Below are positions 1 to 64,000 of a stretch of DNA of 64,000 nucleotides, in pieces; position 1 is the first letter of the stretch; each line of letters opens with the position of its first letter. Origin of the DNA: Acidimicrobiia bacterium (GTDB taxonomy: Bacteria > Actinomycetota > Acidimicrobiia > IMCC26256 > PALSA-555). The position numbers and the translations under genes are program-made. Location: positions 1-64,000 of the forward strand of contig DASZJD010000029.1 of assembly GCA_035948415.1 (NCBI GenBank). Reading direction: 5' to 3'. The notes under the pieces are model-generated. The model did no database searches. It had not been told where the DNA came from and saw only the letters and a program-made list of their open reading frames with translations.

Positions 1-367
1 CGAGCGTCGCAGGCGGCGTGCCCTTGAGCGTGCGCGTGACGGCGAGGCGCACGACCTGACAGCGCGCCGGCGGGATCGGCCCGGCGAAGCCCGCCGGTCG
101 GTGCGGTGTCGCGGGGCGTGGCCCCTGGTACAGCACGGCGACGACGCGAGCGACGACCGCGGTCTGCGTGGCCGGGAGCAGGTCGGGCAGTGGCGTCGGC
201 GGGAGTGCCGTGAGCGCTGTGTCAGGGCGTCCGAGCTGCTGGGCGGTGACGGTCGCGGCGCCCCGGCACGCCGCGGCATACGGCGCCCGGGATCCGGCAC
301 CGGCCGGCGCGGCGAGCAGCAAGGAGGCGGCGGCCGCGCCGCCCAGCGCGGCGAGCCGGCGCGTCAC
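1..367 (-). CDS. Secreted protein of unknown function, N-terminal part only
   Basis: Only the first 122 residues lie in the window; the 3' end is beyond the left edge. Reading from GTG at 367-365 gives two arginines, then an Ala/Leu-rich stretch (residues 5-24) that looks like a Sec signal peptide. The mature part has cysteines at 34 and 103 and a pattern of alternating hydrophobic residues ending in an R-x-LKG motif (112-116), as seen in small secreted beta-barrel proteins, but I do not recognise the family. The GTG overlaps the TGA stop of the upstream class II aldolase gene (GTGA), which supports this start and implies translational coupling. The aldolase neighbour gives no clear functional clue. 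Confidence 0.6.
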   Translation of the reverse strand, partial: MTRRLAALGGAAAASLLLAAPAGAGSRAPYAAACRGAATVTAQQLGRPDTALTALPPTPLPDLLPATQTAVVARVVAVLYQGPRPATPHRPAGFAGPIPPARCQVVRLAVTRTLKGTPPATL

Positions 368-1152
368 TCGAGCAGGTCGGGCTGCTCGCGCACAATCGAG
401 TCGTAGAGCGGCGAGAAGCTGAACCAGCCGGCGACGTGCGAGCCGACCTGGGACGCGGTCAGCCGTGCGGCGTCGGGGCTGATGTGCACCGGCGTGCCGG
501 CGGCCTCGGCGAGCAGCTGGGCCTGACACGACCGCTCCATCGTGATGAACCACCAGACGGCCTCGTCGACCGTGTGACCGACGGTGAGCAGCCCGTGGTT
601 GCGGAGGATGAGCGCCTTGGCGTCGCCGAGGGCGTGGGCGAGCCGCTTCCCCTCCTCCAGGTCGAGCACGACCCCGGTGTAGTCGTCGAACAGGGCGTGG
701 TCCTGGTAGAACGCGCAGGCGTCCTGGGTCAGCGGGTCGAGCAGCCGGCCCAGCGAGGACCAGGCCTTGCCGTGCAGCGAGTGGGCGTGCGCCGCCGCGA
801 CCACGTCGGGCCGCGCCTCGTGCACCTGGGAGTGGATGGCGAAGGCGGCCGCGTTCACGGGTCGTGAGCCCTCGACGACCTCGCCGTCCCGGTTGACGAG
901 GAGCAGGTCCGACACCCGGATGTGCTTGAAGTTCATCCCGAACGGGTTCACCCAGAAGTGGTCCCGGTGCTCCGGGTCGCGGGCGGTGATGTGACCGGCC
1001 ACGCCCTCGTCGAAGCCGAGCTTCCCGAACAGGCGGAAGCCGGCGGCGAGGCGCTCCTTGCGGTGCTGGCGCTCGGCCTCGACGGTGGCGAACTTCGGGA
1101 GGTAGTCCGCGTACGGCGCGAGCTGGTCCAGGTCGTTCTGCGTGGTCGCCAT
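364..1152 (-). CDS. Class II aldolase/adducin-domain protein
   Basis: A 262-residue cytoplasmic protein of the class II aldolase/adducin family, whose zinc-dependent members cleave or epimerise sugar phosphates or act on small hydroxy acids. Metal ligands are visible as HAH (about 122-124) and the H of RNHG (about 186). The acid/base Glu usually four residues before the conserved H107 is Ala here, so classical sugar-phosphate aldolase activity is doubtful. Length is normal. ATG at 1152 is preceded by GAGGAGG. It has its own -10 (1187-1192) and is followed without a gap by a secreted protein. Family call is firm; substrate unknown. Confidence 0.88.
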   Translation of the reverse strand: MATTQNDLDQLAPYADYLPKFATVEAERQHRKERLAAGFRLFGKLGFDEGVAGHITARDPEHRDHFWVNPFGMNFKHIRVSDLLLVNRDGEVVEGSRPVNAAAFAIHSQVHEARPDVVAAAHAHSLHGKAWSSLGRLLDPLTQDACAFYQDHALFDDYTGVVLDLEEGKRLAHALGDAKALILRNHGLLTVGHTVDEAVWWFITMERSCQAQLLAEAAGTPVHISPDAARLTASQVGSHVAGWFSFSPLYDSIVREQPDLLE

Positions 1153-1186
1153 GGCGGTCCTCCTCGTCGGCCGACCCGACGACCCG

Positions 1187-1192
1187 ATGGTA
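1187..1192 (-). promoter_or_regulatory. -10 element for the class II aldolase gene
   Basis: TACCAT on the minus strand fits the actinobacterial TANNNT -10 pattern and lies 34 nt before the ATG at 1152, between the stop of the upstream small gene (1206) and the aldolase start. The implied leader holds a good GAGGAGG ribosome binding site. No convincing -35 seen. Confidence 0.45.
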
Positions 1193-1205
1193 CCCGCGGC
1201 CCGTT

Positions 1206-1490
1206 TCAGGCCCGATGGCCGGCCAGGTCCGCGGTGTCGCCCCCCAGGATGCGTCGCACGTCCCGCAGCAGGGCGCGCCGCCCGTCGGCGCGGTCCACGT
1301 CGTGGCGCAGCCAGTCGCCGCCGGCCTTCACGTCGGTGGCGAGGCCGGTCGAGAGGGCGTGGAAGTGGAGGAAGGCGCCGCCACCCCGGGTGAACGTGCC
1401 GGGGCTGCGCTCCCGCAGCGACGGGAGGCTCCGCAGCTCGGCCAGCAGCGGCGCCAGCCGCTCGAGGTCGCGAGGCCCGAGCCGGGCCAC
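1206..1490 (-). CDS. Small conserved-looking protein of unknown function
   Basis: A 94-residue protein starting at GTG 1490, five bases after the aldehyde dehydrogenase stop codon begins to be read out, so the two are almost certainly co-transcribed. The N-terminal half is Leu/Arg-rich and probably helical; the centre has a GGGAFLHFHAL motif (about 37-47) followed by ATDVK and WLRHDV, a pattern that looks like a small folded domain rather than a shadow frame. I do not recognise the family. Coupling to the dehydrogenase suggests an accessory role in the same pathway, but this is inference only. Confidence 0.6.
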   Translation of the reverse strand: MARLGPRDLERLAPLLAELRSLPSLRERSPGTFTRGGGAFLHFHALSTGLATDVKAGGDWLRHDVDRADGRRALLRDVRRILGGDTADLAGHRA

Positions 1491-1494
1491 CGGG

Positions 1495-2970
1495 CTACGC
1501 GGCGTCGGCGGGCAGGCCGACCGTCTTCAGCTCGAGGTACTCCTCGAAGCCGGCGATCCCGTGCTCCCGGCCGATCCCGCTCTCCTTGTAGCCGCCGAAC
1601 GGGGAGTCGGCGCCGAACCACTGCCCGCCGTTCACCGCGACGGTCCCCGTCCGGAGGCGCGACGCCACCGCCAGCGCCCGGTCGAGCGAGCCGCCGTTGA
1701 CGGCGCCCGAGAGCCCGTACCGGGAGTTGTTGGCGATCCGAACCGCGTCGTCGTCGTCCTGGTATCGCAGCACCACGAGGACCGGCCCGAAGATCTCTTC
1801 CTGCGCGATCGCGGCGTCGGGGTCGACGTCGACGAAGAGCGTCGGCTCCACGAAGTATCCCTTCGGCAGCCGCTCCGGGACGCCGCCGCCGACGACGAGC
1901 CGGGCCCCCTCGGCCTTCCCCCGCTCGATGAAGCCGAGGACGCGGTCGCGCTGGCGGGCGTTGATGAGCGGGCCCATCAGGTTGGCCGGATCGGTCGGGT
2001 CCCCGTACGGGAAGCCCTCGAACGCGGCTTGGAGCAGCTCGACGCCCTCGTCGTACCGCGAGGCCGGGAGCAACATCCGGGTCGTGATCGCGCAGCCCTG
2101 GCCGGCGTGCATGCACGTCATCGAGCCGGCGGGGACGACCGCCGCGAAGTCGGCGTCGTCGAGGACGATGTTCGCCGACTTGCCGCCGAGCTCGAGGAAG
2201 ACCCGCTTCAGGCTCTCCGAACCCCGGGCCATGATGTGCTTCCCCGTGGCCGACGATCCCGTGAAGCTGATCATGTCCACGCGAGGGTCGCCCGTCAGCA
2301 CCTCACCGACCGCAGCCTTGTCGCCGGACGTCACGACGTTGACGACCCCCGGGGGCAGGTCGGTCTGCTCGGCCGCCAGCCGGCCGAGGAAGGTCGCGCT
2401 CCACGGCGTGTCCGGCGCCGGCTTCAGCACGACGGTGTTGCCGGCCGCGAGCGCCGGACCGAGCTTCGAGAGGTTGAGCATCAGGGGAAAGTTCCACGGC
2501 GTGATCGCGCCGACCACGCCGACCGGCTCCTTGTAGACGCGTCGTCCGCTGCGCATGCCCATGAACTCGCGGACGGGAAGGTCCTCCTGCCACGAGTAGG
2601 AGTCGACGACGTCGATGTCCCACTGCAGGTCGTCGATGCACGAGTCGAGCTGCACCGCGTAGGTGAGCATGATCGGGGTCCCGACCTCGGCGACGATCTG
2701 AGCTCGGAGCGTCTCGCGCTCGCGGTCCAGCGCGTCCTTGAGCTGCCGGAGGCAGCGTCGGCGCAGGGCCCGGTTCGTCGACCAGTCGCCGTCGTCGAAG
2801 GCGCGTCGCGCCGCCGCGATCGCCCGGTCCATGTCTTCGGGGCCGGCGTCGGCGACCTGCCCGATGACCTCCTCGGTGGCCGGGTTCACGTTGGGGAACG
2901 TCGCGCCCGACGTGGCATCGACGAGCTTCCCGTCGATGAGCATCCGCGGCTCGGCCTCGTACTCGACCAT
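1495..2970 (-). CDS. NAD(P)+-dependent aldehyde dehydrogenase
   Basis: A 491-residue member of the aldehyde dehydrogenase superfamily, oxidising an aldehyde to a carboxylate. Key residues are present: PWNF with Asn160, Lys183 in VLKP, FTGS at 237-240, general base Glu260 in LELGGK, catalytic Cys293 in GQGC, and EEIFGPVL near 390. Length is typical. ATG at 2970 is chosen because the reading starts the normal N-terminal strand shortly afterwards; a weak AGGG lies upstream. A minus-strand TACAGT (3005-3010) could be its -10. It is divergent from the Ppx/GppA gene and leads the small gene ending at 1206. Substrate cannot be read from sequence. Confidence 0.95.
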   Translation of the reverse strand: MVEYEAEPRMLIDGKLVDATSGATFPNVNPATEEVIGQVADAGPEDMDRAIAAARRAFDDGDWSTNRALRRRCLRQLKDALDRERETLRAQIVAEVGTPIMLTYAVQLDSCIDDLQWDIDVVDSYSWQEDLPVREFMGMRSGRRVYKEPVGVVGAITPWNFPLMLNLSKLGPALAAGNTVVLKPAPDTPWSATFLGRLAAEQTDLPPGVVNVVTSGDKAAVGEVLTGDPRVDMISFTGSSATGKHIMARGSESLKRVFLELGGKSANIVLDDADFAAVVPAGSMTCMHAGQGCAITTRMLLPASRYDEGVELLQAAFEGFPYGDPTDPANLMGPLINARQRDRVLGFIERGKAEGARLVVGGGVPERLPKGYFVEPTLFVDVDPDAAIAQEEIFGPVLVVLRYQDDDDAVRIANNSRYGLSGAVNGGSLDRALAVASRLRTGTVAVNGGQWFGADSPFGGYKESGIGREHGIAGFEEYLELKTVGLPADAA

Positions 2971-3014
2971 CAGCCCTCGCTTCGTCGATGACCCTGCGTC
3001 CGGGACTGTACCGC

Positions 3015-3020
3015 TACATT
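3015..3020 (+). promoter_or_regulatory. Leaderless-type -10 for the Ppx/GppA gene
   Basis: TACATT ends exactly 6 nt before GTG 3027. In actinobacteria a TANNNT hexamer at this distance places the transcription start on or next to the start codon, giving a leaderless mRNA. This geometry also selects GTG 3027 over the in-frame ATG at 2988. Confidence 0.6.
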
Positions 3021-3026
3021 CGGCGC

Positions 3027-4598
3027 GTGCGGATCGCCGCGCTCGACCTCGGCACCAACTCGTTCCATCTCCTCGTCGCCGACGTCCACTCCGACGGGGA
3101 GTTCGAGGCGCTGACGCGCGAGAAGGCCATGATCCGCCTCGGGGACGTCGTCGCTCGCCGGGGCGCCATCTCGGACGGTGCCGCCGACGTCGCGGTCGAG
3201 ACCGTGCGCCGGTTCAAGCTCCTCGCCGACGCCGCCGGCGCGACGGAGACGCACGCGTGTGCCACGAGCGCGATCCGCCAGGCGACGAACGGCGACGCGC
3301 TCGTCGACCGAATCGAGGCCGAGACCGGTGTGGCGGTCGAGGTGATCAGCGGCCGCCGGGAGGCCGAGCTGATCTTCGGGGCCATCCGGGCCAGCGTGAT
3401 GCTCGACCCGGCGCCGGCGCTGTGCTTCGACCTGGGCGGCGGGAGCCTCGAGGTCATGGTCGGCGATGCCGCCGGGCTGCGATGGTCCGCCAGCGAGAAC
3501 CTGGGGGTCGGGCGCCTCACCGCCGAGCTCGTGCACAGCGACCCGCTCTCAAAGGAGGACCGGCGGGCCTTGCAGGCGCGCACCACCGACGCGCTGGCGC
3601 CGCTGGCCGAGGAGGCGGCCGCGTACACGCCTCGGCTCGTGGTCGGCAGCAGCGGGACGCTCCTCGACCTCGCGCACATGGTCGCAGCCCGCCGCGCCGT
3701 CGACGTGCCGGTGTCCCTGAACCAGCTGCGGTTCACCCGCGACGAGTTCCTCGTCCTCCACAAGGAGATCCTGAGCTCGAAGGCGGGCGACCGCGTTCGG
3801 ATGGAGGGGCTCGAGGCCCGCCGGGTCGACCTCATCCCCGCGGGGTCGATCGTGCTCGCCACGGCCATGGATCTGTTCGGCTTCGACGCCATGACCGTCA
3901 GCGAGTGGGCCCTGCGCGAGGGCATCGTGCTCGACGTGATCGGCCGCCACGACCCGAGCGACTGGTCCGACGACCCGCGGGCGATCCGCCGCGCCTCGGT
4001 GCAGGGCTTCGCTCGCCGCTGCGACGGATCCGAGCAGCACGCCCGTCAGGTCGCGCGGCTCGCGCTCGAGCTCTTCGACCAGACCGGCGACGTGCACCAC
4101 CTCGCTCCGGAGGACCGCGAGCTGCTCGAGTACGCCGCGCGGCTGCACGACGTCGGGGAGCACGTCTCGACGAGCGGGCACCACAAGCACGGCGCCTACC
4201 TGATCCGGCACGCCCAGCTCCGGGGGTTCACCCCCGAGGAGGTGCAGCTGCTCGCGGCGCTGGCCCGCTGGCACCGACGGGGGGAGCCCAAGCTCGGCGA
4301 CGAGTTCGGCATGGTCGAACGCGGGCGGCTCCGCCGTCTCGCCGCGATCCTGCGGCTCGCCGACGGCCTCGACCGGGGGCGCAGCCGGGCCGTGGACCAC
4401 GTGGACGTGACGATCGGCCCGTCGCTCGTCGTGCTGCGGCTGCGGTCCACGCGCGACGTCGAACTCGAGCTGTGGGGCGCTCGAAGGAAGCGAGAGCTGT
4501 TCGAGAAGGTCTTCGGACGCGACGTCGAGCTCATCGCCCACGTCACCCACCCGACGCGGGCCGATCGGCAGCCTCAGGAGGGCCCGGTCACGGTCTGA
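3027..4598 (+). CDS. ppx: Ppx/GppA phosphatase with C-terminal HD domain
   Basis: A 523-residue cytoplasmic enzyme of the exopolyphosphatase/guanosine pentaphosphatase family, which removes terminal phosphate from polyphosphate or pppGpp. The ASKHA fold is marked by LDLGTNSFH (6-14) and DLGGGS (near 134-140). The last third carries an HD-type domain with RLHDVGEH (about 370-377) and later histidines, as in longer Ppx proteins. GTG 3027 is preferred over ATG 2988 because the first beta strand begins right there and a leaderless -10 sits 6 nt upstream. The 3' end overlaps the convergent TetR gene by 25 bp. Which of the two substrates it prefers is unclear. Confidence 0.9.
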   Translation: MRIAALDLGTNSFHLLVADVHSDGEFEALTREKAMIRLGDVVARRGAISDGAADVAVETVRRFKLLADAAGATETHACATSAIRQATNGDALVDRIEAETGVAVEVISGRREAELIFGAIRASVMLDPAPALCFDLGGGSLEVMVGDAAGLRWSASENLGVGRLTAELVHSDPLSKEDRRALQARTTDALAPLAEEAAAYTPRLVVGSSGTLLDLAHMVAARRAVDVPVSLNQLRFTRDEFLVLHKEILSSKAGDRVRMEGLEARRVDLIPAGSIVLATAMDLFGFDAMTVSEWALREGIVLDVIGRHDPSDWSDDPRAIRRASVQGFARRCDGSEQHARQVARLALELFDQTGDVHHLAPEDRELLEYAARLHDVGEHVSTSGHHKHGAYLIRHAQLRGFTPEEVQLLAALARWHRRGEPKLGDEFGMVERGRLRRLAAILRLADGLDRGRSRAVDHVDVTIGPSLVVLRLRSTRDVELELWGARRKRELFEKVFGRDVELIAHVTHPTRADRQPQEGPVTV

Positions 4599-5197
4599 TC
4601 GATGATCCGAGCGGTGGTCGCCAGCAGGGCCTCGGGCCCGACGCCGAGCTCCTCGATCTCGCGGTGGAAGGCGGCCACCCGCTCGGTCATCGCCACCATC
4701 GCCGACGCGGCGGCGATCGGCGACACGTCCGAGCCGATCCGGCCGGCGCGCTGCGAATCGGCGACCCGCGCCGCGAGCGCCTCGGTGATCGGTCGCAGCG
4801 AGGCGTTCCGCACGGCGCGGAAGCGCTGGTCTCCCTCCTGAGCGGCGAGGTTCCGGACCCGCAGCACCGCCCGGTGCTCGTCCCACGAGACCACGAACGC
4901 CTCCACGATGCGACGCGCCGAGCGCTCGGTCCACGGCTCGGCGAGCAGGCGCGAGACCGCGCCGAGGTCCTCGGCCGCCTCCCCCGCCAGCGCGAGGACG
5001 GCGTCCTCCACGTCCCGGAAGTACTGGTAGAAGGTGGCCGGCGACGTCCCGACCGCGCGCGCGATGTCGACGACGCGCAGGTCGCGCAAGCCACCGGTCT
5101 CGAGCAGCCGCGCGGTCGCTTCCAGGAGCCGAGCGCGGGTCTGCTGGCCGCGGCGTCCGAGGGCGCGGCCGTCGAGGGCGACGGACTCGGAGCTCAT
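4574..5197 (-). CDS. TetR/AcrR-family transcriptional regulator
   Basis: A 207-residue one-component regulator. Residues about 20-65 form the TetR helix-turn-helix, with the conserved run RVVDIARAVGTSPATFYQYF and an aromatic-rich recognition helix. The C-terminal helical ligand domain is unremarkable. ATG 5197 begins just before the first helix; an upstream in-frame ATG at 5341 would add a 48-residue basic extension lying inside the CoA-transferase gene and is rejected. It lies 16 nt after the CoA-transferase gene, so it is probably the last gene of that operon and may regulate it in response to an acyl-CoA. Ligand and operator are unknown. Confidence 0.9.
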   Translation of the reverse strand: MSSESVALDGRALGRRGQQTRARLLEATARLLETGGLRDLRVVDIARAVGTSPATFYQYFRDVEDAVLALAGEAAEDLGAVSRLLAEPWTERSARRIVEAFVVSWDEHRAVLRVRNLAAQEGDQRFRAVRNASLRPITEALAARVADSQRAGRIGSDVSPIAAASAMVAMTERVAAFHREIEELGVGPEALLATTARIIDQTVTGPS

Positions 5198-5213
5198 GGC
5201 GCGGCGCGGCTCG

Positions 5214-6449
5214 TCATCCGAGCGCTCCGGCCTCACGCAGCGCGTCGGCGTGGCGATCGTCGTAGCCGAGCACGTCGCGGAGCACCTCGTCGGTGTGCTC
5301 CCCCACCTTCGGCGCCCGCGTCGGGGTCGGCAGCTCCTCACCCTCGAGCTTCACCGGCAGCGGGATCTCGTCGGCGCCGAGCCGGGCCGCGGGGATCCAC
5401 GGGAAGCGGTCCTGGAACTGCGGGTCGTCGGCGATCGTCTTCGACGTGTTGACGGGCGCGATCGGGGTGTTCACCTGGTTGCCGAACTCGATCCACGCCT
5501 TCGACGTCCGGGTGCGGAAGATGTCACGCAGCTCGCGCTGCAGCTCGCGGTTGTGGCGCGCGTGGTCGGCGTACTCCTCGCCCGGCCAGCGCTCGAAGAG
5601 GTCCGGGCGGCCGACGCCCTCGCAGAAGTTCTTCCAGAAGGCGCGCTCGGACGCCATGAACAGCACCTGGCCGTCGGCGGAGTCGTACATCTGGTACCGG
5701 ACGCCCTCTCGCATCCCCGCGGTGCCGGGAGCGCGGCGCTCGTAGTTGTCGCTGGCGTTGCCGGTGACCTCCGACTCGGGCCGCTCGTACGCGCGCCAGG
5801 TCTCGATCCGGTACCAGTCCATGTACGCGGCGGTGTCCGACTGCGCCAGCTCCATGGCGGAGCCCTCCCCGGTGGCCCGAGCCCGGGTGATGCCGGCGAG
5901 CACGGCGAGCGCGCCGAGCAGCGGGCCGGCGTGGATGCCCATCGAGGGGTGCTCGGGGAGGTAGCAGAAGCCGTCCTCGTCGTAGGCGGCCGGGACGAGC
6001 CCGGCCCAGGTGTCGAAGGCGATCCCGTGGGCGGGGAGGTCCCGGTAGGGGCCGGTGGCCCCGTACCCGGACAGCGAGCAGAACACGATGCGAGGGTTGA
6101 CGAGGCGGAGCTGCTCGTACCCGAGGCCCCGCTTGGCGAGCGCGCCCGGCCGCATCGCCTCGACGACGGCGTCCGCCCGACGCACGAGGTCCAGGTACAC
6201 CTCGACCGCCTCCGGGCGCCGGAGGTCCAGGACGACGCTGCGCTTGCCGCGGTGGATGTGCAGGTGCAGGAGCGATTCGCCCTCGACGATCGGCCACGTC
6301 ATCCGTCGGATGTAGTCGCCCTGGGGCGGCTCGACCTTGATGACGTCGGCGCCGAGGTCGGCGAGGAACGACGTGAGCTCGCCCGGGCCGAGCAGCGAGC
6401 TCTCGATCACCCGCACGCCGCGGAGCGGGCCGCGGTCGGGCGCGCTCAC
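5214..6449 (-). CDS. CaiB/BaiF family III CoA-transferase
   Basis: A 411-residue family III CoA-transferase, which moves CoA between carboxylic acids through an aspartyl-CoA anhydride. The N-terminal signature GVRVIE...LADLGADVIKVEPP (11-42) and the GKRSVVLDL segment (68-76) are typical; Asp146 in HGIAFDTWAGL is the likely nucleophile. The C-terminal part has the usual PVNTSKTIADDPQF segment. The start ATG at 6449 overlaps the upstream stop as ATGA. The operon order barrel protein - CoA-transferase - TetR suggests a regulated acid-activation unit. Acyl donor and acceptor unknown. Confidence 0.93.
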   Translation of the reverse strand: MSAPDRGPLRGVRVIESSLLGPGELTSFLADLGADVIKVEPPQGDYIRRMTWPIVEGESLLHLHIHRGKRSVVLDLRRPEAVEVYLDLVRRADAVVEAMRPGALAKRGLGYEQLRLVNPRIVFCSLSGYGATGPYRDLPAHGIAFDTWAGLVPAAYDEDGFCYLPEHPSMGIHAGPLLGALAVLAGITRARATGEGSAMELAQSDTAAYMDWYRIETWRAYERPESEVTGNASDNYERRAPGTAGMREGVRYQMYDSADGQVLFMASERAFWKNFCEGVGRPDLFERWPGEEYADHARHNRELQRELRDIFRTRTSKAWIEFGNQVNTPIAPVNTSKTIADDPQFQDRFPWIPAARLGADEIPLPVKLEGEELPTPTRAPKVGEHTDEVLRDVLGYDDRHADALREAGALG

Positions 6450-7150
6450 AGCGAATCGCCGGCCGACAGCACGGTCCGGGGATGGGGGGTCATGAGCTCC
6501 TCACGCCAATCGGTGAGGAACTCCCGGGCGCGGGCCCGCCAGCGCGCGATCCGCTCGTCGTCGTGCTGCGCGCTCGCCCGTTGGAGCTCGCAGTGCCGGG
6601 CGGGGTCGGTCGCCCAGATCGTGAGCACCTCCCGGTCGGTCAGCAGCACCTCGTAGAGCCCGACGAGGGTGTGGCCGTAGTCGGCCAGGACGGGGCGCCA
6701 CTCGTCGCGCACGACTGCGAGGTAGTCGAGGGCGGCGCCGGCCCGGCACCGGGACAGCTCGTGGACGAACACCGGCGCCCGGACATCGGCGGCGCGGAGC
6801 TCCGCGAGCGACGGGCACCCGGGCGCTCCCGCCATCAGCCGATCGACCCCGCCGGTTCGCACCTCGAGCGCCCGTCGCCACCACTCCTCGAGCTCGGGGG
6901 TGCGCGTGCGGCGCAGGTTGGTCCGCTCCATCAGGCGCCGCCACCCGTCCCACCCGTCGACGCACTCCCAGAGGTTGATGACCTGGGGCCAACGGCCGGT
7001 GGACCCCATCGTGTACCACGTGCCGACGAGCTCGAGCGTGCCGCCCGACGCGTCGCCGGCGCCTCGCGCCGCCGTGTGCTCCATGTACGGCATCGCGCCC
7101 TCACCCACGATGTCGATGTACTCATGGAGGTACACGTTCCGATCCGACAC
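6446..7150 (-). CDS. NIPSNAP/EthD-like dimeric alpha+beta barrel protein
   Basis: A 234-residue protein with two ferredoxin-like halves: residues about 1-100 with HEYIDI and VINLWECVD motifs, and about 120-234 with VFVHELSRC and VGLYEVLLTD. This is the layout of NIPSNAP/EthD-type proteins, small barrels often fused or paired with CoA-ester enzymes; their activity is poorly defined. GTG 7150 is selected because a TACGAT -10 ends 7 nt upstream; the open frame continues further but without family sequence. It is the first gene of the operon and overlaps the CoA-transferase start by 4 nt. Confidence 0.72.
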   Translation of the reverse strand: MSDRNVYLHEYIDIVGEGAMPYMEHTAARGAGDASGGTLELVGTWYTMGSTGRWPQVINLWECVDGWDGWRRLMERTNLRRTRTPELEEWWRRALEVRTGGVDRLMAGAPGCPSLAELRAADVRAPVFVHELSRCRAGAALDYLAVVRDEWRPVLADYGHTLVGLYEVLLTDREVLTIWATDPARHCELQRASAQHDDERIARWRARAREFLTDWREELMTPHPRTVLSAGDSL

Positions 7151-7157
7151 CGGCCGG

Positions 7158-7163
7158 ATCGTA
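7158..7163 (-). promoter_or_regulatory. Leaderless-type -10 for the barrel-protein operon
   Basis: Minus-strand TACGAT is separated by 7 nt from GTG 7150, the geometry of a leaderless actinobacterial promoter. It would drive the barrel protein, CoA-transferase and TetR genes. Confidence 0.55.
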
Positions 7164-7240
7164 TCGGCCGACGCCGACACTCGAGACCAAACGCGCACCC
7201 GGGCCGCGCGGTGCGGCCGCGAGGCCCGCCGGTCACGCGG

Positions 7241-8167
7241 ATGGCGCGCGACGATGACCGCGTGGGGACACCGGGGGTGGCCGAGCGCAGGGGTCGCCTC
7301 GTGGTCCTGGCCGGGCCGGGCGTGATCGACCAGGGCGCGGTCGAAGGGCTGCGGGCGTTCGCGGCCGCCGGCGAGCTCGGCGTCGCAAACACCTGGGGCG
7401 CGAAGGGCGTGCTCGCGTGGGACAGCCCCTTCCACCTCGGGACGTGCGGCCTGCAGGACCGCGACTTCGAGCTCCTCGGCTTCGGGTCGGCGGACGCGAT
7501 CGTCACCGTCGGCGCCGACCCGGTCGAGTCACCGTGGTCGCGCCTCGGGCCGGCGCCGCTCGTCGACGTGCGGCCGGCCGACCTCGCGGCCGCCGCCGGC
7601 CGCGTCGTGAACACCGGTCCCCCGCTGCCGAACGAGCTGTACCCCCGCCTCGCCGCCGTCGCCCAGCCCGGGTACGTCGACGACCGGGTGCCGCTCCACC
7701 CCGCCCGGGCCGTGGCTGACGTCGGCGCCGCGCTCCCGTCGGACGGCTTCGTCGCCGCCGAGCCCGGCCTCGCGGGCCTGTGGGTCGCGCGCACGTTCCC
7801 GACCCCCGCCCTGGTGCCCGGGGCGTCGCGGCGCGTCCAGGTGCCGGCGAGCAGGGACCCGGGTGTCGCGGTGCGGCTGGCGGCCGCGCAGGCGCGCGCG
7901 GGGCGGCCGGCGGTCGCGGTCACGACCGCGCCGCTCGACGCCGCCAGCGCCGACGCGGTCGACGACCTGCTCGGCACCGCGCTCCCCGTCGTCGTCGAGC
8001 TCTGGGGCGAGCGGGGAGACCTCGACCGCGCCGGCCAGCACGCCGAGCGGCTCGCCGACGCGCTCGCGGTACGTTCCCCTCGCGTGCTCGAGGTGCCCGT
8101 CGCCTTCGAGGCCACCGCCCTGCTCGTCGCCGCGGCCGGACCGGTGGTGGCGTGGGGAGGTCTCTAG
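7241..8167 (+). CDS. Degenerate thiamine-diphosphate-enzyme-like protein lacking catalytic motifs
   Basis: A protein of about 308 residues resembling the middle and C-terminal domains of ThDP enzymes such as acetolactate synthase. Residues about 15-100 (LVVLAGPGV..., ADAIVTVGADP) match the central domain; the rest follows the C-terminal domain in outline, e.g. the GLWVARTF and LPVVVELWG segments. The N-terminal pyrimidine-binding domain with its catalytic Glu is absent, and the place of the GDG metal-ThDP motif reads VTTAPLD. It is therefore probably not a ThDP enzyme. Start could be ATG 7241 or GTG 7262; GTG is closer to the fold. An SDR gene follows after 4 nt. Confidence 0.65.
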   Translation: MARDDDRVGTPGVAERRGRLVVLAGPGVIDQGAVEGLRAFAAAGELGVANTWGAKGVLAWDSPFHLGTCGLQDRDFELLGFGSADAIVTVGADPVESPWSRLGPAPLVDVRPADLAAAAGRVVNTGPPLPNELYPRLAAVAQPGYVDDRVPLHPARAVADVGAALPSDGFVAAEPGLAGLWVARTFPTPALVPGASRRVQVPASRDPGVAVRLAAAQARAGRPAVAVTTAPLDAASADAVDDLLGTALPVVVELWGERGDLDRAGQHAERLADALAVRSPRVLEVPVAFEATALLVAAAGPVVAWGGL

Positions 8168-8171
8168 CGTC

Positions 8172-8984
8172 GTGGCCGGGGAGGAGCGGACGATCGAGCG
8201 TCGCACGGCCGTCGTCACCGGGGCCTCCTCCGGCATCGGGCGCGCCATCGCCGTCCAGTTCGGCCGGGTGGGCTGGCGCGTCGCGCTCGGCGCCCGTCGG
8301 GCCGACCGGCTCGAGGCAACCGCCGACGAGGTTCGGGCGGCCGGCGGCCAGCCGCTCGCGCACCACCTCGACGTGACCGACCCCGATTCGATCGAGCGGT
8401 TCTTCGGTGCCGCCGAATCCGCCCTCGGGCCACTCGACGTGCTCGTGAACAACGCCGGGGTGGCGACGCCGGGCTGGCTCCACGAGCTCCCTGCCGACGC
8501 CCTGGCCCGCGAGGTCGCCACGAACCTCTTGGGTCCGCTGCTGACCACGCGGCTCGCCGTCGCGTCGATGCGCCGCCGCCAGCGCGGCGACATCGTGTTC
8601 ATCACGTCCGACGCGACGCGGCACGCCCGGCCGCGGATGGCCGCCTACACCGCGACGAAGGCCGGGCTCGAGGCGCTGGCGCACGCGCTGGCGATGGAGC
8701 TCGAAGGCTCGGGGGTCCGGGCCACCACGGTGCGGGTCGGGCCGACCCTCAGCGAGTTCGGGTTCGGCTGGCCGCCGAACGAGCTCGAGGACCTGATGGG
8801 CTACTGGCCCCGGTTCGGCCTCCAGCGGCACGCCGGCGTGCTCGACGCCGCGGCCGTCGCCGCGGCGGTGCTCACCGTCGTCACCGCCCCCGCGGGCGTG
8901 CACTTCGACACCATCGAGGTCCAGCCCGAGGCCCCCGTGGGCGACACCGGTCCCGCCCCGCCCTTCGAGCACCCGCCCGAGTGA
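8172..8984 (+). CDS. Short-chain dehydrogenase/reductase (SDR)
   Basis: A 270-residue classical SDR, an NAD(P)-dependent oxidoreductase for alcohols or ketones. TGASSGIG (about 17-24) is the nucleotide loop, NNAG follows near 93, and YTATK (about 160-164) is the catalytic Tyr-x3-Lys; the usual serine lies in ITSDA. The C-terminal region has a Trp-rich loop (GFGWPPNELEDLMGYW) that probably shapes the substrate pocket. GTG 8172 is 4 nt after the previous stop, and the 3' end overlaps the amidohydrolase start as GTGA. Substrate unknown. Confidence 0.92.
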   Translation: MAGEERTIERRTAVVTGASSGIGRAIAVQFGRVGWRVALGARRADRLEATADEVRAAGGQPLAHHLDVTDPDSIERFFGAAESALGPLDVLVNNAGVATPGWLHELPADALAREVATNLLGPLLTTRLAVASMRRRQRGDIVFITSDATRHARPRMAAYTATKAGLEALAHALAMELEGSGVRATTVRVGPTLSEFGFGWPPNELEDLMGYWPRFGLQRHAGVLDAAAVAAAVLTVVTAPAGVHFDTIEVQPEAPVGDTGPAPPFEHPPE

Positions 8985-10168
8985 GCGCGACGCCCGCCGT
9001 TGACCGCCGGGCCCGAGCCCGCGATCCTGACCCCGTGCCCGAGCCCGACGAGTGCGTCCTCGACGCCGACGGCCACGTCTGCGAGCCGCCCGACCTCTGG
9101 ACCCACGGCCTCCCGGCCCGCCTGCGGGACCGCGGGATCCGGCTGCGATGGAACGAGGCCACCGGCTACGACGAGTGCCTCGTCGAGGACCAGATCGCCA
9201 CCGACCGCGGCCTCGTGGGCCTCGGCAACGCCGGCGAGTCGTTCGAGGACTTCGGCCGCGGCCGCCACTACGAGGACCTGAACCCGGCCGGCTTCGACGC
9301 CACCGAGCGCGTGAAGGTGCTCGACTCGGAGGGGATCGACCTCGCGGTCATCTACCCCGGCCTCGGCCTGAAGCTCGGCGGCATCCGGGACCCGGAGCTC
9401 GCGGTGTGGTCCTGTCGCGTCTACAACGACTGGCTGGCCGAGTGGACCGCGGCGGCGCCGACCCGGCTCCGCGGCGTCGGCGCGCTGCCCATGCAGGATC
9501 CAAACGCCGCCGCCGAGGAGGCCCACCGCATCCGCGAGCTGGGCCTCGTCGGCGGGTTCGCCCGGCCGAACGCGTACCTCGACCGGCCGTTCCACCACCC
9601 CGCCTACACCCCCGTGTGGGAGGCGCTCGAGGAGACCGGGCTGCCGCTCGCGCTGCACCCCGCCGGCCTGCCCGACATGCCCGGCGCCTCACGCTCGCTG
9701 CTCACGCTCATGGCGCCCGGCACCCACCACGCCCTGATCCTCCTGTTCGACCAGCAGATGACGCTCTCGAACCTCACCTACGGCGGCGTCCTCGAGCGTC
9801 ATCCCGACCTGCGGGTCATCGTGCTCGAGTGCGGCGGCGGGTGGATCGCCCACTGGATGGACCGGCTGAACGAGTTCGAGGAGAGCTACGGCTGGGCCAC
9901 CGCGGCCCTGTCGCTGACCCCCGAGGAGTACTTCCGGCGTCAGTGCTGGATCAGCTTCGACCCCGGCGAGCGGACACCGGCCGCGCTGGCACCGCTGGTC
10001 GGCGCCGACCGGTTCATCTGGGCGTCCGACTTCCCGCACAGCGACGCCAAGTTCCCCGGGGTCGTCGACGAGCTCCGGGAGCACAACGCCGGTCTCGAGC
10101 CGGCGGCGCGGGCCGGGCTCTTCGGCGGCAACGCCCTGGACCTGTACGGCCTCGCGCCGACCGTCTGA
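8981..10168 (+). CDS. Amidohydro_2 family metal-dependent hydrolase/decarboxylase
   Basis: A 395-residue TIM-barrel protein of the Amidohydro_2 group, which includes ACMSD-type decarboxylases and hydrolases. The N-terminal metal motif reads DADGH (about 28-32), with Asp where many relatives have the first His of HxH. Other features are CRVYNDWLAEW, HPAG and the C-terminal WASDFPHSDAKFPG. GTG 8981 overlaps the SDR stop by 4 nt; an internal GTG at 9035 would skip a polar leader and is an alternative. It shares architecture with five other amidohydrolases in the window. Reaction unknown. Confidence 0.9.
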   Translation: MSATPAVDRRARARDPDPVPEPDECVLDADGHVCEPPDLWTHGLPARLRDRGIRLRWNEATGYDECLVEDQIATDRGLVGLGNAGESFEDFGRGRHYEDLNPAGFDATERVKVLDSEGIDLAVIYPGLGLKLGGIRDPELAVWSCRVYNDWLAEWTAAAPTRLRGVGALPMQDPNAAAEEAHRIRELGLVGGFARPNAYLDRPFHHPAYTPVWEALEETGLPLALHPAGLPDMPGASRSLLTLMAPGTHHALILLFDQQMTLSNLTYGGVLERHPDLRVIVLECGGGWIAHWMDRLNEFEESYGWATAALSLTPEEYFRRQCWISFDPGERTPAALAPLVGADRFIWASDFPHSDAKFPGVVDELREHNAGLEPAARAGLFGGNALDLYGLAPTV

Positions 10169-10176
10169 CCGTCGCC

Positions 10177-11874
10177 GTGCCCGACGTCGACCTGCTGGTG
10201 CGAGGCGGCCGCGTCGTCGACGGGACCGGCGCCCCGGGCCGGGCCGCCGACGTCGCCGTGCGCGCCGGTCGGGTCGCCGACGTCGGCGAGCGGCTCGACG
10301 CCACGGCCGCGCGCGTCGTCGAGGCCGACGACCTCCTGGTGACGCCCGGCTTCGTCGACGTGCACACCCACTACGACGCCCAGCTGCACTGGGATCCCAC
10401 CGCTTCACCCGCGTCCTGGCACGGCGTCACCACGGTCCTGACCGGCAACTGCGGCTTCACGCTCGCGCCCTCCCGGCTCGACGACCGGGACTGGCTGCTG
10501 CGCATGCTGAGCCGGGTCGAGGGGATGTCCTCCGACGCGCTCACCGCCGGCGTCGACTTCGCGGGCGGCTCGGTCGCCGACTTCCTCGACAACCTCGAGG
10601 GCCGGATCGGCGTCAACGTCGGCGTCAACGTCGGCCACTGCGCGCTCCGTCGACACGTCATGGGTGACGACGCCTCGGAGCGGGCGGCGACGGGCGACGA
10701 GGTCACGGCCATGCGGGACCTCCTCCGCGCCGCGATGGACGACGGCGCCGTCGGCTTCACCTCGTCACAGCTCGAGATCCACCAGGCCCACGACGGCCGG
10801 GGCGTGCCGTCGAACTACGCGGCCCCCGACGAGCTCGTCGCGCTGGCGTCGGTCCTCGGCGAGCTCGGGCGGGGCTCGATCGAGTTCATCCCGCGATCGT
10901 TCCTCGTGGGCTACGACGACGACGACCGAGCCCTGATCCGAGGCATGGCGGTGGCCTCGCGTCGGCCGATCCACCTCAACACGCTGACGATGATGCCGCA
11001 CGCCCCCGACGGCTGGCGGCGCAGCCTCGAGTTCGCCCGCCAGCTCTCCGACGAAGGGCTCGCCCTCCACCCCATGTTCGCCAGCAACCGCCAGGGCGCC
11101 CACTTCCAGCTCGGCTCCACCTTCCTGTTCGACGAGATGCCCACGTTCCGGACCACCCTGACGCTCCCGGAGCCGGCGCGGGCCCGGCGGCTGCGCGAGG
11201 CGACGGTGCGCGAGCAGATGCGACGGGAGCTCGCCGACCCGACGGGGCGGTCGTTCGTCGTCCCGTGGTCGGTGCTGCGGGTGGAGAGCGTCCGCCGCGA
11301 CGCCAACCGCCGGTGGCTCGACCGCAGCGTGAGCGAGATCGCGACCGAGCTCGGCGTGGACCCGCTCGACGCCTTCCTCGACCTCTCCCTCGAGGAGGAC
11401 CTGGCGACCCAGTTCGTGCTCGCCGCGCCTCCCGACCCGAAACGGCGGGCCGCCACCGAGGCGATGATCCGCGAGCCCTTCGTGATGGCGGGCAGCAGCG
11501 ACGGCGGCGCCCACCTCCTCTCGTTCTGCGGCGCCGACTACACCACCCGGCTCCTCACCGAGTGGGTGCCGGACGTGCTGAGCCTCGAGGCCGCCGTCGC
11601 TCGCCTCACCTCCATCCCCGCGGCCGCGGTCGGGGTCGGCGACCGGGGCCGCCTCGTCCCGGGGGCGCCGGCCGACCTGCTCCTCATCGACGAGGCGGCG
11701 CTCCGGACCCCCGACGCGCCGCGTTACGTCGAGGACTTCCCCGCGGGGAGCGGCCGCTTCGTGTGCGACGCCGACGGGTACCGCGCCGTCATCGTCAACG
11801 GTGAGGTCGTGCTCGACAACGGCGAGTGGACGGGCGCCACGCCCGGGCGGGTCCTGCGGGGCACCGGCCCCTGA
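10177..11874 (+). CDS. N-acyl-D-amino-acid deacylase-like amidohydrolase
   Basis: A 565-residue member of the D-aminoacylase branch of the amidohydrolase superfamily, zinc enzymes that remove acyl groups from N-acyl-D-amino acids or hydrolyse related amides. DLLVRGGRVVDGTG at the start is the outer beta-sandwich, PGFVDVHTHYD (about 52-62) carries the metal-binding HxH, GNCGF and GSSDGGAH later are family motifs, and the protein ends with a second beta-sandwich strand (AVIVNGEVVLDNGEW). GTG 10177 is 8 nt after the previous stop. In this cluster it may act on an amide in the same pathway; substrate unknown. Confidence 0.9.
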   Translation: MPDVDLLVRGGRVVDGTGAPGRAADVAVRAGRVADVGERLDATAARVVEADDLLVTPGFVDVHTHYDAQLHWDPTASPASWHGVTTVLTGNCGFTLAPSRLDDRDWLLRMLSRVEGMSSDALTAGVDFAGGSVADFLDNLEGRIGVNVGVNVGHCALRRHVMGDDASERAATGDEVTAMRDLLRAAMDDGAVGFTSSQLEIHQAHDGRGVPSNYAAPDELVALASVLGELGRGSIEFIPRSFLVGYDDDDRALIRGMAVASRRPIHLNTLTMMPHAPDGWRRSLEFARQLSDEGLALHPMFASNRQGAHFQLGSTFLFDEMPTFRTTLTLPEPARARRLREATVREQMRRELADPTGRSFVVPWSVLRVESVRRDANRRWLDRSVSEIATELGVDPLDAFLDLSLEEDLATQFVLAAPPDPKRRAATEAMIREPFVMAGSSDGGAHLLSFCGADYTTRLLTEWVPDVLSLEAAVARLTSIPAAAVGVGDRGRLVPGAPADLLLIDEAALRTPDAPRYVEDFPAGSGRFVCDADGYRAVIVNGEVVLDNGEWTGATPGRVLRGTGP

Positions 11875-11893
11875 CGACGAGCCGGCCCGGCGG

Positions 11894-11899
11894 TACCCT
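11894..11899 (+). promoter_or_regulatory. -10 element for the second amidohydrolase
   Basis: TACCCT lies 33 nt before ATG 11933 in the 58-nt gap after the deacylase gene. It fits TANNNT and leaves a short leader containing the GGAGGG ribosome binding site (11919-11924). Confidence 0.4.
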
Positions 11900-11932
11900 G
11901 AGCGCCGGGAATCGAACGTGGAGGGCCGCCGC

Positions 11933-13213
11933 ATGCGGGTCGACGATCTGATCCTGGTGAGCGTCGACGACCATATCGTCGAGCCGCCCGACCTCTTCGA
12001 GCGGCAGCTGCCGGCGAGGTATCGGGACCTGGCGCCGCGTGTGGTCCACCAGGACGACGGGACCGACGTGTGGGAGTTCCACGGCCTGCACGTGCCGAAC
12101 GTCGGTCTCAACGCGGTCGCGGGCCGCCCGCCCGAGGAGTACGGGATCGACCCCACGTCGTTCGACGAGCTGCGCGAGGGCTGCTTCGACGTCGAGAAGC
12201 GGGTGCTCGACATGAGCGCCAACGGCGTCCTCGGGTCGATGAACTTCCCGTCGCTGCCCGGCTTCGCGGGCCGCCTGTTCGGGGCCCTCGACGACAAGGA
12301 CGCGGCCCGGATCCTCACCGAGGCGTACAACGACTGGCACATCGACGAGTGGTGCGGGTACGCGCCCGAGCGCTTCATCCCGTTGGCCGTGCCGGCCATC
12401 TGGGACCCCGAGGTCACCGCGGCCGAGATCCGCCGCGTGGCCGCGAAGGGCTGTCACGCGATGACGTTCCCGGAGAACCCGACGCCGCTCGGGCTCCCGA
12501 GCCTGCACACCGACCACTGGGACCCCGTGTGGCGGGCCGCCTCCGACACCGGGACGGTCATCTGCATGCACATCGGATCCTCGTCGAGGCTCGTGGTGAC
12601 GTCGACCGACGCGCCGATGGACGTGATGATCGTGCTGCAGCCGATGAACATCGTGCAGTGCGCCGCCGACCTCGTGTACTCGCCCATCTGGAAGCGGTTC
12701 CCCGACGTGAAGATGGCCCTCTCCGAGGGCGGGATCGGATGGGTGCCCTACTTCCTCGAGCGCCTCGACCACTCCTACCGGACCCACCGGGCGTGGACCG
12801 GTGCCGACTTCGGTGACCAGACCGCGAGCGAGTTCTTCCTCGACCACGTCATCCTGTGCTTCATCACCGACCCGGTGGGGCTCAAGCTGGTCCGCGACCA
12901 CATCGGGGTCGAGCGCGTGACGGTCGAGATCGACTACCCGCACTCCGACACGACGTGGCCGAACGCCCCCGAGCGGCTCATGGCCGAGTTCGGTGAGACC
13001 GACCTCACCGACGCCGAGATCGACGCCATCACGCACGGGAACGCGATGCGGGACTTCCGCTACGACCCGTTCTCGGTCCGGCCTCGCGAGCGCTGCACGG
13101 TGGGCGCCCTCCGAGCCGAGGCCATCGGCGTCGACACCCGCCCGGTCTCGCGGGGCCGCCGGTTCCCCGAGCAGCACGGGATCACGATCGACAAGCTCAC
13201 GCCGACGGCGTGA
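11933..13213 (+). CDS. Amidohydro_2 family protein
   Basis: A 426-residue TIM-barrel amidohydrolase. The N-terminus reads SVDDHIVEPPDLF, so the metal motif is D-D-H rather than H-x-H; EAYNDWHIDEWC, CMHIGSSS and the C-terminal EIDYPHSDTTWPN are typical of this actinobacterial subgroup. ATG 11933 is supported by GGAGGG eight nt upstream; the in-frame GTG at 11918 overlaps that site and is rejected. It has its own promoter but follows the other hydrolase genes closely. Its last base pairs overlap the small membrane protein start (GTGA). Substrate unknown. Confidence 0.9.
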   Translation: MRVDDLILVSVDDHIVEPPDLFERQLPARYRDLAPRVVHQDDGTDVWEFHGLHVPNVGLNAVAGRPPEEYGIDPTSFDELREGCFDVEKRVLDMSANGVLGSMNFPSLPGFAGRLFGALDDKDAARILTEAYNDWHIDEWCGYAPERFIPLAVPAIWDPEVTAAEIRRVAAKGCHAMTFPENPTPLGLPSLHTDHWDPVWRAASDTGTVICMHIGSSSRLVVTSTDAPMDVMIVLQPMNIVQCAADLVYSPIWKRFPDVKMALSEGGIGWVPYFLERLDHSYRTHRAWTGADFGDQTASEFFLDHVILCFITDPVGLKLVRDHIGVERVTVEIDYPHSDTTWPNAPERLMAEFGETDLTDAEIDAITHGNAMRDFRYDPFSVRPRERCTVGALRAEAIGVDTRPVSRGRRFPEQHGITIDKLTPTA

Positions 13214-13464
13214 CGGAGACGCCGGACCCGGTCGACGGCAGCGGGGGCGGGCCTCGCCGGCCGCTGCGGACGGAGCCCCGACCGCTCGTCGTGCACTGGG
13301 TCGTCGACACCGCGGTCGTGTTCCTCGCCACCATCATCGTGGGCCTGTTCCTCGGCGCGTCGTGGTGGGCCGTGCTCGTCGCCGCCGCCGTGATCGGCTC
13401 GATCGCGGCGCCGGTCACCCGGCGCGCCGACGAGCGCGCGATGGCCGCTCGACGGGCCTCCTGA
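13210..13464 (+). CDS. Small two-helix membrane protein
   Basis: An 84-residue protein with a polar, Pro/Gly-rich N-terminus (about 1-25) and two predicted membrane helices (about 28-49 and 52-68), ending in an Arg/Ala-rich tail. The family is not recognised. GTG 13210 overlaps the amidohydrolase stop, so it is translationally coupled. It may anchor or serve the preceding hydrolases at the membrane, but nothing in the sequence proves this. The stop codon lies in a hairpin shared with the convergent gene. Confidence 0.65.
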   Translation: MTETPDPVDGSGGGPRRPLRTEPRPLVVHWVVDTAVVFLATIIVGLFLGASWWAVLVAAAVIGSIAAPVTRRADERAMAARRAS

Positions 13465-13482
13465 GCCGCCCGTCGACTCAGG
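13460..13482. terminator. Hairpin across convergent stop codons
   Basis: CCTGAG and CTCAGG (13460-13465 and 13477-13482) form a 6-bp stem with an 11-nt loop. The stop codons of the membrane-protein gene and the convergent amidohydrolase lie in the two arms. No U-tract is present, so this is a candidate bidirectional terminator of the GC-rich kind only. Confidence 0.35.
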
Positions 13483-14683
13483 CCGGCGCGGGGAGCCGGT
13501 AAAGGCGGCGCGCGTTCTCGGAGGCGATGGCCTGCTGGTCGGGCAGGTCCATGCCGCCGATGTTCTCCAGGAGCTCGGCGACGGTCCCCGGGAACTTGGC
13601 GTCGGGATGCGGATAGTCCGACGCCCAGATGATGCGGTCCGCCCCGACGTAGCGGGACTGCGCCGCCAGCGGCAGCGTCTCCTCGTCGGCGTCGAACGAC
13701 ACGTAGCACTGCCGCCGGAAGTACTCGGAGGGAGCCATGCGCAGGTCCGGCACGTCGAACGGGAAGATCTTGTAGTGGTGGTCGAGGCGCTCCATCCACG
13801 GCGTGATCCACCCGCCGTTCGTCTCCAGCACGATGAGCGTCAGGTCCGGGAACCGCTCGCAAACGCCGCCGGCGAGGATGAAGGCCAGGCTCGTCATCAT
13901 GTCGACCGGGTTCCCGATGCACTGGGTGTAGAAGATGTTGTCCATGTTCAGGCCGCCCTCGATCCGCATGCCGGTGCGGGCCCTGATCGTGTTGAGCCGG
14001 AGGCCGACCACGGCTCCCGGCACGTCGCCGGCGAGGAACGGGTGCAGCCCGAGGGGCCACCCGGTCTCGGACGCGGCCCGCCAGATGGGGTCCCACACCG
14101 GGTCGAGGAAGTGGCGCCACTCGACGACCGGGTTGGGGCGGATGAACGTCCCGACCAGGTTGGGCCGGCCGGCGGCCCGGCGGAGCTCGGCCGCCGCCGC
14201 CTCGGGGTCCTGCTGCGGGATGATGGCCACCCCGAACAGCCGGTCGGGCGCGGAGGCGCAGAAGTCGCTGAGCCAGTCGTTGTAGGCGCGGCACTGCGCG
14301 GTGGCGAAGTCGAGGTCCTGCACCCCGGCGATCCCGAGCAGCGTCGTCGGGTACAGGACGGTCTGGTCGATCCGCTCGGCGTCGAGGTCGGCGAGGCGCG
14401 GGCCCGGCTCGAAGGCCCCGGGGCGGATGTCGGCGTAGCGGATCTCGCCGGCGGCGGCGCGGGCCTGCTCGGCGGGTGTCAGGCCACCGGACCCGGCGTA
14501 GGCGAACACGTTGGCGGGGTTGCGCGAGCCATCGAAGACCACCCAGTCGTGCCCCTCCTCGTCGGTCTCGACGTGCCAGATGCGCTCCTGGTAGCGGCGC
14601 GGCGCGTAGTCGAGCATCGCGTTCGGGTGCTCGAGCACGTGCCCGTCGGCGTCGACGAACGTCTCGGGTGCGGTGACGGGCAT
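13478..14683 (-). CDS. Amidohydro_2 family protein
   Basis: A 401-residue TIM-barrel amidohydrolase of the same subgroup as the genes at 8981 and 58628. FVDADGHVLEHPNAMLDY (9-26) is the N-terminal metal segment with Asp in place of the first His; CRAYNDWLSDFC, HPFLAGD and the C-terminal WASDYPHPDAKFPG follow. Length is normal. ATG 14683 has GAGGAGG six nt upstream. It is a single gene, divergent from the alpha/beta hydrolase with which it shares a promoter region. Conservation of the DYPH aspartate suggests an active metal site; the reaction is unknown. Confidence 0.9.
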   Translation of the reverse strand: MPVTAPETFVDADGHVLEHPNAMLDYAPRRYQERIWHVETDEEGHDWVVFDGSRNPANVFAYAGSGGLTPAEQARAAAGEIRYADIRPGAFEPGPRLADLDAERIDQTVLYPTTLLGIAGVQDLDFATAQCRAYNDWLSDFCASAPDRLFGVAIIPQQDPEAAAAELRRAAGRPNLVGTFIRPNPVVEWRHFLDPVWDPIWRAASETGWPLGLHPFLAGDVPGAVVGLRLNTIRARTGMRIEGGLNMDNIFYTQCIGNPVDMMTSLAFILAGGVCERFPDLTLIVLETNGGWITPWMERLDHHYKIFPFDVPDLRMAPSEYFRRQCYVSFDADEETLPLAAQSRYVGADRIIWASDYPHPDAKFPGTVAELLENIGGMDLPDQQAIASENARRLYRLPAPA

Positions 14684-14702
14684 GGCGCCTCCTCGGATGC
14701 GG

Positions 14703-14712
14703 TTCGTAGTCT
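14703..14712. promoter_or_regulatory. Divergent promoter core with leaderless plus side
   Basis: TTCGTAGTCT holds a plus-strand TAGTCT exactly 6 nt before GTG 14719 (leaderless geometry) and a weaker minus-strand TACGAA facing the amidohydrolase at 14683. The two hexamers share the central TA at 14707-14708. Confidence 0.55.
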
Positions 14713-14718
14713 GACGCA

Positions 14719-15432
14719 GTGGCGGCGACCGTGGTCCTGGTGCACGGGGCGTGGCACGGCGCCTGGTGCTGGGAGAAGGTCGTCGGTCGGCTGCGCGACG
14801 ACGGGGTGCCGGTGCTGGCGGTCGACCTGCCCGGGCACGGCGACAGCCGCGAGGCGCTCGGCGACCTGGCGGTCGACGCCGCCGCGCTCCGGTCGACCCT
14901 CGACGGGCTCGACGAGGCCGTGGTCTGTGGCCACTCCTACGGCGGGGCCGTGGTCGGAGAGGCCGGCGTCCATCCGGCTGTCCGCCACCTCGTCTTCGTC
15001 AGCGCGATCGTGCTCGCCCCCGGCGAGTCGTGCCAAGGCTCGGTCACGCCCGCCGAGCCGGTGGAGCCGTCCCTGCTGGCCGACGGCCTGCGCGTCGGCG
15101 ACGACGGCACCGTGACCGTGGACCCCGTGGTGGCGGTCCCGGCCTTCTACCACGACTGCTCGCCGGCAGACGTCGAGCGGGCGCTGCCGCGACTCGGCCC
15201 GCAACGCGTTGACTCGCTGCACACCCCGGCCCGGGGGGCGGCCTGGCGGGAGCGGCCCAGCACGTACGCGGTCTGCCGCGACGACCGCGCCCTCCCGCCG
15301 GGGCTCCAACGGGCCTTCGCGCGGCGCGCCACCGAGGTGGTCGAGTGGCCGACCAGCCACTCCCCCTTCCTCTCTCGCCCCGAGCTCGTCACGGCGCTGC
15401 TGGCCGCCCGAGCCCGGGCGGTCGAGTCCTAA
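14719..15432 (+). CDS. Alpha/beta hydrolase
   Basis: A 237-residue alpha/beta-hydrolase-fold protein, likely an esterase or lactonase. HGAWHGAWCW (8-17) forms the oxyanion-hole loop, GHSYGG (about 73-78) carries the nucleophilic Ser, and the late SHSPFLSRPE holds the catalytic His. This pattern resembles the salicylate-binding-protein/methylesterase type of small hydrolase. GTG 14719 is set by the -10 element 6 nt upstream. It is a stand-alone gene: the next gene starts 11 nt after its stop but has its own -10. Substrate unknown. Confidence 0.9.
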   Translation: MAATVVLVHGAWHGAWCWEKVVGRLRDDGVPVLAVDLPGHGDSREALGDLAVDAAALRSTLDGLDEAVVCGHSYGGAVVGEAGVHPAVRHLVFVSAIVLAPGESCQGSVTPAEPVEPSLLADGLRVGDDGTVTVDPVVAVPAFYHDCSPADVERALPRLGPQRVDSLHTPARGAAWRERPSTYAVCRDDRALPPGLQRAFARRATEVVEWPTSHSPFLSRPELVTALLAARARAVES

Positions 15433-15435
15433 GAT
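15430..15435 (+). promoter_or_regulatory. Leaderless-type -10 for the coiled-coil gene
   Basis: TAAGAT overlaps the stop codon of the alpha/beta hydrolase (TAA at 15430-15432) and ends 7 nt before GTG 15443. The same bases thus serve as stop codon and -10 element. Confidence 0.6.
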
Positions 15436-15442
15436 CAGCCTC

Positions 15443-15835
15443 GTGGCCACCGTCGACGAGTACGTCGCGAAGGCGCGGGCCGCGCTCGACCAGCTCCGGC
15501 CCCAGCTCGACGAGCTGCGGGTCCAAGCCGACCTGGCCCAGGCCGAGGCCCGGGACCGGCTCCGCGCCGGCGTCGACGCGGTCCAGCACGCGCAGGCACG
15601 AGCCAAGGCGCAGCTCGACCAGGCCGCGCATGCGGGTCAGGACTCGTGGCAGACGACGGCGCGCCAGGCCGAGCAGACCGTGAACGACGTCGCCACCCAG
15701 CTGCAGTCCCTCGCGGACCAGGTCCAGAGCGCGGTCGGCGCCGCCGCCCCGGCGGCCCGGAAGGCCTGGACCACGTTCCTCGACGAGTGGAACCGGGGGC
15801 GCGGCGACCGCGAGCGCATCCTCGACGAGGGTTGA
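15443..15835 (+). CDS. Small coiled-coil protein
   Basis: A 130-residue protein made almost wholly of charged amphipathic helix: residues about 5-110 are rich in Ala, Gln, Arg, Asp and Glu with heptad-like spacing, and there is no signal peptide or membrane segment. It resembles short apolipoprotein- or phasin-like helical proteins, but no family is certain. GTG 15443 is supported by a leaderless -10. The stop overlaps the TTG start of the methyltransferase, so the two are made together. A structural or lipid-inclusion role is a guess. Confidence 0.7.
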   Translation: MATVDEYVAKARAALDQLRPQLDELRVQADLAQAEARDRLRAGVDAVQHAQARAKAQLDQAAHAGQDSWQTTARQAEQTVNDVATQLQSLADQVQSAVGAAAPAARKAWTTFLDEWNRGRGDRERILDEG

Positions 15836-16587
15836 CCGCCGCCGAGCGACGCAACCGGGAGTTCTGGGACGCCGACGCCGACGACTACCAGGCCGCCCAC
15901 GCGCCCGACCTCGGCGGCGAGCAGGCCCGGGCGTGGGGGGTGTGGCGGATCCGCGAGTCGGACCTCCGCGTCCTCGGCGACGTCGCCGGGCTCGACGTCC
16001 TCGAGCTCGGGTGCGGGGCGGCGCAGTGGTCGCTCGCGCTCACCAGCGACGGGGCGGCGCCGATCGGTCTCGACCAGTCCCGGGCCCAGCTTCGGCACGC
16101 AAAGCGGCTCCAGGTCGAGCTGGGCGTCGAGTTTCCGCTCGTCGCCGCCAGCGCGACCGCGGCGCCGTTCCCGGCCGCCAGCTTCGACGTGGTGTTCTGC
16201 GACCACGGGGCCATGTCGTTCTGCGACCCGGCGGTCACCGTCCCCGAGGCGGCCCGGCTGCTCCGCCCCGGCGGGCGATTCGCGTTCTGCAAGACGGCGC
16301 CGCTGCTCTACCTGACCTACGACTGGGCCAAGGACCGGCAGGACCGCCGCCTCCACGCCGACTACTTCGGGATGCGGACCTTCGCGTCCGGCGAGGGGAC
16401 CGTCGACTACCAGGTGCCGTACGGCGAGTGGGTGCGGACCTTCCGGCAGCACGGCCTGATCGTCGAGGACCTGGTCGAGCTGCGACCCCCCGAGGACGCG
16501 ACGACGACCTTCGTGGACTTCGCGCCGCTCGACTGGGCGCGCCGGTGGCCCGCCGAGGAGATCTGGGTCCTGCGCCGAGAGGGCTGA
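15832..16587 (+). CDS. Class I SAM-dependent methyltransferase
   Basis: A 251-residue Rossmann methyltransferase. VLELGCGAAQWS (about 57-68) is the SAM-binding motif I, GLDQS the acidic loop, and FDVVFCDHGAMSF and LLRPGGRFAF the later motifs. The C-terminal half has aromatic residues (YLTYDWAKDRQ, VDYQVPYGEW) that could bind a hydrophobic acceptor. The start is TTG 15832, overlapping the preceding stop as TTGA; no better ATG or GTG fits the fold. Acceptor unknown. Confidence 0.88.
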   Translation: MTAAERRNREFWDADADDYQAAHAPDLGGEQARAWGVWRIRESDLRVLGDVAGLDVLELGCGAAQWSLALTSDGAAPIGLDQSRAQLRHAKRLQVELGVEFPLVAASATAAPFPAASFDVVFCDHGAMSFCDPAVTVPEAARLLRPGGRFAFCKTAPLLYLTYDWAKDRQDRRLHADYFGMRTFASGEGTVDYQVPYGEWVRTFRQHGLIVEDLVELRPPEDATTTFVDFAPLDWARRWPAEEIWVLRREG

Positions 16588-16590
16588 GCG

Positions 16591-17397
16591 TCAGGGGTAC
16601 CGGAGCGCCACCGCGGCCTCCGGGCTGTGAGCCTGGAAGGTCAGGCTCTCCTCCAGGTACAGCCGCACCTCGTCGGCGTCGGCGCGCTCGTAGCCGATCG
16701 AGAGGTCCTGGCCGCACGACAGCTCGTAGTCGTCGCCGCGCCGGCTGAGGACCACAGCGCCGTCGACCGCCGGCGCATACACGACCGGACCGTCGAGGAT
16801 GAGCCGGAGCCGCTCGAGCACCGGGTATCCCCCGTCCTCGGTGGTCTCGAGGATCCCCGCGTAGCACCGGGGGCCGAGCGCGACGCCGTACGGGCCCTCC
16901 ACGCCGGCGCCGCGCAGCCGCGCTACCGCCATCGCCACCCAGCGCGGGTACTCGCCGAACCGGTCACCGAGCTCCACCGCGTCGTGGGGGGACGCCTCGA
17001 CGATGCCGGTCAGGCCGGCCTCGGCGTAGCCGTGGAAGACGGCCCGGTCCTCGGCCTCGGCGATGCGGCCGGCGGCGGCGACCACCGGAGCCAGGTCGGG
17101 GGACTTGCTGCCGCGGTCGACGGCGTCGAGCTCGGCGCGCCGCAGCCCGAAGCGGGCCCGGAGCTCCACGTACGGCTGCACCTGCCGCCGCGCGCCCTCG
17201 ACGCCGTCGACGGGACCGCGCGGCAGGGCGTCGGTGGTTCCGAGCGTGACCGCGGCGGCGTCCCAGCCGTGCGGGCCGCTGAAGTCGACGAGGCGTCGCG
17301 CCCCGAGGAAGTTCTCGAGGGCGCGCTTCGCCTGCTCCTCGATCTGGCCCCACGCTTCATCCGAGATCGGAGCGAGCTCACGGAAGAGGTGGTTCAC
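16591..17397 (-). CDS. enc: Encapsulin shell protein (family 1, HK97 fold)
   Basis: A 268-residue encapsulin, which self-assembles into an icosahedral protein nanocompartment. The N-terminus VNHLFRELAPISDEAW and the following RRLVDFSGPHGW match the family's start; later YAEAGLTGIVEASP, YGVALGP and the C-terminal FQAHSPEAAVAL are also typical. Length is that of the small T=1 shells. GTG 17397 overlaps the stop of the upstream cargo gene (GTGA); the longer open frame upstream reads the cargo gene out of phase. With its ferritin-like cargo it should form an iron-storage compartment in the cytoplasm. Confidence 0.93.
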   Translation of the reverse strand: MNHLFRELAPISDEAWGQIEEQAKRALENFLGARRLVDFSGPHGWDAAAVTLGTTDALPRGPVDGVEGARRQVQPYVELRARFGLRRAELDAVDRGSKSPDLAPVVAAAGRIAEAEDRAVFHGYAEAGLTGIVEASPHDAVELGDRFGEYPRWVAMAVARLRGAGVEGPYGVALGPRCYAGILETTEDGGYPVLERLRLILDGPVVYAPAVDGAVVLSRRGDDYELSCGQDLSIGYERADADEVRLYLEESLTFQAHSPEAAVALRYP

Positions 17398-17753
17398 GGC
17401 GTCGCGTCCCCGAGCCCGCCCACCCCGAGGGAGCCGTTCCCGCGCCCACCCGCCTCCGCCGCCGGCTCCTCGGCGACGATGGACCCCTCGGTGAAGAGAT
17501 AGAGGCGCAGCTGCGCGTCGAGCGCGGGGTCGTGGCGGCGCAGCCACTCCAGGGTCATCGCGGCGTGCTCCTTCTCGTCGTCACGGTTGTGAGCCAGGAC
17601 CGCCGCCAGGTCGCCGTCGTCGGTGGCCGCGACCCGCTGGTCGTACCAGTCGATGGCCTCGAGCTCCTCGACCAGCGAGGTCGTCGCTCGGTGCCGGTCG
17701 ATGGTCTCGGGGCCGAGCAGCTCGGCGGGTTCGTGAAGTCCTTCGCTGCCCAT
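17394..17753 (-). CDS. Encapsulated ferritin-like cargo protein (EncFtn)
   Basis: A 119-residue encapsulin cargo ferroxidase. It oxidises Fe(II) and delivers iron into the shell; its half-ferritin subunits form a four-helix ferroxidase site only on dimerisation. Residues 29-37 (EELEAIDWY) and 60-63 (EKEH) hold the iron ligands: Glu30, Glu32, Trp36, Glu60 and His63. The C-terminal tail has GSLGVGGLGD, the kind of peptide that docks cargo into the shell. ATG 17753 is preceded by GAGGGAGG, and a TAGCAT -10 lies upstream. Directly coupled to the encapsulin gene. Confidence 0.93.
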   Translation of the reverse strand: MGSEGLHEPAELLGPETIDRHRATTSLVEELEAIDWYDQRVAATDDGDLAAVLAHNRDDEKEHAAMTLEWLRRHDPALDAQLRLYLFTEGSIVAEEPAAEAGGRGNGSLGVGGLGDATP

Positions 17754-17777
17754 GGGCCCTCCCTCGACGTCGGACGG

Positions 17778-17783
17778 ATGCTA
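17778..17783 (-). promoter_or_regulatory. -10 element for the encapsulin operon
   Basis: Minus-strand TAGCAT lies 24 nt before ATG 17753 and fits TANNNT. The short leader carries the strong GAGGGAGG ribosome binding site. I see no clear iron-box type palindrome around it. Confidence 0.5.
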
Positions 17784-17822
17784 CGCGCCGTCCCCGTCAC
17801 GCCGGGCACGGAGCGACGGGCG

Positions 17823-19421
17823 TCATCGCCGCTCGAAGGTGACGCCGGCGGCCTCACGGTCCCAGGTCGCGGCCGTGACCGCCTCGTCGCGCAGCTGGTA
17901 CTTCAGGACCCGGCCCACGGGGTTGCGGGGCAGGTCGGCCCGGAACTCGACGTATCGGGGCACGGCGAAGTACGGCAGCCGGTCGACCGCCCACCGGCAG
18001 AGCTCCTCCTCGGTGAGCGTCGCGCCCTCGACGAGCACGGCGGTCACCTTCACCTCGTCCTCGGCGGCCTCGCTCGGCACCGAGTGCACGGCGACGTCCT
18101 GGATGGCGTCGTGGGCGTGAAAGGTCCGCTCGAGCTCGAAGCTCGAGATGTTCTCGCCCCGGCGCCGGAGGTAGTCCTTCTTGCGGTCCACGAAGTAGAG
18201 GAAGCCGTCGTCGTCGAGGCGACCGAGGTCCCCGGTGTGGAACCACAGGTTGCGGAACGCGGCGAGGGTCTCCTCGGCCCGTCGCCAGTAGCCGGCGAAC
18301 ATGACGTTCGGCCGGCGCGGCCGGCACACGATCTCCCCGATCGAGCCGACCGGCACCTCGGCGTCGCCGTCGTCGACGAGGGCCACGTCGAACTCGTCGT
18401 GGTTCGGCTGGCCGGCGGCGCCGGGCTTGTTCGCAGCCCCGGCGGGCAGCATCGAGATGAGCGACGCCTCGGTGAGCCCGTAGCCGGCGCTGAACGTGGC
18501 GCAGCCGAAGCGCTCCCGCCAGATGCGGTCGATGTCGGGCGGCATCGGCGCCGCCGCGCAGAGGCGGAGCCGGTGACCGACCTGGTCCGGGTGGTCGGGG
18601 GCGTCGGCGACGAGGATGGCCAGCGAGCCGAGCAGCGAGACCATCGTCGCCCCGGTGCGCCGCACCTCGGGCCAGAAGCGCGACACCGAGAAGCGCCGGG
18701 CGATGCTGGCGCCGCCCCCGGTGAGGAGCGTCCCGACCACGCACACCGAGATGGCGTTGAAGTGGAAGAGGGGCAGGGGTGTGAGGACGACGTCGTCGGG
18801 CCGGCGCTGCCACGCCCGGGCGATCTGGTCGGCGAGGGACACGATGTAGTGCTGCGGGAGCATGCAGCCCTTCGAGGGACCCGTCGTCCCCGCGGTGTAG
18901 ATGAAGCACGCCAGGTCGTCCGGGCCCACGGCGGCGATCGGGGCGGCACCGTCGGGCGCCGCGTCGAGGAGCGCGGCCCAGTCGTGGACCGGGAGGCCCG
19001 TCACCGGCACGTCCGGCGGGCCGGCCACGACCACCGCCTCGAGCTCGGGCAGGGCGCCGGTCACCGCCGCCACCCGCCCCGCGAAGTCGCCCTGGACGAC
19101 GACGACGCGCGCGCCGGAGTCGGCCAGCTGGTGCCGGAGGAACTCGCCCTTGTACGCGGTGTTGATCGGGACCTGGATGGCGCCGAGCTTCGAGGCCGCG
19201 AAGAACGACAGGACCTGCTCCGGGCCGTTCTCGAGCAAGGTCGCGACCCGGTCCCCGGGCCCCACCCCGAGCGCGGCCAGCGCGCCGGCGGCGCGGCCGC
19301 TGGCGTCGTCGGCCGCCCGCGCCGACAGCGTCGTGCCCTCGAAGTCGAGGTACAAGCCGTCCGGGTCCCGCTCGAGGCGCAGCGCCAGGGCGTCGAGCAC
19401 CGTCGTGTTCGGGTCCGTCAT
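17823..19421 (-). CDS. AMP-binding acyl-CoA ligase
   Basis: A 532-residue member of the ANL superfamily that activates a carboxylic acid as acyl-AMP and transfers it to CoA. YTAGTTGPSKG (about 173-183) is the phosphate-binding loop, SAGYGLTEAS the A5 motif, WFHTGDLG the ribose-binding Asp, DRKKDYLRRRGENIS the hinge, and NPVGRVLKYQL near the end carries the catalytic Lys. Closest in style to crotonobetaine/carnitine-type ligases. ATG 19421 is fixed by a -10 ending 7 nt upstream. Acid substrate unknown. Confidence 0.93.
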   Translation of the reverse strand: MTDPNTTVLDALALRLERDPDGLYLDFEGTTLSARAADDASGRAAGALAALGVGPGDRVATLLENGPEQVLSFFAASKLGAIQVPINTAYKGEFLRHQLADSGARVVVVQGDFAGRVAAVTGALPELEAVVVAGPPDVPVTGLPVHDWAALLDAAPDGAAPIAAVGPDDLACFIYTAGTTGPSKGCMLPQHYIVSLADQIARAWQRRPDDVVLTPLPLFHFNAISVCVVGTLLTGGGASIARRFSVSRFWPEVRRTGATMVSLLGSLAILVADAPDHPDQVGHRLRLCAAAPMPPDIDRIWRERFGCATFSAGYGLTEASLISMLPAGAANKPGAAGQPNHDEFDVALVDDGDAEVPVGSIGEIVCRPRRPNVMFAGYWRRAEETLAAFRNLWFHTGDLGRLDDDGFLYFVDRKKDYLRRRGENISSFELERTFHAHDAIQDVAVHSVPSEAAEDEVKVTAVLVEGATLTEEELCRWAVDRLPYFAVPRYVEFRADLPRNPVGRVLKYQLRDEAVTAATWDREAAGVTFERR

Positions 19422-19428
19422 CGGGCGG

Positions 19429-19434
19429 AGACTA
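19429..19434 (-). promoter_or_regulatory. Leaderless-type -10 for the acyl-CoA ligase
   Basis: Minus-strand TAGTCT lies 7 nt before ATG 19421. It includes the TAG stop codon of the upstream VOC gene (19434-19432), so stop codon and -10 are the same bases. Confidence 0.6.
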
Positions 19435-19887
19435 CCGGCGAGTTCCGTCCGTCCTCCCGGGCGCGTCGTGACTCGCCACCGTGAACGCGACCTCCTGGCC
19501 GTGGGACAGCTCCAGGTTGTGCCCGTCCGGGTCGGCCACGATCGCCCAGTACCCGACCGGCGGCCCGTCGTCGAAGGGGCCCAGCACCTCGTGGCCGGCC
19601 GCGGCGGCGGCGGCGCAGCGAGCGTCGACGTCCGCACGGCTCTCGCAGCCGACGCCGAGATGGGCGTAGCCACCGAGGCGGTGCGACACCGTGGTCTCGA
19701 TGAGCACGATCACGAACGGGCGGGTCAGGTCGCTGAGCCACACCACCGCGGCACCGGTGGACGGGTCGACCCGACGGTGCACGACGATCATGTCGGCGAA
19801 CCGCTCGTAGAAGCCGGCGCTGCGGACGGTGTCGGCCACCGGGAGCGCGACGTGGGTGAGCCCGCGGTCCGGTGGTGCTGCTGGCAC
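19432..19887 (-). CDS. VOC/glyoxalase-fold protein
   Basis: A 151-residue protein of the vicinal-oxygen-chelate fold, which includes glyoxalases, extradiol dioxygenases and isomerases. LTHVALPVADTVRSAGFYE (10-28) is the first beta-alpha unit with a metal-binding His; YAHLGVGCE and the ADPDGHNLELSHG motif (about 120-132) give the remaining likely ligands His and Glu. GTG 19887 has a TACGCT -10 six nt upstream. Divergent from the OsmC gene. Reaction unknown. Confidence 0.85.
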   Translation of the reverse strand: MPAAPPDRGLTHVALPVADTVRSAGFYERFADMIVVHRRVDPSTGAAVVWLSDLTRPFVIVLIETTVSHRLGGYAHLGVGCESRADVDARCAAAAAAGHEVLGPFDDGPPVGYWAIVADPDGHNLELSHGQEVAFTVASHDAPGRTDGTRR

Positions 19888-19893
19888 GATGGC

Positions 19894-19903
19894 AGCGTAC
19901 CGA
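19894..19903. promoter_or_regulatory. Divergent promoter core of the VOC and OsmC genes
   Basis: Minus-strand TACGCT (19894-19899) ends 6 nt before GTG 19887, a leaderless arrangement. The plus strand reads TACCGA from 19898, a weaker -10 for the OsmC gene sharing the same central TA. Confidence 0.5.
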
Positions 19904-19924
19904 CGCCGACGCGAGGAGCCCGCC

Positions 19925-20389
19925 GTGGACCGGGACGTCGTCCATCGCTACCGGAGCGTCACGACGTGGCGAGGCTCGACCGCGGTCGGCTACGAGGGCT
20001 ACGACCGGGCCCACGAGGTGCGGACCGCGGCCGACGCCGCGCTCGCGCTCTCGGCCGACCCCGCCTTCCGGGGCGACGCCCGCCGGCTGAACCCGGAGGC
20101 CTTGCTCGTCGCGTCGGCCTCGTCGTGCCAGCTGCTCTCGTTCCTGGCCGTGGCGGCCCGGGCCCGCGTCGACGTGGTCGAGTACGACGACGAGGCCGAG
20201 GGCGTGATGCCCGAGTCGGAGCGGCCGATGTGGATCACGCGCATCGTGCTGCGACCGCGGATCACGGTTCGCGGCGACGTCGAACCGTCGCGGCTGGCGC
20301 ACCTCGTCGACGTCGCCCACCGCGAGTGCTTCATCGCCAACAGCCTCCGCACCGAGGTCGCCGTCGAGCCGACGTTCGTCGCGCGGTGA
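19925..20389 (+). CDS. OsmC/Ohr-family protein
   Basis: A 154-residue OsmC-fold protein; family members reduce organic hydroperoxides with a pair of redox cysteines. NPEALLVASASSCQLLSFLA (about 57-76) carries the peroxidatic Cys and HRECFIANSL (about 133-142) the resolving Cys, both present. VGYEGYDRAHEV resembles the N-terminal strand of the OsmC rather than the Ohr branch. GTG 19925 has GGAG upstream. The gene is divergent from a VOC protein and convergent, with only 1 nt between, on the carboxyltransferase gene. Confidence 0.9.
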   Translation: MDRDVVHRYRSVTTWRGSTAVGYEGYDRAHEVRTAADAALALSADPAFRGDARRLNPEALLVASASSCQLLSFLAVAARARVDVVEYDDEAEGVMPESERPMWITRIVLRPRITVRGDVEPSRLAHLVDVAHRECFIANSLRTEVAVEPTFVAR

Positions 20390-20390
20390 T

Positions 20391-21905
20391 TCAGGGCAGC
20401 GCGCCGGGATGCCGGTCGGGCTCGACCGGCAGCCGGCGCCGGGGGGCGGTGAGCCGCAGCGCCGCCAGCAGCGCCTCGCGCAGCTCGGCGGGCGCGACGA
20501 CCTCGTCGTAGCTCATGGTGTCCGCTGACGAGTAGGCGCCGCCGACCTCGGCGTGCTCGAGCAGCGCCTTGGTGTCCCCGTCGACCCCGGCCGCCTCGGC
20601 GCCGGCGGCGGCGGGCATGGCCCCGAGGCGGGCGCCCGGGAGCGCGAGGCTCACCGTCTGGTCGTCGAACGGGTTCATGGCCATGAGCGAGCTGCCGAAC
20701 CCGTAGGCCTTGCGCAGCGTGACGTGCAGCTTCGGGGATCGCACCCGCGCCTGCGCCGCGAACATCCGGGCCGCGTGCCGCAGGATCCCCGACCGCTCGG
20801 CGGCCGTGCCCGCGAGGACGCCGGGGTTGTCGGCGAGGAACACGACCGGAAGGTGGAACGCCCCCACCACGCCGAGGAAGTGGGCGGCCTTGTCGCCGGC
20901 GTCGGCGTCGATCGAGCCGGCCTTCACCGCGGGCTGGTTGGCGACGACGGCGACGGCGACGCCGCCGAGGCTGGCCAGCGCGGTGACGACGGCGCGACCG
21001 TACGCGGGCTGGATCTCCAGCACCGACCCGCGGTCGCAGAGCACCTCGACCACCGGCCGCACGTCGTACCCGCGGCGCGGGTCGGCCGGGATCAGGCCGA
21101 CAAGCTCGTCGACGGCGCGTGGACCCGCGTCCTCGTTCGGCATCGCGGGCGGGTGCTCCCACGCGCTCGACGGGAAGTAGCGGAGGTAGCGCCGGGCCAG
21201 CGCGAGCGCGTCGCGGTCGTCGGCGGCGGCGTTGTGCGCGACGCCGCTGGTGGCGGTGTGGATCCCCGTGCCGCCGAGCTCTTCCTTCGTCACCGTCTCG
21301 CCGATGGCGGCCTGGACGAGCGGCGGGCCGGCCGAGAACAGGGCGGCCCCCTCGACCATCACCACGAGGTCCATGAGCGGCGCCGTGAGCGCGCCGTGAC
21401 CGGCCGACGCGCCCATGACGAGGCACACCGTGGGCACGAGCCCGCTCAGCCGGGCGAGGGTCTGGAGGTCGTTCGGGGCCCGGCCGCGTCGCTCGAACGC
21501 GTTCTGGGCCCGCGCCCCCGCGCCTTCGAGGCACATCACCAGGGGGACCCGCTCCTGGCCGGCCAGCTCGGCCAGGCGCTGGCGCTTCGCCGCGGTGCCG
21601 TGGCCGATCGACCCGCCCATGACGGTGAAGTCCTCGGCGCCGGCGACCACGGGCCGCCCGTCGATCAAGCCGTGGCCAGCCACCAGCCCGTCGGCGGGGA
21701 CGGGTGGGATCACGCCTCGGTGCACCGACCCGACCAGGGTGCCGAGCTCGACGAAGGTGCCGGGGTCGAAGAGCGCGTCGAGGCGGGCGCGAGCGTCGAG
21801 CCGGCCGCCGCGACGGTGCGCGGCCAGGCGCTCGGCGCCCCCCATCGCCCGCGCCGCGGCGCGGCGGGCCTCGAGGTCGTCGAGCAGCGGCTGCCAGTCG
21901 CTCAT
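20391..21905 (-). CDS. Acyl-CoA carboxylase carboxyltransferase (beta) subunit
   Basis: A 504-residue carboxyltransferase of the propionyl/methylcrotonyl/geranyl-CoA carboxylase type, transferring CO2 from biotin to an acyl-CoA. The two crotonase-like halves are clear: N half with AGAEDFTVMGGSIGHGTAAK and GASAGHGA, C half with FLADNPGVLAG and RKAYGFGSS. Length matches the family. ATG 21905 overlaps the acyl-CoA dehydrogenase stop (ATGA). No biotin carboxylase or biotin-carrier gene is in the window, so its partner must be elsewhere. Third gene of the ACAD operon, suggesting oxidation then carboxylation of a branched acyl-CoA. Confidence 0.92.
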   Translation of the reverse strand: MSDWQPLLDDLEARRAAARAMGGAERLAAHRRGGRLDARARLDALFDPGTFVELGTLVGSVHRGVIPPVPADGLVAGHGLIDGRPVVAGAEDFTVMGGSIGHGTAAKRQRLAELAGQERVPLVMCLEGAGARAQNAFERRGRAPNDLQTLARLSGLVPTVCLVMGASAGHGALTAPLMDLVVMVEGAALFSAGPPLVQAAIGETVTKEELGGTGIHTATSGVAHNAAADDRDALALARRYLRYFPSSAWEHPPAMPNEDAGPRAVDELVGLIPADPRRGYDVRPVVEVLCDRGSVLEIQPAYGRAVVTALASLGGVAVAVVANQPAVKAGSIDADAGDKAAHFLGVVGAFHLPVVFLADNPGVLAGTAAERSGILRHAARMFAAQARVRSPKLHVTLRKAYGFGSSLMAMNPFDDQTVSLALPGARLGAMPAAAGAEAAGVDGDTKALLEHAEVGGAYSSADTMSYDEVVAPAELREALLAALRLTAPRRRLPVEPDRHPGALP

Positions 21906-22816
21906 GACGCCAGCGCCTCGGCGTGCGCGGCGGGGCTTCCGAAGCTCGTGTTCAGCAGCCACGCCCGCTTCAGGTAGAGGTGGACGTCGAGCTCCCACGT
22001 GAAGCCCATGCCGCCGTGGACCTGCAGCGAGCCCTTCGCGTTCTCGAGCGCGGCGTCCCCGGCGAGCACCTTGGCCCCGCTCACCGCCCGCGCCGCGTCG
22101 CCGGTCTCGGGGTCGTCGAGCACGCACGCCGCGGCGTCGACGCCGGCGCGGGCGACCTCGGCCCGCACCGCCATGTCGGCGAGCAGGTGCTTCACGGCTT
22201 GGAACGATCCGACCGGCCGTCCGAACTGGCGGCGATCGAGGCTGTAGGCGGTGGCCTGGTCGGCGCAGGCTTGGGCCATGCCGACCTGGTACGCGGCGGT
22301 GAGCAGGGCGCCGCCGAGGCGCCACGCCCGGGCCGCGCCGGCGTCACCGACCCGCTCCCCCGTCGGGAGCGTCGCGGCGCGGTGGACCGGTGTCAGCGGG
22401 TCCAGCGGCCAGTCGAGCGCCTCGGCGTCGGCGAGCGAGTCCCGCGCCACGGCCTCGAGCCCGTCGTCGTCGAGGATCACGACGATGTCGACCGCGTCGC
22501 GGTGCTCGAGGAACACCGGCTGATCGGGAGCCGGGCGGTCGACGCCCCCGACGATGCCGTCGACGACGCCGTGGGCCAGATGCGACCAGGTCAGCGGCCC
22601 GGGCACGAGGGCGCGGCCCAGCTCCTGGAACATGATCGACACGTCGGCCCACCCGAAGCCGTCGGCGCGGGCCGAGAACACGCCGGTCTCGGCGAGCTCG
22701 CTCCACACGCCGCGGTCGAAGCCGGCACGGACGCGCGCCCGGCCGAAGCGGCCGGCACAGAGGCTGCGGATGCCGTCGCGCAGCGCCACCTGGTCCTCGG
22801 ACAGGTCGAAGTTCAC
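21902..22816 (-). CDS. Acyl-CoA dehydrogenase, short partner subunit
   Basis: A 304-residue FAD-dependent acyl-CoA dehydrogenase, shorter than the usual 380 or so. NFDLSEDQVALRDGI (2-16) begins the N-terminal helices; DRRQFGRPVGSFQAVKH (about 207-223) and the QVHGGMGFTWE segment near the C-terminus are FAD/tetramer motifs, and the middle beta domain looks reduced. Adjacent short and long ACADs are known to form alpha2beta2 enzymes in steroid side-chain oxidation, and this pair fits that. GTG 22816 starts at the first helix. The gap to the upstream ACAD is 37 nt. Confidence 0.9.
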   Translation of the reverse strand: MNFDLSEDQVALRDGIRSLCAGRFGRARVRAGFDRGVWSELAETGVFSARADGFGWADVSIMFQELGRALVPGPLTWSHLAHGVVDGIVGGVDRPAPDQPVFLEHRDAVDIVVILDDDGLEAVARDSLADAEALDWPLDPLTPVHRAATLPTGERVGDAGAARAWRLGGALLTAAYQVGMAQACADQATAYSLDRRQFGRPVGSFQAVKHLLADMAVRAEVARAGVDAAACVLDDPETGDAARAVSGAKVLAGDAALENAKGSLQVHGGMGFTWELDVHLYLKRAWLLNTSFGSPAAHAEALAS

Positions 22817-22853
22817 GACGGCATGCGGACGGTCGCCGCCGAGGCGCCGCCCG

Positions 22854-23990
22854 TCACTCCCACGACTGCTCCCGAGGGAGGCCGAGCAGCCGCTCACCGA
22901 TGATGTTGCGTTGGATCTGCGAGGTGCCGGCGGCGATCGGGATGGAGAGCGTGCGCAGCCGCTCCTCGACGCGGTAGTCGTGCACGTCGAAAGCGCCGCG
23001 CCCGAGCACCCGCATCGTGAGCTCGCCGAGCCGGTCGCGGGCCTCCGAGTACGCGAGCTTGAACATCAGCGCACCCGATCCGATCGTGCCGCGGCTGGCC
23101 TGGGTCACGTTGCGCATGGTGAGGGCCCAGAGGGCGTCGAGCGCCGCCAGCACCCGCCCGAGCTCGCGGCGCTCGCCGCGTGCCGCGACGAGCGGCCGGA
23201 GCTCCTCGGCCAGGCGGCGCGCGTCGACCATCTCGCTGACGAACGCGGTGCCCCGCTCGAACGACAACGTGACGTTGGTGACCCGCCAGCCGTCGTTCTC
23301 GGCGCCCACGCGATTCGCGACCGGCACCCGCACCTCGTCGAGAAAGACCTCGCAGAACTCGGAGGACCCGAGCAGCGTCTCGATCGGGCGGACCTCGATG
23401 CCGGCCTGCTCCATCGGCAGGATGAGCCACGAGATGCCGCGGTGCTTCGGCGCATCCGGGTCCGTGCGCACGAGGAGCTCGCCGAACTCACCGACCTGTC
23501 CGAACGAGCACCAGATCTTCTGGCCGGTCACGACGTAGTCCGAGCCGTCGCGCACCGCCCGCGTGCGCAGGCCGGCCAGGTCTGAGCCGGCCCCCGGCTC
23601 CGAGAAGCACTGGCACCAGACTTCCTCGCCGCGCAGGATGCGCGGCAGGTGGGCCTTCTGGACGTCGGTGCCCTCGGCGATCAGCGTCGGACCGGCGTGC
23701 AGGGTCCCGACGAAGTTCACGCCGACGTACGGGGCCTCGGCCCGGGTGGTCTCCTCGAGGAACAGCAGCTGCTCGGTTGGAGAGGCGTCGCGCCCGCCGT
23801 ACTCCTTCGGCCAGCTCATCCCGGCGTAGCCGGCGTCGAACAGGCGTCGTTGCCAGTCCGTGTCGTAGCGGACACGCGCCGGCCAGTCGTCACGCGCCGG
23901 CCGCGCCGGGAGTTTGGGAAGGGTGACCGCCAGCCAGTCGCGGAGCTGCGCGCGGAATGCTTCGTCCGACTCCGAGAGCCGAAGGTCCAT
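22854..23990 (-). CDS. Acyl-CoA dehydrogenase, full-length subunit
   Basis: A 378-residue acyl-CoA dehydrogenase that introduces an alpha,beta double bond into an acyl-CoA using FAD. QCFSEPGAGSDLAGL (about 125-139) is the substrate/FAD motif, GQKIWCSFG follows, and RTLSIPIAAGTSQIQRNII near the C-terminus is the conserved FAD-binding end. ATG 23990 starts the MDLRLSESDEAF helix; an upstream in-frame ATG adds unrelated residues. A TACGCT -10 is 9 nt upstream. It leads an operon with a short ACAD and a carboxyltransferase. Confidence 0.94.
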   Translation of the reverse strand: MDLRLSESDEAFRAQLRDWLAVTLPKLPARPARDDWPARVRYDTDWQRRLFDAGYAGMSWPKEYGGRDASPTEQLLFLEETTRAEAPYVGVNFVGTLHAGPTLIAEGTDVQKAHLPRILRGEEVWCQCFSEPGAGSDLAGLRTRAVRDGSDYVVTGQKIWCSFGQVGEFGELLVRTDPDAPKHRGISWLILPMEQAGIEVRPIETLLGSSEFCEVFLDEVRVPVANRVGAENDGWRVTNVTLSFERGTAFVSEMVDARRLAEELRPLVAARGERRELGRVLAALDALWALTMRNVTQASRGTIGSGALMFKLAYSEARDRLGELTMRVLGRGAFDVHDYRVEERLRTLSIPIAAGTSQIQRNIIGERLLGLPREQSWE

Positions 23991-23999
23991 GGGCGGCGG

Positions 24000-24005
24000 A
24001 GCGTA
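24000..24005 (-). promoter_or_regulatory. -10 element for the ACAD operon
   Basis: Minus-strand TACGCT ends 9 nt before ATG 23990, so the leader would be a few nucleotides or absent. The rest of 24006-24228 has no gene; it holds a 16-bp GC palindrome (24183-24198) of no clear role. Confidence 0.45.
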
Positions 24006-24228
24006 GGCCGGCTCCTGATAGCGCGTGCGGGCCGCCCACGCTGGACCATCCGGGCCGCTCCCGAAACCGCAGGTCAGCGGTGGATCAGGCCGGGCCGAGC
24101 AGCACGGGAACGGAGGGCAAGATCGGAACCGGCCGGAACCCGTTGACAACGCGCGGCCAAGCTCACGCGGCGGAGCGCCAACGCGGCGCCGGCGCCGCCG
24201 GAAGCGCCCGACGGCCCGCCGCGACGAA

Positions 24229-25404
24229 CTACGCCCCGGCCACGGTGCGCCGCGCCAGGTCGATCAACTGCTGAGGCGTGGCCGCGCTGGAGTACAGGCT
24301 GAATACGATTCGACGCCGAGTATCAAGGACAACGACGCTGGTCGTGCTGCGGAAGGTGGAAGAGAAGGCCCCCCCACCGAGCCCAGGAAGGTCGGCCGTC
24401 GGCGCGTCGCGCCTGAAGGTCCCCTCTGTCATCTGGAAGTCCGCGGGGCTTGCCCCCTCCTTGAGGATCTCGACGCTCACGATCTGATTTCCTGCGCCGT
24501 AGCCGAAGATGCACGAGCTGGTCACGTCGAAGGGAGTCGGCGCTCCGCGCGGCGGTCCGATCGCGGCTTGGAAGTCGCTCGGGCTGATCAGGCCACAGGC
24601 CTTCCGCGCAAGCGCGAGCTTCGGGTTGCCGGACCCGCCCCCACCGCCACCGCCGCTCAGAACCAGGACGGCGACCACCGCGACGATGATGACCGCGACT
24701 CCCCCGAGTACCCAGGCGCGGGGCACTCGGGCTCTGGGGCCTCGAGGCGGTGCCGGCGGGGCTTCGGCAGTGGGCGGGCGGTGGGGCGCCCCTGGCGGCG
24801 GGCCGACGGGCGGAGCGACCGGATCGGGTTGGGGAACGTCGGGTTCGGGTGGCCGCTGGGGCGGCGCCTGAGATGGGCCCGGCCCACCGAGCGGCGTCGA
24901 GCGGGGCGCGTCCCGGGGGACGAGGCGGCGACCATCCACCCAGGCCGTCCAGCCGTTCGAGCACGCGACCTGGGCCCAGCCATCGTCACGCGGTTCGAGG
25001 AGCCGCACCTCGAGATCGGCATCCACGGTCGCGACCGGCGCCTCGGCCGGATCGGGCTCGCGCCACGCCGGCAGTCCCCCGGCCGGCACCAGATGGGTCG
25101 GCGCCCACACCGGCCCTGCTGCGGCAGCGTCGGGCTGGGGTGGCCCACTCGGCGCCGCGAGTGCCGCGTCGGCTCGAGATGGCTCCGCGGGAGTCGAATG
25201 CTCACCCAGGCGCCGACCGTCGACCCAGGCCGACCAGCCGTTCGAGCACACCACGTGGGCCCAGCCGTCGTCGCGCTGCTCCAGGCGCTGCACCTCCAGC
25301 CCCGCGTCCAAGGTCGCGACCGGGGCCTGGGCTCCGTCGGGGGCGCTCCACGCCGGCAACCCGGTCGCGGGAACCACGTGCGTCGGCGCGAACGACTCCG
25401 CCAT
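24229..25404 (-). CDS. Membrane protein with two SH3-like repeats and an extracellular DUF3558-like domain
   Basis: A 391-residue single-pass protein. Residues about 5-65 and 98-158 are near-identical copies of an SH3-like unit, each starting APTH(V/L)VPA and ending WVDGRRL. A Pro-rich linker (about 165-225) leads to one membrane helix (about 232-252) and a Gly run. The C-terminal domain (about 262-391) starts with ACGLISPSDFQ and has a second Cys in SSCIFGYG, like DUF3558 lipoprotein domains. The repeats should be cytoplasmic and the C-terminal domain outside. ATG 25404. A sensor or scaffold role is possible but unproven. Confidence 0.75.
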   Translation of the reverse strand: MAESFAPTHVVPATGLPAWSAPDGAQAPVATLDAGLEVQRLEQRDDGWAHVVCSNGWSAWVDGRRLGEHSTPAEPSRADAALAAPSGPPQPDAAAAGPVWAPTHLVPAGGLPAWREPDPAEAPVATVDADLEVRLLEPRDDGWAQVACSNGWTAWVDGRRLVPRDAPRSTPLGGPGPSQAPPQRPPEPDVPQPDPVAPPVGPPPGAPHRPPTAEAPPAPPRGPRARVPRAWVLGGVAVIIVAVVAVLVLSGGGGGGGSGNPKLALARKACGLISPSDFQAAIGPPRGAPTPFDVTSSCIFGYGAGNQIVSVEILKEGASPADFQMTEGTFRRDAPTADLPGLGGGAFSSTFRSTTSVVVLDTRRRIVFSLYSSAATPQQLIDLARRTVAGA

Positions 25405-25635
25405 CAGTTCAAAGAACGCGGTCCGCCCACGCCCGGTCGCGTGATTCGACGACCATCCCCGCCCCCCCGCATCCGACTGCGCCGCGCCGCGCACGCTAGA
25501 CGCTCCGTGCAGACACTTCCAACCGTCCGACGTTCGGCGACGCCGCGCCACCGACATGCTCGCTCACGGAGGGACCGCTCGGGGAACCCCCACGTGTGCG
25601 ACGGGATCGACCGAACCCAATCCCCCCCGAGGAAG
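25405..25635. other. Intergenic region without a recognisable gene
   Basis: With the hairpin to its right this forms a 318-bp gap between the SH3-repeat membrane protein and the secreted hydrolase, both on the minus strand. No open frame here has family-like sequence. It should hold the promoter of the membrane protein; a minus-strand TAGCGT (25494-25499) is the only TANNNT I noted, weak evidence. Confidence 0.4.
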
Positions 25636-25665
25636 CGCCTCAAGCGGCCGAGTGGCCGCGAGGCG
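25636..25665 (-). terminator. Strong GC hairpin downstream of the secreted hydrolase
   Basis: CGCCTC pairs with GAGGCG and the inner GCGGCC with GGCCGC around a GAGT loop, with only an AA bulge: 12 base pairs in all. It lies 58 nt after the hydrolase stop on the minus strand. There is no U-tract, as is common for actinobacterial terminators, so termination is inferred. Confidence 0.5.
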
Positions 25666-25722
25666 TCCTCAACCCTGAAGGCGTGAGACGGATCGTCGGG
25701 CGGCGGGGGCTGGCCTGACGAC

Positions 25723-27180
25723 TCAGCAGCGGATACCGCCGGGCGGCGGCACGCGCTGGAGCAGGTAGCGGTCGACGGCGTTGTCGACGCACGAGTTCCC
25801 GGATGCGTACGCGGTGTGTTGGGCGCTGCGCACCGTCACCAGCACGCCGGACTGGAGCTCGCGAGCGAGGCCCTCGGCCCAGGCCAGCGGGGTCGCCGGG
25901 TCGTCGGTGTTCCCGATGACGACGATCGGAGGTGAGCCCACCGCGTGCGGGACAGGCGGGCTCTGGGTCGGCACCGGCCAGACCGCGCACGCGAGGCTGT
26001 TGTTCACCACCGAGCGCCCGAGGCGGGGGGCCACGAGCGCGGCCTGGTCCTCGATCGCACGCAGGCCGGTGAGGCCGCCGACGTCCGGCCCGTCCAGGCA
26101 GCCGATGGCCAGGAAGGCGGCGAGGCTCTGGTCGTAGGTGCCGTCGGGGTTCCGGCCCGTGTACTGGTCGGACGACTGGAGCAGCAGCGTGCCGTTGCCC
26201 TTGTCGGCGTTGTCGAGCGCCTGGGCCAGGTCCGGGAAGGCGGCCCGCCCCGCGTAGAGGAACTGGGTCACCGCGATGTCGAACTCGGTCGCGTGGAGCG
26301 TGCGACCGCGGCCGGCGCCGTCGGCGGCGATCGGGCTGGTCTCGACCCGCGCCCGCAGCGCGTCGTACGCCGACGCGCTGTCGCCGCTCCGGTGGAAGGT
26401 GCACGACGGGTCGGTCGAGCACGACTGGAGGAAGAGGTCGAGGTCGTGCTCGAACCCCTGCGCCTGCTCGATCTGCTGTGCGGCCGCGCCGAGCGCGGGG
26501 TCGACGGAGCCGTCGAGGACCATCGCCCGCACCCGGGTCGGGTACTGGTCGGCGTAGAGCGAGCCGAGAAAGGTGCCGTACGAGTAGCCGAGGTAGGTGA
26601 GGCGGGGGTCGCCGAGCGCGGCGCGGAGCCGATCCATGTCGCGCGCGGCGCGCTGGGTCGAGAGGTACGGGAGCTCCGACGCGGCCCGGGCCTTGCACTG
26701 GGCAACGAACGACTCGACGCCGGCCACGAGGGCCTGCCGAGCGGTGTCGTCCGGCGGCGCGAAGTCGAGCCGGTAGATCGGATCGAGATTCGACTGGCAT
26801 TGCACGGGGGCGCTGCCGCCGACACCTCGGGGGTCGAAGCTGACGATGTCGAACCGGGATCGAATGGCGGCGGGCAGCATCTTGGCGCTCGCCTCGAGGT
26901 ACTGGACCCCGGAGGCCCCGGGCCCGCCCGGGTTGACGACGAGCGACCCGATCCGGTGCTGACGGTCCGACGCCGGCAGTCGGGCGAGGGCCAGGCTGAT
27001 CGTGGGCCCCGCGGCGACGGTGTCGTCGAGCGGCACGCGCAGTCGGGAGCACTCGAACCCGTGGCTGCACGACGTCCAGTGGAGCCCGTTGGCCCGGGGC
27101 GGCGCGGCACCGGCCGTGGTGGCCGGGAGGGCCAGCGCCGCGACGCTCGCGACGAGCGTCGCGGCGCGTCGCCAGGCCAT
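25723..27180 (-). CDS. Secreted tripeptidyl aminopeptidase-like alpha/beta hydrolase
   Basis: A 485-residue exported serine peptidase-like protein of the TAP/proline iminopeptidase branch. Residues 5-25 form a Sec signal peptide ending TTAGA. VVNPGGPGASG (81-91) is the oxyanion loop, GYSYGT (198-203) carries Ser200, and the C-terminal TAP domain has NTDDPATP with the catalytic Asp and SAQHTAY with the His. Several cysteines in the mature part suggest disulfides. ATG 27180 has a -10 exactly 6 nt upstream. Role: release of short peptides outside the membrane, or hydrolysis of esters; a substrate cannot be read. Confidence 0.92.
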   Translation of the reverse strand: MAWRRAATLVASVAALALPATTAGAAPPRANGLHWTSCSHGFECSRLRVPLDDTVAAGPTISLALARLPASDRQHRIGSLVVNPGGPGASGVQYLEASAKMLPAAIRSRFDIVSFDPRGVGGSAPVQCQSNLDPIYRLDFAPPDDTARQALVAGVESFVAQCKARAASELPYLSTQRAARDMDRLRAALGDPRLTYLGYSYGTFLGSLYADQYPTRVRAMVLDGSVDPALGAAAQQIEQAQGFEHDLDLFLQSCSTDPSCTFHRSGDSASAYDALRARVETSPIAADGAGRGRTLHATEFDIAVTQFLYAGRAAFPDLAQALDNADKGNGTLLLQSSDQYTGRNPDGTYDQSLAAFLAIGCLDGPDVGGLTGLRAIEDQAALVAPRLGRSVVNNSLACAVWPVPTQSPPVPHAVGSPPIVVIGNTDDPATPLAWAEGLARELQSGVLVTVRSAQHTAYASGNSCVDNAVDRYLLQRVPPPGGIRC

Positions 27181-27186
27181 CGGGTC

Positions 27187-27192
27187 AGCGTA
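27187..27192 (-). promoter_or_regulatory. Leaderless-type -10 for the secreted hydrolase
   Basis: Minus-strand TACGCT ends 6 nt before ATG 27180. The promoter fits in the 23-nt gap after the LLM gene, so the hydrolase can be transcribed alone. Confidence 0.55.
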
Positions 27193-27203
27193 CGCGCCGA
27201 GGT

Positions 27204-28112
27204 TCAGGAGAACGCCGCGCCCACGTCGCGCAGGAAGGGCGCGACATCGGCGCGGTCGCGCAAGAACCGTCCGAGCGCGACCGAGATCAGCGTGACGCCG
27301 AGCGCCGCGAGCTCGTCGACCGACGCGAACGTCCGGTCGAGGTCGGGCTGCCCGCGCTCGTCGGTGAGGACCGGGACGCCGGCCCGCACGCCGAGCGTCT
27401 CGGGGTCGCGTCCGGCGTCCCGGTAGGCGGCGCGGATCCGCTCGATCCCGTCCTGCAGGTCCTCCATCGGGCGCACGCCGACCGGGAGCCAGCCCTGCCC
27501 GAGCGCGGCGATGCGCCGAGCGGTGCGGTCGGTGTTCCCGCCGCCGAACCACACCGGGATGCCGCCCCTCTGGTCCGGCCGGGGCTCGCACCAGAGGTCG
27601 CGGAAGCTGACCGTCGGCGACGAGAACGACACCGGCGGCGCCTCGTTCCAGAGGGCTTGGCAGGCGCGGACGGTGTCCTCGAGGCGCGCGGTGCGGCCTC
27701 GGAAGGGCTGACCGGGGTCGGTGAACTCCTCGGGCTGCCAGCCCACGCCGACGCCGAGGTCGAGGCGCCCGCCCGACAGCACGTCCAGCGTGGCGGCGGT
27801 CTTGGCGAGGACGAGCGCCGGGCGCAGCGGCGCGATCAGCACGCCGGTCGCCAGCCGGACCCGTGTCGTCGCGCCCCCGATCGCGGCCAGGGTCGTCAGC
27901 GGCTCGAGCCAGGGCTCGTCGGGCGGGTACGGGAAGGTGCCGAACGGATACCGGTCGGTGCGCGGCCCGATGGCCAGGTGGTCGGGCAGCACGAGCTGGT
28001 GGACGCCGGCTTCGTCGGCGGCGCGCGCCGCGTCGAGGACCGCCGGGAGGTCGCCGCCGAACAGTCGCGCCAGCCCCGAGATCGTGACCGAGACGCGGGG
28101 CCGCGAGCTCAT
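27204..28112 (-). CDS. LLM-class (F420-type) flavin oxidoreductase
   Basis: A 302-residue TIM-barrel protein of the bacterial luciferase-like superfamily; actinobacterial members usually use coenzyme F420. LVLPDHLAIGP, the TRVRLATGVLIAPLR strand, GRLDLGVGVGWQPEEF (the cofactor-binding region, about 116-131) and GGIPVWFGGGN are family motifs. ATG 28112 starts just before the first beta strand. It is divergent from the SDR at 28199 with 86 nt between. Which carbonyl or alkene it reduces cannot be read. Confidence 0.9.
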   Translation of the reverse strand: MSSRPRVSVTISGLARLFGGDLPAVLDAARAADEAGVHQLVLPDHLAIGPRTDRYPFGTFPYPPDEPWLEPLTTLAAIGGATTRVRLATGVLIAPLRPALVLAKTAATLDVLSGGRLDLGVGVGWQPEEFTDPGQPFRGRTARLEDTVRACQALWNEAPPVSFSSPTVSFRDLWCEPRPDQRGGIPVWFGGGNTDRTARRIAALGQGWLPVGVRPMEDLQDGIERIRAAYRDAGRDPETLGVRAGVPVLTDERGQPDLDRTFASVDELAALGVTLISVALGRFLRDRADVAPFLRDVGAAFS

Positions 28113-28198
28113 CCCGCCGGCACGCCGGCGTTCGGCCGCTCCGATGCGCCCACCGTCGACGGATGGCCGAGATGTCCCACCGCGGGCAGCATACGGGG

Positions 28199-28987
28199 AT
28201 GGCGAACGGATCCGGCCGGCTCGCGGGCAAGATCGCGATCATCACCGGGGCCGGCAACGGCATGGGCCGAGCCGCCGCCCTGCTCTTCGCGTCCGAGGGG
28301 GCTCGCGTCGTGGTCGCCGACGCCGTCGAGGCGGCGGGGCGGGCGACGGTCGAGGCGGTGGTGGCCGCGGGCGGCCACGCCACGTTCGCGCCCGTCGACG
28401 TCTCCGACGCGGCGATGGTCGAGGCGATGGTCGACACCGCGACGACGACCTACGGCGCTCTGCACGTCCTCTACAACAACGCCGGGATCCTTCCGCCCGA
28501 GGACGCCGGCGTCACCGACACGCCCGAGGGCACGTGGGACCGCGTGATGGCAGTGAACCTCAAGGGCGTGTGGCTGGGCTGCCGGTACGGCGTGCCCGCG
28601 CTCTTGGCCTCGGGCGGCGGATCGATCGTGAACGTCTCGTCACTGGTCGCGCTGATGGGGTCGGCGACGCCGCAGATCGCGTACACCGCGAGCAAGGGTG
28701 GGGTGCTGTCGCTCACCCGAGAGCTCGCGGTCGAGTACGCGCGACAGGGCATCCGGGTCAACGCCCTGTGCCCCGGTCCGATCGAGACGCCGCTGCTCGC
28801 CGAGCTGCTCGGCGATCCGGAGTGGGCACGCCGCCGGCTCGTGCACATCCCGATGGGCCGCCCCGGTCGGCCCGACGAGGTGGCTCGCGCCGCGCTGTTC
28901 CTGGCGTCCGACGACTCGTCGTTCATGACCGGCGCGACCCTCGTCGTCGACGGGGGCATCAGCGCCGCGTTCGTGACGCCCGAGTGA
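28199..28987 (+). CDS. Short-chain dehydrogenase/reductase (SDR)
   Basis: A 262-residue classical SDR. TGAGNGMGRA (about 16-25) binds NAD(P), VADAVEAAG suggests an Asp after the second strand and hence NAD preference, NNAG is near 91, and Ser in NVSS plus YTASK (about 161-165) form the catalytic set. The C-terminal VDGGISAAF is typical. ATG 28199 is chosen over the upstream ATG at 28163, which adds 12 residues unlike the family. The glutamine-synthetase-like gene follows after 54 nt. Substrate unknown. Confidence 0.93.
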   Translation: MANGSGRLAGKIAIITGAGNGMGRAAALLFASEGARVVVADAVEAAGRATVEAVVAAGGHATFAPVDVSDAAMVEAMVDTATTTYGALHVLYNNAGILPPEDAGVTDTPEGTWDRVMAVNLKGVWLGCRYGVPALLASGGGSIVNVSSLVALMGSATPQIAYTASKGGVLSLTRELAVEYARQGIRVNALCPGPIETPLLAELLGDPEWARRRLVHIPMGRPGRPDEVARAALFLASDDSSFMTGATLVVDGGISAAFVTPE

Positions 28988-29041
28988 GGCTCGTCGGCCC
29001 TGGCGCGTCGGGGTGAGAGGATGACGTCGGGAGGAGCAGCC

Positions 29042-30415
29042 ATGGACCGCGGGCGCCTCGACGCCGCCGCCCTGGAGCGCCAGATCGCCGCCGACGAGAT
29101 CGACACCGTCGTCGTCGCCTTCACGGACCTGCAGGGGCGGCTGGTCGGCAAGCGCGTCACCGGCCGCTTCTTCTCGGACTCCGTGCTCGCCGGTGGCGTC
29201 GAGGCCTGCAACTACCTGCTGGCCGTCGACGTCGACATGGCGCCGCTGCCGGGCTATCGCTTCGCCAGCTGGGAGCAGGGGTACGGAGACCTCGAGTGCC
29301 GACCCGACCTGGCCACGCTGCGACGGATCCCGTGGCTCGACAAGACCGCCCTCGTCCTCTGCGACGTCTTCGGCGCCAGCGGACAGCCGGTCGAGGTCTC
29401 GCCCCGGCAGATCCTGCGACGCCAGGTCGAGCGCGCCGCCGCCCTCGGCTTCACCGTGATGTGCGGCTCCGAGCTCGAGTTCTACCTCTTCCGCGACTCG
29501 TACGAGGAGGCGCGTGCGAAGGGCTACGCCGATCTCACCTACCACGCGCCGTACGTGCAGGACTACCACGTCCTGCAGACGACCCGAGACGAGTACGTCA
29601 TCCGCGTCATCCGCAACGGCATGGAGGCCGCCGGCGTGCCGGTCGAGTTCTCGAAGGGCGAGGCCGGCCCGGGCCAGCACGAGATCAACCTGCAGTACGC
29701 GGACGCGCTCGAGATGGCTGACCGCCACGTGATCTACAAGAACGGGGCGAAGGAGATCGCGGGCCTCGCCGGCCGCGCGATCACCTTCATGGCGAAGTAC
29801 GCGATCGACCAATCCGGGTCCTCCTGCCACATTCACTCGAGCCTGTGGGACCGCACCGGCGGGCAGCCGCAGTTCTGGGGCGAGTCCGAGGTCGATCACT
29901 GGTCGCCGGTGTTCCGGAACTGGCTCGGCGGCCTCGTGCTCCACACCGGCGAGCTGACGTGGCTCTTCGCGCCGACGGTCAACTCCTACAAGCGGTACCA
30001 GCCGGCGTCTTGGGCGCCCACCGCGCTGGTCTGGGGACTCGACAACCGCACCTGCGGCTTCCGCGTGGTCGGCGACGGCCCGACCAGCCTCCGGGTCGAG
30101 TCGCGCGTCCCTGGCGCCGACTGCAACCCGTATCTCGCCTTCGCGGCCACGATCGCGGCGGGGCTCCACGGCCTCGCCCACGAGGAGGACCCCGGGGCCC
30201 GCTTCGACGGCAACGCGTACGAGGCCGGCGACGTGGCGCGGGTCCCGTCGACGGTCGTCGACGCGATCGCCGCGCTCGAGCAGAGCACGCTCGCCGCCGA
30301 CGCCTTCGGAGCGGAGGTCCATCAGCACCTCGTGAACACCGCGCAGCAGGAGTGGGCGAGCTTCGGCGCGGTCGTGACCGACTGGGAGCGTCGTCGCTGC
30401 TTCGAGCAGCTGTGA
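29042..30415 (+). CDS. Glutamine synthetase-family ligase
   Basis: A 457-residue member of the glutamine synthetase superfamily, probably a gamma-glutamyl-amide (polyamine or amine) ligase rather than the housekeeping enzyme. GSELEFYLF (about 141-149), GPGQHEINL (about 209-217), SCHIHSSLW (about 261-269) and NSYKRYQP (about 318-325) are the metal, ammonia/amine and ATP segments. Length matches the short non-core forms, and the adenylylation site of core GSI is not evident. ATG 29042 has GGGAGGAG seven nt upstream; the ATG at 29021 lacks one. The GH78-like gene follows after 1 nt. Confidence 0.9.
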   Translation: MDRGRLDAAALERQIAADEIDTVVVAFTDLQGRLVGKRVTGRFFSDSVLAGGVEACNYLLAVDVDMAPLPGYRFASWEQGYGDLECRPDLATLRRIPWLDKTALVLCDVFGASGQPVEVSPRQILRRQVERAAALGFTVMCGSELEFYLFRDSYEEARAKGYADLTYHAPYVQDYHVLQTTRDEYVIRVIRNGMEAAGVPVEFSKGEAGPGQHEINLQYADALEMADRHVIYKNGAKEIAGLAGRAITFMAKYAIDQSGSSCHIHSSLWDRTGGQPQFWGESEVDHWSPVFRNWLGGLVLHTGELTWLFAPTVNSYKRYQPASWAPTALVWGLDNRTCGFRVVGDGPTSLRVESRVPGADCNPYLAFAATIAAGLHGLAHEEDPGARFDGNAYEAGDVARVPSTVVDAIAALEQSTLAADAFGAEVHQHLVNTAQQEWASFGAVVTDWERRRCFEQL

Positions 30416-30416
30416 G

Positions 30417-32543
30417 GTGAGCGGACGCCGGTCGGCCGGCCGGCCGTCCCGTCCGACGACGCGGCCTCGAGCCGGCCTCGTCGCGGTGGCCGCGGTGGCG
30501 GCCCTGGTCCTCGGGTCGGCTGGGCGGGCGGTCCAGCCGTCGCCACCGATGTGGCCCGCCCGCCCCCGCTGGCAGTCGTACCTGCCCGCCGCCGCTCCGG
30601 GCCGGATCGAGCCGGTGCGGGTCGTGACAGTGTCGGGCGTGGTCGCCGACGCGGCCGCGCTCGCCGGCGGACACGGCGCGGCCGTCCTGACCCTCACGCC
30701 CGGCGGTGCGCCGCCGCGGGTCGTCCTCGACTTCGGCCGCGATGTCGGGGGTCGACCGCGCGTGGACGTGGCCGGGGCGTCCGGCACGCCGCGACTGCGC
30801 ATCGCGTACAGCGAGACCCTCGCCGGGCTGTCGATCAATGGGGACGGCCCGCAGACCACGAGCGACTTCGATTCGGGCGACCCGCACCGCTTCGACGACT
30901 ACGAGGTCGCGTCCCGGGGCACGCTCATCGGCGCCTACCTGCAGGGCGGTGAGCGCTACGAGCTCGTGACGCTCCTCACGCCCGGGCGGGTGTCGCTGCG
31001 CTCGGTCGGCCTTCAGGACGGCAGCACGCCGGTCACCGCGGGCTCCATGCGCGGCTGGTTCCTCTCGAGCTCCGACCGGCTGAACCGCATCTGGTACGCC
31101 GGCGTCGTCACGGCCGGGCTCGTCGACGAGCCGGCTGGGACGCGCGGCAACCAAGCCTCAGCGGTCAACGACCGACCGCTGCTCCTCGACGGGGCGAAGC
31201 GCGATCGGGCCGTCTGGGCCGGCGACCTCGACCTCACCGACCGGACCGTGCTCGACGCGCTGGATCCGACCGCGGTCAAGCGCTCGTTGGCCCTGCTGTT
31301 CGCCCACCCGAGTCGCGCCGCGGTTCTCCTGGCGCCGGCCGCACCCGACGGGCGCGGCACCGGCCCGTTGCCCGGGGTGTGCTCGCCGTTCACGAACGCC
31401 GCCCAGTGCTACTTCTACTCGGCGACCTACTCGATGCTCGACGTCGTCGACCTCGCCGGATACCTGCTGGCGACCGGCGACGTCGGGTTCGTCCGGCACC
31501 TGTGGCCGGCCGTGACCCGCCAGATGGCCTGGGACGCGAGCCAGGTCGACGCCCGCAGCCTCTTCGCCACCAGCAGCGCCGACGGCTGGGACTGGAACGT
31601 CGAGGTCCACCCGGGCGAGCTGACGTACGTGAACGCCGTGTACGTGCTCACGCTGCGCGACGCCGCCGCCCTGGCCGACGCCCTCCGGGACCGGTCGGAC
31701 GCGGCGGCCTACCGGCAGCAGGCCACCGCCGTGGCCGCGGCCGTGAACCGCCAGCTCCTCGACCCCGTCACCGGGCTCTACGACCCCGCCGTCGGCCAGA
31801 CCGGCGTGGTCCAGGACGCCAACGTCCTCGCCATCTTGAGCGGCATCGCGTCCCCCGACGCCGCGCGCACGATCCTGGCCGCCCTCGACGCGGCGCTCGC
31901 GAGCCCGTACGGACCCGTCGACGTCGGATCGCCCGGCCCGCCCGGGTACGTGCCCGTGATCTCGCCCTACATCGGCGGGTACCAGCTCGACGCCGAGTTC
32001 CAGGCCGGCCGGACCGCCGCCGGCATCGACCTCCTCGAGCGCGAGTGGGGCCGGATGGTCGACGGCGACCCCGGGGGCACGGACTGGGAGCGCATGAGCG
32101 TCGCCGGGACGCCGCCGGCCCCGGCCACGAGCATGGCCCACGGCTGGTCCACCGCGGCGACGTCCGCGCTCACCCGGTACGTCCTCGGGGTGTCCCCCAC
32201 CGCCCCCGGCTACGCGACGTTCGAGGTGGCGCCGCAACCGGGCTCGCTCGGCTGGGCCGAGGGCTCGGTCCCGACCCCGCGGGGCTCCGTCGTCGTGCGG
32301 TGGGCCCAGCGCGGCGCTTCCGCCTTCCGGCTCCAGGTGTCCGTCCCCGAGCGGACGGCGGCGTCGATCGCGGTCCCGGTGTCCGGCTCGGGGTCGACGA
32401 TCACCCTGGACGGCCGGCCGGTCTGGGACCGGCGCGGCTTCCATCCCCGAACCGGTGCGACCGGGGCGCAGGCGACGCCGACCGCGGTCGTGCTCACCGG
32501 CGTCGCGCCCGGCTCCCACGTCGTGGACTCGCACGTGGGGTGA
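30417..32543 (+). CDS. Secreted GH78-like (alpha-L-rhamnosidase-family) protein
   Basis: A 708-residue exported protein. A twin-Arg-containing basic start and hydrophobic run (about 20-40) form a signal peptide. A beta domain (about 70-200) precedes an (alpha/alpha)6 barrel with DGAKRDRAVWAGDL (about 258-271), the GH78 acidic signature, and DWNVEVHPGELTYVNA; a C-terminal beta-sandwich (about 600-700) closes it. Family members remove terminal L-rhamnose from glycans or glycolipids. GTG 30417 comes 1 nt after the ligase stop, so the two are co-transcribed, an unusual pairing. Confidence 0.82.
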   Translation: MSGRRSAGRPSRPTTRPRAGLVAVAAVAALVLGSAGRAVQPSPPMWPARPRWQSYLPAAAPGRIEPVRVVTVSGVVADAAALAGGHGAAVLTLTPGGAPPRVVLDFGRDVGGRPRVDVAGASGTPRLRIAYSETLAGLSINGDGPQTTSDFDSGDPHRFDDYEVASRGTLIGAYLQGGERYELVTLLTPGRVSLRSVGLQDGSTPVTAGSMRGWFLSSSDRLNRIWYAGVVTAGLVDEPAGTRGNQASAVNDRPLLLDGAKRDRAVWAGDLDLTDRTVLDALDPTAVKRSLALLFAHPSRAAVLLAPAAPDGRGTGPLPGVCSPFTNAAQCYFYSATYSMLDVVDLAGYLLATGDVGFVRHLWPAVTRQMAWDASQVDARSLFATSSADGWDWNVEVHPGELTYVNAVYVLTLRDAAALADALRDRSDAAAYRQQATAVAAAVNRQLLDPVTGLYDPAVGQTGVVQDANVLAILSGIASPDAARTILAALDAALASPYGPVDVGSPGPPGYVPVISPYIGGYQLDAEFQAGRTAAGIDLLEREWGRMVDGDPGGTDWERMSVAGTPPAPATSMAHGWSTAATSALTRYVLGVSPTAPGYATFEVAPQPGSLGWAEGSVPTPRGSVVVRWAQRGASAFRLQVSVPERTAASIAVPVSGSGSTITLDGRPVWDRRGFHPRTGATGAQATPTAVVLTGVAPGSHVVDSHVG

Positions 32544-32553
32544 TGTGCGGCCG

Positions 32554-32571
32554 GGGGCGAAGTCACGCCCC
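32554..32571. terminator. Hairpin between convergent genes
   Basis: GGGGCG and CGCCCC pair perfectly around the 6-nt loop AAGTCA, just after the GH78-like gene and across the stop codon of the convergent methyltransferase. Candidate bidirectional terminator; no U-tract. Confidence 0.45.
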
Positions 32572-33261
32572 GCCCACTCGCCGGTCCGCGTCCTCGGTTG
32601 CGGTCGCACGGGCGTAGAGCCGTCGGGTCGGGTGCTCGAAGGGGTACGGGCGGCGCAGCGTCACCGCCTCGACCGAGAATCCGCTGCCGCGGAGCAGCGC
32701 CACCAGCTCGTCGGCGCCGAACAGCGTCGCCTCCACCGAGACGCCCTGGCCGAACCAGTCGTCGGCGTGGACCGTCCCGACGCCGGCGTGCACGGCCAGG
32801 AGGAGCGAGCCGCGGGGCTCGAGCACCCGCCGCAGCTCGTGCAGCGCGGCGGGCACCGCCGGTCGGGACAGGTGGATGAGCGAGTAGAACGCGACGACCG
32901 CCGCCACGCGGTGCGTCGGCAGGGCGAGGGCGGAGAGGTCCCCGACGTGCACCCGGAGACCTGGGGTTCGCTCCATCGCCAGAGCGGCCATCTCCGGTGA
33001 CAGGTCGAGGCCCTGGACGGCGACGCCCCGCTCCCGGAGGTACCGAGCCGCGTGGCCCGGGCCGCAGCCCACGTCGAGGACCGTCCCGCCGCGGCGGCAG
33101 CGCCGCGCGAGGTCGTCGAGCAGGCGTCGGTCGAGCGGCTTGCGATCGAGCTCGTCGAAGAACGCCGCCGCGTAGGGCTCGGCGACCCGCCCGTACACGG
33201 CGCGCACCGCGTCAGCGTCCAGGGCCGCAGTCTCCCAGCCGCCCAGTCCTCGCGGCGGCAT
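32563..33261 (-). CDS. Class I SAM-dependent methyltransferase
   Basis: A 232-residue methyltransferase. VLDVGCGPGHAARYL (about 61-75) is motif I, GLDLSPEM (about 84-91) binds the SAM ribose, GDLSALALP and FYSLIHL mark the later loops, and LEPRGSLLLAVH is motif post-II. This is the UbiE/Methyltransf_11 type with small-molecule acceptors. ATG 33261 is followed by a short leader before the first helix. Convergent with the GH78-like gene and 31 nt downstream of the acyl-CoA ligase stop region. Acceptor unknown. Confidence 0.9.
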   Translation of the reverse strand: MPPRGLGGWETAALDADAVRAVYGRVAEPYAAAFFDELDRKPLDRRLLDDLARRCRRGGTVLDVGCGPGHAARYLRERGVAVQGLDLSPEMAALAMERTPGLRVHVGDLSALALPTHRVAAVVAFYSLIHLSRPAVPAALHELRRVLEPRGSLLLAVHAGVGTVHADDWFGQGVSVEATLFGADELVALLRGSGFSVEAVTLRRPYPFEHPTRRLYARATATEDADRRVGGA

Positions 33262-33292
33262 TCTCGGCCGGCGCCGACCGCGCCGGCGACGC

Positions 33293-34834
33293 TCAGCGTC
33301 GAGCGACGAGCGCGGTTCGGAGCTCGTGCTTCAGCACCTTCCCGGTGGGGTTGCGGGGCAGCTCGTCGACGACCTCGAGCTGCTCGGGGATCTTCTGGGT
33401 GGTGAGGCCCACGCCCTTCAGGAACTCGAAGAGCTCGGGGAGCGTCGGCGCCGCGGCACCCTCGGCGGGGACGACGACGGCGCACGCCCGCTCGCCCAGC
33501 GCCGGGTCCGGGAGACCGACGACCGCGACGTCGGCGATGCGCGGGTGGGTGAAGAGGAGGTCCTCGACCTCTTTGGCCGAGATGGTCTCGCCCTTGCGGA
33601 GGATCACGTCCTTGAGCCGGCCCGTGATCACGACGTGGCCGTCGGCTCGGATGACTCCCAGGTCCCCGGTGCGGAACCAGCCGTCGTCGTCGAAGGCGTC
33701 GGCTTCGAGTGAGCGGTCGAGGTAGCCGCGGCAGATCTGCGGGCCCCTGGCGCGCAGCTCGCCCTCCTCGCCGCCGGGGACCGGCTTGCCGTCGAGGCCG
33801 ACGGTCCGGAGCTCGACCCCCGGGGTCGGCGGCCCCTCGGTCTCGGCGAGCTGCTCGTCGGTGCCGCGCACGGTGTTCATGGTGAGGATGGGCGCCTCGG
33901 TCAGGCCCCAGCCCGACACGATGCCCACGCCACCGCACTCGTGCTTGAGGTCGTAGTGCAGCTGCGGCGGCTTCGGCGCCGCGCCGCCGGGGAAGGCCCG
34001 CACCGCGGGGAAGATCGGGGTCCCGGGCTGCTGGCGCTGGGCGGCGAGGTAGGCGAGGTGGAAGGTCGTCCCGGCACCGGCGAGGGTGACGCCGTGGTCG
34101 CGGAGCCGCGGGATCGTGGTATCGGGGGCGAACGCCTCGACGAAGATCAGCCTCGACGCCGTGATGAGCACGGTGAAGAGCTGGACGATGCCACCGATGT
34201 GCGTGAGCGGGAAGACGAGCGCGGTCCGGTCGGCCGGCGCGACCTCGAGCGCCTCGAGCATGCCGACCGCCGCGGCCTTCACGGTGTGGTCGGTGTGCCG
34301 CGCGCCCTTCGGGTCGGCGGTCGTGCCGGACGTGTAGAAGACCCACCGGACCGGCGCCGCGTCGGCGGTCGCCGGCGGCGGTAGCGGCGGCAAGGTCGCA
34401 GGGTCGCCGTCGGGCAGCCGACGATCGGCGACGAGGACCGTCGGGCTCGCGCCGCCGCCGAGCTCCTGCGCCTCGTCGGCGTACGCGCGTCCTCGCCAGG
34501 TGGACGGGACCACGAGGAGCTCGGCCCCGGTCTGGCCGGTGATGAAGCCCATCTCGCGTGGGCCGAGGATGGGCAGCATCGGGTTCTGCACCGCGCCCAG
34601 GCGGGCCAGGGCGGCGACGAGGACCGCGGCCTCGAGCCAGTTCGGGAGCATCCACGACACGGGGGTGTCGGCCTCGACGCCGAGCGCGTGGAGCCCGGCG
34701 GCGGCGCGCAACGCGGCGGCGCGGAGCTCCTCGGCGGTGAGCCGTCGACCGTCCTCGTCGACGGCCAGCGTGACCGTCGGCGTCGTGGCGGCGCGGGCCT
34801 CGACCAGCTCCCAGAGGCCGTGGTGGTCAGCCAT
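33293..34834 (-). CDS. AMP-binding acyl-CoA ligase
   Basis: A 513-residue ANL-superfamily ligase. FYTSGTTADPKGARHT (about 165-180) is the phosphate-binding loop, SGWGLTEAP the A5 motif, WFRTGDLG the ribose-binding segment, GRLKDVILRKGETIS the hinge and NPTGKVLKHEL the C-terminal Lys motif. It resembles cyclohexanecarboxylate- or fatty-acid-type ligases. ATG 34834 is favoured by GGAGAG 8 nt upstream; the GTG three codons earlier is too close to that site. It follows the SDR gene by 24 nt and is likely co-transcribed. Confidence 0.93.
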   Translation of the reverse strand: MADHHGLWELVEARAATTPTVTLAVDEDGRRLTAEELRAAALRAAAGLHALGVEADTPVSWMLPNWLEAAVLVAALARLGAVQNPMLPILGPREMGFITGQTGAELLVVPSTWRGRAYADEAQELGGGASPTVLVADRRLPDGDPATLPPLPPPATADAAPVRWVFYTSGTTADPKGARHTDHTVKAAAVGMLEALEVAPADRTALVFPLTHIGGIVQLFTVLITASRLIFVEAFAPDTTIPRLRDHGVTLAGAGTTFHLAYLAAQRQQPGTPIFPAVRAFPGGAAPKPPQLHYDLKHECGGVGIVSGWGLTEAPILTMNTVRGTDEQLAETEGPPTPGVELRTVGLDGKPVPGGEEGELRARGPQICRGYLDRSLEADAFDDDGWFRTGDLGVIRADGHVVITGRLKDVILRKGETISAKEVEDLLFTHPRIADVAVVGLPDPALGERACAVVVPAEGAAAPTLPELFEFLKGVGLTTQKIPEQLEVVDELPRNPTGKVLKHELRTALVARR

Positions 34835-34858
34835 CGGCGTCACTCTCCGCCGTGGTCG

Positions 34859-35611
34859 TCAGCCGCAGGTGATGCCGCCGTCCATGGACACGATCTGGCC
34901 CACCATGTAGCGGCCCTCGTCGGAGGCGATGAAAGCGATGAGGCCGGCCTGCTCCTCGGGCTCGGCGTAGCCCAGCGGCGACGTGATGGCGGCGAAGTCC
35001 TCGGCGGTCGCCCCCTCGGGGAACCCGAAGGTCTCGATCATCGGCGTGTTCATGCCACCGGGCGCGATGGCGTTGACCCGCACGCCCCGGGCCCGGTACT
35101 CGACGCCGAGGGCCCGGGTGAGGTTCACGACGCCGCCCTTGGACGCGCAGTACGCGGCCGAGTACGGCTGCCCCATCAGTCCCGCGTTCGAGGCCACGTT
35201 CACGATCACCCCGCCCCCGCCGAGCAGATGCGGCAGCACAGCTCGGCACATCAGGAACGTGCCCGTGAGGTTCACGCCGATGATGCGCGACCAGCCCTCC
35301 GCCGTCTCCTGCTCGGTGCGCACGAACTTGCCGATCCCGGCGCAGTTCACGAGGAGCTGGGGCCGGCCCAGGTCGTTCGCGACCCTGGCCACCGCTGGCT
35401 CCACCGAGGCCCAGTCGCTCACGTCGCACCGGTACGCGCGCGCCGTGTGGCCGTCGGTCTCGATCTGCGTCGCCGTCTCCTTCGCTGCACCTTCGTCGAG
35501 GTCCAACGCGGCGACCAGCGCCTGCTCGGAGGCCAGCCGACGGGCCGTGGCCCGTCCGAGCCCCGACCCTGCGCCCGTGATGATGGTGACTCGGTCGGTG
35601 AAGCGGGCCAT
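34859..35611 (-). CDS. Short-chain dehydrogenase/reductase (SDR)
   Basis: A 250-residue classical SDR. TGAGSGLGRATA (about 12-23) is the cofactor loop, DLDEG suggests NAD, NCAG near 88 replaces NNAG, and YCASK (about 153-157) is the catalytic motif with Ser in NVASN. The tail MDGGITCG is typical. ATG 35611 has AGGGGAG upstream and a TAGCGT -10. First gene of an SDR - acyl-CoA ligase pair. Substrate unknown. Confidence 0.94.
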   Translation of the reverse strand: MARFTDRVTIITGAGSGLGRATARRLASEQALVAALDLDEGAAKETATQIETDGHTARAYRCDVSDWASVEPAVARVANDLGRPQLLVNCAGIGKFVRTEQETAEGWSRIIGVNLTGTFLMCRAVLPHLLGGGGVIVNVASNAGLMGQPYSAAYCASKGGVVNLTRALGVEYRARGVRVNAIAPGGMNTPMIETFGFPEGATAEDFAAITSPLGYAEPEEQAGLIAFIASDEGRYMVGQIVSMDGGITCG

Positions 35612-35643
35612 TCGGGACTCCCCTCGCTCGTGCCTCGGGCGCG

Positions 35644-35649
35644 ACGCTA
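35644..35649 (-). promoter_or_regulatory. -10 element for the SDR-ligase pair
   Basis: Minus-strand TAGCGT, 32 nt before ATG 35611, fits TANNNT and leaves a leader with AGGGGAG. The remaining gap to 35807 is lower in GC than the SDR and holds no recognisable gene. Confidence 0.45.
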
Positions 35650-35807
35650 ACGCGGCGGCCGGTCATCGAGGCCTGCCCCGTCGGTCCCGTGCCAGTCTCA
35701 GGACCGTTTGTCACCGGCAAACTGGACTCGCGAGGAAGCACCCGGACCGACTCGCGGGCCCTGAGCAGACTCACTGACGACACCGAGGTCTCCGCTACGG
35801 AGCGATC

Positions 35808-37889
35808 TCAAGCCCGCGAGGCGATGGCACCAGCACCCGGGAAATGCGAACGGCCGAAGAAGAATGCCGCGCCGTAGGCTCCCGCGACGACGATCAGGAG
35901 GGCGCGGTAGCCGACGAGTAACGCGCTGTACTCCAACAGCCCGCCAACCATCGCTCCCAGGAGGTTCGCCCCGAACGCGGTCGTCGACGAGCCTACGTCT
36001 CTGAATCGCTGAGTAAACACGAGGTTCGCGATAAAGATCGGCGCGAACGCCAGTGCTGTCGCGGCGAGGAAGCGAGCGACGAGCGGCAGCCCGAGGACCG
36101 AGCTCTGCGGCACCGCCCAAGCCACGGCGATCGAACCGAGCAGCGCCAGGTACAACCACGCTGGCTTCCGGAACGCAACCAGGCGCGATATCTCCACGGC
36201 GAGGAGCACGGTGAGGAGGATGCCAAGGAACACCAAGGCGTTCACGAACCAGGTCGTACCGAAGAGCAACGCGAACTGGACCACGTTCTTCGTCTCGAGA
36301 AGGAGGAAGGCGACACCCATGAAGAACAGGTCGGTGTAGCTCCTCATCCCTCTCAGCGATCCCCCGAAGACCCTGACGAACAGCAGCGAGGCGGCCAGAA
36401 CGAGCGCGATGGTCACTACGTAGAGCGAGGGAAGGCTGGGTGTTCGAAGGTATGGAAACGGGTGGTCATCCGTGGCCGGCGCGGGCGCTCGACCGGTATG
36501 GGAATGCCACAGCGACGTTGTGCTGAGGAACAAGGGGTGCTGCGGTAGCGTGCAACTGAGGTCGCTCGAAGATTGGGCAGCGACAAAGAGCGCGAATTTG
36601 TGCACGGCGGTTCTATCGATGCACGGACGCGACCGAAATACCTCATCGAGGGTCCGACCAAGGCGGTCGACGAGCCAGTCTTCGCGGTAGTAGTTGTACA
36701 TCGAGAAGAAGCCGTGAGGCGAGAGATGTGCCTTCGCGGCCTCGATGGCCTGCTTCGTGAACAGATAGCTCTCGAGCCGCACCGTTGACTGCCCAGGCAC
36801 AAGGACCAGCGAGTCGGGAAGCGCGAAGAGGATGAGATCCCAGCGACGACTGGTCTGCTCGAGGAAGGCACGACCATCGTTGATGTGAACCCGGACCCTC
36901 GGGTCTTGATACGGGTGGTCCGGGTGGGACTCTGCACCGATCTCTTGGAGCCGCGGATCTATCTCGACGGCGTCTACCTCCGTCGCCCCTCTCGCGAGCG
37001 CGACGGCTACGTCGTTTCCGCCGCCCGCACCGATCACAAGCACCCGACCAGGACCTGACGTCGGAAGGTGGTCATAGAGGGCGCTGTAGGTCGGGTTGGT
37101 GCTCGACGGCACGTTGGTCTGGTGGAACACGCCGTTGACATAGATCACGCCGCCGTGCCGCTCGATCTTGTAGTACGGCGACCAGCTCAGCCCAGCCGTG
37201 AAGGTCTCCGTCGCGAGCAAGACGATGATCGAGACGAGGGCTGCGAGCTGGAGCAGTCGCACCGCTGCGCCGCGTGACTGCGCGACATCGAGACCAAGCA
37301 GGAGCACGACCGCGACGGCACCCCATGCGAGTGACGGCGCGCGCAGGAACGCGAGTGCCGAGAAGGCAAGAATGCCAGCGACGCTGCCCACGAGGTCGAG
37401 GCGATAGGCCTCGAGGGGCTCAAACTTCGCAAAGGCTCGCGCCAATCCCTCGGCGACGAGCGCCATCACCACGGCCACCGCGACGAAGATGACCGTGAGC
37501 GTCAGCTCGCGGGGCGGCCCGGTCTCACGGGCGAAGTTGGAGAAGAAGATCAGATTGCCACCGGAACCCTCGATCTTCACGGGGAAGAAGCGAATGAAGG
37601 CCACGAGGACCGCAAGTGCAACCGGCGCGAATTTGAAAAGGCTCCGAGGCCGGTGAGCACGAAGGAACCCAATGCCAATTCCGAGGAAGCTGCCGAGTAG
37701 TACAAAGTTTGAAAAGAAGGACAAGTGGAAAACGTTGTCCCCGGTCCACTTGATGAGCGCGAGCTCAAGGAAGAGGACCAAGAACGACAACGACATGAGC
37801 CGTACGCGGTCCCGGCGCGTCGGACGCGGACTGACACCGGCGCGCATCTCCGAACCCTGCGCTGCGGCTTCGCGGCTACGAGTTGTCAT
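35808..37889 (-). CDS. Polytopic membrane protein with spermidine-synthase-like domain
   Basis: A 693-residue protein. About six membrane helices (between residues 30 and 230) precede a soluble Rossmann domain of spermidine-synthase type (about 245-450): VLVIGAGGGNDVAVAL binds the nucleotide, DAVEID and NDGRAFLEQ the ribose and adenine. In the active-site segment (LILFALPDS) one of the usual acidic residues appears missing. A second set of helices (about 490-690) includes LLETKNVVQF, common in this fused family. Base composition is clearly lower in GC than the neighbours. ATG 37889 has a good -10 upstream. Function of these fusions is uncertain. Confidence 0.82.
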   Translation of the reverse strand: MTTRSREAAAQGSEMRAGVSPRPTRRDRVRLMSLSFLVLFLELALIKWTGDNVFHLSFFSNFVLLGSFLGIGIGFLRAHRPRSLFKFAPVALAVLVAFIRFFPVKIEGSGGNLIFFSNFARETGPPRELTLTVIFVAVAVVMALVAEGLARAFAKFEPLEAYRLDLVGSVAGILAFSALAFLRAPSLAWGAVAVVLLLGLDVAQSRGAAVRLLQLAALVSIIVLLATETFTAGLSWSPYYKIERHGGVIYVNGVFHQTNVPSSTNPTYSALYDHLPTSGPGRVLVIGAGGGNDVAVALARGATEVDAVEIDPRLQEIGAESHPDHPYQDPRVRVHINDGRAFLEQTSRRWDLILFALPDSLVLVPGQSTVRLESYLFTKQAIEAAKAHLSPHGFFSMYNYYREDWLVDRLGRTLDEVFRSRPCIDRTAVHKFALFVAAQSSSDLSCTLPQHPLFLSTTSLWHSHTGRAPAPATDDHPFPYLRTPSLPSLYVVTIALVLAASLLFVRVFGGSLRGMRSYTDLFFMGVAFLLLETKNVVQFALLFGTTWFVNALVFLGILLTVLLAVEISRLVAFRKPAWLYLALLGSIAVAWAVPQSSVLGLPLVARFLAATALAFAPIFIANLVFTQRFRDVGSSTTAFGANLLGAMVGGLLEYSALLVGYRALLIVVAGAYGAAFFFGRSHFPGAGAIASRA

Positions 37890-37900
37890 AGGCCGGAGGG

Positions 37901-37910
37901 ACTATACGAT
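37901..37910. promoter_or_regulatory. Symmetric back-to-back -10 elements
   Basis: ACTATACGAT contains minus-strand TATAGT, 11 nt before ATG 37889, and plus-strand TACGAT, sharing the central TA. The minus side should drive the spermidine-synthase-like gene; the plus side points into a 446-nt region without a recognisable gene. Confidence 0.5.
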
Positions 37911-38344
37911 GCGAGCCACCGCCGAATGCGGGTAGCCGGTTGGCACTGCGCGCGGCTGCGCGACCAGAGCGCTCAGTTAGCGCCGTGCCGCGGACCAGCG
38001 TTTCGCAGTCCGGCGCAGCGAGGCTTGTCGCCGCTCAACGAGGCCTCGACCGTCGCTCCGTCGCACCGTCGTCGTGGGATCAGACGCCGCGACACGTCCC
38101 ATCGAGGGTTGGCGGTACCCCACGCGACGGCGTCCAATCGCCCGGAGCCGAAAGGAACACGAACGTTGGCGAATGCGTGCCCCTTTGGCGGCGTCGACGG
38201 CCGAATGGACCCTTGGTCAGTGCTCGGTGGTGAGCGACGCTCGGGTTGTCAGCAGAGGGTCCGACAGCCTCGCCGGACGGCCCTGCCGGCAGTCCCGAGA
38301 TTGGACGGTGCCGACCGCCGTCCGTTCCGACACCCGCAGCGGCG
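37911..38344. other. Non-coding, lower-GC intergenic region
   Basis: No open frame here looks like a protein and no tRNA-like cloverleaf was found. The region is lower in GC than the flanking ligase gene and continues the composition of the spermidine-synthase-like gene. A plus-strand -10 (37905-37910) could start a transcript running through it. It may be a degraded or non-coding part of an acquired segment. Confidence 0.4.
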
Positions 38345-38350
38345 TACAGT
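38345..38350 (+). promoter_or_regulatory. Leaderless-type -10 for the acyl-CoA ligase
   Basis: TACAGT ends exactly 6 nt before GTG 38357, fixing this start over upstream in-frame codons. Confidence 0.6.
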
Positions 38351-38356
38351 CCCGCC

Positions 38357-39874
38357 GTGACGAACGCGGACCTGGTGGGCGAGCTGCTCCGGGACGCAGC
38401 GACCGCCCACCCCCAGCGCGAGGCGTATGTCCACGGCGCCAAGCGCGTCACCTACCAGTGGCTCGACCGCGTCGCCGACGGCTTCGCCGCCACGCTGCTC
38501 GACTCAGGCGTGACACCAGGCGACGTGGTGGTGCTCCTCGTCCCTTCGTCGATCAAGTTCGCGGCCTGCTACCTGGGTGCCGCCCGCGTCGGGGCGATCA
38601 CATCGGCCGTGAACCTGCGGTTCGGACCTGTGGAGCAGGCCAGCATCCTCGCTCGCACTGAGCCCCGCGTCACCGTGGTCGGCGACGAGGCCCGTCTGCC
38701 CGACGGCATCGACGCCGGTCGCGTGATCCGGGTAGCTGACCTCAAGCCTGCGTTCGACGCCGACCCTCCCCCTCGATGGCCGCACCTGACGTCGACGGAC
38801 CCGACCTGCATCGTGTGGACGAGCGGCACGACCGGCGCACCGAAGGGCGCGGTGTACGACCACGAGGCCCAGGCCGCGATCTCGCGCAACGTCGGGGAGC
38901 TCACCGCTCCCGGTGATCGTCGTCTCGTCGTCCTGCCCTTCGCGCACGTCGGGTACATGACGCGGATGTGGGACGAGCTCGCGAACGCGACCACCATCGT
39001 GCTGACCGGTGAGCCGTGGTCGGCGGCCGAGACCGTGCACCTCTTGCGCGAGGAGCGGATCACGATGGCCACCGGGGTGCCGACCCAGTGGTCGCGGGTG
39101 CTCGACCATCCCGACCTCGCCGACGTCGACTGCTCGACGCTTCGGGTCGCGGGCATCGGTGGCGCGTCGATACCAGCGGACCTTGTTCGTCGCATGCGCG
39201 CCGTGCTCCAATGCCCGGTGATCACCCGCTACACAAGCACCGAGGCGGGGGTGACGACGTCGACGCTCGCCACCGATCCCGACGAGGTGATCGCGACGAC
39301 AGTCGGCCGTCCCACACCTGAGGTCGAGCTGCGGGTCGTCGTCCCTGAGACCGGGGCGGCACAGCCCTGCGGCGAGGTCGGTGAGGTGCTGTCCCGCTCC
39401 CCCGCCATGATGCGCGGGTACTGGCGGGACCCAGAGCTGACGGCCACCGTGATCGATGAGGACGGTTGGCTCCACACCGGGGACCTCGGGTTCCTCGGCG
39501 AGGACGGCAACCTGCGGCTGGTCGGCCGCCTGAAGGACATGTACATCCGCGGCGGGTACAACGTGTACCCGGCCGAGGTCGAGTCGGTGCTCACCGACCA
39601 CCCCGCGGTCGGGCGCGCCGCGGTCGTCGGGGCCCCGGATGCCGGGCTCGGCGAGGTCGGCGTGGCGTTCGTCGTGCCCGCGCCGGGCGCCGACCCGGGC
39701 GCGCTGACGCGCGACGCCCTCCGAGCCTGGTGCCGGGCGCGGATCGCCGACTACAAGGCCCCAGACCGCGTGGTGCTGGTCGAGGACCTGCCGGCGACCT
39801 CGATGCTGAAGATCGACAAGCGTGCGCTGTCCGCCCGAGCCGCGGAGCAAGGAGCCCTGCATGAACGCCTCTGA
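38357..39874 (+). CDS. AMP-binding acyl-CoA ligase
   Basis: A 505-residue ANL ligase. VWTSGTTGAPKGAVYDHEA (about 154-172) is the phosphate loop, TRYTSTEAGV the A5 region, WLHTGDLGFLG the ribose Asp, GRLKDMYIRGGYNVYPAE the hinge and ATSMLKIDKRAL the C-terminal Lys segment. AYVHGAKRVTY marks the N-terminus; the sequence before GTG 38357 is unlike the family. It overlaps the next gene by 14 bp, so the pair is co-expressed. Substrate acid unknown. Confidence 0.94.
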   Translation: MTNADLVGELLRDAATAHPQREAYVHGAKRVTYQWLDRVADGFAATLLDSGVTPGDVVVLLVPSSIKFAACYLGAARVGAITSAVNLRFGPVEQASILARTEPRVTVVGDEARLPDGIDAGRVIRVADLKPAFDADPPPRWPHLTSTDPTCIVWTSGTTGAPKGAVYDHEAQAAISRNVGELTAPGDRRLVVLPFAHVGYMTRMWDELANATTIVLTGEPWSAAETVHLLREERITMATGVPTQWSRVLDHPDLADVDCSTLRVAGIGGASIPADLVRRMRAVLQCPVITRYTSTEAGVTTSTLATDPDEVIATTVGRPTPEVELRVVVPETGAAQPCGEVGEVLSRSPAMMRGYWRDPELTATVIDEDGWLHTGDLGFLGEDGNLRLVGRLKDMYIRGGYNVYPAEVESVLTDHPAVGRAAVVGAPDAGLGEVGVAFVVPAPGADPGALTRDALRAWCRARIADYKAPDRVVLVEDLPATSMLKIDKRALSARAAEQGALHERL

Positions 39875-40667
39875 GCGTCGATACCAACGTCCGGACGTCC
39901 CCCGCAGCGATCGTCCGATCCGGGTCGGCTCGCTGCTGTTCACGATGGTGGAGCCTCACCGCGGCCACGAGGTGGCGTACAACCGCTGGTACGAGCGCGA
40001 TCACTTCTACGCCGGGTGCATGGTCGGCAAGTGGCAGTTCGCGGGGGCCCGGTACGTCGCCACGCGGGACTGCAAGGCGAGGCGCTACCCCTCCGATTCG
40101 CCGATCACACCCGACCTGATGGTGGGCTCGTACCTCGCGGTCTACTGGGTGCTCGACGGCCACCACGACGAGTGGAACGAGTGGGGGGTCGAGCAGGTGA
40201 ACTGGCTGCACGCCAACGAGCGGATGTTCCTCGACCGGGATCACATCCACACCGCGCTCTACGAGTACGCCGACGAGCTGAACGCGCCGGGGAGCACGAC
40301 GCCGGTCGAGCTGGCGCTCGACCGCGGCTACCCGGGGATCGTGGCCATGATCGGCGAGGCCAGCCTCTCCGGCGTCGGGGCCGTGACCGAGTGGATGCGC
40401 GACTGCGGCTGCCCGTCGGACGTGATGCTCGTCGGCACCCCCCTGCCGCTCCGGGGCGACCGGCCGGCCGACGTGCCCGACCAGCCCACCGGCAACCGGT
40501 TCTTGCACCTCCACTTCACGCTCGAGGACCCGCTGGCGGTCTGGGACGAGCAGTACGCGTCGATCGGCCCGGACCTGATGGCGGACGGAGCCGGTCGGAT
40601 CCTGTTCGCGTCGCCGTTCCTCGCCACCGTGCCCGGGACCGACGCCTACACCGACCAGCTGTGGTGA
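39861..40667 (+). CDS. Double ferredoxin-like fold protein, function unknown
   Basis: A 268-residue protein built as two alpha+beta halves: about 20-120 (SLLFTMVEPHRGHEVAYN, YLAVYWVLDGHHDEW) and about 160-260 (GIVAMIGEASLSG, RFLHLHFTLEDP). The layout is that of dimeric alpha+beta barrel proteins such as EthD and NIPSNAP, but I cannot name the family. The first half has conserved-looking H, W, Y and R residues (NRWYERDHFYAG) suitable for a ligand pocket. ATG 39861 has AAGGAG upstream and lies inside the ligase gene's end. Perhaps an accessory isomerase or monooxygenase-like protein for the activated acid. Confidence 0.75.
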   Translation: MNASERRYQRPDVPRSDRPIRVGSLLFTMVEPHRGHEVAYNRWYERDHFYAGCMVGKWQFAGARYVATRDCKARRYPSDSPITPDLMVGSYLAVYWVLDGHHDEWNEWGVEQVNWLHANERMFLDRDHIHTALYEYADELNAPGSTTPVELALDRGYPGIVAMIGEASLSGVGAVTEWMRDCGCPSDVMLVGTPLPLRGDRPADVPDQPTGNRFLHLHFTLEDPLAVWDEQYASIGPDLMADGAGRILFASPFLATVPGTDAYTDQLW

Positions 40668-40670
40668 CCC

Positions 40671-41087
40671 TCAGGCGGGGCGGAACGCCGGGAGCGTGAG
40701 CGCGTCGTCGACGCGCTCGAACGCCACCGTCACCGGCAGGGCGAGTCGAACCGCCTCCGGGCCGACCCCGCTGAGGTTCGAGACGATCCGGACGCCCTCG
40801 TCGGTCTCCACCACGACCACCGCGTAGGGGACTAGGGCCGCGAAAGCGGGGTGCATCGCCTGGTGCACGACCGTCCACGAGAAGACCCGACCCCGGCCGC
40901 TCGAGCGCTCCCAGCTCCAGCGCGGCGAGCCGCAGACGGCGCAGAGGACGCGGGGTGGGTGCCGCCAGGCCCCGCACGTCGAGCACCGCTGGAAGCGCAG
41001 CTCGCCGCGGGCGCAGTGGGCGTAGAACTCGCCGGTGGTGCCGTCGAGCACCGGTCGCGGCCTCGGGGGCGCCGGGTCGGGGCTCAC
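40671..41087 (-). CDS. DUF35 OB-fold/zinc-ribbon acyl-CoA-associated protein
   Basis: A 138-residue protein: an N-terminal helix ([14 protein letters not shown]), a zinc ribbon with CSTC and CAVC (about 34-53) and an OB fold (about 60-130, [12 protein letters not shown]...). DUF35 proteins pair with thiolase-like proteins; in steroid side-chain degradation such pairs form aldolases that release acetyl- or propionyl-CoA. GTG 41087 overlaps the stop of the thiolase-like gene (GTGA). Convergent with the barrel-protein gene 3 nt away. Confidence 0.9.
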
Positions 41088-42259
41088 CGGTCGCGGGCGA
41101 GCACGGCGAGGCTCCCGTCCCCGAAGTCGCCCCAGCCGGTGACGACGCCGAGCTCGGCGTCGGTCACCTGGGCTGGACCCGCCTCCCACCGCAGCTGGCG
41201 CGTCGCCTCGACCACGTGGTTCAGCCCCCACACGTGGCCCTGCGAGAGCAGGCCGCCGTGGGTGTTGAGCGGATAGCGGCCGCCGAGCTCGATCGTCCCG
41301 CCGCGCACGAAGTCGGCGGCCTCACCCGGGCCGCAGAGCCCGAGCGCCTCGAGCTCCAGGAGCACGATGTACGTGAAGCAGTCGTAGACCTCGAGGAAGT
41401 CGGCGTCGCGGGGCCGTACCCCGGCCGCGGCGAAGGCCTCGGGCGCCGCGTACGAGAGCCCGATGCGGAGCGGGTCGGCCCGGTTCGGGATGTCGTCGGC
41501 CGGGTACGGGTGCCCCTCGGCCGCGGCGAGCACAACCGCCGGCGGGTGGACGAGGTCCCGGGCCCGTTCGAGGCTCGTGACCACGTAGGCGGCCGCGGCG
41601 TCGGTCTCGAGGCAGCAATCGAAGAGCCGGAAGGGCTCCGAGATGAGCCGCGACCCGAGGTACTCGTCCATCGTGAGCTCGCGTCCCCGCATGAGCGCCC
41701 GCTCGTTGAGCTGGGCGTGCCGGCGACAGGTCAGCGCCACCGTTCCGGCGGCCTCGTCGGGCACGCCGAACTGCTGCTTGTAGCGCATCGCGATCCAGGC
41801 GTAGAGCTGCACCGGCGACATCGCGCCGTACGGCCGGTAGTAGTCGACCGCGGTGTCGGCGACCGAGGTCGCCAGCCACGTGTGCCGGGGGCGTCGACCG
41901 CCGGGTCTGGGCCGGAAGATGGAGAACCCGTTCCAGCCCACGGTGACGAGCACCGCGGTGGCGATGCCGCGGGTGACGGCCCCGACCGCGTGCTGGAGCG
42001 CCGCCACCGGGCTCGCGCCGCCCATCATCACGGTCGTGGCGAGCCGCAGGTTCTCGATGCCGAGGTTGGCGGCGAGCTCCTCGGCGGTGGTGAAGCCGGC
42101 CGGCGGGAGGATGCCGTCGATGTCGGCACGCTCGAGCCCGGCGTCGTCGATCGCGGCCAGCGAGGCGTCGAGCATGAGCTCGAACGGCAGCCGGTCCGAG
42201 CCTCGCACGTAGTCCGTCTCGGCGACGCCGACGATCGCCGCCTGATCACGAAGCGCCAC
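41084..42259 (-). CDS. Thiolase-like protein (SCP-x/Ltp2 type) without nucleophilic Cys
   Basis: A 391-residue thiolase-fold protein. The N-terminal [11 protein letters not shown], the [12 protein letters not shown] segment and [18 protein letters not shown] (about 334-351, with the conserved His residues) place it in the lipid-transfer/SCP-x branch. Where condensing thiolases have the acylated Cys the sequence reads [11 protein letters not shown], so it is not a classical thiolase. A tyrosine in EVYDCFT is conserved with the second copy at 54036. GTG 42259 lies 9 nt after a minus-strand TAGCCT. With DUF35 it probably forms a retro-aldolase. Confidence 0.9.
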
Positions 42260-42268
42260 GAGCCGGGC

Positions 42269-42278
42269 AGGCTACCGT
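42269..42278. promoter_or_regulatory. Symmetric divergent promoter core
   Basis: AGGCTACCGT gives minus-strand TAGCCT (9 nt before GTG 42259) and plus-strand TACCGT (12 nt before ATG 42291). Both fit TANNNT and share the central TA, so one sequence can fire both divergent operons with almost no leader. Confidence 0.55.
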
Positions 42279-42290
42279 GCGGTCGCCGCG

Positions 42291-43310
42291 ATGCTGCTCG
42301 ACCACTACCTGCGCGCCGACCTCGGCGACGTGCCGCGGGTCGCCGCCGACCTCGAGCGGATGGGCTTCGACGGCCTGTACAGCGCCGAGGGGCCGCACGA
42401 GCCGTTCCTGCCGCTCCTGCTGGCGGCCGAGCACACGACCCGGGCGACGGTCTTCACGAACATCGCCGTCGGGTTCGCCCGCAGCCCGATGGACCTCGCC
42501 CAGCTCGCGAACGACCTGCAGCGGGTGTCGCGGGGTCGGTTCGTGCTGGGCCTCGGCTCGCAGATCCGTCCCCACATCGAGCACCGCTTCTCCATGCCCT
42601 GGGAAGCGCCGGTCGGGCGCATGCGCGAGCTGGTGCTGGCCGTGAAGGCGATCCATCGGTCGTGGAACGAGCGGACACCACTCGACTTCCGCGGCGAGGT
42701 CTACACGCACACCTTGACGACCCCGTTCTTCGACCCGGGACCGAACCCGTACGGCGCCCCGCCGATCTGGGTCGCGGGGCTCGGCCCGCGCATGACCCGG
42801 GCCGCGGCCGAGGTCGGTGACGGCCTGCTCGTCCACCCGTTCCACACCGGGGAGCTCGTGCGCGACCACGTGGCGCCGGCGGTGGCTGCCGGCCTGACCG
42901 TCGCCCACCGCGAACGCGACACGTTCACGATCTCGGCCGTCCCGATCGTGTGCACGGGCGCGACCGACGCCGAGCGGGAGGCCGCGACCGACGGCGTCCG
43001 GCGGCTCCTCGCCTTCTACGGCTCGACCCCCGCCTACCGGGTGGCGCTCGAGCCGCACGGCTGGGGCGAGCTCCAGACCGAGCTCAATCGGCTCACGAAG
43101 GCGGGGCGCTGGGACGAGCTGGCCGGGCTCGTCGACGACGAGGTGCTCACGACGCTGGCCGTCTGCGGCCCCCCGGCCGAGATCGGCGCGCTCGTCGAGG
43201 CTCGGTACCGCGGCGTCGTGGACCGGGTCGGGCTCTCGATGCCCTACCGCGCGTCGCGGGACACGCTCGCCGCGGTGGTGGCGGGCTTCGCCGGCGCGGA
43301 GCGAGGATGA
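42291..43310 (+). CDS. LLM-class (F420-type) flavin oxidoreductase
   Basis: A 339-residue luciferase-like TIM barrel. FDGLYSAEGPHEPFL, NIAVGFARSPMDLAQ (cofactor strand), GRFVLGLGSQIRPHIEHRF (about 83-101) and the PPIWVAGLGP segment are typical of actinobacterial F420-dependent members. A C-terminal part near 230-290 holds a helical insertion (YGSTPAYRVALEPHGWGE). ATG 42291 is close to its -10. The stop overlaps the next SDR start (ATGA). Divergent from the thiolase-like gene, suggesting a shared pathway. Substrate unknown. Confidence 0.92.
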   Translation: MLLDHYLRADLGDVPRVAADLERMGFDGLYSAEGPHEPFLPLLLAAEHTTRATVFTNIAVGFARSPMDLAQLANDLQRVSRGRFVLGLGSQIRPHIEHRFSMPWEAPVGRMRELVLAVKAIHRSWNERTPLDFRGEVYTHTLTTPFFDPGPNPYGAPPIWVAGLGPRMTRAAAEVGDGLLVHPFHTGELVRDHVAPAVAAGLTVAHRERDTFTISAVPIVCTGATDAEREAATDGVRRLLAFYGSTPAYRVALEPHGWGELQTELNRLTKAGRWDELAGLVDDEVLTTLAVCGPPAEIGALVEARYRGVVDRVGLSMPYRASRDTLAAVVAGFAGAERG

Positions 43311-44062
43311 CGGCCGTGCCGGCGCCCGACCCCCGCCTCGACGGGCACGTCGCGCTCGTGACCGGCGCCGGCCGGGGCGTGGGGGCCGGGGTCGCCGACG
43401 CGCTGGCCGCGGTCGGTGCGGCCGTGGCCGTGAACGACGTCGACCGGGGCCGCGCCGAGCGCGTCGCCGCCGACCTCGCCGAGACCGGGGCGCGCGCCGC
43501 CGCGTTCGTCGCCGACGTCACCGACTTCGCCGCCGTGCAGGGCATGGTGGCCGAGGTGGCGCGGACGCTCGGACCCGTGGACGTGCTGGTGAACAACGCC
43601 GGGATCCCGCCCGGCTTCGCGCTCCAGCGCTTCCGTGACCTGCCCGTCGAGGCGTGGGACCCCTTCGTGCGGCTCAACCTCTACGGCGTCCTGCACTGCA
43701 CGAAGGCGACGGTCGACGGCATGTGCGAGCGGCGCTGGGGCCGCGTCGTCACGGTGTCGTCCGAGGCGGGACGAACGGGCCTGCCCATCGGCGTGTCGCT
43801 ATACGGGGCGAGCAAGGCCGCGGCCATCGGCTTCTCGCGCCATCTCGCAGTCGAGCTGCTCGGCACCGGCGTCACCGTGAACTGCGTGGCCCTCGGCCTC
43901 ATCGCCACCGGGCCCGACGACCGCCGCCCGCCGCCGGCGCCGACGGCCCGCCTCGGCCGTCCCGAGGACGTCGCCGCCGCGGTGTGCTTCCTGGCCTCGC
44001 CCGGCGCCGACTGGGTCACCGGCCAGGTGCTCGGCGTGAACGGCGGCGCCCTCACCACGTGA
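43307..44062 (+). CDS. Short-chain dehydrogenase/reductase (SDR)
   Basis: A 251-residue SDR. TGAGRGVGAGVA (about 19-30) is the cofactor loop, NDVDRG shows an Asp after the second strand, NNAGIPPGF is near 92, and YGASK (about 166-170) with Ser in TVSSE is the active site. The loop after IATGPDD is Pro-rich and shorter than usual. ATG 43307 overlaps the LLM stop by 4 nt, so the two enzymes are coupled. Substrate unknown. Confidence 0.93.
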   Translation: MTAVPAPDPRLDGHVALVTGAGRGVGAGVADALAAVGAAVAVNDVDRGRAERVAADLAETGARAAAFVADVTDFAAVQGMVAEVARTLGPVDVLVNNAGIPPGFALQRFRDLPVEAWDPFVRLNLYGVLHCTKATVDGMCERRWGRVVTVSSEAGRTGLPIGVSLYGASKAAAIGFSRHLAVELLGTGVTVNCVALGLIATGPDDRRPPPAPTARLGRPEDVAAAVCFLASPGADWVTGQVLGVNGGALTT

Positions 44063-44101
44063 CCCACCGGCCCGGGCGCTGGGGCTCGGGGAGCGAGGCG
44101 G

Positions 44102-44572
44102 CTACGCCGGTCGGGTGCTGAGCATGACGGCGGCCATACGGACGGGCCGGTCGCCGCGGTTCCGCCACGCGTGCCGGGTCCCGCGCTGCACGACGCAGTC
44201 GCCGGGCCGCAGGGTGACCTCCCCGGTGTCGAGCTCGAGGCCGATCTCGCCCTCGAGGACGAGGACGTAGTCGATCGTGTCCGTGGCGTGGAACCCGTCC
44301 GGCTCCATCCCGGGGATGGCCGCCGCGGTGCGGGCCAGGCGCTCGCGCAGCACCGCGTCCGGTGGGACCGCGAACACGCGCCACGCGGTGCCGCCGGCGG
44401 GCGGCTCCAGCACCATCGGGCCGTCCCGAGGATCGACGACGGCGTCGAGGCCGCGGCCGGGGTCGCTCACCCACACCTCGGCCCACGTGTCCCCTCCGAA
44501 CGCCTCACCGTCAGCGATCACGGTCGAGCGCCCGCGGTCGTCCACCCCGGTCACCACGCGGCGCACGCCCAC
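44102..44572 (-). CDS. Cupin-domain protein
   Basis: A 156-residue single-domain cupin. HATDTIDYVLVLEGEIGLEL (about 95-114) is cupin motif 1 and RPGDCVVQRGTRHAWRN (about 122-138) motif 2, with one His in each region as metal candidates; the usual full ligand set of motif 1 is incomplete. An N-terminal extension of 80 residues is not recognised. GTG 44572 is set by a -10 six nt upstream. Could be a small-molecule dioxygenase, isomerase or binding protein; convergent with the SDR gene. Confidence 0.85.
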   Translation of the reverse strand: MGVRRVVTGVDDRGRSTVIADGEAFGGDTWAEVWVSDPGRGLDAVVDPRDGPMVLEPPAGGTAWRVFAVPPDAVLRERLARTAAAIPGMEPDGFHATDTIDYVLVLEGEIGLELDTGEVTLRPGDCVVQRGTRHAWRNRGDRPVRMAAVMLSTRPA

Positions 44573-44578
44573 GACGCG

Positions 44579-44584
44579 ACGGTA
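44579..44584 (-). promoter_or_regulatory. Leaderless-type -10 for the cupin gene
   Basis: Minus-strand TACCGT ends 6 nt before GTG 44572, in the 25-nt gap after the LLM gene. Confidence 0.55.
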
Positions 44585-44597
44585 CGCCCCGTGGGCG

Positions 44598-45518
44598 TCA
44601 GCGCGCCGTGACGGCCCGGAGGACGCGGTCGGCGAACTGGTCGAGGTGCTCGCGGAAGTCGCGCCGGGTGTCGCCAGGGAGGGTGACGGTCAGGTACGTG
44701 ACCCCGAGGTCCCCCAGCGCCTCGATGCTGTCGATGGCCCGGCTGGCGTCGACCCCCGCGTTCGAGAACATGTCGAGCCCGTCGGGCATGAACACGACCT
44801 CGAGCGGCTCGGTGCGCTCGACGGCGCGGGCGTGGTCGCGCGCGTAGCCGAGGCGGGCGGCGAGGTCGGCCCGCGACGTGATCGGTGGCGTGTGGAGGCG
44901 CCGGGCGGACCCGGCCGGGCTCGGCATCGGCATCCAGCCGTCGGCGAGCTCGACGGCGCGACGGATGGCGCGCCGGCTGTTCCCGCCGACCCAGAGCGGC
45001 GGACCGCCGTCGCGCGCGGGCCGGGGGAGCATGGTGTTGCCGGGGGCGCGCCAGTGCCGCCCGGCCGCCGCGACGGTGTCGCCGCGCCACGCGGCGCGCA
45101 TGGCGACGATCGCCTCGTCGGTGAGCTCGTTGCGCTCGCTGAAGTCGACCCCGAGGGCCTCGAACTCGGGCTCGAGGTACCCGGCGCCGATCCCCACGAT
45201 CACGCGTCCGCCGGACAGCGCGTCCAGCGACGCGATGGCCTTCGCCGAGTGGAACGGGTTCCGGTAGGCGAGCACCAGGAGGTTCGTGTGGAGTCGCAGC
45301 CGCGTCGTCGCGGCAGCGGCGAAGCTCAGGGCGACGAACGGGTCGAGGGCGTGGTGACCGCCGGTAGCGAGCCAGCGGTCGGCCGGGAACGGGTGGTCGG
45401 TCACGAACACGGCGTCGTAACCCGCGCTCTCGGCGGCGGCGGCCAGCTCGGCGATCGCGGCCGCCGAGCACAGCTCCCCGTCGACGCGGTGGGTCGGGAG
45501 GCCGAGCGACGCCTTCAC
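44598..45518 (-). CDS. LLM-class (F420-type) flavin oxidoreductase
   Basis: A 306-residue luciferase-like protein. AVFVTDHPFPADRWL, RLHTNLLVLAYRNPF (cofactor strand), GRVIVGIGAGYLEPEFEALG (about 103-122) and PPLWVGGNSRRAIRRA are signature segments of the F420-dependent group. Length is standard. GTG 45518 overlaps the stop of the upstream dehydrogenase (GTGA), so it is the second gene of a two-gene operon. Substrate unknown. Confidence 0.92.
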   Translation of the reverse strand: MKASLGLPTHRVDGELCSAAAIAELAAAAESAGYDAVFVTDHPFPADRWLATGGHHALDPFVALSFAAAATTRLRLHTNLLVLAYRNPFHSAKAIASLDALSGGRVIVGIGAGYLEPEFEALGVDFSERNELTDEAIVAMRAAWRGDTVAAAGRHWRAPGNTMLPRPARDGGPPLWVGGNSRRAIRRAVELADGWMPMPSPAGSARRLHTPPITSRADLAARLGYARDHARAVERTEPLEVVFMPDGLDMFSNAGVDASRAIDSIEALGDLGVTYLTVTLPGDTRRDFREHLDQFADRVLRAVTAR

Positions 45519-46345
45519 GCGGGGTCGTGCCCCCCGAGCGCGAACGCGACGTGCTCGAGCGTCAGCGTGGCCGCCGGAAGGTCGACGCCGACGTCGTCGC
45601 CGAGGTCGAGCGCGGCCCGGAGGTCCTTGGCCGCGAGCTCCACCAGCGGCGCGAGGTCGCGGCTGTACACGGGGTCACCGCCGCGGACGGTCAGCAGGTC
45701 CCGCATCATCGGGCTCAGCGCGCCGGTGTGCTCGAGGACCGCGGCGAGCTGCGTGAGGTCGGTCCCCGCGGCGACGGCGAGGGCTCGCCCCTCTTGGGCT
45801 CCGAGCATGCTGACGTAGCCGACCAGGTTGCGGGCCAGCTTCGCCGCCAGCCCGGCGCCGCGTTCGCCGAGGTGGAGCACCAGGTCGCCGACGGCGTCGA
45901 GCACCGGTCGGGCCCGGTCAAAGCCGTCCGTCGGCCCGCCGACCATCACGCAGAGGGTCCCGGCCCGGGCGCCCTGCACCCCGCCGCTGATCGGCGCGTC
46001 GAGCACGACGACGTCGCCCGGCGCTCGGGCGGCGGCGGCGTGGACGGTCCGCGGGTGGACGGTGCTGTGGATCGCCACGACCGTCCCGTCGCCGGCGGCT
46101 TCGTACACGCCGGCGGGACCGCTGGTGGCCGCCTCGACCTGCGACGCGTCGAGGACCGCCACGCTGACGACCTCGGCGTCGGCGGCGGCCTGCGCGGCCG
46201 AGGCGGCGCCGCGCCCGCCGAGCTCGACGAGCGCCGCGACGGCGTCGGGACGCACGTCGAAGCCGGCCACGTCGTGGCCGGCGGCGAGCACGTTGGCAGC
46301 CATGGGCAGGCCGATGTTCCCCAGTCCGATCCAGGCGACTCGCAT
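45515..46345 (-). CDS. 3-hydroxyisobutyrate dehydrogenase-family beta-hydroxyacid dehydrogenase
   Basis: A 276-residue NAD(P)-dependent beta-hydroxyacid dehydrogenase. WIGLGNIGLPMAANV (5-19) is the dinucleotide loop, DAPISGGVQGARAG (about 116-129) the substrate-binding signature, and Lys in AGLAAKLARN (about 162-171) the catalytic residue. The family oxidises 3-hydroxyisobutyrate, tartronate semialdehyde or similar. ATG 46345 has GAGGAGG six nt upstream. It is coupled to an LLM gene and divergent from a SnoaL-like gene. Confidence 0.92.
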   Translation of the reverse strand: MRVAWIGLGNIGLPMAANVLAAGHDVAGFDVRPDAVAALVELGGRGAASAAQAAADAEVVSVAVLDASQVEAATSGPAGVYEAAGDGTVVAIHSTVHPRTVHAAAARAPGDVVVLDAPISGGVQGARAGTLCVMVGGPTDGFDRARPVLDAVGDLVLHLGERGAGLAAKLARNLVGYVSMLGAQEGRALAVAAGTDLTQLAAVLEHTGALSPMMRDLLTVRGGDPVYSRDLAPLVELAAKDLRAALDLGDDVGVDLPAATLTLEHVAFALGGHDPA

Positions 46346-46457
46346 GGCCTCCTCACCGACGACCCGGCGGTCCGACCGTCAGCCTGCCGAGGCGCCGCGC
46401 TGCCCGCCAGTCCGCCGCCCCGACCGGCGCGCCTCGAGGAGCGCGCCGTCGCCACCA

Positions 46458-46463
46458 TCTACG
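46458..46463 (+). promoter_or_regulatory. -10 element for the SnoaL-like gene
   Basis: TACGAT lies 52 nt before GTG 46516. The leader contains GAGAGGAGC next to the start. The same site read on the minus strand gives a weak TAGATG towards the divergent dehydrogenase. Confidence 0.45.
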
Positions 46464-46515
46464 ATCACGGGCCCCGCGACGGAATGGACGCGGGCCGGAT
46501 CGAGAGGAGCAGCCC

Positions 46516-46980
46516 GTGGGTCGGTTTCCACGCGACGAGATCGAAGGCGCGTTCCGGCACTTCCAGGAGGCGGCCGACCGGTCGGCGAAGAGCGGGGACT
46601 GGCGCGAGTGGTCGGAGTGCTTCACCGAGGACGCCGACTACTACGAGCACCACTACGGGAAGATGCACGGCCGTGAGGCCATCTACCAGTGGATCCAGTC
46701 GACGATGGCCGACCCGAACGTCGCCGACATGCGCAACTTCCCGATCGACTGGTACGTGATCGACGAGGACCGGGGCTGGGTCCTCTGCTCGGTGTGGAAC
46801 GAGATGGACGACCCCGGCGACGGGTCGCTCCACCGTGAGTACAACTGGACGATGCTCCACTACGCCGGCGACGGGCGGTTCTCCTACGAGGAGGACATGT
46901 ACAACCCGGTGGAGTTCGGGCGCATGGTCCAGGGCTGGCACGAGGCCAAGGACCGGCTGGCGGGCTCCCCCAAAAAATAG
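46516..46980 (+). CDS. SnoaL/NTF2-like domain protein
   Basis: A 154-residue cone-fold protein of the SnoaL/NTF2 group, which includes ketosteroid isomerases, dehydratases and cyclases. WSECFTEDADYYEHHYGKMHGREAI is too long to quote in full; its core DADYYEHH (about 39-46) holds polar residues at the pocket mouth, and NWTMLHYAGDGRF forms the last strands. GTG 46516 is supported by GAGAGGAG. It may isomerise or hydrate a steroid- or polyketide-like compound, or only bind one. Its stop codon forms part of the operator-like site upstream of the next gene. Confidence 0.85.
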   Translation: MGRFPRDEIEGAFRHFQEAADRSAKSGDWREWSECFTEDADYYEHHYGKMHGREAIYQWIQSTMADPNVADMRNFPIDWYVIDEDRGWVLCSVWNEMDDPGDGSLHREYNWTMLHYAGDGRFSYEEDMYNPVEFGRMVQGWHEAKDRLAGSPKK

Positions 46981-46991
46981 AACGTGTTGCA
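46978..46991. promoter_or_regulatory. KstR-like operator match
   Basis: TAGAACGTGTTGCA matches the TNNAACNNGTTNNA pattern known for KstR, the TetR-family repressor of cholesterol catabolism. It abuts and overlaps the -35 of the LLM gene promoter. Whether a KstR homolog exists in this genome is not visible here, and other TetR proteins can use AAC-GTT sites. Confidence 0.45.
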
Positions 46992-47015
46992 TTTCTGGGC
47001 GGGGGTCGGTACGAT
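46987..47015 (+). promoter_or_regulatory. Sigma-70-type promoter of the LLM-SDR pair
   Basis: TTGCAT (-35, 46987-46992) and TACGAT (-10, 47010-47015) are 17 nt apart, the ideal spacing. The leader has GGGGGAG before ATG 47049. This is the most canonical promoter in the window. Confidence 0.6.
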
Positions 47016-47048
47016 CCTCCTCGGCCCGCACCCGCACCAGGGGGAGCA

Positions 47049-48239
47049 ATGGAGTTCGGGATCTTCAACAGCCTCTACACGCCGCACCAGGCGTTCGAGG
47101 CCGAGGCCGACCAGTGGGCCGTCGAGGCCCAGCGGCTCCGCAACGAGGTCGCCTGGACCCGGGCCGCCGACCGGGCCGGCTTCAAGTACACGTGGGCGAC
47201 CGAGCACCACTTCCTCACCGAGTACTCGCACCTGTCGTCGAACGAGGGCTTCCTCGGCTACATGGCGGGGGTGACCGAGCGCATCCACCTCGGCAGCGGC
47301 ATCTTCAACATCACCCCGCCGGTCTGCCACCCGGCGCGCGTGGCCGAGAAGGTGGCGATGCTCGACCACCTCTCGGGCGGCCGCTTCGAGTTCGGAGTCG
47401 GCCGCGGGTCCTCGTCGACCGAGCAGCGGGGCTTCGGGATCCTCGACCCCGAGGAGACGAAGGCGATGGTCGACGAGGTCCTCCCGGAGTTCAAGCGGAT
47501 GTGGCGGGAGAACGAGTACAGCTTCTCGGGCCGCTACTTCTCGATGCCGCCGCGCAACGTGCTGCCGAAGCCGCTGAGCGACCCGCACCCGCCGATGTGG
47601 ATCGCCGCCGGCAACCCGGGCACGTTCGAGAAGGCGGCCCGCATGGGCCTCGGGGTCCTGTGCTTCACGACCGGCTCACCGGAGACCCTGAAGCCGCTCA
47701 TCGAGATCTACAAGACCACGATCGAGGACGCCGAGCCGGTCGGCGAGTACGTCAACAACAACGTGATGGTCACGAGTCAGATGCTCTGCCTCGAGGACGG
47801 GCAGCGGGCGCGGGACATCGCCTGCTCGATGCACGGCAGCTACCAGAACAGCCTCGTGTTCCACTACCTCGACACGTTCCCGAAGCCGCCGGGGCTCCCG
47901 GCCTGGCCCGACCTGATCCCCGAGCCCACGCCCGACCTGCTCGAGCAGAGCATCGCCAACCACCTCGTGATGATCGGGACCCCGGACGAGGTCCGCAAGT
48001 CGGTGCAGGACTACGAGGGCACCGGCGCCGACCAGGTCGTGTTCGGGATGCTCTCGACCACGATGCCGATCGAGGTCGCGCTGGAGGCGGTCGAGACGTT
48101 CGGGAAGCACATCGTCCCGGAGTTCGACCGCGACCCGGTCCACTCCACCACCCGCCAGCGCGAGGCTTACGTGGCCGAGCGGGGTCCGCACGACAAGCGG
48201 TCGCTCGGGCGCGCGCCCGACCAGGTCCCGGTCACGTAG
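47049..48239 (+). CDS. LLM-class flavin monooxygenase (luciferase-like)
   Basis: A 396-residue protein, longer than the other LLM members and closer to the luciferase alpha/beta-type monooxygenases. ATEHHFLTEYSHLSSN (about 56-71), RIHLGSGIFNITPPVCHP, GRFEFGVGRGSSSTEQRGFG (about 116-135) and PPMWIAAGNP are signatures. It could use FMNH2 with O2 or F420. ATG 47049 has GGGGGAG upstream. It is followed after 5 nt by an SDR and has a canonical promoter with a KstR-like site. A role in steroid or lipid breakdown is inferred. Confidence 0.92.
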   Translation: MEFGIFNSLYTPHQAFEAEADQWAVEAQRLRNEVAWTRAADRAGFKYTWATEHHFLTEYSHLSSNEGFLGYMAGVTERIHLGSGIFNITPPVCHPARVAEKVAMLDHLSGGRFEFGVGRGSSSTEQRGFGILDPEETKAMVDEVLPEFKRMWRENEYSFSGRYFSMPPRNVLPKPLSDPHPPMWIAAGNPGTFEKAARMGLGVLCFTTGSPETLKPLIEIYKTTIEDAEPVGEYVNNNVMVTSQMLCLEDGQRARDIACSMHGSYQNSLVFHYLDTFPKPPGLPAWPDLIPEPTPDLLEQSIANHLVMIGTPDEVRKSVQDYEGTGADQVVFGMLSTTMPIEVALEAVETFGKHIVPEFDRDPVHSTTRQREAYVAERGPHDKRSLGRAPDQVPVT

Positions 48240-48244
48240 ACCCG

Positions 48245-49084
48245 GTGGGCGAGCTCGACGGCCGCGTCGCGCTCGTGACCGGCGCCAGCCGCGGCATCGG
48301 CGCCGGCATCGCCCGCCGCTTCGCCGCCGAGGGCGCCCGCGTGGCGCTGACGGCGCGGACCCTCGACCCCGAGCCTGGCGCGCCGCTCGCGGGGTCGCTG
48401 CGCGAGACAGCGGCGGCCATCCAGGACGCGGGCGGCGAGGCGCTGGCGGTGCAGGCCGACCTCGCCGATCGCGAGGACCGCGTCCGCGTCGTCCCCGAGG
48501 TCGAGGCCGCGATTGGCCCCGTCGACGTGCTCGTCAACAACGCCGCCGCCGCCTTCTACCTCCCGAACGCCGACATCTCGCTGAAGCGTCGGCTCCTGAC
48601 CTTCGAGCTCAACGTGCAGGCACCGGTCGACCTGGCCCAGGCCGTGCTCCCGGCGATGCGGGCGCACCGTCGAGGCTGGATCGTGAACATCTCGAGCGCC
48701 ACGTCGAGGCACCCGGCCGGCCCGCCCTTCGACCCCGGCTTCAAGCTCGGGTTCACCAGCACGACGTACGGCGCCTCGAAGGCCGCGCTCGAGCGCTGCA
48801 CCACGGGGCTGGCGGCCGAGGTCTACGGCGACGGGATCGCGGTGAACAGCCTCGCCCCCGTCGCCGCCGTCCGCACGCCCGGCGCCGAGGCCCTCGTCGG
48901 CGACGTGCTGGACGCCAACCCGCGGATCGTCGAGCCCCTCGAGCTCTTCGTCGAGGCCGCGCTCGTCCTCGCCACCGCCGACCCGACCCGGCTCACCGGT
49001 CGGATCTGCTACTCGCGCCCGCTGCTCGAGGAGCTCGGCCGTGACTACCGGGGCCTCGACGGCCGCCCGCGCCTCGCGTCGTGA
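48245..49084 (+). CDS. Short-chain dehydrogenase/reductase (SDR)
   Basis: A 279-residue SDR. TGASRGIGAGIARRF (about 14-28) is the cofactor loop, TARTLDPE suggests NADP preference (Arg after the second strand), NNAAAAF replaces the usual NNAG, and YGASK (about 178-182) with Ser in NISSATS is catalytic. A longer loop (RHPAGPPFDPGFKLGF) precedes the Tyr and may gate the pocket. GTG 48245 is 5 nt after the LLM stop. Substrate unknown. Confidence 0.92.
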   Translation: MGELDGRVALVTGASRGIGAGIARRFAAEGARVALTARTLDPEPGAPLAGSLRETAAAIQDAGGEALAVQADLADREDRVRVVPEVEAAIGPVDVLVNNAAAAFYLPNADISLKRRLLTFELNVQAPVDLAQAVLPAMRAHRRGWIVNISSATSRHPAGPPFDPGFKLGFTSTTYGASKAALERCTTGLAAEVYGDGIAVNSLAPVAAVRTPGAEALVGDVLDANPRIVEPLELFVEAALVLATADPTRLTGRICYSRPLLEELGRDYRGLDGRPRLAS

Positions 49085-49104
49085 GCGTGCCGCCCCGGCT
49101 CACG
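49080..49104. terminator. Hairpin across convergent stop codons
   Basis: CGTGAGC (49080-49086) pairs with GCTCACG (49098-49104) around an 11-nt loop. The stop codons of the SDR and the convergent membrane-protein gene lie in the arms. No U-tract; candidate bidirectional terminator. Confidence 0.4.
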
Positions 49105-49768
49105 GCTCGGTCGTGACCGCCGGGACCGGACGGGCGAGGAGCAGCACGACGAGGACCAGGATCCAGACGGCCCAGATCAGGAAGGCGATGAAGCCGACGG
49201 TGAAGATGGCGGTGTTGTCGTCGGCGACGCCGACCCCCGCCACGAGCCACAGGAGTGCCAGCGCCTCGCCGGTCCAGCCCAGCCAGGCCTCGACGAAGCG
49301 GTGGCGCAGGATCAGCACCGACACCGCGGAGACGAAGACCGCGAGCGCGAACGACGCGAAGGCCAAGAAGATGACGCCGAGCAGGTAGAACGCCTTCGTT
49401 CCCGAGGGGCCGAGGTCGCCGACGTAGAGGGCGAGGAAGGCGTTGATCCCGTTGCCGACGAACGCGAGTGCGAGCGCCGCGATCCCACCCACGAGCGCGA
49501 CGACCGACACCCGGCTGCCGCTGCCCTCGACCCGCCGCAGGCGCGCCCACAGCGCCCCGAGGAACCAGAGGAACGCCACCGCGGCCAGCCCGTTCAGGTA
49601 GGAGCCGATCTTCAGCGCGTCCTGGTTGTCGCGGAAGAAGCTGGCGATCTTGGCGATCCCGTCGGACGGCTTCGGCGGGCTCCCGCCGATGAGCGCCGCC
49701 ACCACGACCAGCACCACGAACAGGATCCCGGCCCCCAGGCCGTATCGCTCCCACGTCGTCTCGTCCAT
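49100..49768 (-). CDS. Polytopic membrane protein of unknown function
   Basis: A 222-residue protein with about six hydrophobic segments (near 10-28, 55-75, 87-108, 122-148, 160-180 and 185-212). The first loop holds PPKPSDGIAKIASFFRDN, a pattern seen in small DUF4386-like actinobacterial membrane proteins, but the match is uncertain. No catalytic motif is evident. ATG 49768 has GGGAGGCAG upstream. It stands alone between convergent SDR and co-directional Nudix genes. Confidence 0.8.
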   Translation of the reverse strand: MDETTWERYGLGAGILFVVLVVVAALIGGSPPKPSDGIAKIASFFRDNQDALKIGSYLNGLAAVAFLWFLGALWARLRRVEGSGSRVSVVALVGGIAALALAFVGNGINAFLALYVGDLGPSGTKAFYLLGVIFLAFASFALAVFVSAVSVLILRHRFVEAWLGWTGEALALLWLVAGVGVADDNTAIFTVGFIAFLIWAVWILVLVVLLLARPVPAVTTEP

Positions 49769-49828
49769 CGCTGCCTCCCAACGGTCGCGCCGCCGCGCCG
49801 AGCCCTCGGTTCGAGGCTCCGGTCGCGC

Positions 49829-49834
49829 ACCCTA
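49829..49834 (-). promoter_or_regulatory. -10 element for the membrane-protein gene
   Basis: Minus-strand TAGGGT lies 60 nt before ATG 49768 in the 149-nt gap behind the Nudix gene. It is the only TANNNT there on that strand that I noted. Confidence 0.35.
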
Positions 49835-49917
49835 ACCCCGCCGCCCCGCGGACGTCGTGGCTGAGCCGGTGCAACCGATCGCGCGCCGGCGGGCCGTCGG
49901 AACGGGTGCGGGCTCCG

Positions 49918-50622
49918 TTACCGGCTGCGCTCGTCGGGGTCGACGGTTCGCTCCAGCCGCCACGGACCGTCACCGATGCGCAGCCGGTGTCGCGCGCCGG
50001 GGAGGTCGGGGTCGCCGGACGCGTAGCCGGCGTCGCCCGCCCACATCGCGATCATCCCCTCGGCGCCCTGGGCGACCCGAGTCTCGTAGAAGGTCGGTGG
50101 CCGCTCGCGCGCGTCGGCGAGCAGGCTCTCGACGTCGCCGAACTGGGCGAGGTGCGACAGGGTCATCCAGGTGGGGGGCGCCAGCTCGATCTCCTGGGCG
50201 TCGCGCCGGGCCACCGCGTCCGATGGGCGCATCCAGGCCGAGTCGTGGATCTCGCCGTGGTCGATCCGCACCGTGCCCGCCGGCGCCTGCGCCACGAAGA
50301 ACCAGGTCGAGAACCGCTTCGGCGCCAGGCCCGGCGGCACCCAGTGCGAGAACGACACCAGCGAGGTCAGGTCGCAGACCAGGCCGGCCTCCTCGCGCGC
50401 CTCCCGCACCGCGGCCCGGCGGGCCGCCTCCTCCTCGGTCGGGGCGCCGGCGGCGTCCTCGGGGTCGACCCGACCGCCGGGGAACACCCACATGCCGCCG
50501 AAGGCGAGCTTCGAGTTGCGGTGGAGCATCAGGGTCTCGACGCCCGGGGCGCGGTCGCGCACGAGCACCACGGTCGCCGCCGGGATCGGCGGCGTGACCG
50601 CGGCGTCGCCGGTCGAGACCAT
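49918..50622 (-). CDS. Nudix hydrolase
   Basis: A 234-residue Nudix-fold pyrophosphohydrolase. The Nudix box begins at GGRVDPED (about 50) and ends REAREEAGL (about 73-81), with the metal-binding REAREE helix intact but a slightly longer middle. FGGMWVFPGG precedes it, as in NUDT19/RppH-like acyl-CoA hydrolases. Substrates could be CoA, nucleotides or ADP-ribose; the CoA-rich surroundings make CoA turnover plausible. ATG 50622 overlaps the oxidoreductase stop by one base (TGATG). Confidence 0.9.
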   Translation of the reverse strand: MVSTGDAAVTPPIPAATVVLVRDRAPGVETLMLHRNSKLAFGGMWVFPGGRVDPEDAAGAPTEEEAARRAAVREAREEAGLVCDLTSLVSFSHWVPPGLAPKRFSTWFFVAQAPAGTVRIDHGEIHDSAWMRPSDAVARRDAQEIELAPPTWMTLSHLAQFGDVESLLADARERPPTFYETRVAQGAEGMIAMWAGDAGYASGDPDLPGARHRLRIGDGPWRLERTVDPDERSR

Positions 50623-51629
50623 CAGGACGTGGGCTGGCGCGGCTCGAGCCCGGCCGCCCGATAGGCGGCGTCGATGACGCGCATGTTCGCCACGGCGTCG
50701 GCCGGCGTCGTCGGGTAGGGCGCGCCCTCCCGGACCGCGGCGAGGAAGGCGCGCAGCTGGTAGGTGTAGGTGGCTTCGCCCTTGATCCGCTCGCGACGAC
50801 GGCGCTCCGCGCCGGTGTCAGGGTCCCGCCGCCGCACGGTCAGGCGGTGGAAGTACTGCGGCGCGGTGAGGTTCGTGACCGCCAGCGTCCCGTGCTCGCC
50901 CTCAACGCGCGCGCCGAGGCTGAAGAGCTTCCGCGACAGCAGCGCGCACTCGAACGAGCCCGCGAGCGAATCGGTGAACCGCAGCTCGCCGCGCAGCCAC
51001 CGGTCGACGCCCGGCCTGATGCACCGCGCCCTCGCCGCGACGACCTCGGGCTCCGAGCCCGCCAGCGTGCGCGCCTGGTGGATGGCGTAGCAGCCGATGT
51101 CCATGACGGCGCCGCCGGCGAGGTCGAGCCGGTAGCGGATGTCGTGGCGGAGCGGGAGGGCGATGCACGCGCGCGTGTCGATCCGTCGTAGGGCCCCGAG
51201 CTCGCCGCTCCGGAGGATCTCCACGACCCGCGCCACGAGCGGGTGGTAGCGGTAGTGGAACGCCTCCATGACCACGAGGCCGGACTCGGCCGCCGCCGCC
51301 GCCACCCGTTCCGCCTCGCTCGCGTTCGCGGTCAGGGGCTTCTCGCACAGCACCGGCTTGCCGGCCTCGAGGGCGGCGAGGGTCCAACGGCCGTGCAAGC
51401 CGTTCGGGAGCGGGTTGTACACCGCGTCCACGCCGGGGTCGCCCAGCAGCTCCTCGTAGGAGGAGTGGACGGTCGGGATGCCGTGCTTCCTCGCGAACCG
51501 GTCGGCGCGGTCGCGGTCGCGGGCCGCCACGGCGACGACCTCCACGTCCGGGACGAGGCGGGCCGGCTTGATGAGCGCGGCCGGCGTGATCCGAGCTGCG
51601 CCGAGGGTGCCGATGCGGAGCGGTTCCAT
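50622..51629 (-). CDS. Gfo/Idh/MocA-family oxidoreductase
   Basis: A 335-residue NAD(P)-dependent oxidoreductase of the glucose-fructose oxidoreductase family. IGTLGAARITPAALIKPA (6-23) starts the Rossmann domain, CEKPLTAN (about 95-102) has the Lys-Pro motif, and YRYHPLV and GGAVMDIGCYAIHQ (about 176-189) line the active site, resembling trans-1,2-dihydrobenzene-1,2-diol dehydrogenase relatives. ATG 51629 has a leaderless-type -10. Followed by the Nudix gene in the same operon. Sugar or diol substrate unknown. Confidence 0.93.
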   Translation of the reverse strand: MEPLRIGTLGAARITPAALIKPARLVPDVEVVAVAARDRDRADRFARKHGIPTVHSSYEELLGDPGVDAVYNPLPNGLHGRWTLAALEAGKPVLCEKPLTANASEAERVAAAAAESGLVVMEAFHYRYHPLVARVVEILRSGELGALRRIDTRACIALPLRHDIRYRLDLAGGAVMDIGCYAIHQARTLAGSEPEVVAARARCIRPGVDRWLRGELRFTDSLAGSFECALLSRKLFSLGARVEGEHGTLAVTNLTAPQYFHRLTVRRRDPDTGAERRRRERIKGEATYTYQLRAFLAAVREGAPYPTTPADAVANMRVIDAAYRAAGLEPRQPTS

Positions 51630-51636
51630 GCCGCGG

Positions 51637-51642
51637 AGCCTA
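51637..51642 (-). promoter_or_regulatory. Leaderless-type -10 for the Gfo/Idh gene
   Basis: Minus-strand TAGGCT ends 7 nt before ATG 51629. On the plus strand the overlapping TATGGC (51641-51646) faces the divergent CoA-transferase gene but misses the final T. Confidence 0.55.
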
Positions 51643-51705
51643 TGGCGGACCTGGCGACGCGTGCGCGAGCATGCGTCGCCCCCGTCAGCGGAGGAACCTC
51701 CACGC

Positions 51706-54036
51706 GTGCTCGAGGACATCCGGGTCGTCGACTGCTCGACCGACATCGCCGGGCCGTACTGCACGAAGCTCCTCGCCGACGCCGGCGCTGATGTCGTGAA
51801 GGTGGAGCCCCGCGCCGGCGGCGATCCGCTGCGCTCGTGGGGCTCCGGCGCGCTCTTCGAGTTCCTGAACACCTCGAAGCGCTCGGTCACGCTGCCGACC
51901 GACGATCCCGCCTTCGCCGAGCTGTGCCGCGCCGCCGACGTGCTCGTGGAGCCGCCGCCCACCGGCCCCCTCGACGTCCGGCGCCTCCGCGACGGCCACC
52001 CCGCCCTTGTCGTGGCCTCGATCACGCCCTTCGGGCTCGACGGCCCCTGGGCGGGCTGGGCGGCCACGGAGTTCACGCTCCAGGCCTGGTGCGGTTCGAC
52101 CGGCTCCCGAGGCCTCCCCGAGACGCCGCCGGTGGCGGCCGGGGGCCGCATCGGCGAGTGGATGGCGGGCACCTACGCCGCGGTCGCCGTCGCCGCCGCG
52201 GTGCGGCGCGCCCGTCGCACCGGCCGCGGCGAGCACATCGACGTGGCGACCCTCGACGCCATGGCGGTCTCGATGAACACCTACACGTCGGTGTTCGCCG
52301 AGTTCCTGGGCTGGCCGCCCCTCCGGCGCCCGACGCGCACGATCGAGATCCCGTCGATCGAGCCCGCCGCCGACGGCTACGTGGCCTTCACGACCAACAG
52401 CGCCCAGCAGTTCGCCGACTTCATGGTGCTGATCGAGCGGCCCGACCTGGTCGAGGACCGGGAGCTCGCCAAGCACCTCGGCCGCTTCAAGCGCCGCCGC
52501 GAGGTCCTCGCCATGATCCACGACTTCACCACCCGGCACACGACCGCCGACCTGCTCGAGCGGGCGGCGCTGCTGCGGATCCCGAGCGGGCCGGTCGGCA
52601 ACGGCGAGACGGTGACGACCTTCGACCACTTCGTGGAACGGAAGGTGTTCGTCGAGAACCCGGGCCGGCGGTTCGTGCAGCCGCGGATCCCCTACCGCGT
52701 CGGCGGCGTGGAGGCGCGCCCGTTCACGCCCGCGCCGGCGCTCGGGGCCCACGACGGCAGCGTCCCGTGGCCGCCCCGCGCGCGCGTGCCGGCGAGCGAC
52801 GAGGACGAGCTGCCGCTGGACGGGATCCGGATCGTCGACTGCACGGCGTGGTGGGCGGGACCGGCCGCGACGCACGCGCTGGGCTGCCTCGGCGCCGACG
52901 TCATCAAGGTCGAGTCGGTGGGGCGCCCGGACCTCATGCGGTACACGAGCACCCGGCGCCCGTCGGAGGATCAGTGGTGGGAGTGGGGACCGCTGTTCCA
53001 CGGGGCCAACAACAGCAAGCGCGCGATCACGCTCGACCTCACGACGCCCGAAGGCGTCGAGCTCTTCGAGCACCTGCTCCGGACCGCCGACGTCCTGCTC
53101 GAGAACTTCACCCCGAGGGTCATGGAGCAGTTCGGCCTCACGTGGGAGCGGGTGCACGCGCTGAACGAGACGCTCACGATGGTGCGGCTGCCGGCCTACG
53201 GCCTCGACGGCCCGTGGCGAGACCGCACCGGCTTTGCCCAGACGATGGAGGGGATTACCGGGATGGCGTGGGTCACCGGCCGTCCGGAGGACCCGCCGCT
53301 GCTCCCCCGCGGCGCGTGCGACCCGCTGGCGGCGATGCACGCCGTGTTCGCGACGCTCCTCGCGCTCGACGAGCGGGACCGCAGCGGCGAGGGGCGCCTC
53401 GTCGAGGCCCCCATGATCGAGGCGGCCCTGAACATGGCCGCCGAGCAGGTCGTCGAGTTCTCGGCCTCCGGCCGCCGCCTCGAGCGCACCGGCAACCGAG
53501 GCCCCGGCGCCGCGCCCCAGGGCGTCTACCCCGCCGCCGGCGACGAGGAGTGGCTGGCGCTGGCGGTCGCCACCGACGAGCAGTGGGAGCGGCTGCGGAC
53601 CGAGCTCGACGACCCCGCCTGGGCCCGCGATCCCGCCCTCGCCACCGCCGCCGGTCGGCGAGCCGCGCACGACGCGCTCGACACGCAGCTGACGGCGTGG
53701 TGCGCGACCCAGGACGCCCGGGCCGTCGCCGAGCGCCTCGCCGCCGCCGGGGTGCCGGCCGGGTACGTGATCGACGCCCGCGACATCGCCCACAACCCGC
53801 AGATGCTCCACCGCGGCCTCTTCGAGGTGGAGGAGCACCCCGTGACGGGCTCCCACCCGATCCCGACGCTGCCGTTCCGGTTCCGAGACCGGGCCCGCGG
53901 GTGGCTGCGCCGACCGGCGCCGACGCTCGGCCAGCACAACGACGACGTGCTCGGCGGGCTGCTCGGCCTCGGACCGGACGACCTGGCGGCGCTGCGCGCG
54001 GCGGGCGTCATCGGCGAGCGGCCTCGGGGCATGTGA
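51706..54036 (+). CDS. Tandem-domain CaiB/BaiF family III CoA-transferase
   Basis: A 776-residue protein holding two family III CoA-transferase domains in a row. Domain 1 (about 1-350) starts LEDIRVVDCSTDIAGPYCTK; domain 2 (about 370-770) starts LDGIRIVDCTAWWAGPAATH, with ADVIKVE in both. Domain 2 keeps the FAQTMEGITGMAW region where the catalytic Asp would lie but has no clear Asp there; domain 1 has ATEFTLQAWCGSTG, with Glu. The nucleophile may therefore be altered. GTG 51706 has GGAGGAA 9 nt upstream. First gene of a four-gene operon with thiolase-like and DUF35 genes. Confidence 0.9.
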   Translation: MLEDIRVVDCSTDIAGPYCTKLLADAGADVVKVEPRAGGDPLRSWGSGALFEFLNTSKRSVTLPTDDPAFAELCRAADVLVEPPPTGPLDVRRLRDGHPALVVASITPFGLDGPWAGWAATEFTLQAWCGSTGSRGLPETPPVAAGGRIGEWMAGTYAAVAVAAAVRRARRTGRGEHIDVATLDAMAVSMNTYTSVFAEFLGWPPLRRPTRTIEIPSIEPAADGYVAFTTNSAQQFADFMVLIERPDLVEDRELAKHLGRFKRRREVLAMIHDFTTRHTTADLLERAALLRIPSGPVGNGETVTTFDHFVERKVFVENPGRRFVQPRIPYRVGGVEARPFTPAPALGAHDGSVPWPPRARVPASDEDELPLDGIRIVDCTAWWAGPAATHALGCLGADVIKVESVGRPDLMRYTSTRRPSEDQWWEWGPLFHGANNSKRAITLDLTTPEGVELFEHLLRTADVLLENFTPRVMEQFGLTWERVHALNETLTMVRLPAYGLDGPWRDRTGFAQTMEGITGMAWVTGRPEDPPLLPRGACDPLAAMHAVFATLLALDERDRSGEGRLVEAPMIEAALNMAAEQVVEFSASGRRLERTGNRGPGAAPQGVYPAAGDEEWLALAVATDEQWERLRTELDDPAWARDPALATAAGRRAAHDALDTQLTAWCATQDARAVAERLAAAGVPAGYVIDARDIAHNPQMLHRGLFEVEEHPVTGSHPIPTLPFRFRDRARGWLRRPAPTLGQHNDDVLGGLLGLGPDDLAALRAAGVIGERPRGM

Positions 54037-55238
54037 TGGCGGCGTCGGACACGGACTGGGGCTGGGCCACCGAGTACGAGGACGTCCGCGGCGCGGTCGC
54101 GCTGTGCGGGGTCGGCGAGTCCGAGCACACGAAGGCGTCGGGGCGCACGCCGACCCAGATCCTCGCCCAGGCGGTTGAGCGCGCGCTCGACGACGCCGGG
54201 CTGTCGCCCGCCGACATCGACGGCCTCATGTACGTGCCGTTCGGCGAGCAGTTCGACGTGGCGGCGTACCACCGGCACTTCGGCACCAGCCACGACATGT
54301 GGGAGTCCGCCGCCGGCGGCGGCATGCGGCAGGCCGCCAGCGCGCCGTACGACGCCGCGCTGGCGCTGCGCGACGGGAAGGCCCGGTACATCCTGAACTC
54401 GTTCGGGGTCGCGTGGGCGACGCAGCGGTCCGAGATGGTCGGCGGTCCGGGCCAGTCGCACGCCCAGGAGCAGTTCAAGCAGAACCTCGAGGTGCCGTTC
54501 GGCTGGTTCCCCCAGCCGGTCTACTTCGCCACCGTGGCCCGCCGTCACATGCACGAGTTCGGCACCACCCAGGAGCAGCTGGGCGCGGTGGCGGTGGCGT
54601 GTCGGCGGCACGCCAACCTCACGCCCGGTGCGGTCATGCACGACCGCCCGTTGACGATGGAGCAGTACCTCGCCTCGCGTCCGATCGTGGCGCCGTTCCG
54701 ACGCGAGGACTGCTGCCTCATCTCCGACGGCGGTGGCGCGTACATCATGACGACGCCCGAGCGGGCTCGCGACCTGCGGACACCGCTGGTGGAGCTCGCC
54801 GGCGTGGGCCTCGGGAACTCGGTGACCGGCACGCACTGGGCCGAGCAGCCCGCGTTCACGTCGACGCCGCAGGTGTTCGCCGCCCCGGTGGCGTTCCGGA
54901 TGGCGGGCCTGGCGCCGGCCGACGTCGACGTCTACACGTGCTACGACCCGTTCACGATCCACACGGTCATGCAGATCGAGGACAGCGGCTTCTGCGAGAA
55001 GGGCGGCGGGGGCGAGTTCGTGGCCGGCGACGCCCTGCACTTCGACGCCGGCCGGCTCCCGACCAACACCCACGGGGGGCTGCTCTCCCACGCCTACGTG
55101 CTCGGCATCGCCCACGTCGTCGAGGTGGTCCGCCAGCTGCGGGGCGAGGCGGCGGCGCAGGTCCCCGACGCGACCGTCGGCGTCTACGGCGGGTACACCG
55201 GGCCGCAGGCGGCGACGCTGATCCTGCGGCGAGGCTGA
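54036..55238 (+). CDS. Thiolase-like protein (SCP-x/Ltp2 type) without nucleophilic Cys
   Basis: A 400-residue thiolase-fold protein paralogous to the one at 41084. ALCGVGESEHTKAS starts it; CRRHANLTPGAVMHDRPLT and CYDPFTIHTVMQ (about 305-316) follow, then [19 protein letters not shown] near the end. The catalytic Cys position reads AAGGGMRQAAS, and the GHPxG motif has become HAYVLG, so it cannot act as a normal thiolase. ATG 54036 overlaps the CoA-transferase stop (TGATG). With the following DUF35 protein it likely makes an aldolase-type complex. Confidence 0.9.
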   Translation: MAASDTDWGWATEYEDVRGAVALCGVGESEHTKASGRTPTQILAQAVERALDDAGLSPADIDGLMYVPFGEQFDVAAYHRHFGTSHDMWESAAGGGMRQAASAPYDAALALRDGKARYILNSFGVAWATQRSEMVGGPGQSHAQEQFKQNLEVPFGWFPQPVYFATVARRHMHEFGTTQEQLGAVAVACRRHANLTPGAVMHDRPLTMEQYLASRPIVAPFRREDCCLISDGGGAYIMTTPERARDLRTPLVELAGVGLGNSVTGTHWAEQPAFTSTPQVFAAPVAFRMAGLAPADVDVYTCYDPFTIHTVMQIEDSGFCEKGGGGEFVAGDALHFDAGRLPTNTHGGLLSHAYVLGIAHVVEVVRQLRGEAAAQVPDATVGVYGGYTGPQAATLILRRG

Positions 55239-55240
55239 GG

Positions 55241-55669
55241 ATGCGACCCGAGTTCCCGCTGCCCGACACGACCTGGGCGCCGACGGCCGAGTTCTGGGCC
55301 GGCGCGGCGCGCCACGAGCTCCGCATCCCGCACTGCGGGCGGTGCGGCCGGGCCTGCTGGTACCCGCGGGAGCGGTGCCGCGACTGCGGCGGCTCGAGCT
55401 TCACGTGGCGCACCATGAGCGGTCGCGGGACCCTGTTCTCGTGGGTGGTGGTCACGCACGCGTTCCTGCCGCACTTCGGCGACCTGGTGCCGTTCGTGCC
55501 CGGGCTCGTCGCGCTCGACGAGGACCCGGCGGTGCGCGTCGCCACCCGGGTCGTGGACGTCGACCCCGACGCCCTCGCCTTCGACCTGCCCGTGCAGGTC
55601 ACGTTCCGCCCGATCAGCTTCGCCGGGGTCGAGGGCTCGGTCACCGCCCCGCTGTTCGTGCCGGCATGA
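55241..55669 (+). CDS. DUF35 OB-fold/zinc-ribbon acyl-CoA-associated protein
   Basis: A 142-residue partner protein. WAGAARHELRIPHC begins the helix and the zinc ribbon follows with CGRC and CRDC (about 31-49); the OB fold covers the rest, with SGRGTLFSWVVVTHAFLPHF and FDLPVQVTF. ATG 55241 lies 2 nt after the thiolase-like stop. Such proteins close the acyl-CoA tunnel of thiolase-like partners. Its stop overlaps the small membrane protein start (ATGA). Confidence 0.92.
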   Translation: MRPEFPLPDTTWAPTAEFWAGAARHELRIPHCGRCGRACWYPRERCRDCGGSSFTWRTMSGRGTLFSWVVVTHAFLPHFGDLVPFVPGLVALDEDPAVRVATRVVDVDPDALAFDLPVQVTFRPISFAGVEGSVTAPLFVPA

Positions 55670-55962
55670 GCGACCGCCGACCCGACACCTTCGTCCCGGT
55701 CGACGGGTTCTGGTGGGTGACGAACGCGGGCGGGATCGCGCTCACCGGCGTCCTCGCGGCGGCGACCGGGCGGCGGGGGCTCCGGTGGCTGTTCTGGGGC
55801 GCGGTCGCCACCCACGCCGTCGAGGCCGCGTACACGTACCGGGCGGCGCGGCGAGCCGGCTTCGGCCGGCGCGCCCCGCGGTGGGCGCTCCAGACGCTCG
55901 GCGTCGGGTTGCCGTCGCTGCGGGCGCTGCGGGCCGCCCGGCTGGAGGCCGAGGCTCAGTAG
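55666..55962 (+). CDS. Small DUF4499-like membrane protein
   Basis: A 98-residue protein with two or three hydrophobic segments (about 18-35, 41-57 and a weaker one near 74-86). HAVEAAYTYRAARRAG and WALQTLGVGLPSL (about 73-85) match the pattern of DUF4499, the family of eukaryotic TMEM254; I hold this with moderate certainty. ATG 55666 overlaps the DUF35 stop by 4 nt, so it is the last gene of the CoA-transferase/thiolase-like operon. It may anchor that complex at the membrane. Its end overlaps the convergent dehydrogenase by 7 bp. Confidence 0.7.
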   Translation: MSDRRPDTFVPVDGFWWVTNAGGIALTGVLAAATGRRGLRWLFWGAVATHAVEAAYTYRAARRAGFGRRAPRWALQTLGVGLPSLRALRAARLEAEAQ

Positions 55963-56885
55963 CCGGCGTCGACGTCGACGACGCCCTCGAGCGGCTCCCC
56001 GGCGCGATACCGCCGCAGGTTGTCGATGAACGTCGCCACCAGCAGCTCGCTGGCGCCGGGCATGCTCCAGGAGATGTGCGGGCTCAATCGGACCTGGGGG
56101 TGCGAGTACATCCAGTGGCCGTCGGGCAGGGGCTCGGGCGACACCGCGTCGAGCGAGGCCATCGCCACCTGGCCTCGATCGAGCGCGGCGCGCAGCGCGT
56201 CCTGGTCGACGAGCGAGCCCCGGGCGATGTTCACGAGGTGCACCCCGGGCTTCACCGCCGCGAACGCGGCCTCGTCGAGCAGGTGATGGGTCTCCGGCGT
56301 CGCCGGCGCGGTGAGGACCAGGTGGTCGGCGACGGCCAGGACCTCGGCGAGCGATCCGGCCGCCTCGACGCCGGGTACCGGCGACCGACGGTCGGTGCGA
56401 CGCCGGGCCACGATCCGCATCTCGAAGGGCCGGGCTCGCGCCGCGACCGCGGCGCCGATGCCTCCGAGCCCGACGAGGCCGAGCGTCCGGCCGGCGAGGC
56501 CGCCGAGCTCGGCGGCGTGCCACTGGGCCGGGCCCTCGGTGATCCAGGCCTCGGGGAGGCGCTTCTCGAAGGCGAGCAGCTGGGCCAGCACCCACTCGGC
56601 GATCGGCACCGCGCTGGCGCCGCGCGAGCAGGTCAGGGTCCGCTCCCCCACCAGCGCCAGCGGGAAGCGGTCGACGCCGGTGCCCATGGTGTGGATCCAG
56701 CGGACACCGCGGCTGAGCACGTGCTCGAGGTTCGGCAGGTCCCACGGGATCGTGAAGAGCACCTCGCCGTCGACGCCCGGCTCGAGCTCGCCGTCGCCGG
56801 GGATCTCGAGGACCTCGACCCCGGGGACGGCCTGTCGCACCTGGTCGGCGACCGGGCCGCGGACGTGGCTCAGGATCCGCGTCAC
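55956..56885 (-). CDS. D-2-hydroxyacid dehydrogenase-family protein
   Basis: A 309-residue NAD-dependent D-isomer 2-hydroxyacid dehydrogenase, reducing 2-oxoacids. VGLGGIGAAVAARA (about 143-156) binds NAD, NIARGSLVD (about 222-230) carries the substrate-binding Arg and the late SPHISW the catalytic His; a Glu is near DAVSPEPLP. SRGASAVPIAEWVLA is the hinge. GTG 56885 overlaps the amidohydrolase stop (GTGA). Last gene of the five-gene minus operon. Substrate unknown. Confidence 0.93.
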   Translation of the reverse strand: MTRILSHVRGPVADQVRQAVPGVEVLEIPGDGELEPGVDGEVLFTIPWDLPNLEHVLSRGVRWIHTMGTGVDRFPLALVGERTLTCSRGASAVPIAEWVLAQLLAFEKRLPEAWITEGPAQWHAAELGGLAGRTLGLVGLGGIGAAVAARARPFEMRIVARRRTDRRSPVPGVEAAGSLAEVLAVADHLVLTAPATPETHHLLDEAAFAAVKPGVHLVNIARGSLVDQDALRAALDRGQVAMASLDAVSPEPLPDGHWMYSHPQVRLSPHISWSMPGASELLVATFIDNLRRYRAGEPLEGVVDVDAGY

Positions 56886-57694
56886 GGCAGCTCCGGCCAG
56901 AGCGCGCCGGCGGTGCCCGAGAGGACGCGGGCGCGATCGTCGTCGCCGAGCTTCGACGCCGCGTGCCGCGCGTAGTCGGCCAGCTCGACGTACGGACGGT
57001 CGTGGGTCTGGCTGTAGTCCGAGCCCCACATGAGGCGCCGGGCGCCGAAGCGGGCCACGAGCTCGGGGAGCAGCTCCCGCACGTCGCCGTGGCCGGCGGC
57101 GGCGTCGAGGGCGATCGTCGACACCTTCAGGGCCACGTTCGGGAACGGGACCAGCGCCAGGAGATCGTCGGGCAGGCCGCGCGCGAAGTCGGCGAAGCCG
57201 CAGTGGTCGAGCGCGAGCGGGAGCGACGGCAGCCGCGGCAGCGCGTCGACGAGCGCCGGCAGGTGCTCGGCGAGCAGGGTCACGACCACCGGCACCCGCT
57301 GCGCGGCCGCCACCGACCAGACGGCGCGGGGCTCGGCGACCCCGCCGTCGTGGATCGCGACCCAGCGCAGCCCGCGCGCGCCCGCGCGCAGCAGCTGCTC
57401 CGCCGCCCCCGCGGGGTCTGCGCCGGCCAGGTCGACGCACGCGACGGCGGTGCAGCGGCCCAACGCGCTCGCCGCGGCGTCGAGCGTGTAGCGGTTGTCG
57501 AACCGGTAGGCGCTGATGGCCTGCACGAGCACGGCGGCGCGCACGGCGGCGTCGTCGAGGAGCCCGAGGAGGCGCTCGATCGAGCACGGGTCCTCCCGGT
57601 ACCAGGGGGCGGTGACGCCGCTCGGGTCGAGCGGGTAGCGCGCCTCGTCGTCGGAGACGACGTGCACGTGCGTGTCGACGAGCGGCACGGTCAC
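56882..57694 (-). CDS. Amidohydro_2 family hydrolase with full HxH motif
   Basis: A 270-residue TIM-barrel amidohydrolase of the lactonase/2-pyrone-dicarboxylate hydrolase type, shorter than the other members in the window. LVDTHVHV (5-12) is an intact DxHxH metal motif, LALDHCGFADF supplies another His and RLMWGSDYSQTH the late Asp. GTG 57694 lies 10 nt after the SDR stop. It may open a lactone ring formed by the neighbouring dehydrogenases. Substrate unknown. Confidence 0.92.
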   Translation of the reverse strand: MTVPLVDTHVHVVSDDEARYPLDPSGVTAPWYREDPCSIERLLGLLDDAAVRAAVLVQAISAYRFDNRYTLDAAASALGRCTAVACVDLAGADPAGAAEQLLRAGARGLRWVAIHDGGVAEPRAVWSVAAAQRVPVVVTLLAEHLPALVDALPRLPSLPLALDHCGFADFARGLPDDLLALVPFPNVALKVSTIALDAAAGHGDVRELLPELVARFGARRLMWGSDYSQTHDRPYVELADYARHAASKLGDDDRARVLSGTAGALWPELP

Positions 57695-57704
57695 GGCGGC
57701 GCCG

Positions 57705-58631
57705 TCACGGTCGGAACCCGTCGAGCATGCGGTCGAGGTCGCCGCGCCCGGCCGGGAAGGGCGTCCACGGGCCGTCGGCCATGATCGTGTCCCAGTGGCT
57801 GCGCACGGACTCGGGCGTGAGCGGCCGGCCCCGCCACCCGTCGTTGACGGCGACGGTGACACGCCCGACGTAGCCGCCGCCGACGCTGAAGCACTCGCCG
57901 GTCACGGTGCAGCGCTCGTGCACGAGCCACGCCACGACCGGGGCGACCTCGTCGACCGAGAGCCAGTCGTGGAGGGCCGGGGACGCCGGGATGGGCCCGA
58001 AGCCGCCGGGTCGGGTCTTGGCGCACGGCGCCACGACGTTCACCGTGATGCCGTGCTCGGCGCCCTCGAGGGCGAGCGCCCGAGTGAAGCCGACGACGCC
58101 GAGCTTGGTCGCGGCGTAGCCGGTCATGTGCGGGACGCCCCAGAGCCCGGCACCGGAGGACAGGTTCAGCACCCGTCCGGAGCCGGCGGTGACGAGGGTC
58201 GGCCAGGCCGCCCGCGTGACGTGGAACGCCCCGCCCAGCTGCGACGACAGCTCGTCGTCGAGCAGCCGCGGGCCGTAGTCCGCGAACGGGGCCTGCCGCA
58301 CCACGCCGGCGTTGTTGACGACGACGTCGAGCCGGCCGAAGGTGTCGAGCGCGGTCTGGACGATCGCGGCGGCGCCCTCCGGCGTCGTCACGCTGTCGGT
58401 GCTGAGCGCCGCCGCCCCGCCGGCGGCTCGGATCTCCGCGACGACGTCCTCGGCCGGGTTGCGGCTCGGGGGGTCACCGGTCCCGTCGGTGTCGCTGATC
58501 GCCACGCCGAGGTCGTTGACGACGACCTGGGCGCCCCGCGACGCCAAGAGGAGGGCGTAGGCGCGGCCGAGGTTGCGCCCCGCCCCGGTCACCACCGCCA
58601 CCCGGTCGTCCCAACGCAGCTCGGTGCTCAG
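57705..58631 (-). CDS. SDR of the multifunctional-enzyme (hydroxyacyl-CoA dehydrogenase) type
   Basis: A protein of about 308 residues, an SDR of the branch that includes 3-hydroxyacyl-CoA dehydrogenases (FabG-like/MFE type): TGAGRNLGRAYALLLASRGA (about 15-34), VVNDLG, NNAGVVRQ and YAATK. The C-terminal extension (WRGRPLTPESVRSHWDTI) is typical of that branch. The start is uncertain: the best placed codon is CTG 58631, overlapping the upstream stop as CTGA; no ATG or GTG lies before the first strand. Substrate probably a hydroxyacyl-CoA. Confidence 0.85.
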   Translation of the reverse strand: MSTELRWDDRVAVVTGAGRNLGRAYALLLASRGAQVVVNDLGVAISDTDGTGDPPSRNPAEDVVAEIRAAGGAAALSTDSVTTPEGAAAIVQTALDTFGRLDVVVNNAGVVRQAPFADYGPRLLDDELSSQLGGAFHVTRAAWPTLVTAGSGRVLNLSSGAGLWGVPHMTGYAATKLGVVGFTRALALEGAEHGITVNVVAPCAKTRPGGFGPIPASPALHDWLSVDEVAPVVAWLVHERCTVTGECFSVGGGYVGRVTVAVNDGWRGRPLTPESVRSHWDTIMADGPWTPFPAGRGDLDRMLDGFRP

Positions 58632-59785
58632 CGCAGCGTGTCCGGGATGTGCTCGAGGCGGTAGAGCGCCTTGCAGTTTCCGTGGAGCATCTGGCGCACC
58701 TCGTCGGCGGGAAGGCCGCGGAAGTCGCGCTCGATCGTCACCCGGTTGTTCGGCCAGTCCGTGCCCGTGTGCGGGTAGTCCGTCGACCAGAGCAGGTGGT
58801 CGAGGTTCATGCGGTGGCGGAGCTCGATCCCGACGGTGTCGATCATGAACGTGGCCCAGAAGTTCCGGTGGAAGATCCGGCTCGGCATGGTCCGCATCTG
58901 CTCGACGCCGCCCGTGAACCACCGGTAGCGCAGGAACATGTCGTCCACCTGCTCGAGCAGCGTCGGGATCCAGCCGATGTTCGCCTCGACGAGCAGCAGC
59001 TTCAGCTCGGTGAACCGCTCGAAGATCCCGGAGAAGATCAGGTCGCAGACCACGGGGATGGTGTGGGCGCCGGCCTTGCTGGCGCCGGCGACGCCCATGA
59101 ACGCCAGGGTGTCGAGCGGCGGCGGCTGGCCGCTGTGCCCCTTCAGGAAGCTGCCGATGTGGACCGCGACCGGGAGGTCGGCGTCCTGCGCGAAGGACCA
59201 GAACCGGTCGTCCTCGGACGACGCGTCCAGGGTGCCGTTCGGGAAGGAGGAGACCACGACGCCCCGGTGGCCGAGCCCGAGGGCCCGCTCGGTCTCGGCG
59301 ATGGCGTCGTCGACCCCGGTGGTGGGCAGGATCGCCTGCCCGATGAGCCGACCGTCCGACGCGTCGCAGAACTCGGCCAGCCAGTCGTTGTACGCGCGCA
59401 CGCAGGCCCGCTGCAGCTCGGGCTCGGCCCCGTACACCTTGGCGCCGGACAGGGTCACGCTCGGGTAGAGGACCTGGGCGTAGATGCCGTCGGCGTCGAG
59501 GTCGGCGAGCCGGGCCTTGGCGTCGAACGACCCGGGTCGCATCGCCTCGTAGGTCATCCCGGCGGGTCGGTACTGGAGGTACGAGAGGCCGGCGGTGGCG
59601 GTGAGCCCGACCGGGCGCATGCTCTTGCCGTCGTCGAACGACCACACGTCGCCGTCGCCGACCCGGACGACCTTCGGTGCCCGGTCGCGCAGCCGGGACG
59701 GGACTCGGGTCTGCCAGGTGTCGGGCGGCTCGTTGACGTGGGCGTCGGCGTCGATGATCGGGTAGTCGATGCTCGCCACGTCCAT
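58628..59785 (-). CDS. Amidohydro_2 family protein
   Basis: A 385-residue TIM-barrel amidohydrolase. IIDADAHVNEPPDTW (about 10-24) gives a DxDxH metal motif, CVRAYNDWLAEFCDAS, HIGSFLKGH and the C-terminal WSTDYPHTGTDWPNNR follow. It resembles the adjacent gene at 59902 closely in layout, so the two are probably a tandem duplication. ATG 59785 is the most likely start, but GTG codons a few triplets earlier cannot be excluded; no clear ribosome binding site is seen. Substrate unknown. Confidence 0.88.
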   Translation of the reverse strand: MDVASIDYPIIDADAHVNEPPDTWQTRVPSRLRDRAPKVVRVGDGDVWSFDDGKSMRPVGLTATAGLSYLQYRPAGMTYEAMRPGSFDAKARLADLDADGIYAQVLYPSVTLSGAKVYGAEPELQRACVRAYNDWLAEFCDASDGRLIGQAILPTTGVDDAIAETERALGLGHRGVVVSSFPNGTLDASSEDDRFWSFAQDADLPVAVHIGSFLKGHSGQPPPLDTLAFMGVAGASKAGAHTIPVVCDLIFSGIFERFTELKLLLVEANIGWIPTLLEQVDDMFLRYRWFTGGVEQMRTMPSRIFHRNFWATFMIDTVGIELRHRMNLDHLLWSTDYPHTGTDWPNNRVTIERDFRGLPADEVRQMLHGNCKALYRLEHIPDTLR

Positions 59786-59901
59786 GAACGGCCCGGCCAC
59801 GCCGGCCACGCTCGCGCTTGGCGCTCGCGCCCGCAACCGCAGGTGCCCCCGAGAACCGGCGGTCGCGGCGGGCCGTCGGCGCCTGGACGCGGAGCCGGCG
59901 G

Positions 59902-61077
59902 TCAGGCGGGGGCGAGCGTGCGGTCGGGCTGCGCCACGCGGTAGAGGGCGGCGGCGTTGTCCCAGAGGATGCGGCGGCGCACGTCGTCGGGCTGGCCGGC
60001 CAGGCCGGCCTCGATCTTCTCGCGCACGTTGCCGTACAGGCAGATCGGGTGCGGGTAGTCGGTCTCGAAGAGGAGCCGGTCGGCGCCGACGGCGTCGATG
60101 ACGCCGGCGACGGTGCGCTCCTCGAAGAACCAGCAGCCGTAGACCTGACGGCGGAAGTAGTCGCTCGGCTTCATCTCGAAGTAGGGCCGCTCGAGCCACA
60201 CCTTGCCGTCCTCGAAGGCGTAGTCGGCGGCGTCGAGGATGAACGGGATGAACCCGATGCCGCTCTCGACCGACACGAACCGCAGCCGGGGGTACCGGGC
60301 CAGCACCCCCGACATCAGCAGGTCGACGATCTGGGTACCGTTGTCGAGGAACAGCTGGACCGAGGTGCTCACCCGCGTCGCGCCGACGCCGTGGGCCTTG
60401 ATGCGGGCCGGGGCGAAGCCGCTCTCGAAGTCGCCGCTGCCGATGTGGAACGAGATGGGCAGGTCGAGGTCCTGGACCGCGGCCCAGAACGGGTCCCAGT
60501 GGTGGTCGCCGAGGTACGGGAGGTGGTAGCGCTGGGGCTCGCCGGTGAAGAGCACGCCTCGGTGCCCGAGGTCGGCGCACCGGCGGACCTCGTCGACGGC
60601 GGCGTCGACGTCCCAGAACGGGGTGGCCGAGATCGCCAGGAGCCGACGCGAGTCGGCGGCGCACCACTCGATGAGGAAGTCGTTGTAGGCCCGCACGCAC
60701 GCCAGCATCAGCTCGGGGTCCTCGAGGGCCAGGAACTGCTGGTTGCCGAAGCCGGCCACGTTCGGGTACAGCACCTGGGCCCACGCCCCGATCGAGTCCA
60801 GGTAGTCGAGGCGAGCGGGGGCCTGCCACGCCGCCGGGGGCACCTCGTCCATGTTCTTGGGACCGGCGGGGAACGGCTCCGGCCACCCGGCCACGGCGGT
60901 GAACCCGACCGGCACCAACGGCGTGCTGTCGGCGACGTGCCAGACGTCCCGGCCGCTGGCGTCCCGCTCGAGACGCGGCCCGCGCTCCCGGAGGCGCGGC
61001 GGGAGGCGCGCCGTCCACACGTCGGCGGGCTCGGTCACGTGCGCGTCGACGTCGATGACCCACTCGTGGCCCGTCAT
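59902..61077 (-). CDS. Amidohydro_2 family protein
   Basis: A 391-residue TIM-barrel amidohydrolase. VIDVDAHVTEPADVW (7-21) is again DxDxH; CVRAYNDFLIEWC, FHIGSGDFESG and LLFETDYPHPICLYGN follow. ATG 61077 has GGGAGGACC upstream and a minus-strand TACGGT (61109-61114) as probable -10. It leads the five-gene minus operon running to 55956, although a 116-nt gap follows it. Divergent from the SMP-30-like gene. Substrate unknown. Confidence 0.92.
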   Translation of the reverse strand: MTGHEWVIDVDAHVTEPADVWTARLPPRLRERGPRLERDASGRDVWHVADSTPLVPVGFTAVAGWPEPFPAGPKNMDEVPPAAWQAPARLDYLDSIGAWAQVLYPNVAGFGNQQFLALEDPELMLACVRAYNDFLIEWCAADSRRLLAISATPFWDVDAAVDEVRRCADLGHRGVLFTGEPQRYHLPYLGDHHWDPFWAAVQDLDLPISFHIGSGDFESGFAPARIKAHGVGATRVSTSVQLFLDNGTQIVDLLMSGVLARYPRLRFVSVESGIGFIPFILDAADYAFEDGKVWLERPYFEMKPSDYFRRQVYGCWFFEERTVAGVIDAVGADRLLFETDYPHPICLYGNVREKIEAGLAGQPDDVRRRILWDNAAALYRVAQPDRTLAPA

Positions 61078-61108
61078 CGGTCCTCCCGTCGGCGAGCTCG
61101 TGCGCCCG

Positions 61109-61114
61109 ACCGTA
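61109..61114 (-). promoter_or_regulatory. -10 element for the amidohydrolase operon
   Basis: Minus-strand TACGGT, 31 nt before ATG 61077, fits TANNNT and leaves a leader with GGGAGGACC. Confidence 0.4.
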
Positions 61115-61136
61115 CCCGGCGGCCCGGACCCTCGAC

Positions 61137-61152
61137 TAGAACATGACGGTTC
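61137..61152. promoter_or_regulatory. GAAC-N6-GTTC inverted repeat in the divergent promoter region
   Basis: TAGAACATGACGGTTC contains GAAC and GTTC arms 6 nt apart, between the amidohydrolase operon and the SMP-30-like gene. It begins TAGAACRTG like the site at 46978 but has a wider spacer, so it does not fit the KstR pattern. TAGAAC may also be the plus-strand -10. Confidence 0.35.
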
Positions 61153-61170
61153 CGGAGCGGAGGGAGAGCG

Positions 61171-62100
61171 ATGGCCGGCCCGCCTGAGGTTCGAGAGCTG
61201 GCCCACGGCCTGCAGTTCCCGGAGGGGCCGGTGGCGCGTCCCGACGGCACCGCGCTTGTGGTGGAGATCCGGCGGGGCACGCTGAGCCGCGTCGGCGCCG
61301 ACGGCACGGTGGACGTGGTGGCCGAGCTCGGCGGTGGCCCGAACGGCGCCGCCATCGGACCCGACGGGGCCTGCTACGTGGTGAACAACGGCGGGTTCTC
61401 GTGGACGACGGTCGGCGAGCTCACGATCCCGGTCGATCTCGCGACGGGCTCGAATCAGCCCGCGGGCTTCGAGGGCGGATGGGTCGAGCGCGTCGACCTC
61501 GCCACCGGCGAGCACCGCCAGCTCTACCGCGACTGCGACGGCCACGAGTTCCGGAGCCCGAACGACATCGTGTTCGACGCCGCCGGCGGCTTCTGGTTCA
61601 CGGACCTCGGCAAGACCCGCCCCCGCGACCTCGACAAGGGCGGGCTGTACTACGCGGCCCCGGACGGGACCTCGGTGACGTGCGCCGCGTACGGGCTGTT
61701 CGGCGCGAACGGGGTGGGGCTGGCCCCCGCCGGCGACCGGGTCTACGTCGCCGAGAGCTACACCGGGCGGCTCTGGGCCTGGGACCTCGAGGCCCCGGGA
61801 CGAGTCAAGCCGGGGGGCGGCGGGCCCGGCGGCGGCCGCTGCCTCGTCGCCACCACCGGCCACTTCGATTCCCTCGCCGTCGAGGAGGACGGGACCGTGG
61901 TCGTCGCGGCGATCACGCACGGGCTCTGCGTCGTCCGCCCCGACACCAGCTACGAGTACCTCGAGATGCCCGACGCGTTCACGACCAACATCTGCTTCGC
62001 GGGCGACGACCGGCGCACCGCGCTCGTCACCCTGTCGGGCAGCGGTCGGCTCGTCGCCCTCGACTGGCCCCGGCCCGGACTCGCGCTCGCCGACTCGTGA
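61171..62100 (+). CDS. SMP-30/gluconolactonase-like beta-propeller protein
   Basis: A 309-residue six-bladed beta-propeller of the SMP-30/strictosidine-synthase-like group, metal-dependent lactonases. FPEGPVARPDG (about 16-26) has the metal-binding Glu, GGPNGAAIGPDG (about 54-65) the second site, FRSPNDIVFDAAGGFWFTDLG (abbreviated SPNDIVFD, about 129-136) the Asn, and a late GHFDSLAVEEDG the Asp. ATG 61171 has GGAGGGAG upstream. Its stop overlaps the next ligase start (GTGA). It probably opens a lactone before CoA activation. Confidence 0.92.
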   Translation: MAGPPEVRELAHGLQFPEGPVARPDGTALVVEIRRGTLSRVGADGTVDVVAELGGGPNGAAIGPDGACYVVNNGGFSWTTVGELTIPVDLATGSNQPAGFEGGWVERVDLATGEHRQLYRDCDGHEFRSPNDIVFDAAGGFWFTDLGKTRPRDLDKGGLYYAAPDGTSVTCAAYGLFGANGVGLAPAGDRVYVAESYTGRLWAWDLEAPGRVKPGGGGPGGGRCLVATTGHFDSLAVEEDGTVVVAAITHGLCVVRPDTSYEYLEMPDAFTTNICFAGDDRRTALVTLSGSGRLVALDWPRPGLALADS

Positions 62101-63746
62101 CGTCGATCGCCGAGTTCGTCCGCGCCCGGGCGAGTGACGGCGACCGCGTCGCGCTGCGATTCGAGGATCAGGCCTGGACCTGGGCGGAGTACGTGCGCGC
62201 GTGCGCGCAGCGCGCCGCCTACCTCGACGAGACCCTCGACCCGGGTCGTCCCCCGCACGTCGGGGTGCTGCTCGACAACGTGCCCGAGTTCCCACGCTGG
62301 CTCGGTGCGGCCGCGCTGGCGGGCGACGTGATCGTGGGCGTCAACCCGACCCGCCGTGGTGCCGAGCTCGCCCGCGACGTGGCGCACGCCGACTGCCAGC
62401 TCCTCGTGACCGAGCGGCGCTACCTCGACCTGCTGGACGGCCTCGACCTCGGCCTCGGGCCCGACCGGATCCTCGTCGCCGAGGAGCTCGAGGCGCCGCT
62501 CGCGCCCCACCGGGACGCGCCGCTCACGGAGCACCCGGTCGACGAGCACGGCATCTACCTGCTGCTGTTCACCTCCGGGACGAGCGGGGCGCCGAAGGCC
62601 TGCATCCTCTCGCAGGGCCGCCTGGCGTCGATGAGCGGACGCCTCGCCGAGATGATGCGCTTCTCGGCCGACGACGTCCTCTACCAGGCCATGCCGCTCT
62701 TCCACTCGAACGCCATCATCACCGGCTTCGCGCCGTGGCTGATCAGCGGGGCCACGTGTGCGCTCCGTCGCAAGTTCTCGGCCTCCGGGTTCCTGCCCGA
62801 CGTCCGCCGGTACGGGGTCACGTACTTCAACTACGTGGGCAAGCCGCTCTCGTACATCCTCGCCACGCCCGAGCAGGCGGACGACGCCGACAACCCGCTC
62901 ACCCGCGTGTTCGGGAACGAGGCCGCCGACCTCGACATCGAGCGGTTCTCGAAGCGCTTCGGGGTCCCCGTCATCGACGGCTACGGCTCCACCGAGGGGG
63001 GCGCCAACATCAACCGCACGCCCGACATGCCGAGGGGCGCGCTCGGCGTGGGTCCCGACGGCACCGTGATCCTCGACCCCGTCACCGGCGAGGAGCGCCC
63101 CCCAGCCCGCTTCGACGACCAGGGCCACCTCGTGAACCCGGACGAGGCGATCGGCGAGATCGTGAACAAGAAGGGCGCGGCCACGTTCGAGGGCTACTAC
63201 AAGAACGACGAGGCGAACGCCACGCGGGTCCGGGACGGGTACTACTGGACCGGAGACCTCGGCTATCGCGACGAGCGGGGCTACTTCTACTTCGCCGGAC
63301 GCGACTTCGAGTGGCTCCGTGTCGACGGCGAGAACTTCGCCGCCGCGCCGGTCGAGCGGGTCCTGGCCCGACACCCCGACGTCGTGCTGGCGGCGGTCTA
63401 CGCCGTCCCCGACGAGGAGGTCGGGGACCAGGTCATGGCGGCGCTGCACCTCCGACCCGGGGCGACGTTCGACCCCGGCGGCTTCGACCGCTTCCTGGCC
63501 GCCCAGGCCGACCTCGGCACGAAGTGGTCACCGCGCTACGTGCGGGTGACGCCCGCGCTCCCGGTGACCGAGACCCAGAAGGTCCTGAAGCGGGTCCTAC
63601 GCCGGCAGCGGTGGGACGTCGACGACCCGGTCTTCTGGCGCCCCCGTCGGGGCGAGCCGCTGCGCCGGATGACCGCTCGGGACCGCGACGACCTCCGGGC
63701 CCGCTTCGAGGCCCGCCAGCGGCTCGACCAGCTCGACCGGGCCTGA
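62097..63746 (+). CDS. AMP-binding acyl-CoA ligase (FadD17/very-long-chain type)
   Basis: A 549-residue ANL ligase. LFTSGTSGAPKACILSQG (about 157-174) is the phosphate loop, DGYGSTEGGANINRT the A5 region, YYWTGDLGYRDERGYFYFAG the ribose segment (YWTGDLG) and the C-terminal TETQKVLKRVL contains the catalytic Lys. PLFHSNAIITGFAPWL and the FGNEAADLD segment resemble mycobacterial FadD17/FATP-like ligases that act on long or steroid-derived acids. GTG 62097 is coupled to the lactonase gene by a 4-nt overlap. Confidence 0.93.
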   Translation: MTSIAEFVRARASDGDRVALRFEDQAWTWAEYVRACAQRAAYLDETLDPGRPPHVGVLLDNVPEFPRWLGAAALAGDVIVGVNPTRRGAELARDVAHADCQLLVTERRYLDLLDGLDLGLGPDRILVAEELEAPLAPHRDAPLTEHPVDEHGIYLLLFTSGTSGAPKACILSQGRLASMSGRLAEMMRFSADDVLYQAMPLFHSNAIITGFAPWLISGATCALRRKFSASGFLPDVRRYGVTYFNYVGKPLSYILATPEQADDADNPLTRVFGNEAADLDIERFSKRFGVPVIDGYGSTEGGANINRTPDMPRGALGVGPDGTVILDPVTGEERPPARFDDQGHLVNPDEAIGEIVNKKGAATFEGYYKNDEANATRVRDGYYWTGDLGYRDERGYFYFAGRDFEWLRVDGENFAAAPVERVLARHPDVVLAAVYAVPDEEVGDQVMAALHLRPGATFDPGGFDRFLAAQADLGTKWSPRYVRVTPALPVTETQKVLKRVLRRQRWDVDDPVFWRPRRGEPLRRMTARDRDDLRARFEARQRLDQLDRA

Positions 63747-63768
63747 GGCGCCTCGCCGGCCACCGGGT

Positions 63769-63774
63769 TAGGTT
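63769..63774 (+). promoter_or_regulatory. -10 element for the terminal SDR
   Basis: TAGGTT ends 5 nt before ATG 63780 and fits TANNNT, so the mRNA would be leaderless or nearly so. Confidence 0.5.
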
Positions 63775-63779
63775 CGCCC

Positions 63780-64000
63780 ATGGCCCCCGACCGTGATGCG
63801 GCCGGCCTGCTCGCCGGTCGAGTCGCCGTCGTGACCGGCGCCGGGCGGGGCATCGGCCGCGCCGAGGCGCGACGCCTGGCCGGGTACGGGGCGCGGGTGG
63901 TCGTCAACGACCTCGGGGTGGCCACCGACGGGAGCGAGACCGGCGAGGATCCCGCCGACCAGGTCGTGGCCGAGATCGCCGGCGGCGGCGGCGAGGCGGT
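63780..64000 (+). CDS. Short-chain dehydrogenase/reductase, N-terminal part
   Basis: The first 73 or so residues of an SDR cut by the right edge. VAVVTGAGRGIGRAEARRLAG (abbreviated TGAGRGIG, about 19-26) is the cofactor loop and VVVNDLGVATDGSETGEDPA is the second-strand region; the NDLG with a long acidic insert matches the MFE-type hydroxyacyl-CoA dehydrogenase SDRs, as in the gene at 57705. ATG 63780 has a -10 just upstream. C-terminus and catalytic residues are outside the window. Confidence 0.88.
   Translation, partial: MAPDRDAAGLLAGRVAVVTGAGRGIGRAEARRLAGYGARVVVNDLGVATDGSETGEDPADQVVAEIAGGGGEA

Follow-up and report, generated by a model that had tools for sequence, protein, structure and literature searches.

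An aldolase/DUF35 pair with a tandem CoA-transferase and a candidate dinuclear oxygenase: a proposed carbon-carbon cleavage unit in an uncultured actinobacterium

What reaction, if any, do the products of four closely packed genes carry out together? The genes occupy positions 51706-55962 of a 64,000-nucleotide stretch of DNA (the window) from an uncultured actinobacterium. According to the original prediction, they overlap or abut and encode a single complex in which CoA transfer, carbon-carbon cleavage and membrane anchoring are combined.

Gene order and the four-protein complex

The four reading frames are intact, lie on the forward strand and are packed as the original prediction described. 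The first gene (51706..54036) encodes a tandem family III (CaiB/BaiF) CoA-transferase of 776 aa; its GTG start is preceded by GGAGGAA, and it overlaps the second gene by one base (TGATG). The second gene (54036..55238; 400 aa; Pfam Thiolase_C_1) encodes a thiolase-like predicted retro-aldolase, and its stop lies 2 bases from the gene for a DUF35 protein (55241..55669; 142 aa), which has a ChsH2-type zinc ribbon and an OB fold (PF12172 and PF01796). The latter overlaps by 4 bases (ATGA) with the gene for a TMEM254 family protein (55666..55962; 98 aa; PF14934, former DUF4499; 46.8 bits in Pfam, cut-off 23).

A search of other genomes, as the original prediction had proposed, recovered the complete four-gene order in five of them, all of the same family (G004, G006, G007, G008 and G011). 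The order is also kept in G009 as far as the contig end inside the CoA-transferase gene, and the thiolase-DUF35-TMEM254 trio is present in G001 and G003, the contigs of which both stop there. Because the order recurs in genomes of one family, we consider the arrangement to be more than chance. In G002, the CoA-transferase is followed directly by TMEM254 and the aldolase/DUF35 pair is absent; in G005, the other three genes are kept and TMEM254 is missing. An apparent thiolase-DUF35 fusion in G005 (L075) was discarded as a run of N bridging two frames.

Overlaps of one to four bases indicate translational coupling, and they are not proof of a complex. In our judgement, a stable complex of all four neighbouring proteins, anchored in the membrane and channelling CoA and substrate, is quite improbable. 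The overlaps and the order conserved within one family agree with such a complex, and the fusion of other TMEM254 relatives to an F420H2-quinone reductase domain suggests that enzyme tethering is possible; further relatives adjoin a nitroreductase. However, TMEM254 beside the aldolase module is restricted to a single bacterial family, the composition of the G002 and G005 loci separates the supposed partners, and the aldolase pair stands without a transferase at many loci. Moreover, known DUF35 complexes consist of aldolase and DUF35, in some cases with a hydratase, and do not include a CoA-transferase (PMC12329534). The one-complex claim of the original prediction is therefore not upheld, and its membrane anchoring would depend on a weakly hydrophobic protein with a best 19-residue hydropathy of 1.28 (up to 2.36 in orthologues). 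The TMEM254 protein is predicted to form four helices (AlphaFold mean pLDDT 92), a fold search against the PDB returned no match at E<=0.001, and in the literature we found no more on the function of TMEM254/DUF4499 than an entry for an uncharacterised protein of three helices.

The aldolase pair and the tandem CoA-transferase

The nearest solved relatives of the thiolase-like protein are 4u4e and Ltp2 (6ok1_A). Where thiolases place the nucleophilic Cys, this protein has Gly-Gly-Gly (residues 94-96), as do about 49 of 55 sequences, and no Cys is conserved at that position. Tyr303 of its YDPF motif (codon 54942-54944) and Tyr354 (codon 55095-55097) align with Tyr294 and Tyr344 of Ltp2, the catalytic roles of which have been described (PMC12329534), and both are invariant in 55/55 sequences. 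Because the thiolase nucleophile is absent and both Ltp2 tyrosines are kept, we regard the protein as a predicted Ltp2-type retro-aldolase working with DUF35, in line with the original prediction. A true thiolase would cleave a 3-ketoacyl-CoA thiolytically, as BbsAB does with benzoylsuccinyl-CoA; the shared fold and the BbsEF-like CoA-transferase partner speak for it. Nevertheless, the glycines at the nucleophile position, the invariant tyrosine pair, and scores for Ltp2 and 4u4e that are far above that for BbsB make this alternative very improbable.

The oxyanion His of the Ltp2 YDHF motif is replaced by Pro in 51/55 sequences and by Cys in 4, and in Ltp2 the cost of replacing this His is only about 14-fold (PMC12329534). 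The same genome has, on another contig (C94), a separate gene with YDHF that scores higher with Ltp2. Because the YDHF His is lacking, we classify the protein as Ltp2-like and not as an Ltp2 orthologue. Identities of the module aldolase are mostly 53-89% inside its own clade and about 40% or less against other paralogues.

The DUF35 protein (Pfam domains zf-ChsH2 and OB_ChsH2_C; PDB relatives 9myr_B, 6esq and 6ok1_B) has a C-x2-C-x10-C-x2-C zinc site at residues 32-49 (55334-55387), the cysteines of which are kept in nearly all of 25 sequences. Homologous structures and a natural DUF35-thiolase fusion on two Rhodococcus plasmids leave the association of aldolase and DUF35 as the one that is well grounded.

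The CoA-transferase contains two matches to PF02515 (CoA_transf_3), which agrees with the tandem architecture originally proposed. Its N-terminal half is BbsE-like, with Glu151 (codon 52156-52158) in place of the catalytic Asp, and BbsE has no Asp at the matching position. Its C-terminal half is BbsF-like, and the catalytic Asp539 (codon 53320-53322) is the counterpart of BbsF Asp178, which carries CoA in 9fol. Among 21 aligned module orthologues, Glu151 is found in 19 and Asp539 in all 21. The nearest solved relative of the C-terminal half is BbsF of 9fn0, and the AlphaFold model (pTM 0.93) has the same BbsF chain as its top Foldseek match (TM 0.94 on the target). Sequence and model thus identify the protein as the fused counterpart of BbsE plus BbsF of anaerobic toluene degradation; because it is a single fused chain, we label it BbsEF-like and not BbsEF. 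According to the original prediction, a thiolase-like/DUF35 pair with a tandem CoA-transferase and a small membrane protein was not known as a described system. However, in the bbs operon of benzylsuccinate beta-oxidation, a family III CoA-transferase of two subunits (BbsEF) is already joined with a thiolase/DUF35 pair (BbsAB; PMC10818641), and this part of the combination therefore has precedent.

Neighbouring genes and association across genomes

On the reverse strand, at 58628..59809, lies a gene for a PF04909 amidohydrolase-superfamily protein, a conserved diiron-type protein that the original prediction had missed. Its top PDB matches are PtmU3 (6omp, 3e-44), which beta-hydroxylates CoA-bound diterpenoids (PMC7782822), and DitZ (8uyr, 3e-40). 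The protein carries the six dinuclear-oxygenase ligands Asp22, His24, His217, Glu275, Asp344 and His347, which are kept in its orthologues and follow the D-x-H, H, E, D-x2-H pattern of PF04909 proteins of the PtmU3, AibH2 and SfbO type. It is probably an O2-using dinuclear oxygenase, and we propose it as the beta-hydroxylase partner of the module. At 59902..61107, also on the reverse strand, is the gene for another PF04909 protein that resembles PtmU3 and DitZ and has all six of these ligands. Orthologues of the first protein (64-86% identical) adjoin the aldolase or the CoA-transferase elsewhere: they come immediately after DUF35 in Myxococcota, in Binatota and in two relatives of the same order (G019 and G052), and in G024 and G034 they are neighbours of the transferase. 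In G012, transferase and oxygenase orthologues are present and no close aldolase orthologue is. The amidohydrolases that adjoin a large second clade (L086) are without the D-x-H ligands.

Among 34 well-flanked loci, a tandem CoA-transferase is near the aldolase in 19 (Actinomycetota, Myxococcota and Binatota) and 15 have none close by; 24 are without a close amidohydrolase orthologue. The aldolase-associated tandem transferases fall in two well-supported transferase clades, and the association persists despite changed gene order. Two further complete sets occur in the same genome, on C37 and C23. In cultured Rhodococcus (L201 and L203), genes for an oxygenase-type amidohydrolase, a small protein, a DUF35-thiolase fusion and a CaiB/BaiF transferase follow one another in that order. 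A chance cluster of unrelated catabolic genes might be suspected in a genome with 23 CoA-transferase domain matches and 44 PF04909 amidohydrolase genes, and with so many of the latter some adjacency is indeed chance. However, all four tandem transferases of the genome (one partial) lie <2.5 kb from a DUF35 gene, an outcome with a chance probability of about 2e-6, and the association extends across at least three phyla and altered gene orders. This conservation across phyla makes a chance cluster extremely improbable.

Further genes complete the picture. A SnoaL-like protein (46516-46980), a luciferase-like monooxygenase (47049-48239) and an SDR (48245-49084), all assigned by Pfam and on the forward strand, are mostly 62-78% identical to module neighbours in relatives of the same family. 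An acyl-CoA synthetase (62097..63746, forward strand) resembles the steroid-22-oyl-CoA synthetase CasI (NCBIfam NF052587; 657 bits, under the cut-off of 900), has orthologues near the module at L016, L020 and L107, and is possibly an alternative CoA-loading enzyme. Steroid catabolism was not accepted as a certain role, its sole hint being this synthetase below its cut-off. Neither a ferredoxin nor a reductase was seen next to the window genes.

The proposed reaction and its relation to known systems

We give about even credence to the view that the module is a unit for carbon-carbon cleavage of CoA thioesters that proceeds by CoA loading, O2-dependent beta-hydroxylation and retro-aldol cleavage. 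The analysis shows the genes, their families, the catalytic residues, the conservation and the clustering; from these we infer all the reactions and the sequence in which they occur, the source of electrons and the substrate, which is probably a bulky cyclic acid of the terpenoid or steroid type. The tandem CoA-transferase, with one active site on Asp539, would take CoA from an acyl-CoA donor, which plausibly arises from the cleavage itself, and pass it to a carboxylic acid. The dinuclear oxygenase (58628-59809) would then use O2 to hydroxylate the carbon beta to the thioester, and the thiolase-like protein with DUF35 would break the bond that joins the alpha carbon to the beta carbon, Tyr303 taking the proton from the beta-hydroxyl and Tyr354 giving a proton to the enolate, to yield a carbonyl compound and a shortened acyl-CoA. 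TMEM254 would be a lineage-specific accessory, perhaps one that keeps the enzymes near the membrane or a hydrophobic substrate.

The usual source of a beta-hydroxyl is a hydratase. An ordinary aldolase step of the Ltp2/ChsH2 or Sal/Shy kind, fed by a dehydrogenase and a hydratase encoded elsewhere, with the amidohydrolase performing decarboxylation, hydrolysis or the like, is less probable than not and is nonetheless a serious alternative. All characterised aldolase relatives use a hydratase-made beta-hydroxyacyl-CoA (PMC12329534, PMC11321319), acyl-CoA dehydrogenases are encoded at 21902-23990, and a locus of cultured Massilia (L200) combines MaoC genes with the amidohydrolase. However, only 2/34 loci have a hydratase close to the aldolase, and the amidohydrolase has a full dinuclear ligand set with PtmU3 and DitZ as its nearest relatives. 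A synthetic role has parallels in DUF35/thiolase-like complexes of synthetic function (6esq, 5m3k) and in the biosynthetic PtmU3 (PMC7782822). Nevertheless, the neighbours are of catabolic type (SDRs, amidohydrolases, acyl-CoA synthetases, acyl-CoA dehydrogenases and CoA-transferases), and nothing nearby was recognised as a synthase, a terpene cyclase or a carrier protein; we consider this role improbable.

Returning to the O2-dependent cleavage unit, we suggest more tentatively, and at less than even credence, that a dinuclear oxygenase putting in the beta-hydroxyl directly, an Ltp2-like aldolase/DUF35 pair for the cleavage and a tandem transferase returning CoA from product to new substrate constitute a general, undescribed cassette. 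If so, where desaturation of the beta carbon is impossible, the cassette would take the place of the dehydrogenase-hydratase-dehydrogenase sequence of beta-oxidation, and its range would include Actinomycetota, Myxococcota, Binatota and cultured Rhodococcus. Aerobic bacteria could then dispense with the usual dehydrogenase and hydratase reactions when breaking hindered carbon skeletons, the joint occurrence of tandem CoA-transferase, PtmU3-like oxygenase, thiolase-like protein and DUF35 would be a genomic signature of such pathways, and a new aldolase clade would be available for biocatalysis. The module would also aid the reannotation of many genes now labelled "amidohydrolase", "acetyl-CoA acetyltransferase" or "CoA transferase".

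Every part of the module is a member of a known family, but we found no paper on an aldolase/DUF35 pair, a tandem CoA-transferase and a PtmU3-like oxygenase together. The TMEM254 protein matches PF14934 above the curated cut-off and is, like that family, predicted to be small and helical, but here it is bacterial and lies inside an aldolase operon. With PtmU3 and DitZ, the two amidohydrolase-fold proteins share the fold and six conserved metal ligands, whereas the extra ligand Glu313 of PtmU3 is Gly in the 58628-59809 protein and the genes here cluster with an aldolase/DUF35 pair and a tandem CoA-transferase. The resemblance to BbsEF lies in two family III domains with one catalytic Asp and an operon shared with a thiolase-fold/DUF35 pair. 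However, BbsEF has two separate subunits and the protein here is one fused 776-aa chain, its partner is of the aldolase type and not a Cys thiolase, the neighbourhood is of aerobic type, and neither a BbsG-like acyl-CoA dehydrogenase nor a BbsH-like hydratase is encoded beside the module. Like the steroid side-chain aldolases Ltp2-ChsH2 and Sal-Shy, the aldolase has a thiolase fold without the thiolase cysteines and a DUF35 partner, with a C4 zinc site of the Ltp2 type, and it shares with Ltp2 the Tyr base in YDxF and the second Tyr. It differs from them in having YDPF instead of YDHF, a stand-alone DUF35 without a MaoC hydratase, and an adjoining tandem CoA-transferase.

Conservation of the gene order

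As originally noted, the genes of the module overlap or abut: four intact frames, namely, a tandem CoA-transferase gene (51706-54036, +; GTG start, GGAGGAA upstream; Pfam CoA_transf_3 twice), a thiolase-like gene (54036-55238, +; Thiolase_C_1), a DUF35 gene (55241-55669, +; zf-ChsH2 and OB_ChsH2_C) and a 98-aa gene (55666-55962, +; TMEM254), are joined in order by TGATG, a 2-base gap and ATGA. The DUF4499-like label for the last product is also correct, because its Pfam match, PF14934 (TMEM254), is the former DUF4499. A second thiolase-like/DUF35 pair in the window (40671-42259, -), approximately 37% identical to the module pair, adjoins a luciferase-like protein and an acyl-CoA synthetase.

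The order is not unique to this contig. Within the window's family, it is complete in G004, G006, G007, G008 and G011; G009 has it as far as the contig end, and G001 and G003, cut by contig ends, show the thiolase-like, DUF35 and TMEM254 genes. Across the scanned GTDB genomes, the thiolase-like clade is represented by 66 loci (53-89% identity, with the next step down at approximately 40%), distributed over Acidimicrobiia, Myxococcota/'Deltaproteobacteria', Binatota and the cultured gammaproteobacteria Parahaliea and Sediminihaliea. An Acidimicrobiia-type locus (L095, CAMDCC010000146.1) lies in a metagenome-assembled genome labelled Bifidobacterium breve, a name that is probably wrong. DUF35 is the next gene to the thiolase-like gene in 54 of 60 loci, and a tandem CoA-transferase lies at most five genes away in 19 of the 34 with sufficient flank. 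The tandem transferases fall mostly into two clades (support 99/99 each), one of which unites the window's family with Myxococcota and Binatota despite a different gene order. The window's genome has three complete tandem transferases (contigs C29, C37 and C23) and one truncated by a contig end (C114), and all four are within 2.5 kb of one of its 17 DUF35 genes (chance ~2e-6). On C114 (L184:3-4757), acyl-CoA dehydrogenase genes and a 321-aa DUF35-containing protein follow the cut transferase, possibly a further variant of the module.

The predicted aldolase and DUF35

The closest solved structures to the thiolase-like protein are 4u4e and the steroid side-chain aldolase Ltp2 (6ok1). Gly-Gly-Gly occupies the position of the thiolase nucleophilic Cys, and Tyr303 and Tyr354, invariant in 55 of 55 sequences, align with Ltp2 Tyr294 and Tyr344, the catalytic base and acid (PMC12329534). 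From the missing nucleophile and this Tyr pair, the thiolase-like protein, with its DUF35 partner, is predicted to be a retro-aldolase. The His of the YDHF motif, the substitution of which costs approximately 14-fold in Ltp2 (PMC12329534), is replaced by Pro in 51 of 55 sequences. The thiolase-like protein is not the Ltp2 orthologue, because a YDHF paralogue on contig C94 of the same genome matches Ltp2 better.

Because the C4 zinc site of DUF35 is intact and DUF35-thiolase fusions occur in Rhodococcus, the predicted association of aldolase and DUF35 is well grounded. The single chains on Rhodococcus plasmids (L201:7487-9142 and L203:7532-9193), in which the second catalytic Tyr is apparently Arg, are flanked on one side by an ARO-type amidohydrolase and on the other by a CaiB/BaiF transferase.

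A candidate oxygenase and the TMEM254 protein

The original list of parts was incomplete, having overlooked a PF04909 protein (58628-59809, -) that best matches PtmU3 and DitZ, with six ligands (D-x-H, H, E, D-x2-H) kept among orthologues. PtmU3 is a dinuclear beta-hydroxylase of CoA-bound diterpenoids and belongs to the oxygenases termed AROs (PMC7782822; PMC10811679). Orthologues of the window protein (64-69% identical) are immediately 3' of DUF35 in Myxococcota, Binatota and the order relatives G019 and G052. In G024 and G034, an orthologue adjoins a tandem transferase. On contigs C37 and C23 of the window's genome, DUF35 and thiolase-like genes again occur in sets with a transferase and an ARO-type amidohydrolase. 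Among 10 ARO-type neighbourhoods inspected on annotated plasmids of cultured bacteria, five have a thiolase-like and/or DUF35 gene and five a CoA-transferase. Two Rhodococcus have consecutive genes for an amidohydrolase, a small protein, a DUF35-thiolase fusion and CaiB/BaiF; in two Streptomyces, a ferredoxin is close to the ARO-type homologue, which fits because an oxygenase would need one. In the Ltp2 and Sal pathways, a hydratase produces the beta-hydroxyl, but a hydratase is near the aldolase in just two of 34 loci. Given this rarity and the ARO-type clustering, we consider a PtmU3-like oxygenase the strongest candidate for producing the beta-hydroxyl that the aldolase would need. The proposal does not extend to the second clade of transferases, where the adjacent amidohydrolases do not have the dinuclear ligands.

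The window contains six PF04909 amidohydrolases (8981-14683 and 56882-61107), with a seventh at C29:65192 and 44 matches in the genome; all four proteins aligned to the PtmU3-type ligands have the dinuclear-oxygenase set. In Rhodococcus and Streptomyces, the ARO-type amidohydrolase is followed by a conserved protein of 72-81 aa (motif DW.D.DLLTR; L201:7218-7439, L203:7211-7447, L194:7119-7364, L196:7249-7467, L197:7168-7392), which has no Pfam match among the copies tested and is possibly an oxygenase component.

The proposal that the four proteins form one complex found no support. Only in the window's family does the module come with TMEM254, and the module of G005 is without it. In G002 (genome 85% complete), an aldolase, DUF35 and a close amidohydrolase orthologue are missing, but the shared neighbourhood retains SnoaL, luciferase-like, NUDIX, Gfo/Idh, transferase and TMEM254 genes. 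Its locus (L028:4569-7450), where TMEM254 comes straight after the CoA-transferase and the aldolase, DUF35 and PtmU3-like genes are absent, is a natural deletion separating the module parts. Elsewhere, the TMEM254 domain forms the C-terminal part of a fusion with an F420H2-dependent quinone reductase domain (L019:4678-5481, L027:8494-9300) or immediately follows a nitroreductase (L024:8784-9712). The window protein is weakly hydrophobic by hydropathy. TMEM254 looks like a portable accessory, possibly a general tether for redox enzymes.

Comparison with the bbs operon

The C-half of the transferase best matches BbsF of anaerobic toluene degradation, and Asp539 aligns with BbsF Asp178, the CoA-carrying residue in 9fol; in the N-half, Glu151 takes the place of the catalytic Asp, which BbsE likewise lacks. 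The best structural match of the predicted model (pTM 0.93) is also BbsF (TM 0.94 on target). From alignment and model, we read the protein as a fused BbsE/BbsF. The bbs operon is a precedent for pairing a transferase with thiolase/DUF35, and the original view that the combination was not known as a described system is not supported. Because full-text literature searches found no paper describing a tandem family III transferase with a thiolase-like/DUF35 aldolase and an ARO, the combination appears new, its parts being individually known. BbsEF uses succinyl-CoA to load benzylsuccinate, and succinyl-CoA is also a product of the BbsAB thiolase encoded in the bbs operon (PMC10818641); this identity of CoA donor and thiolase product suggests, by analogy, that the module may recycle CoA in a similar manner.
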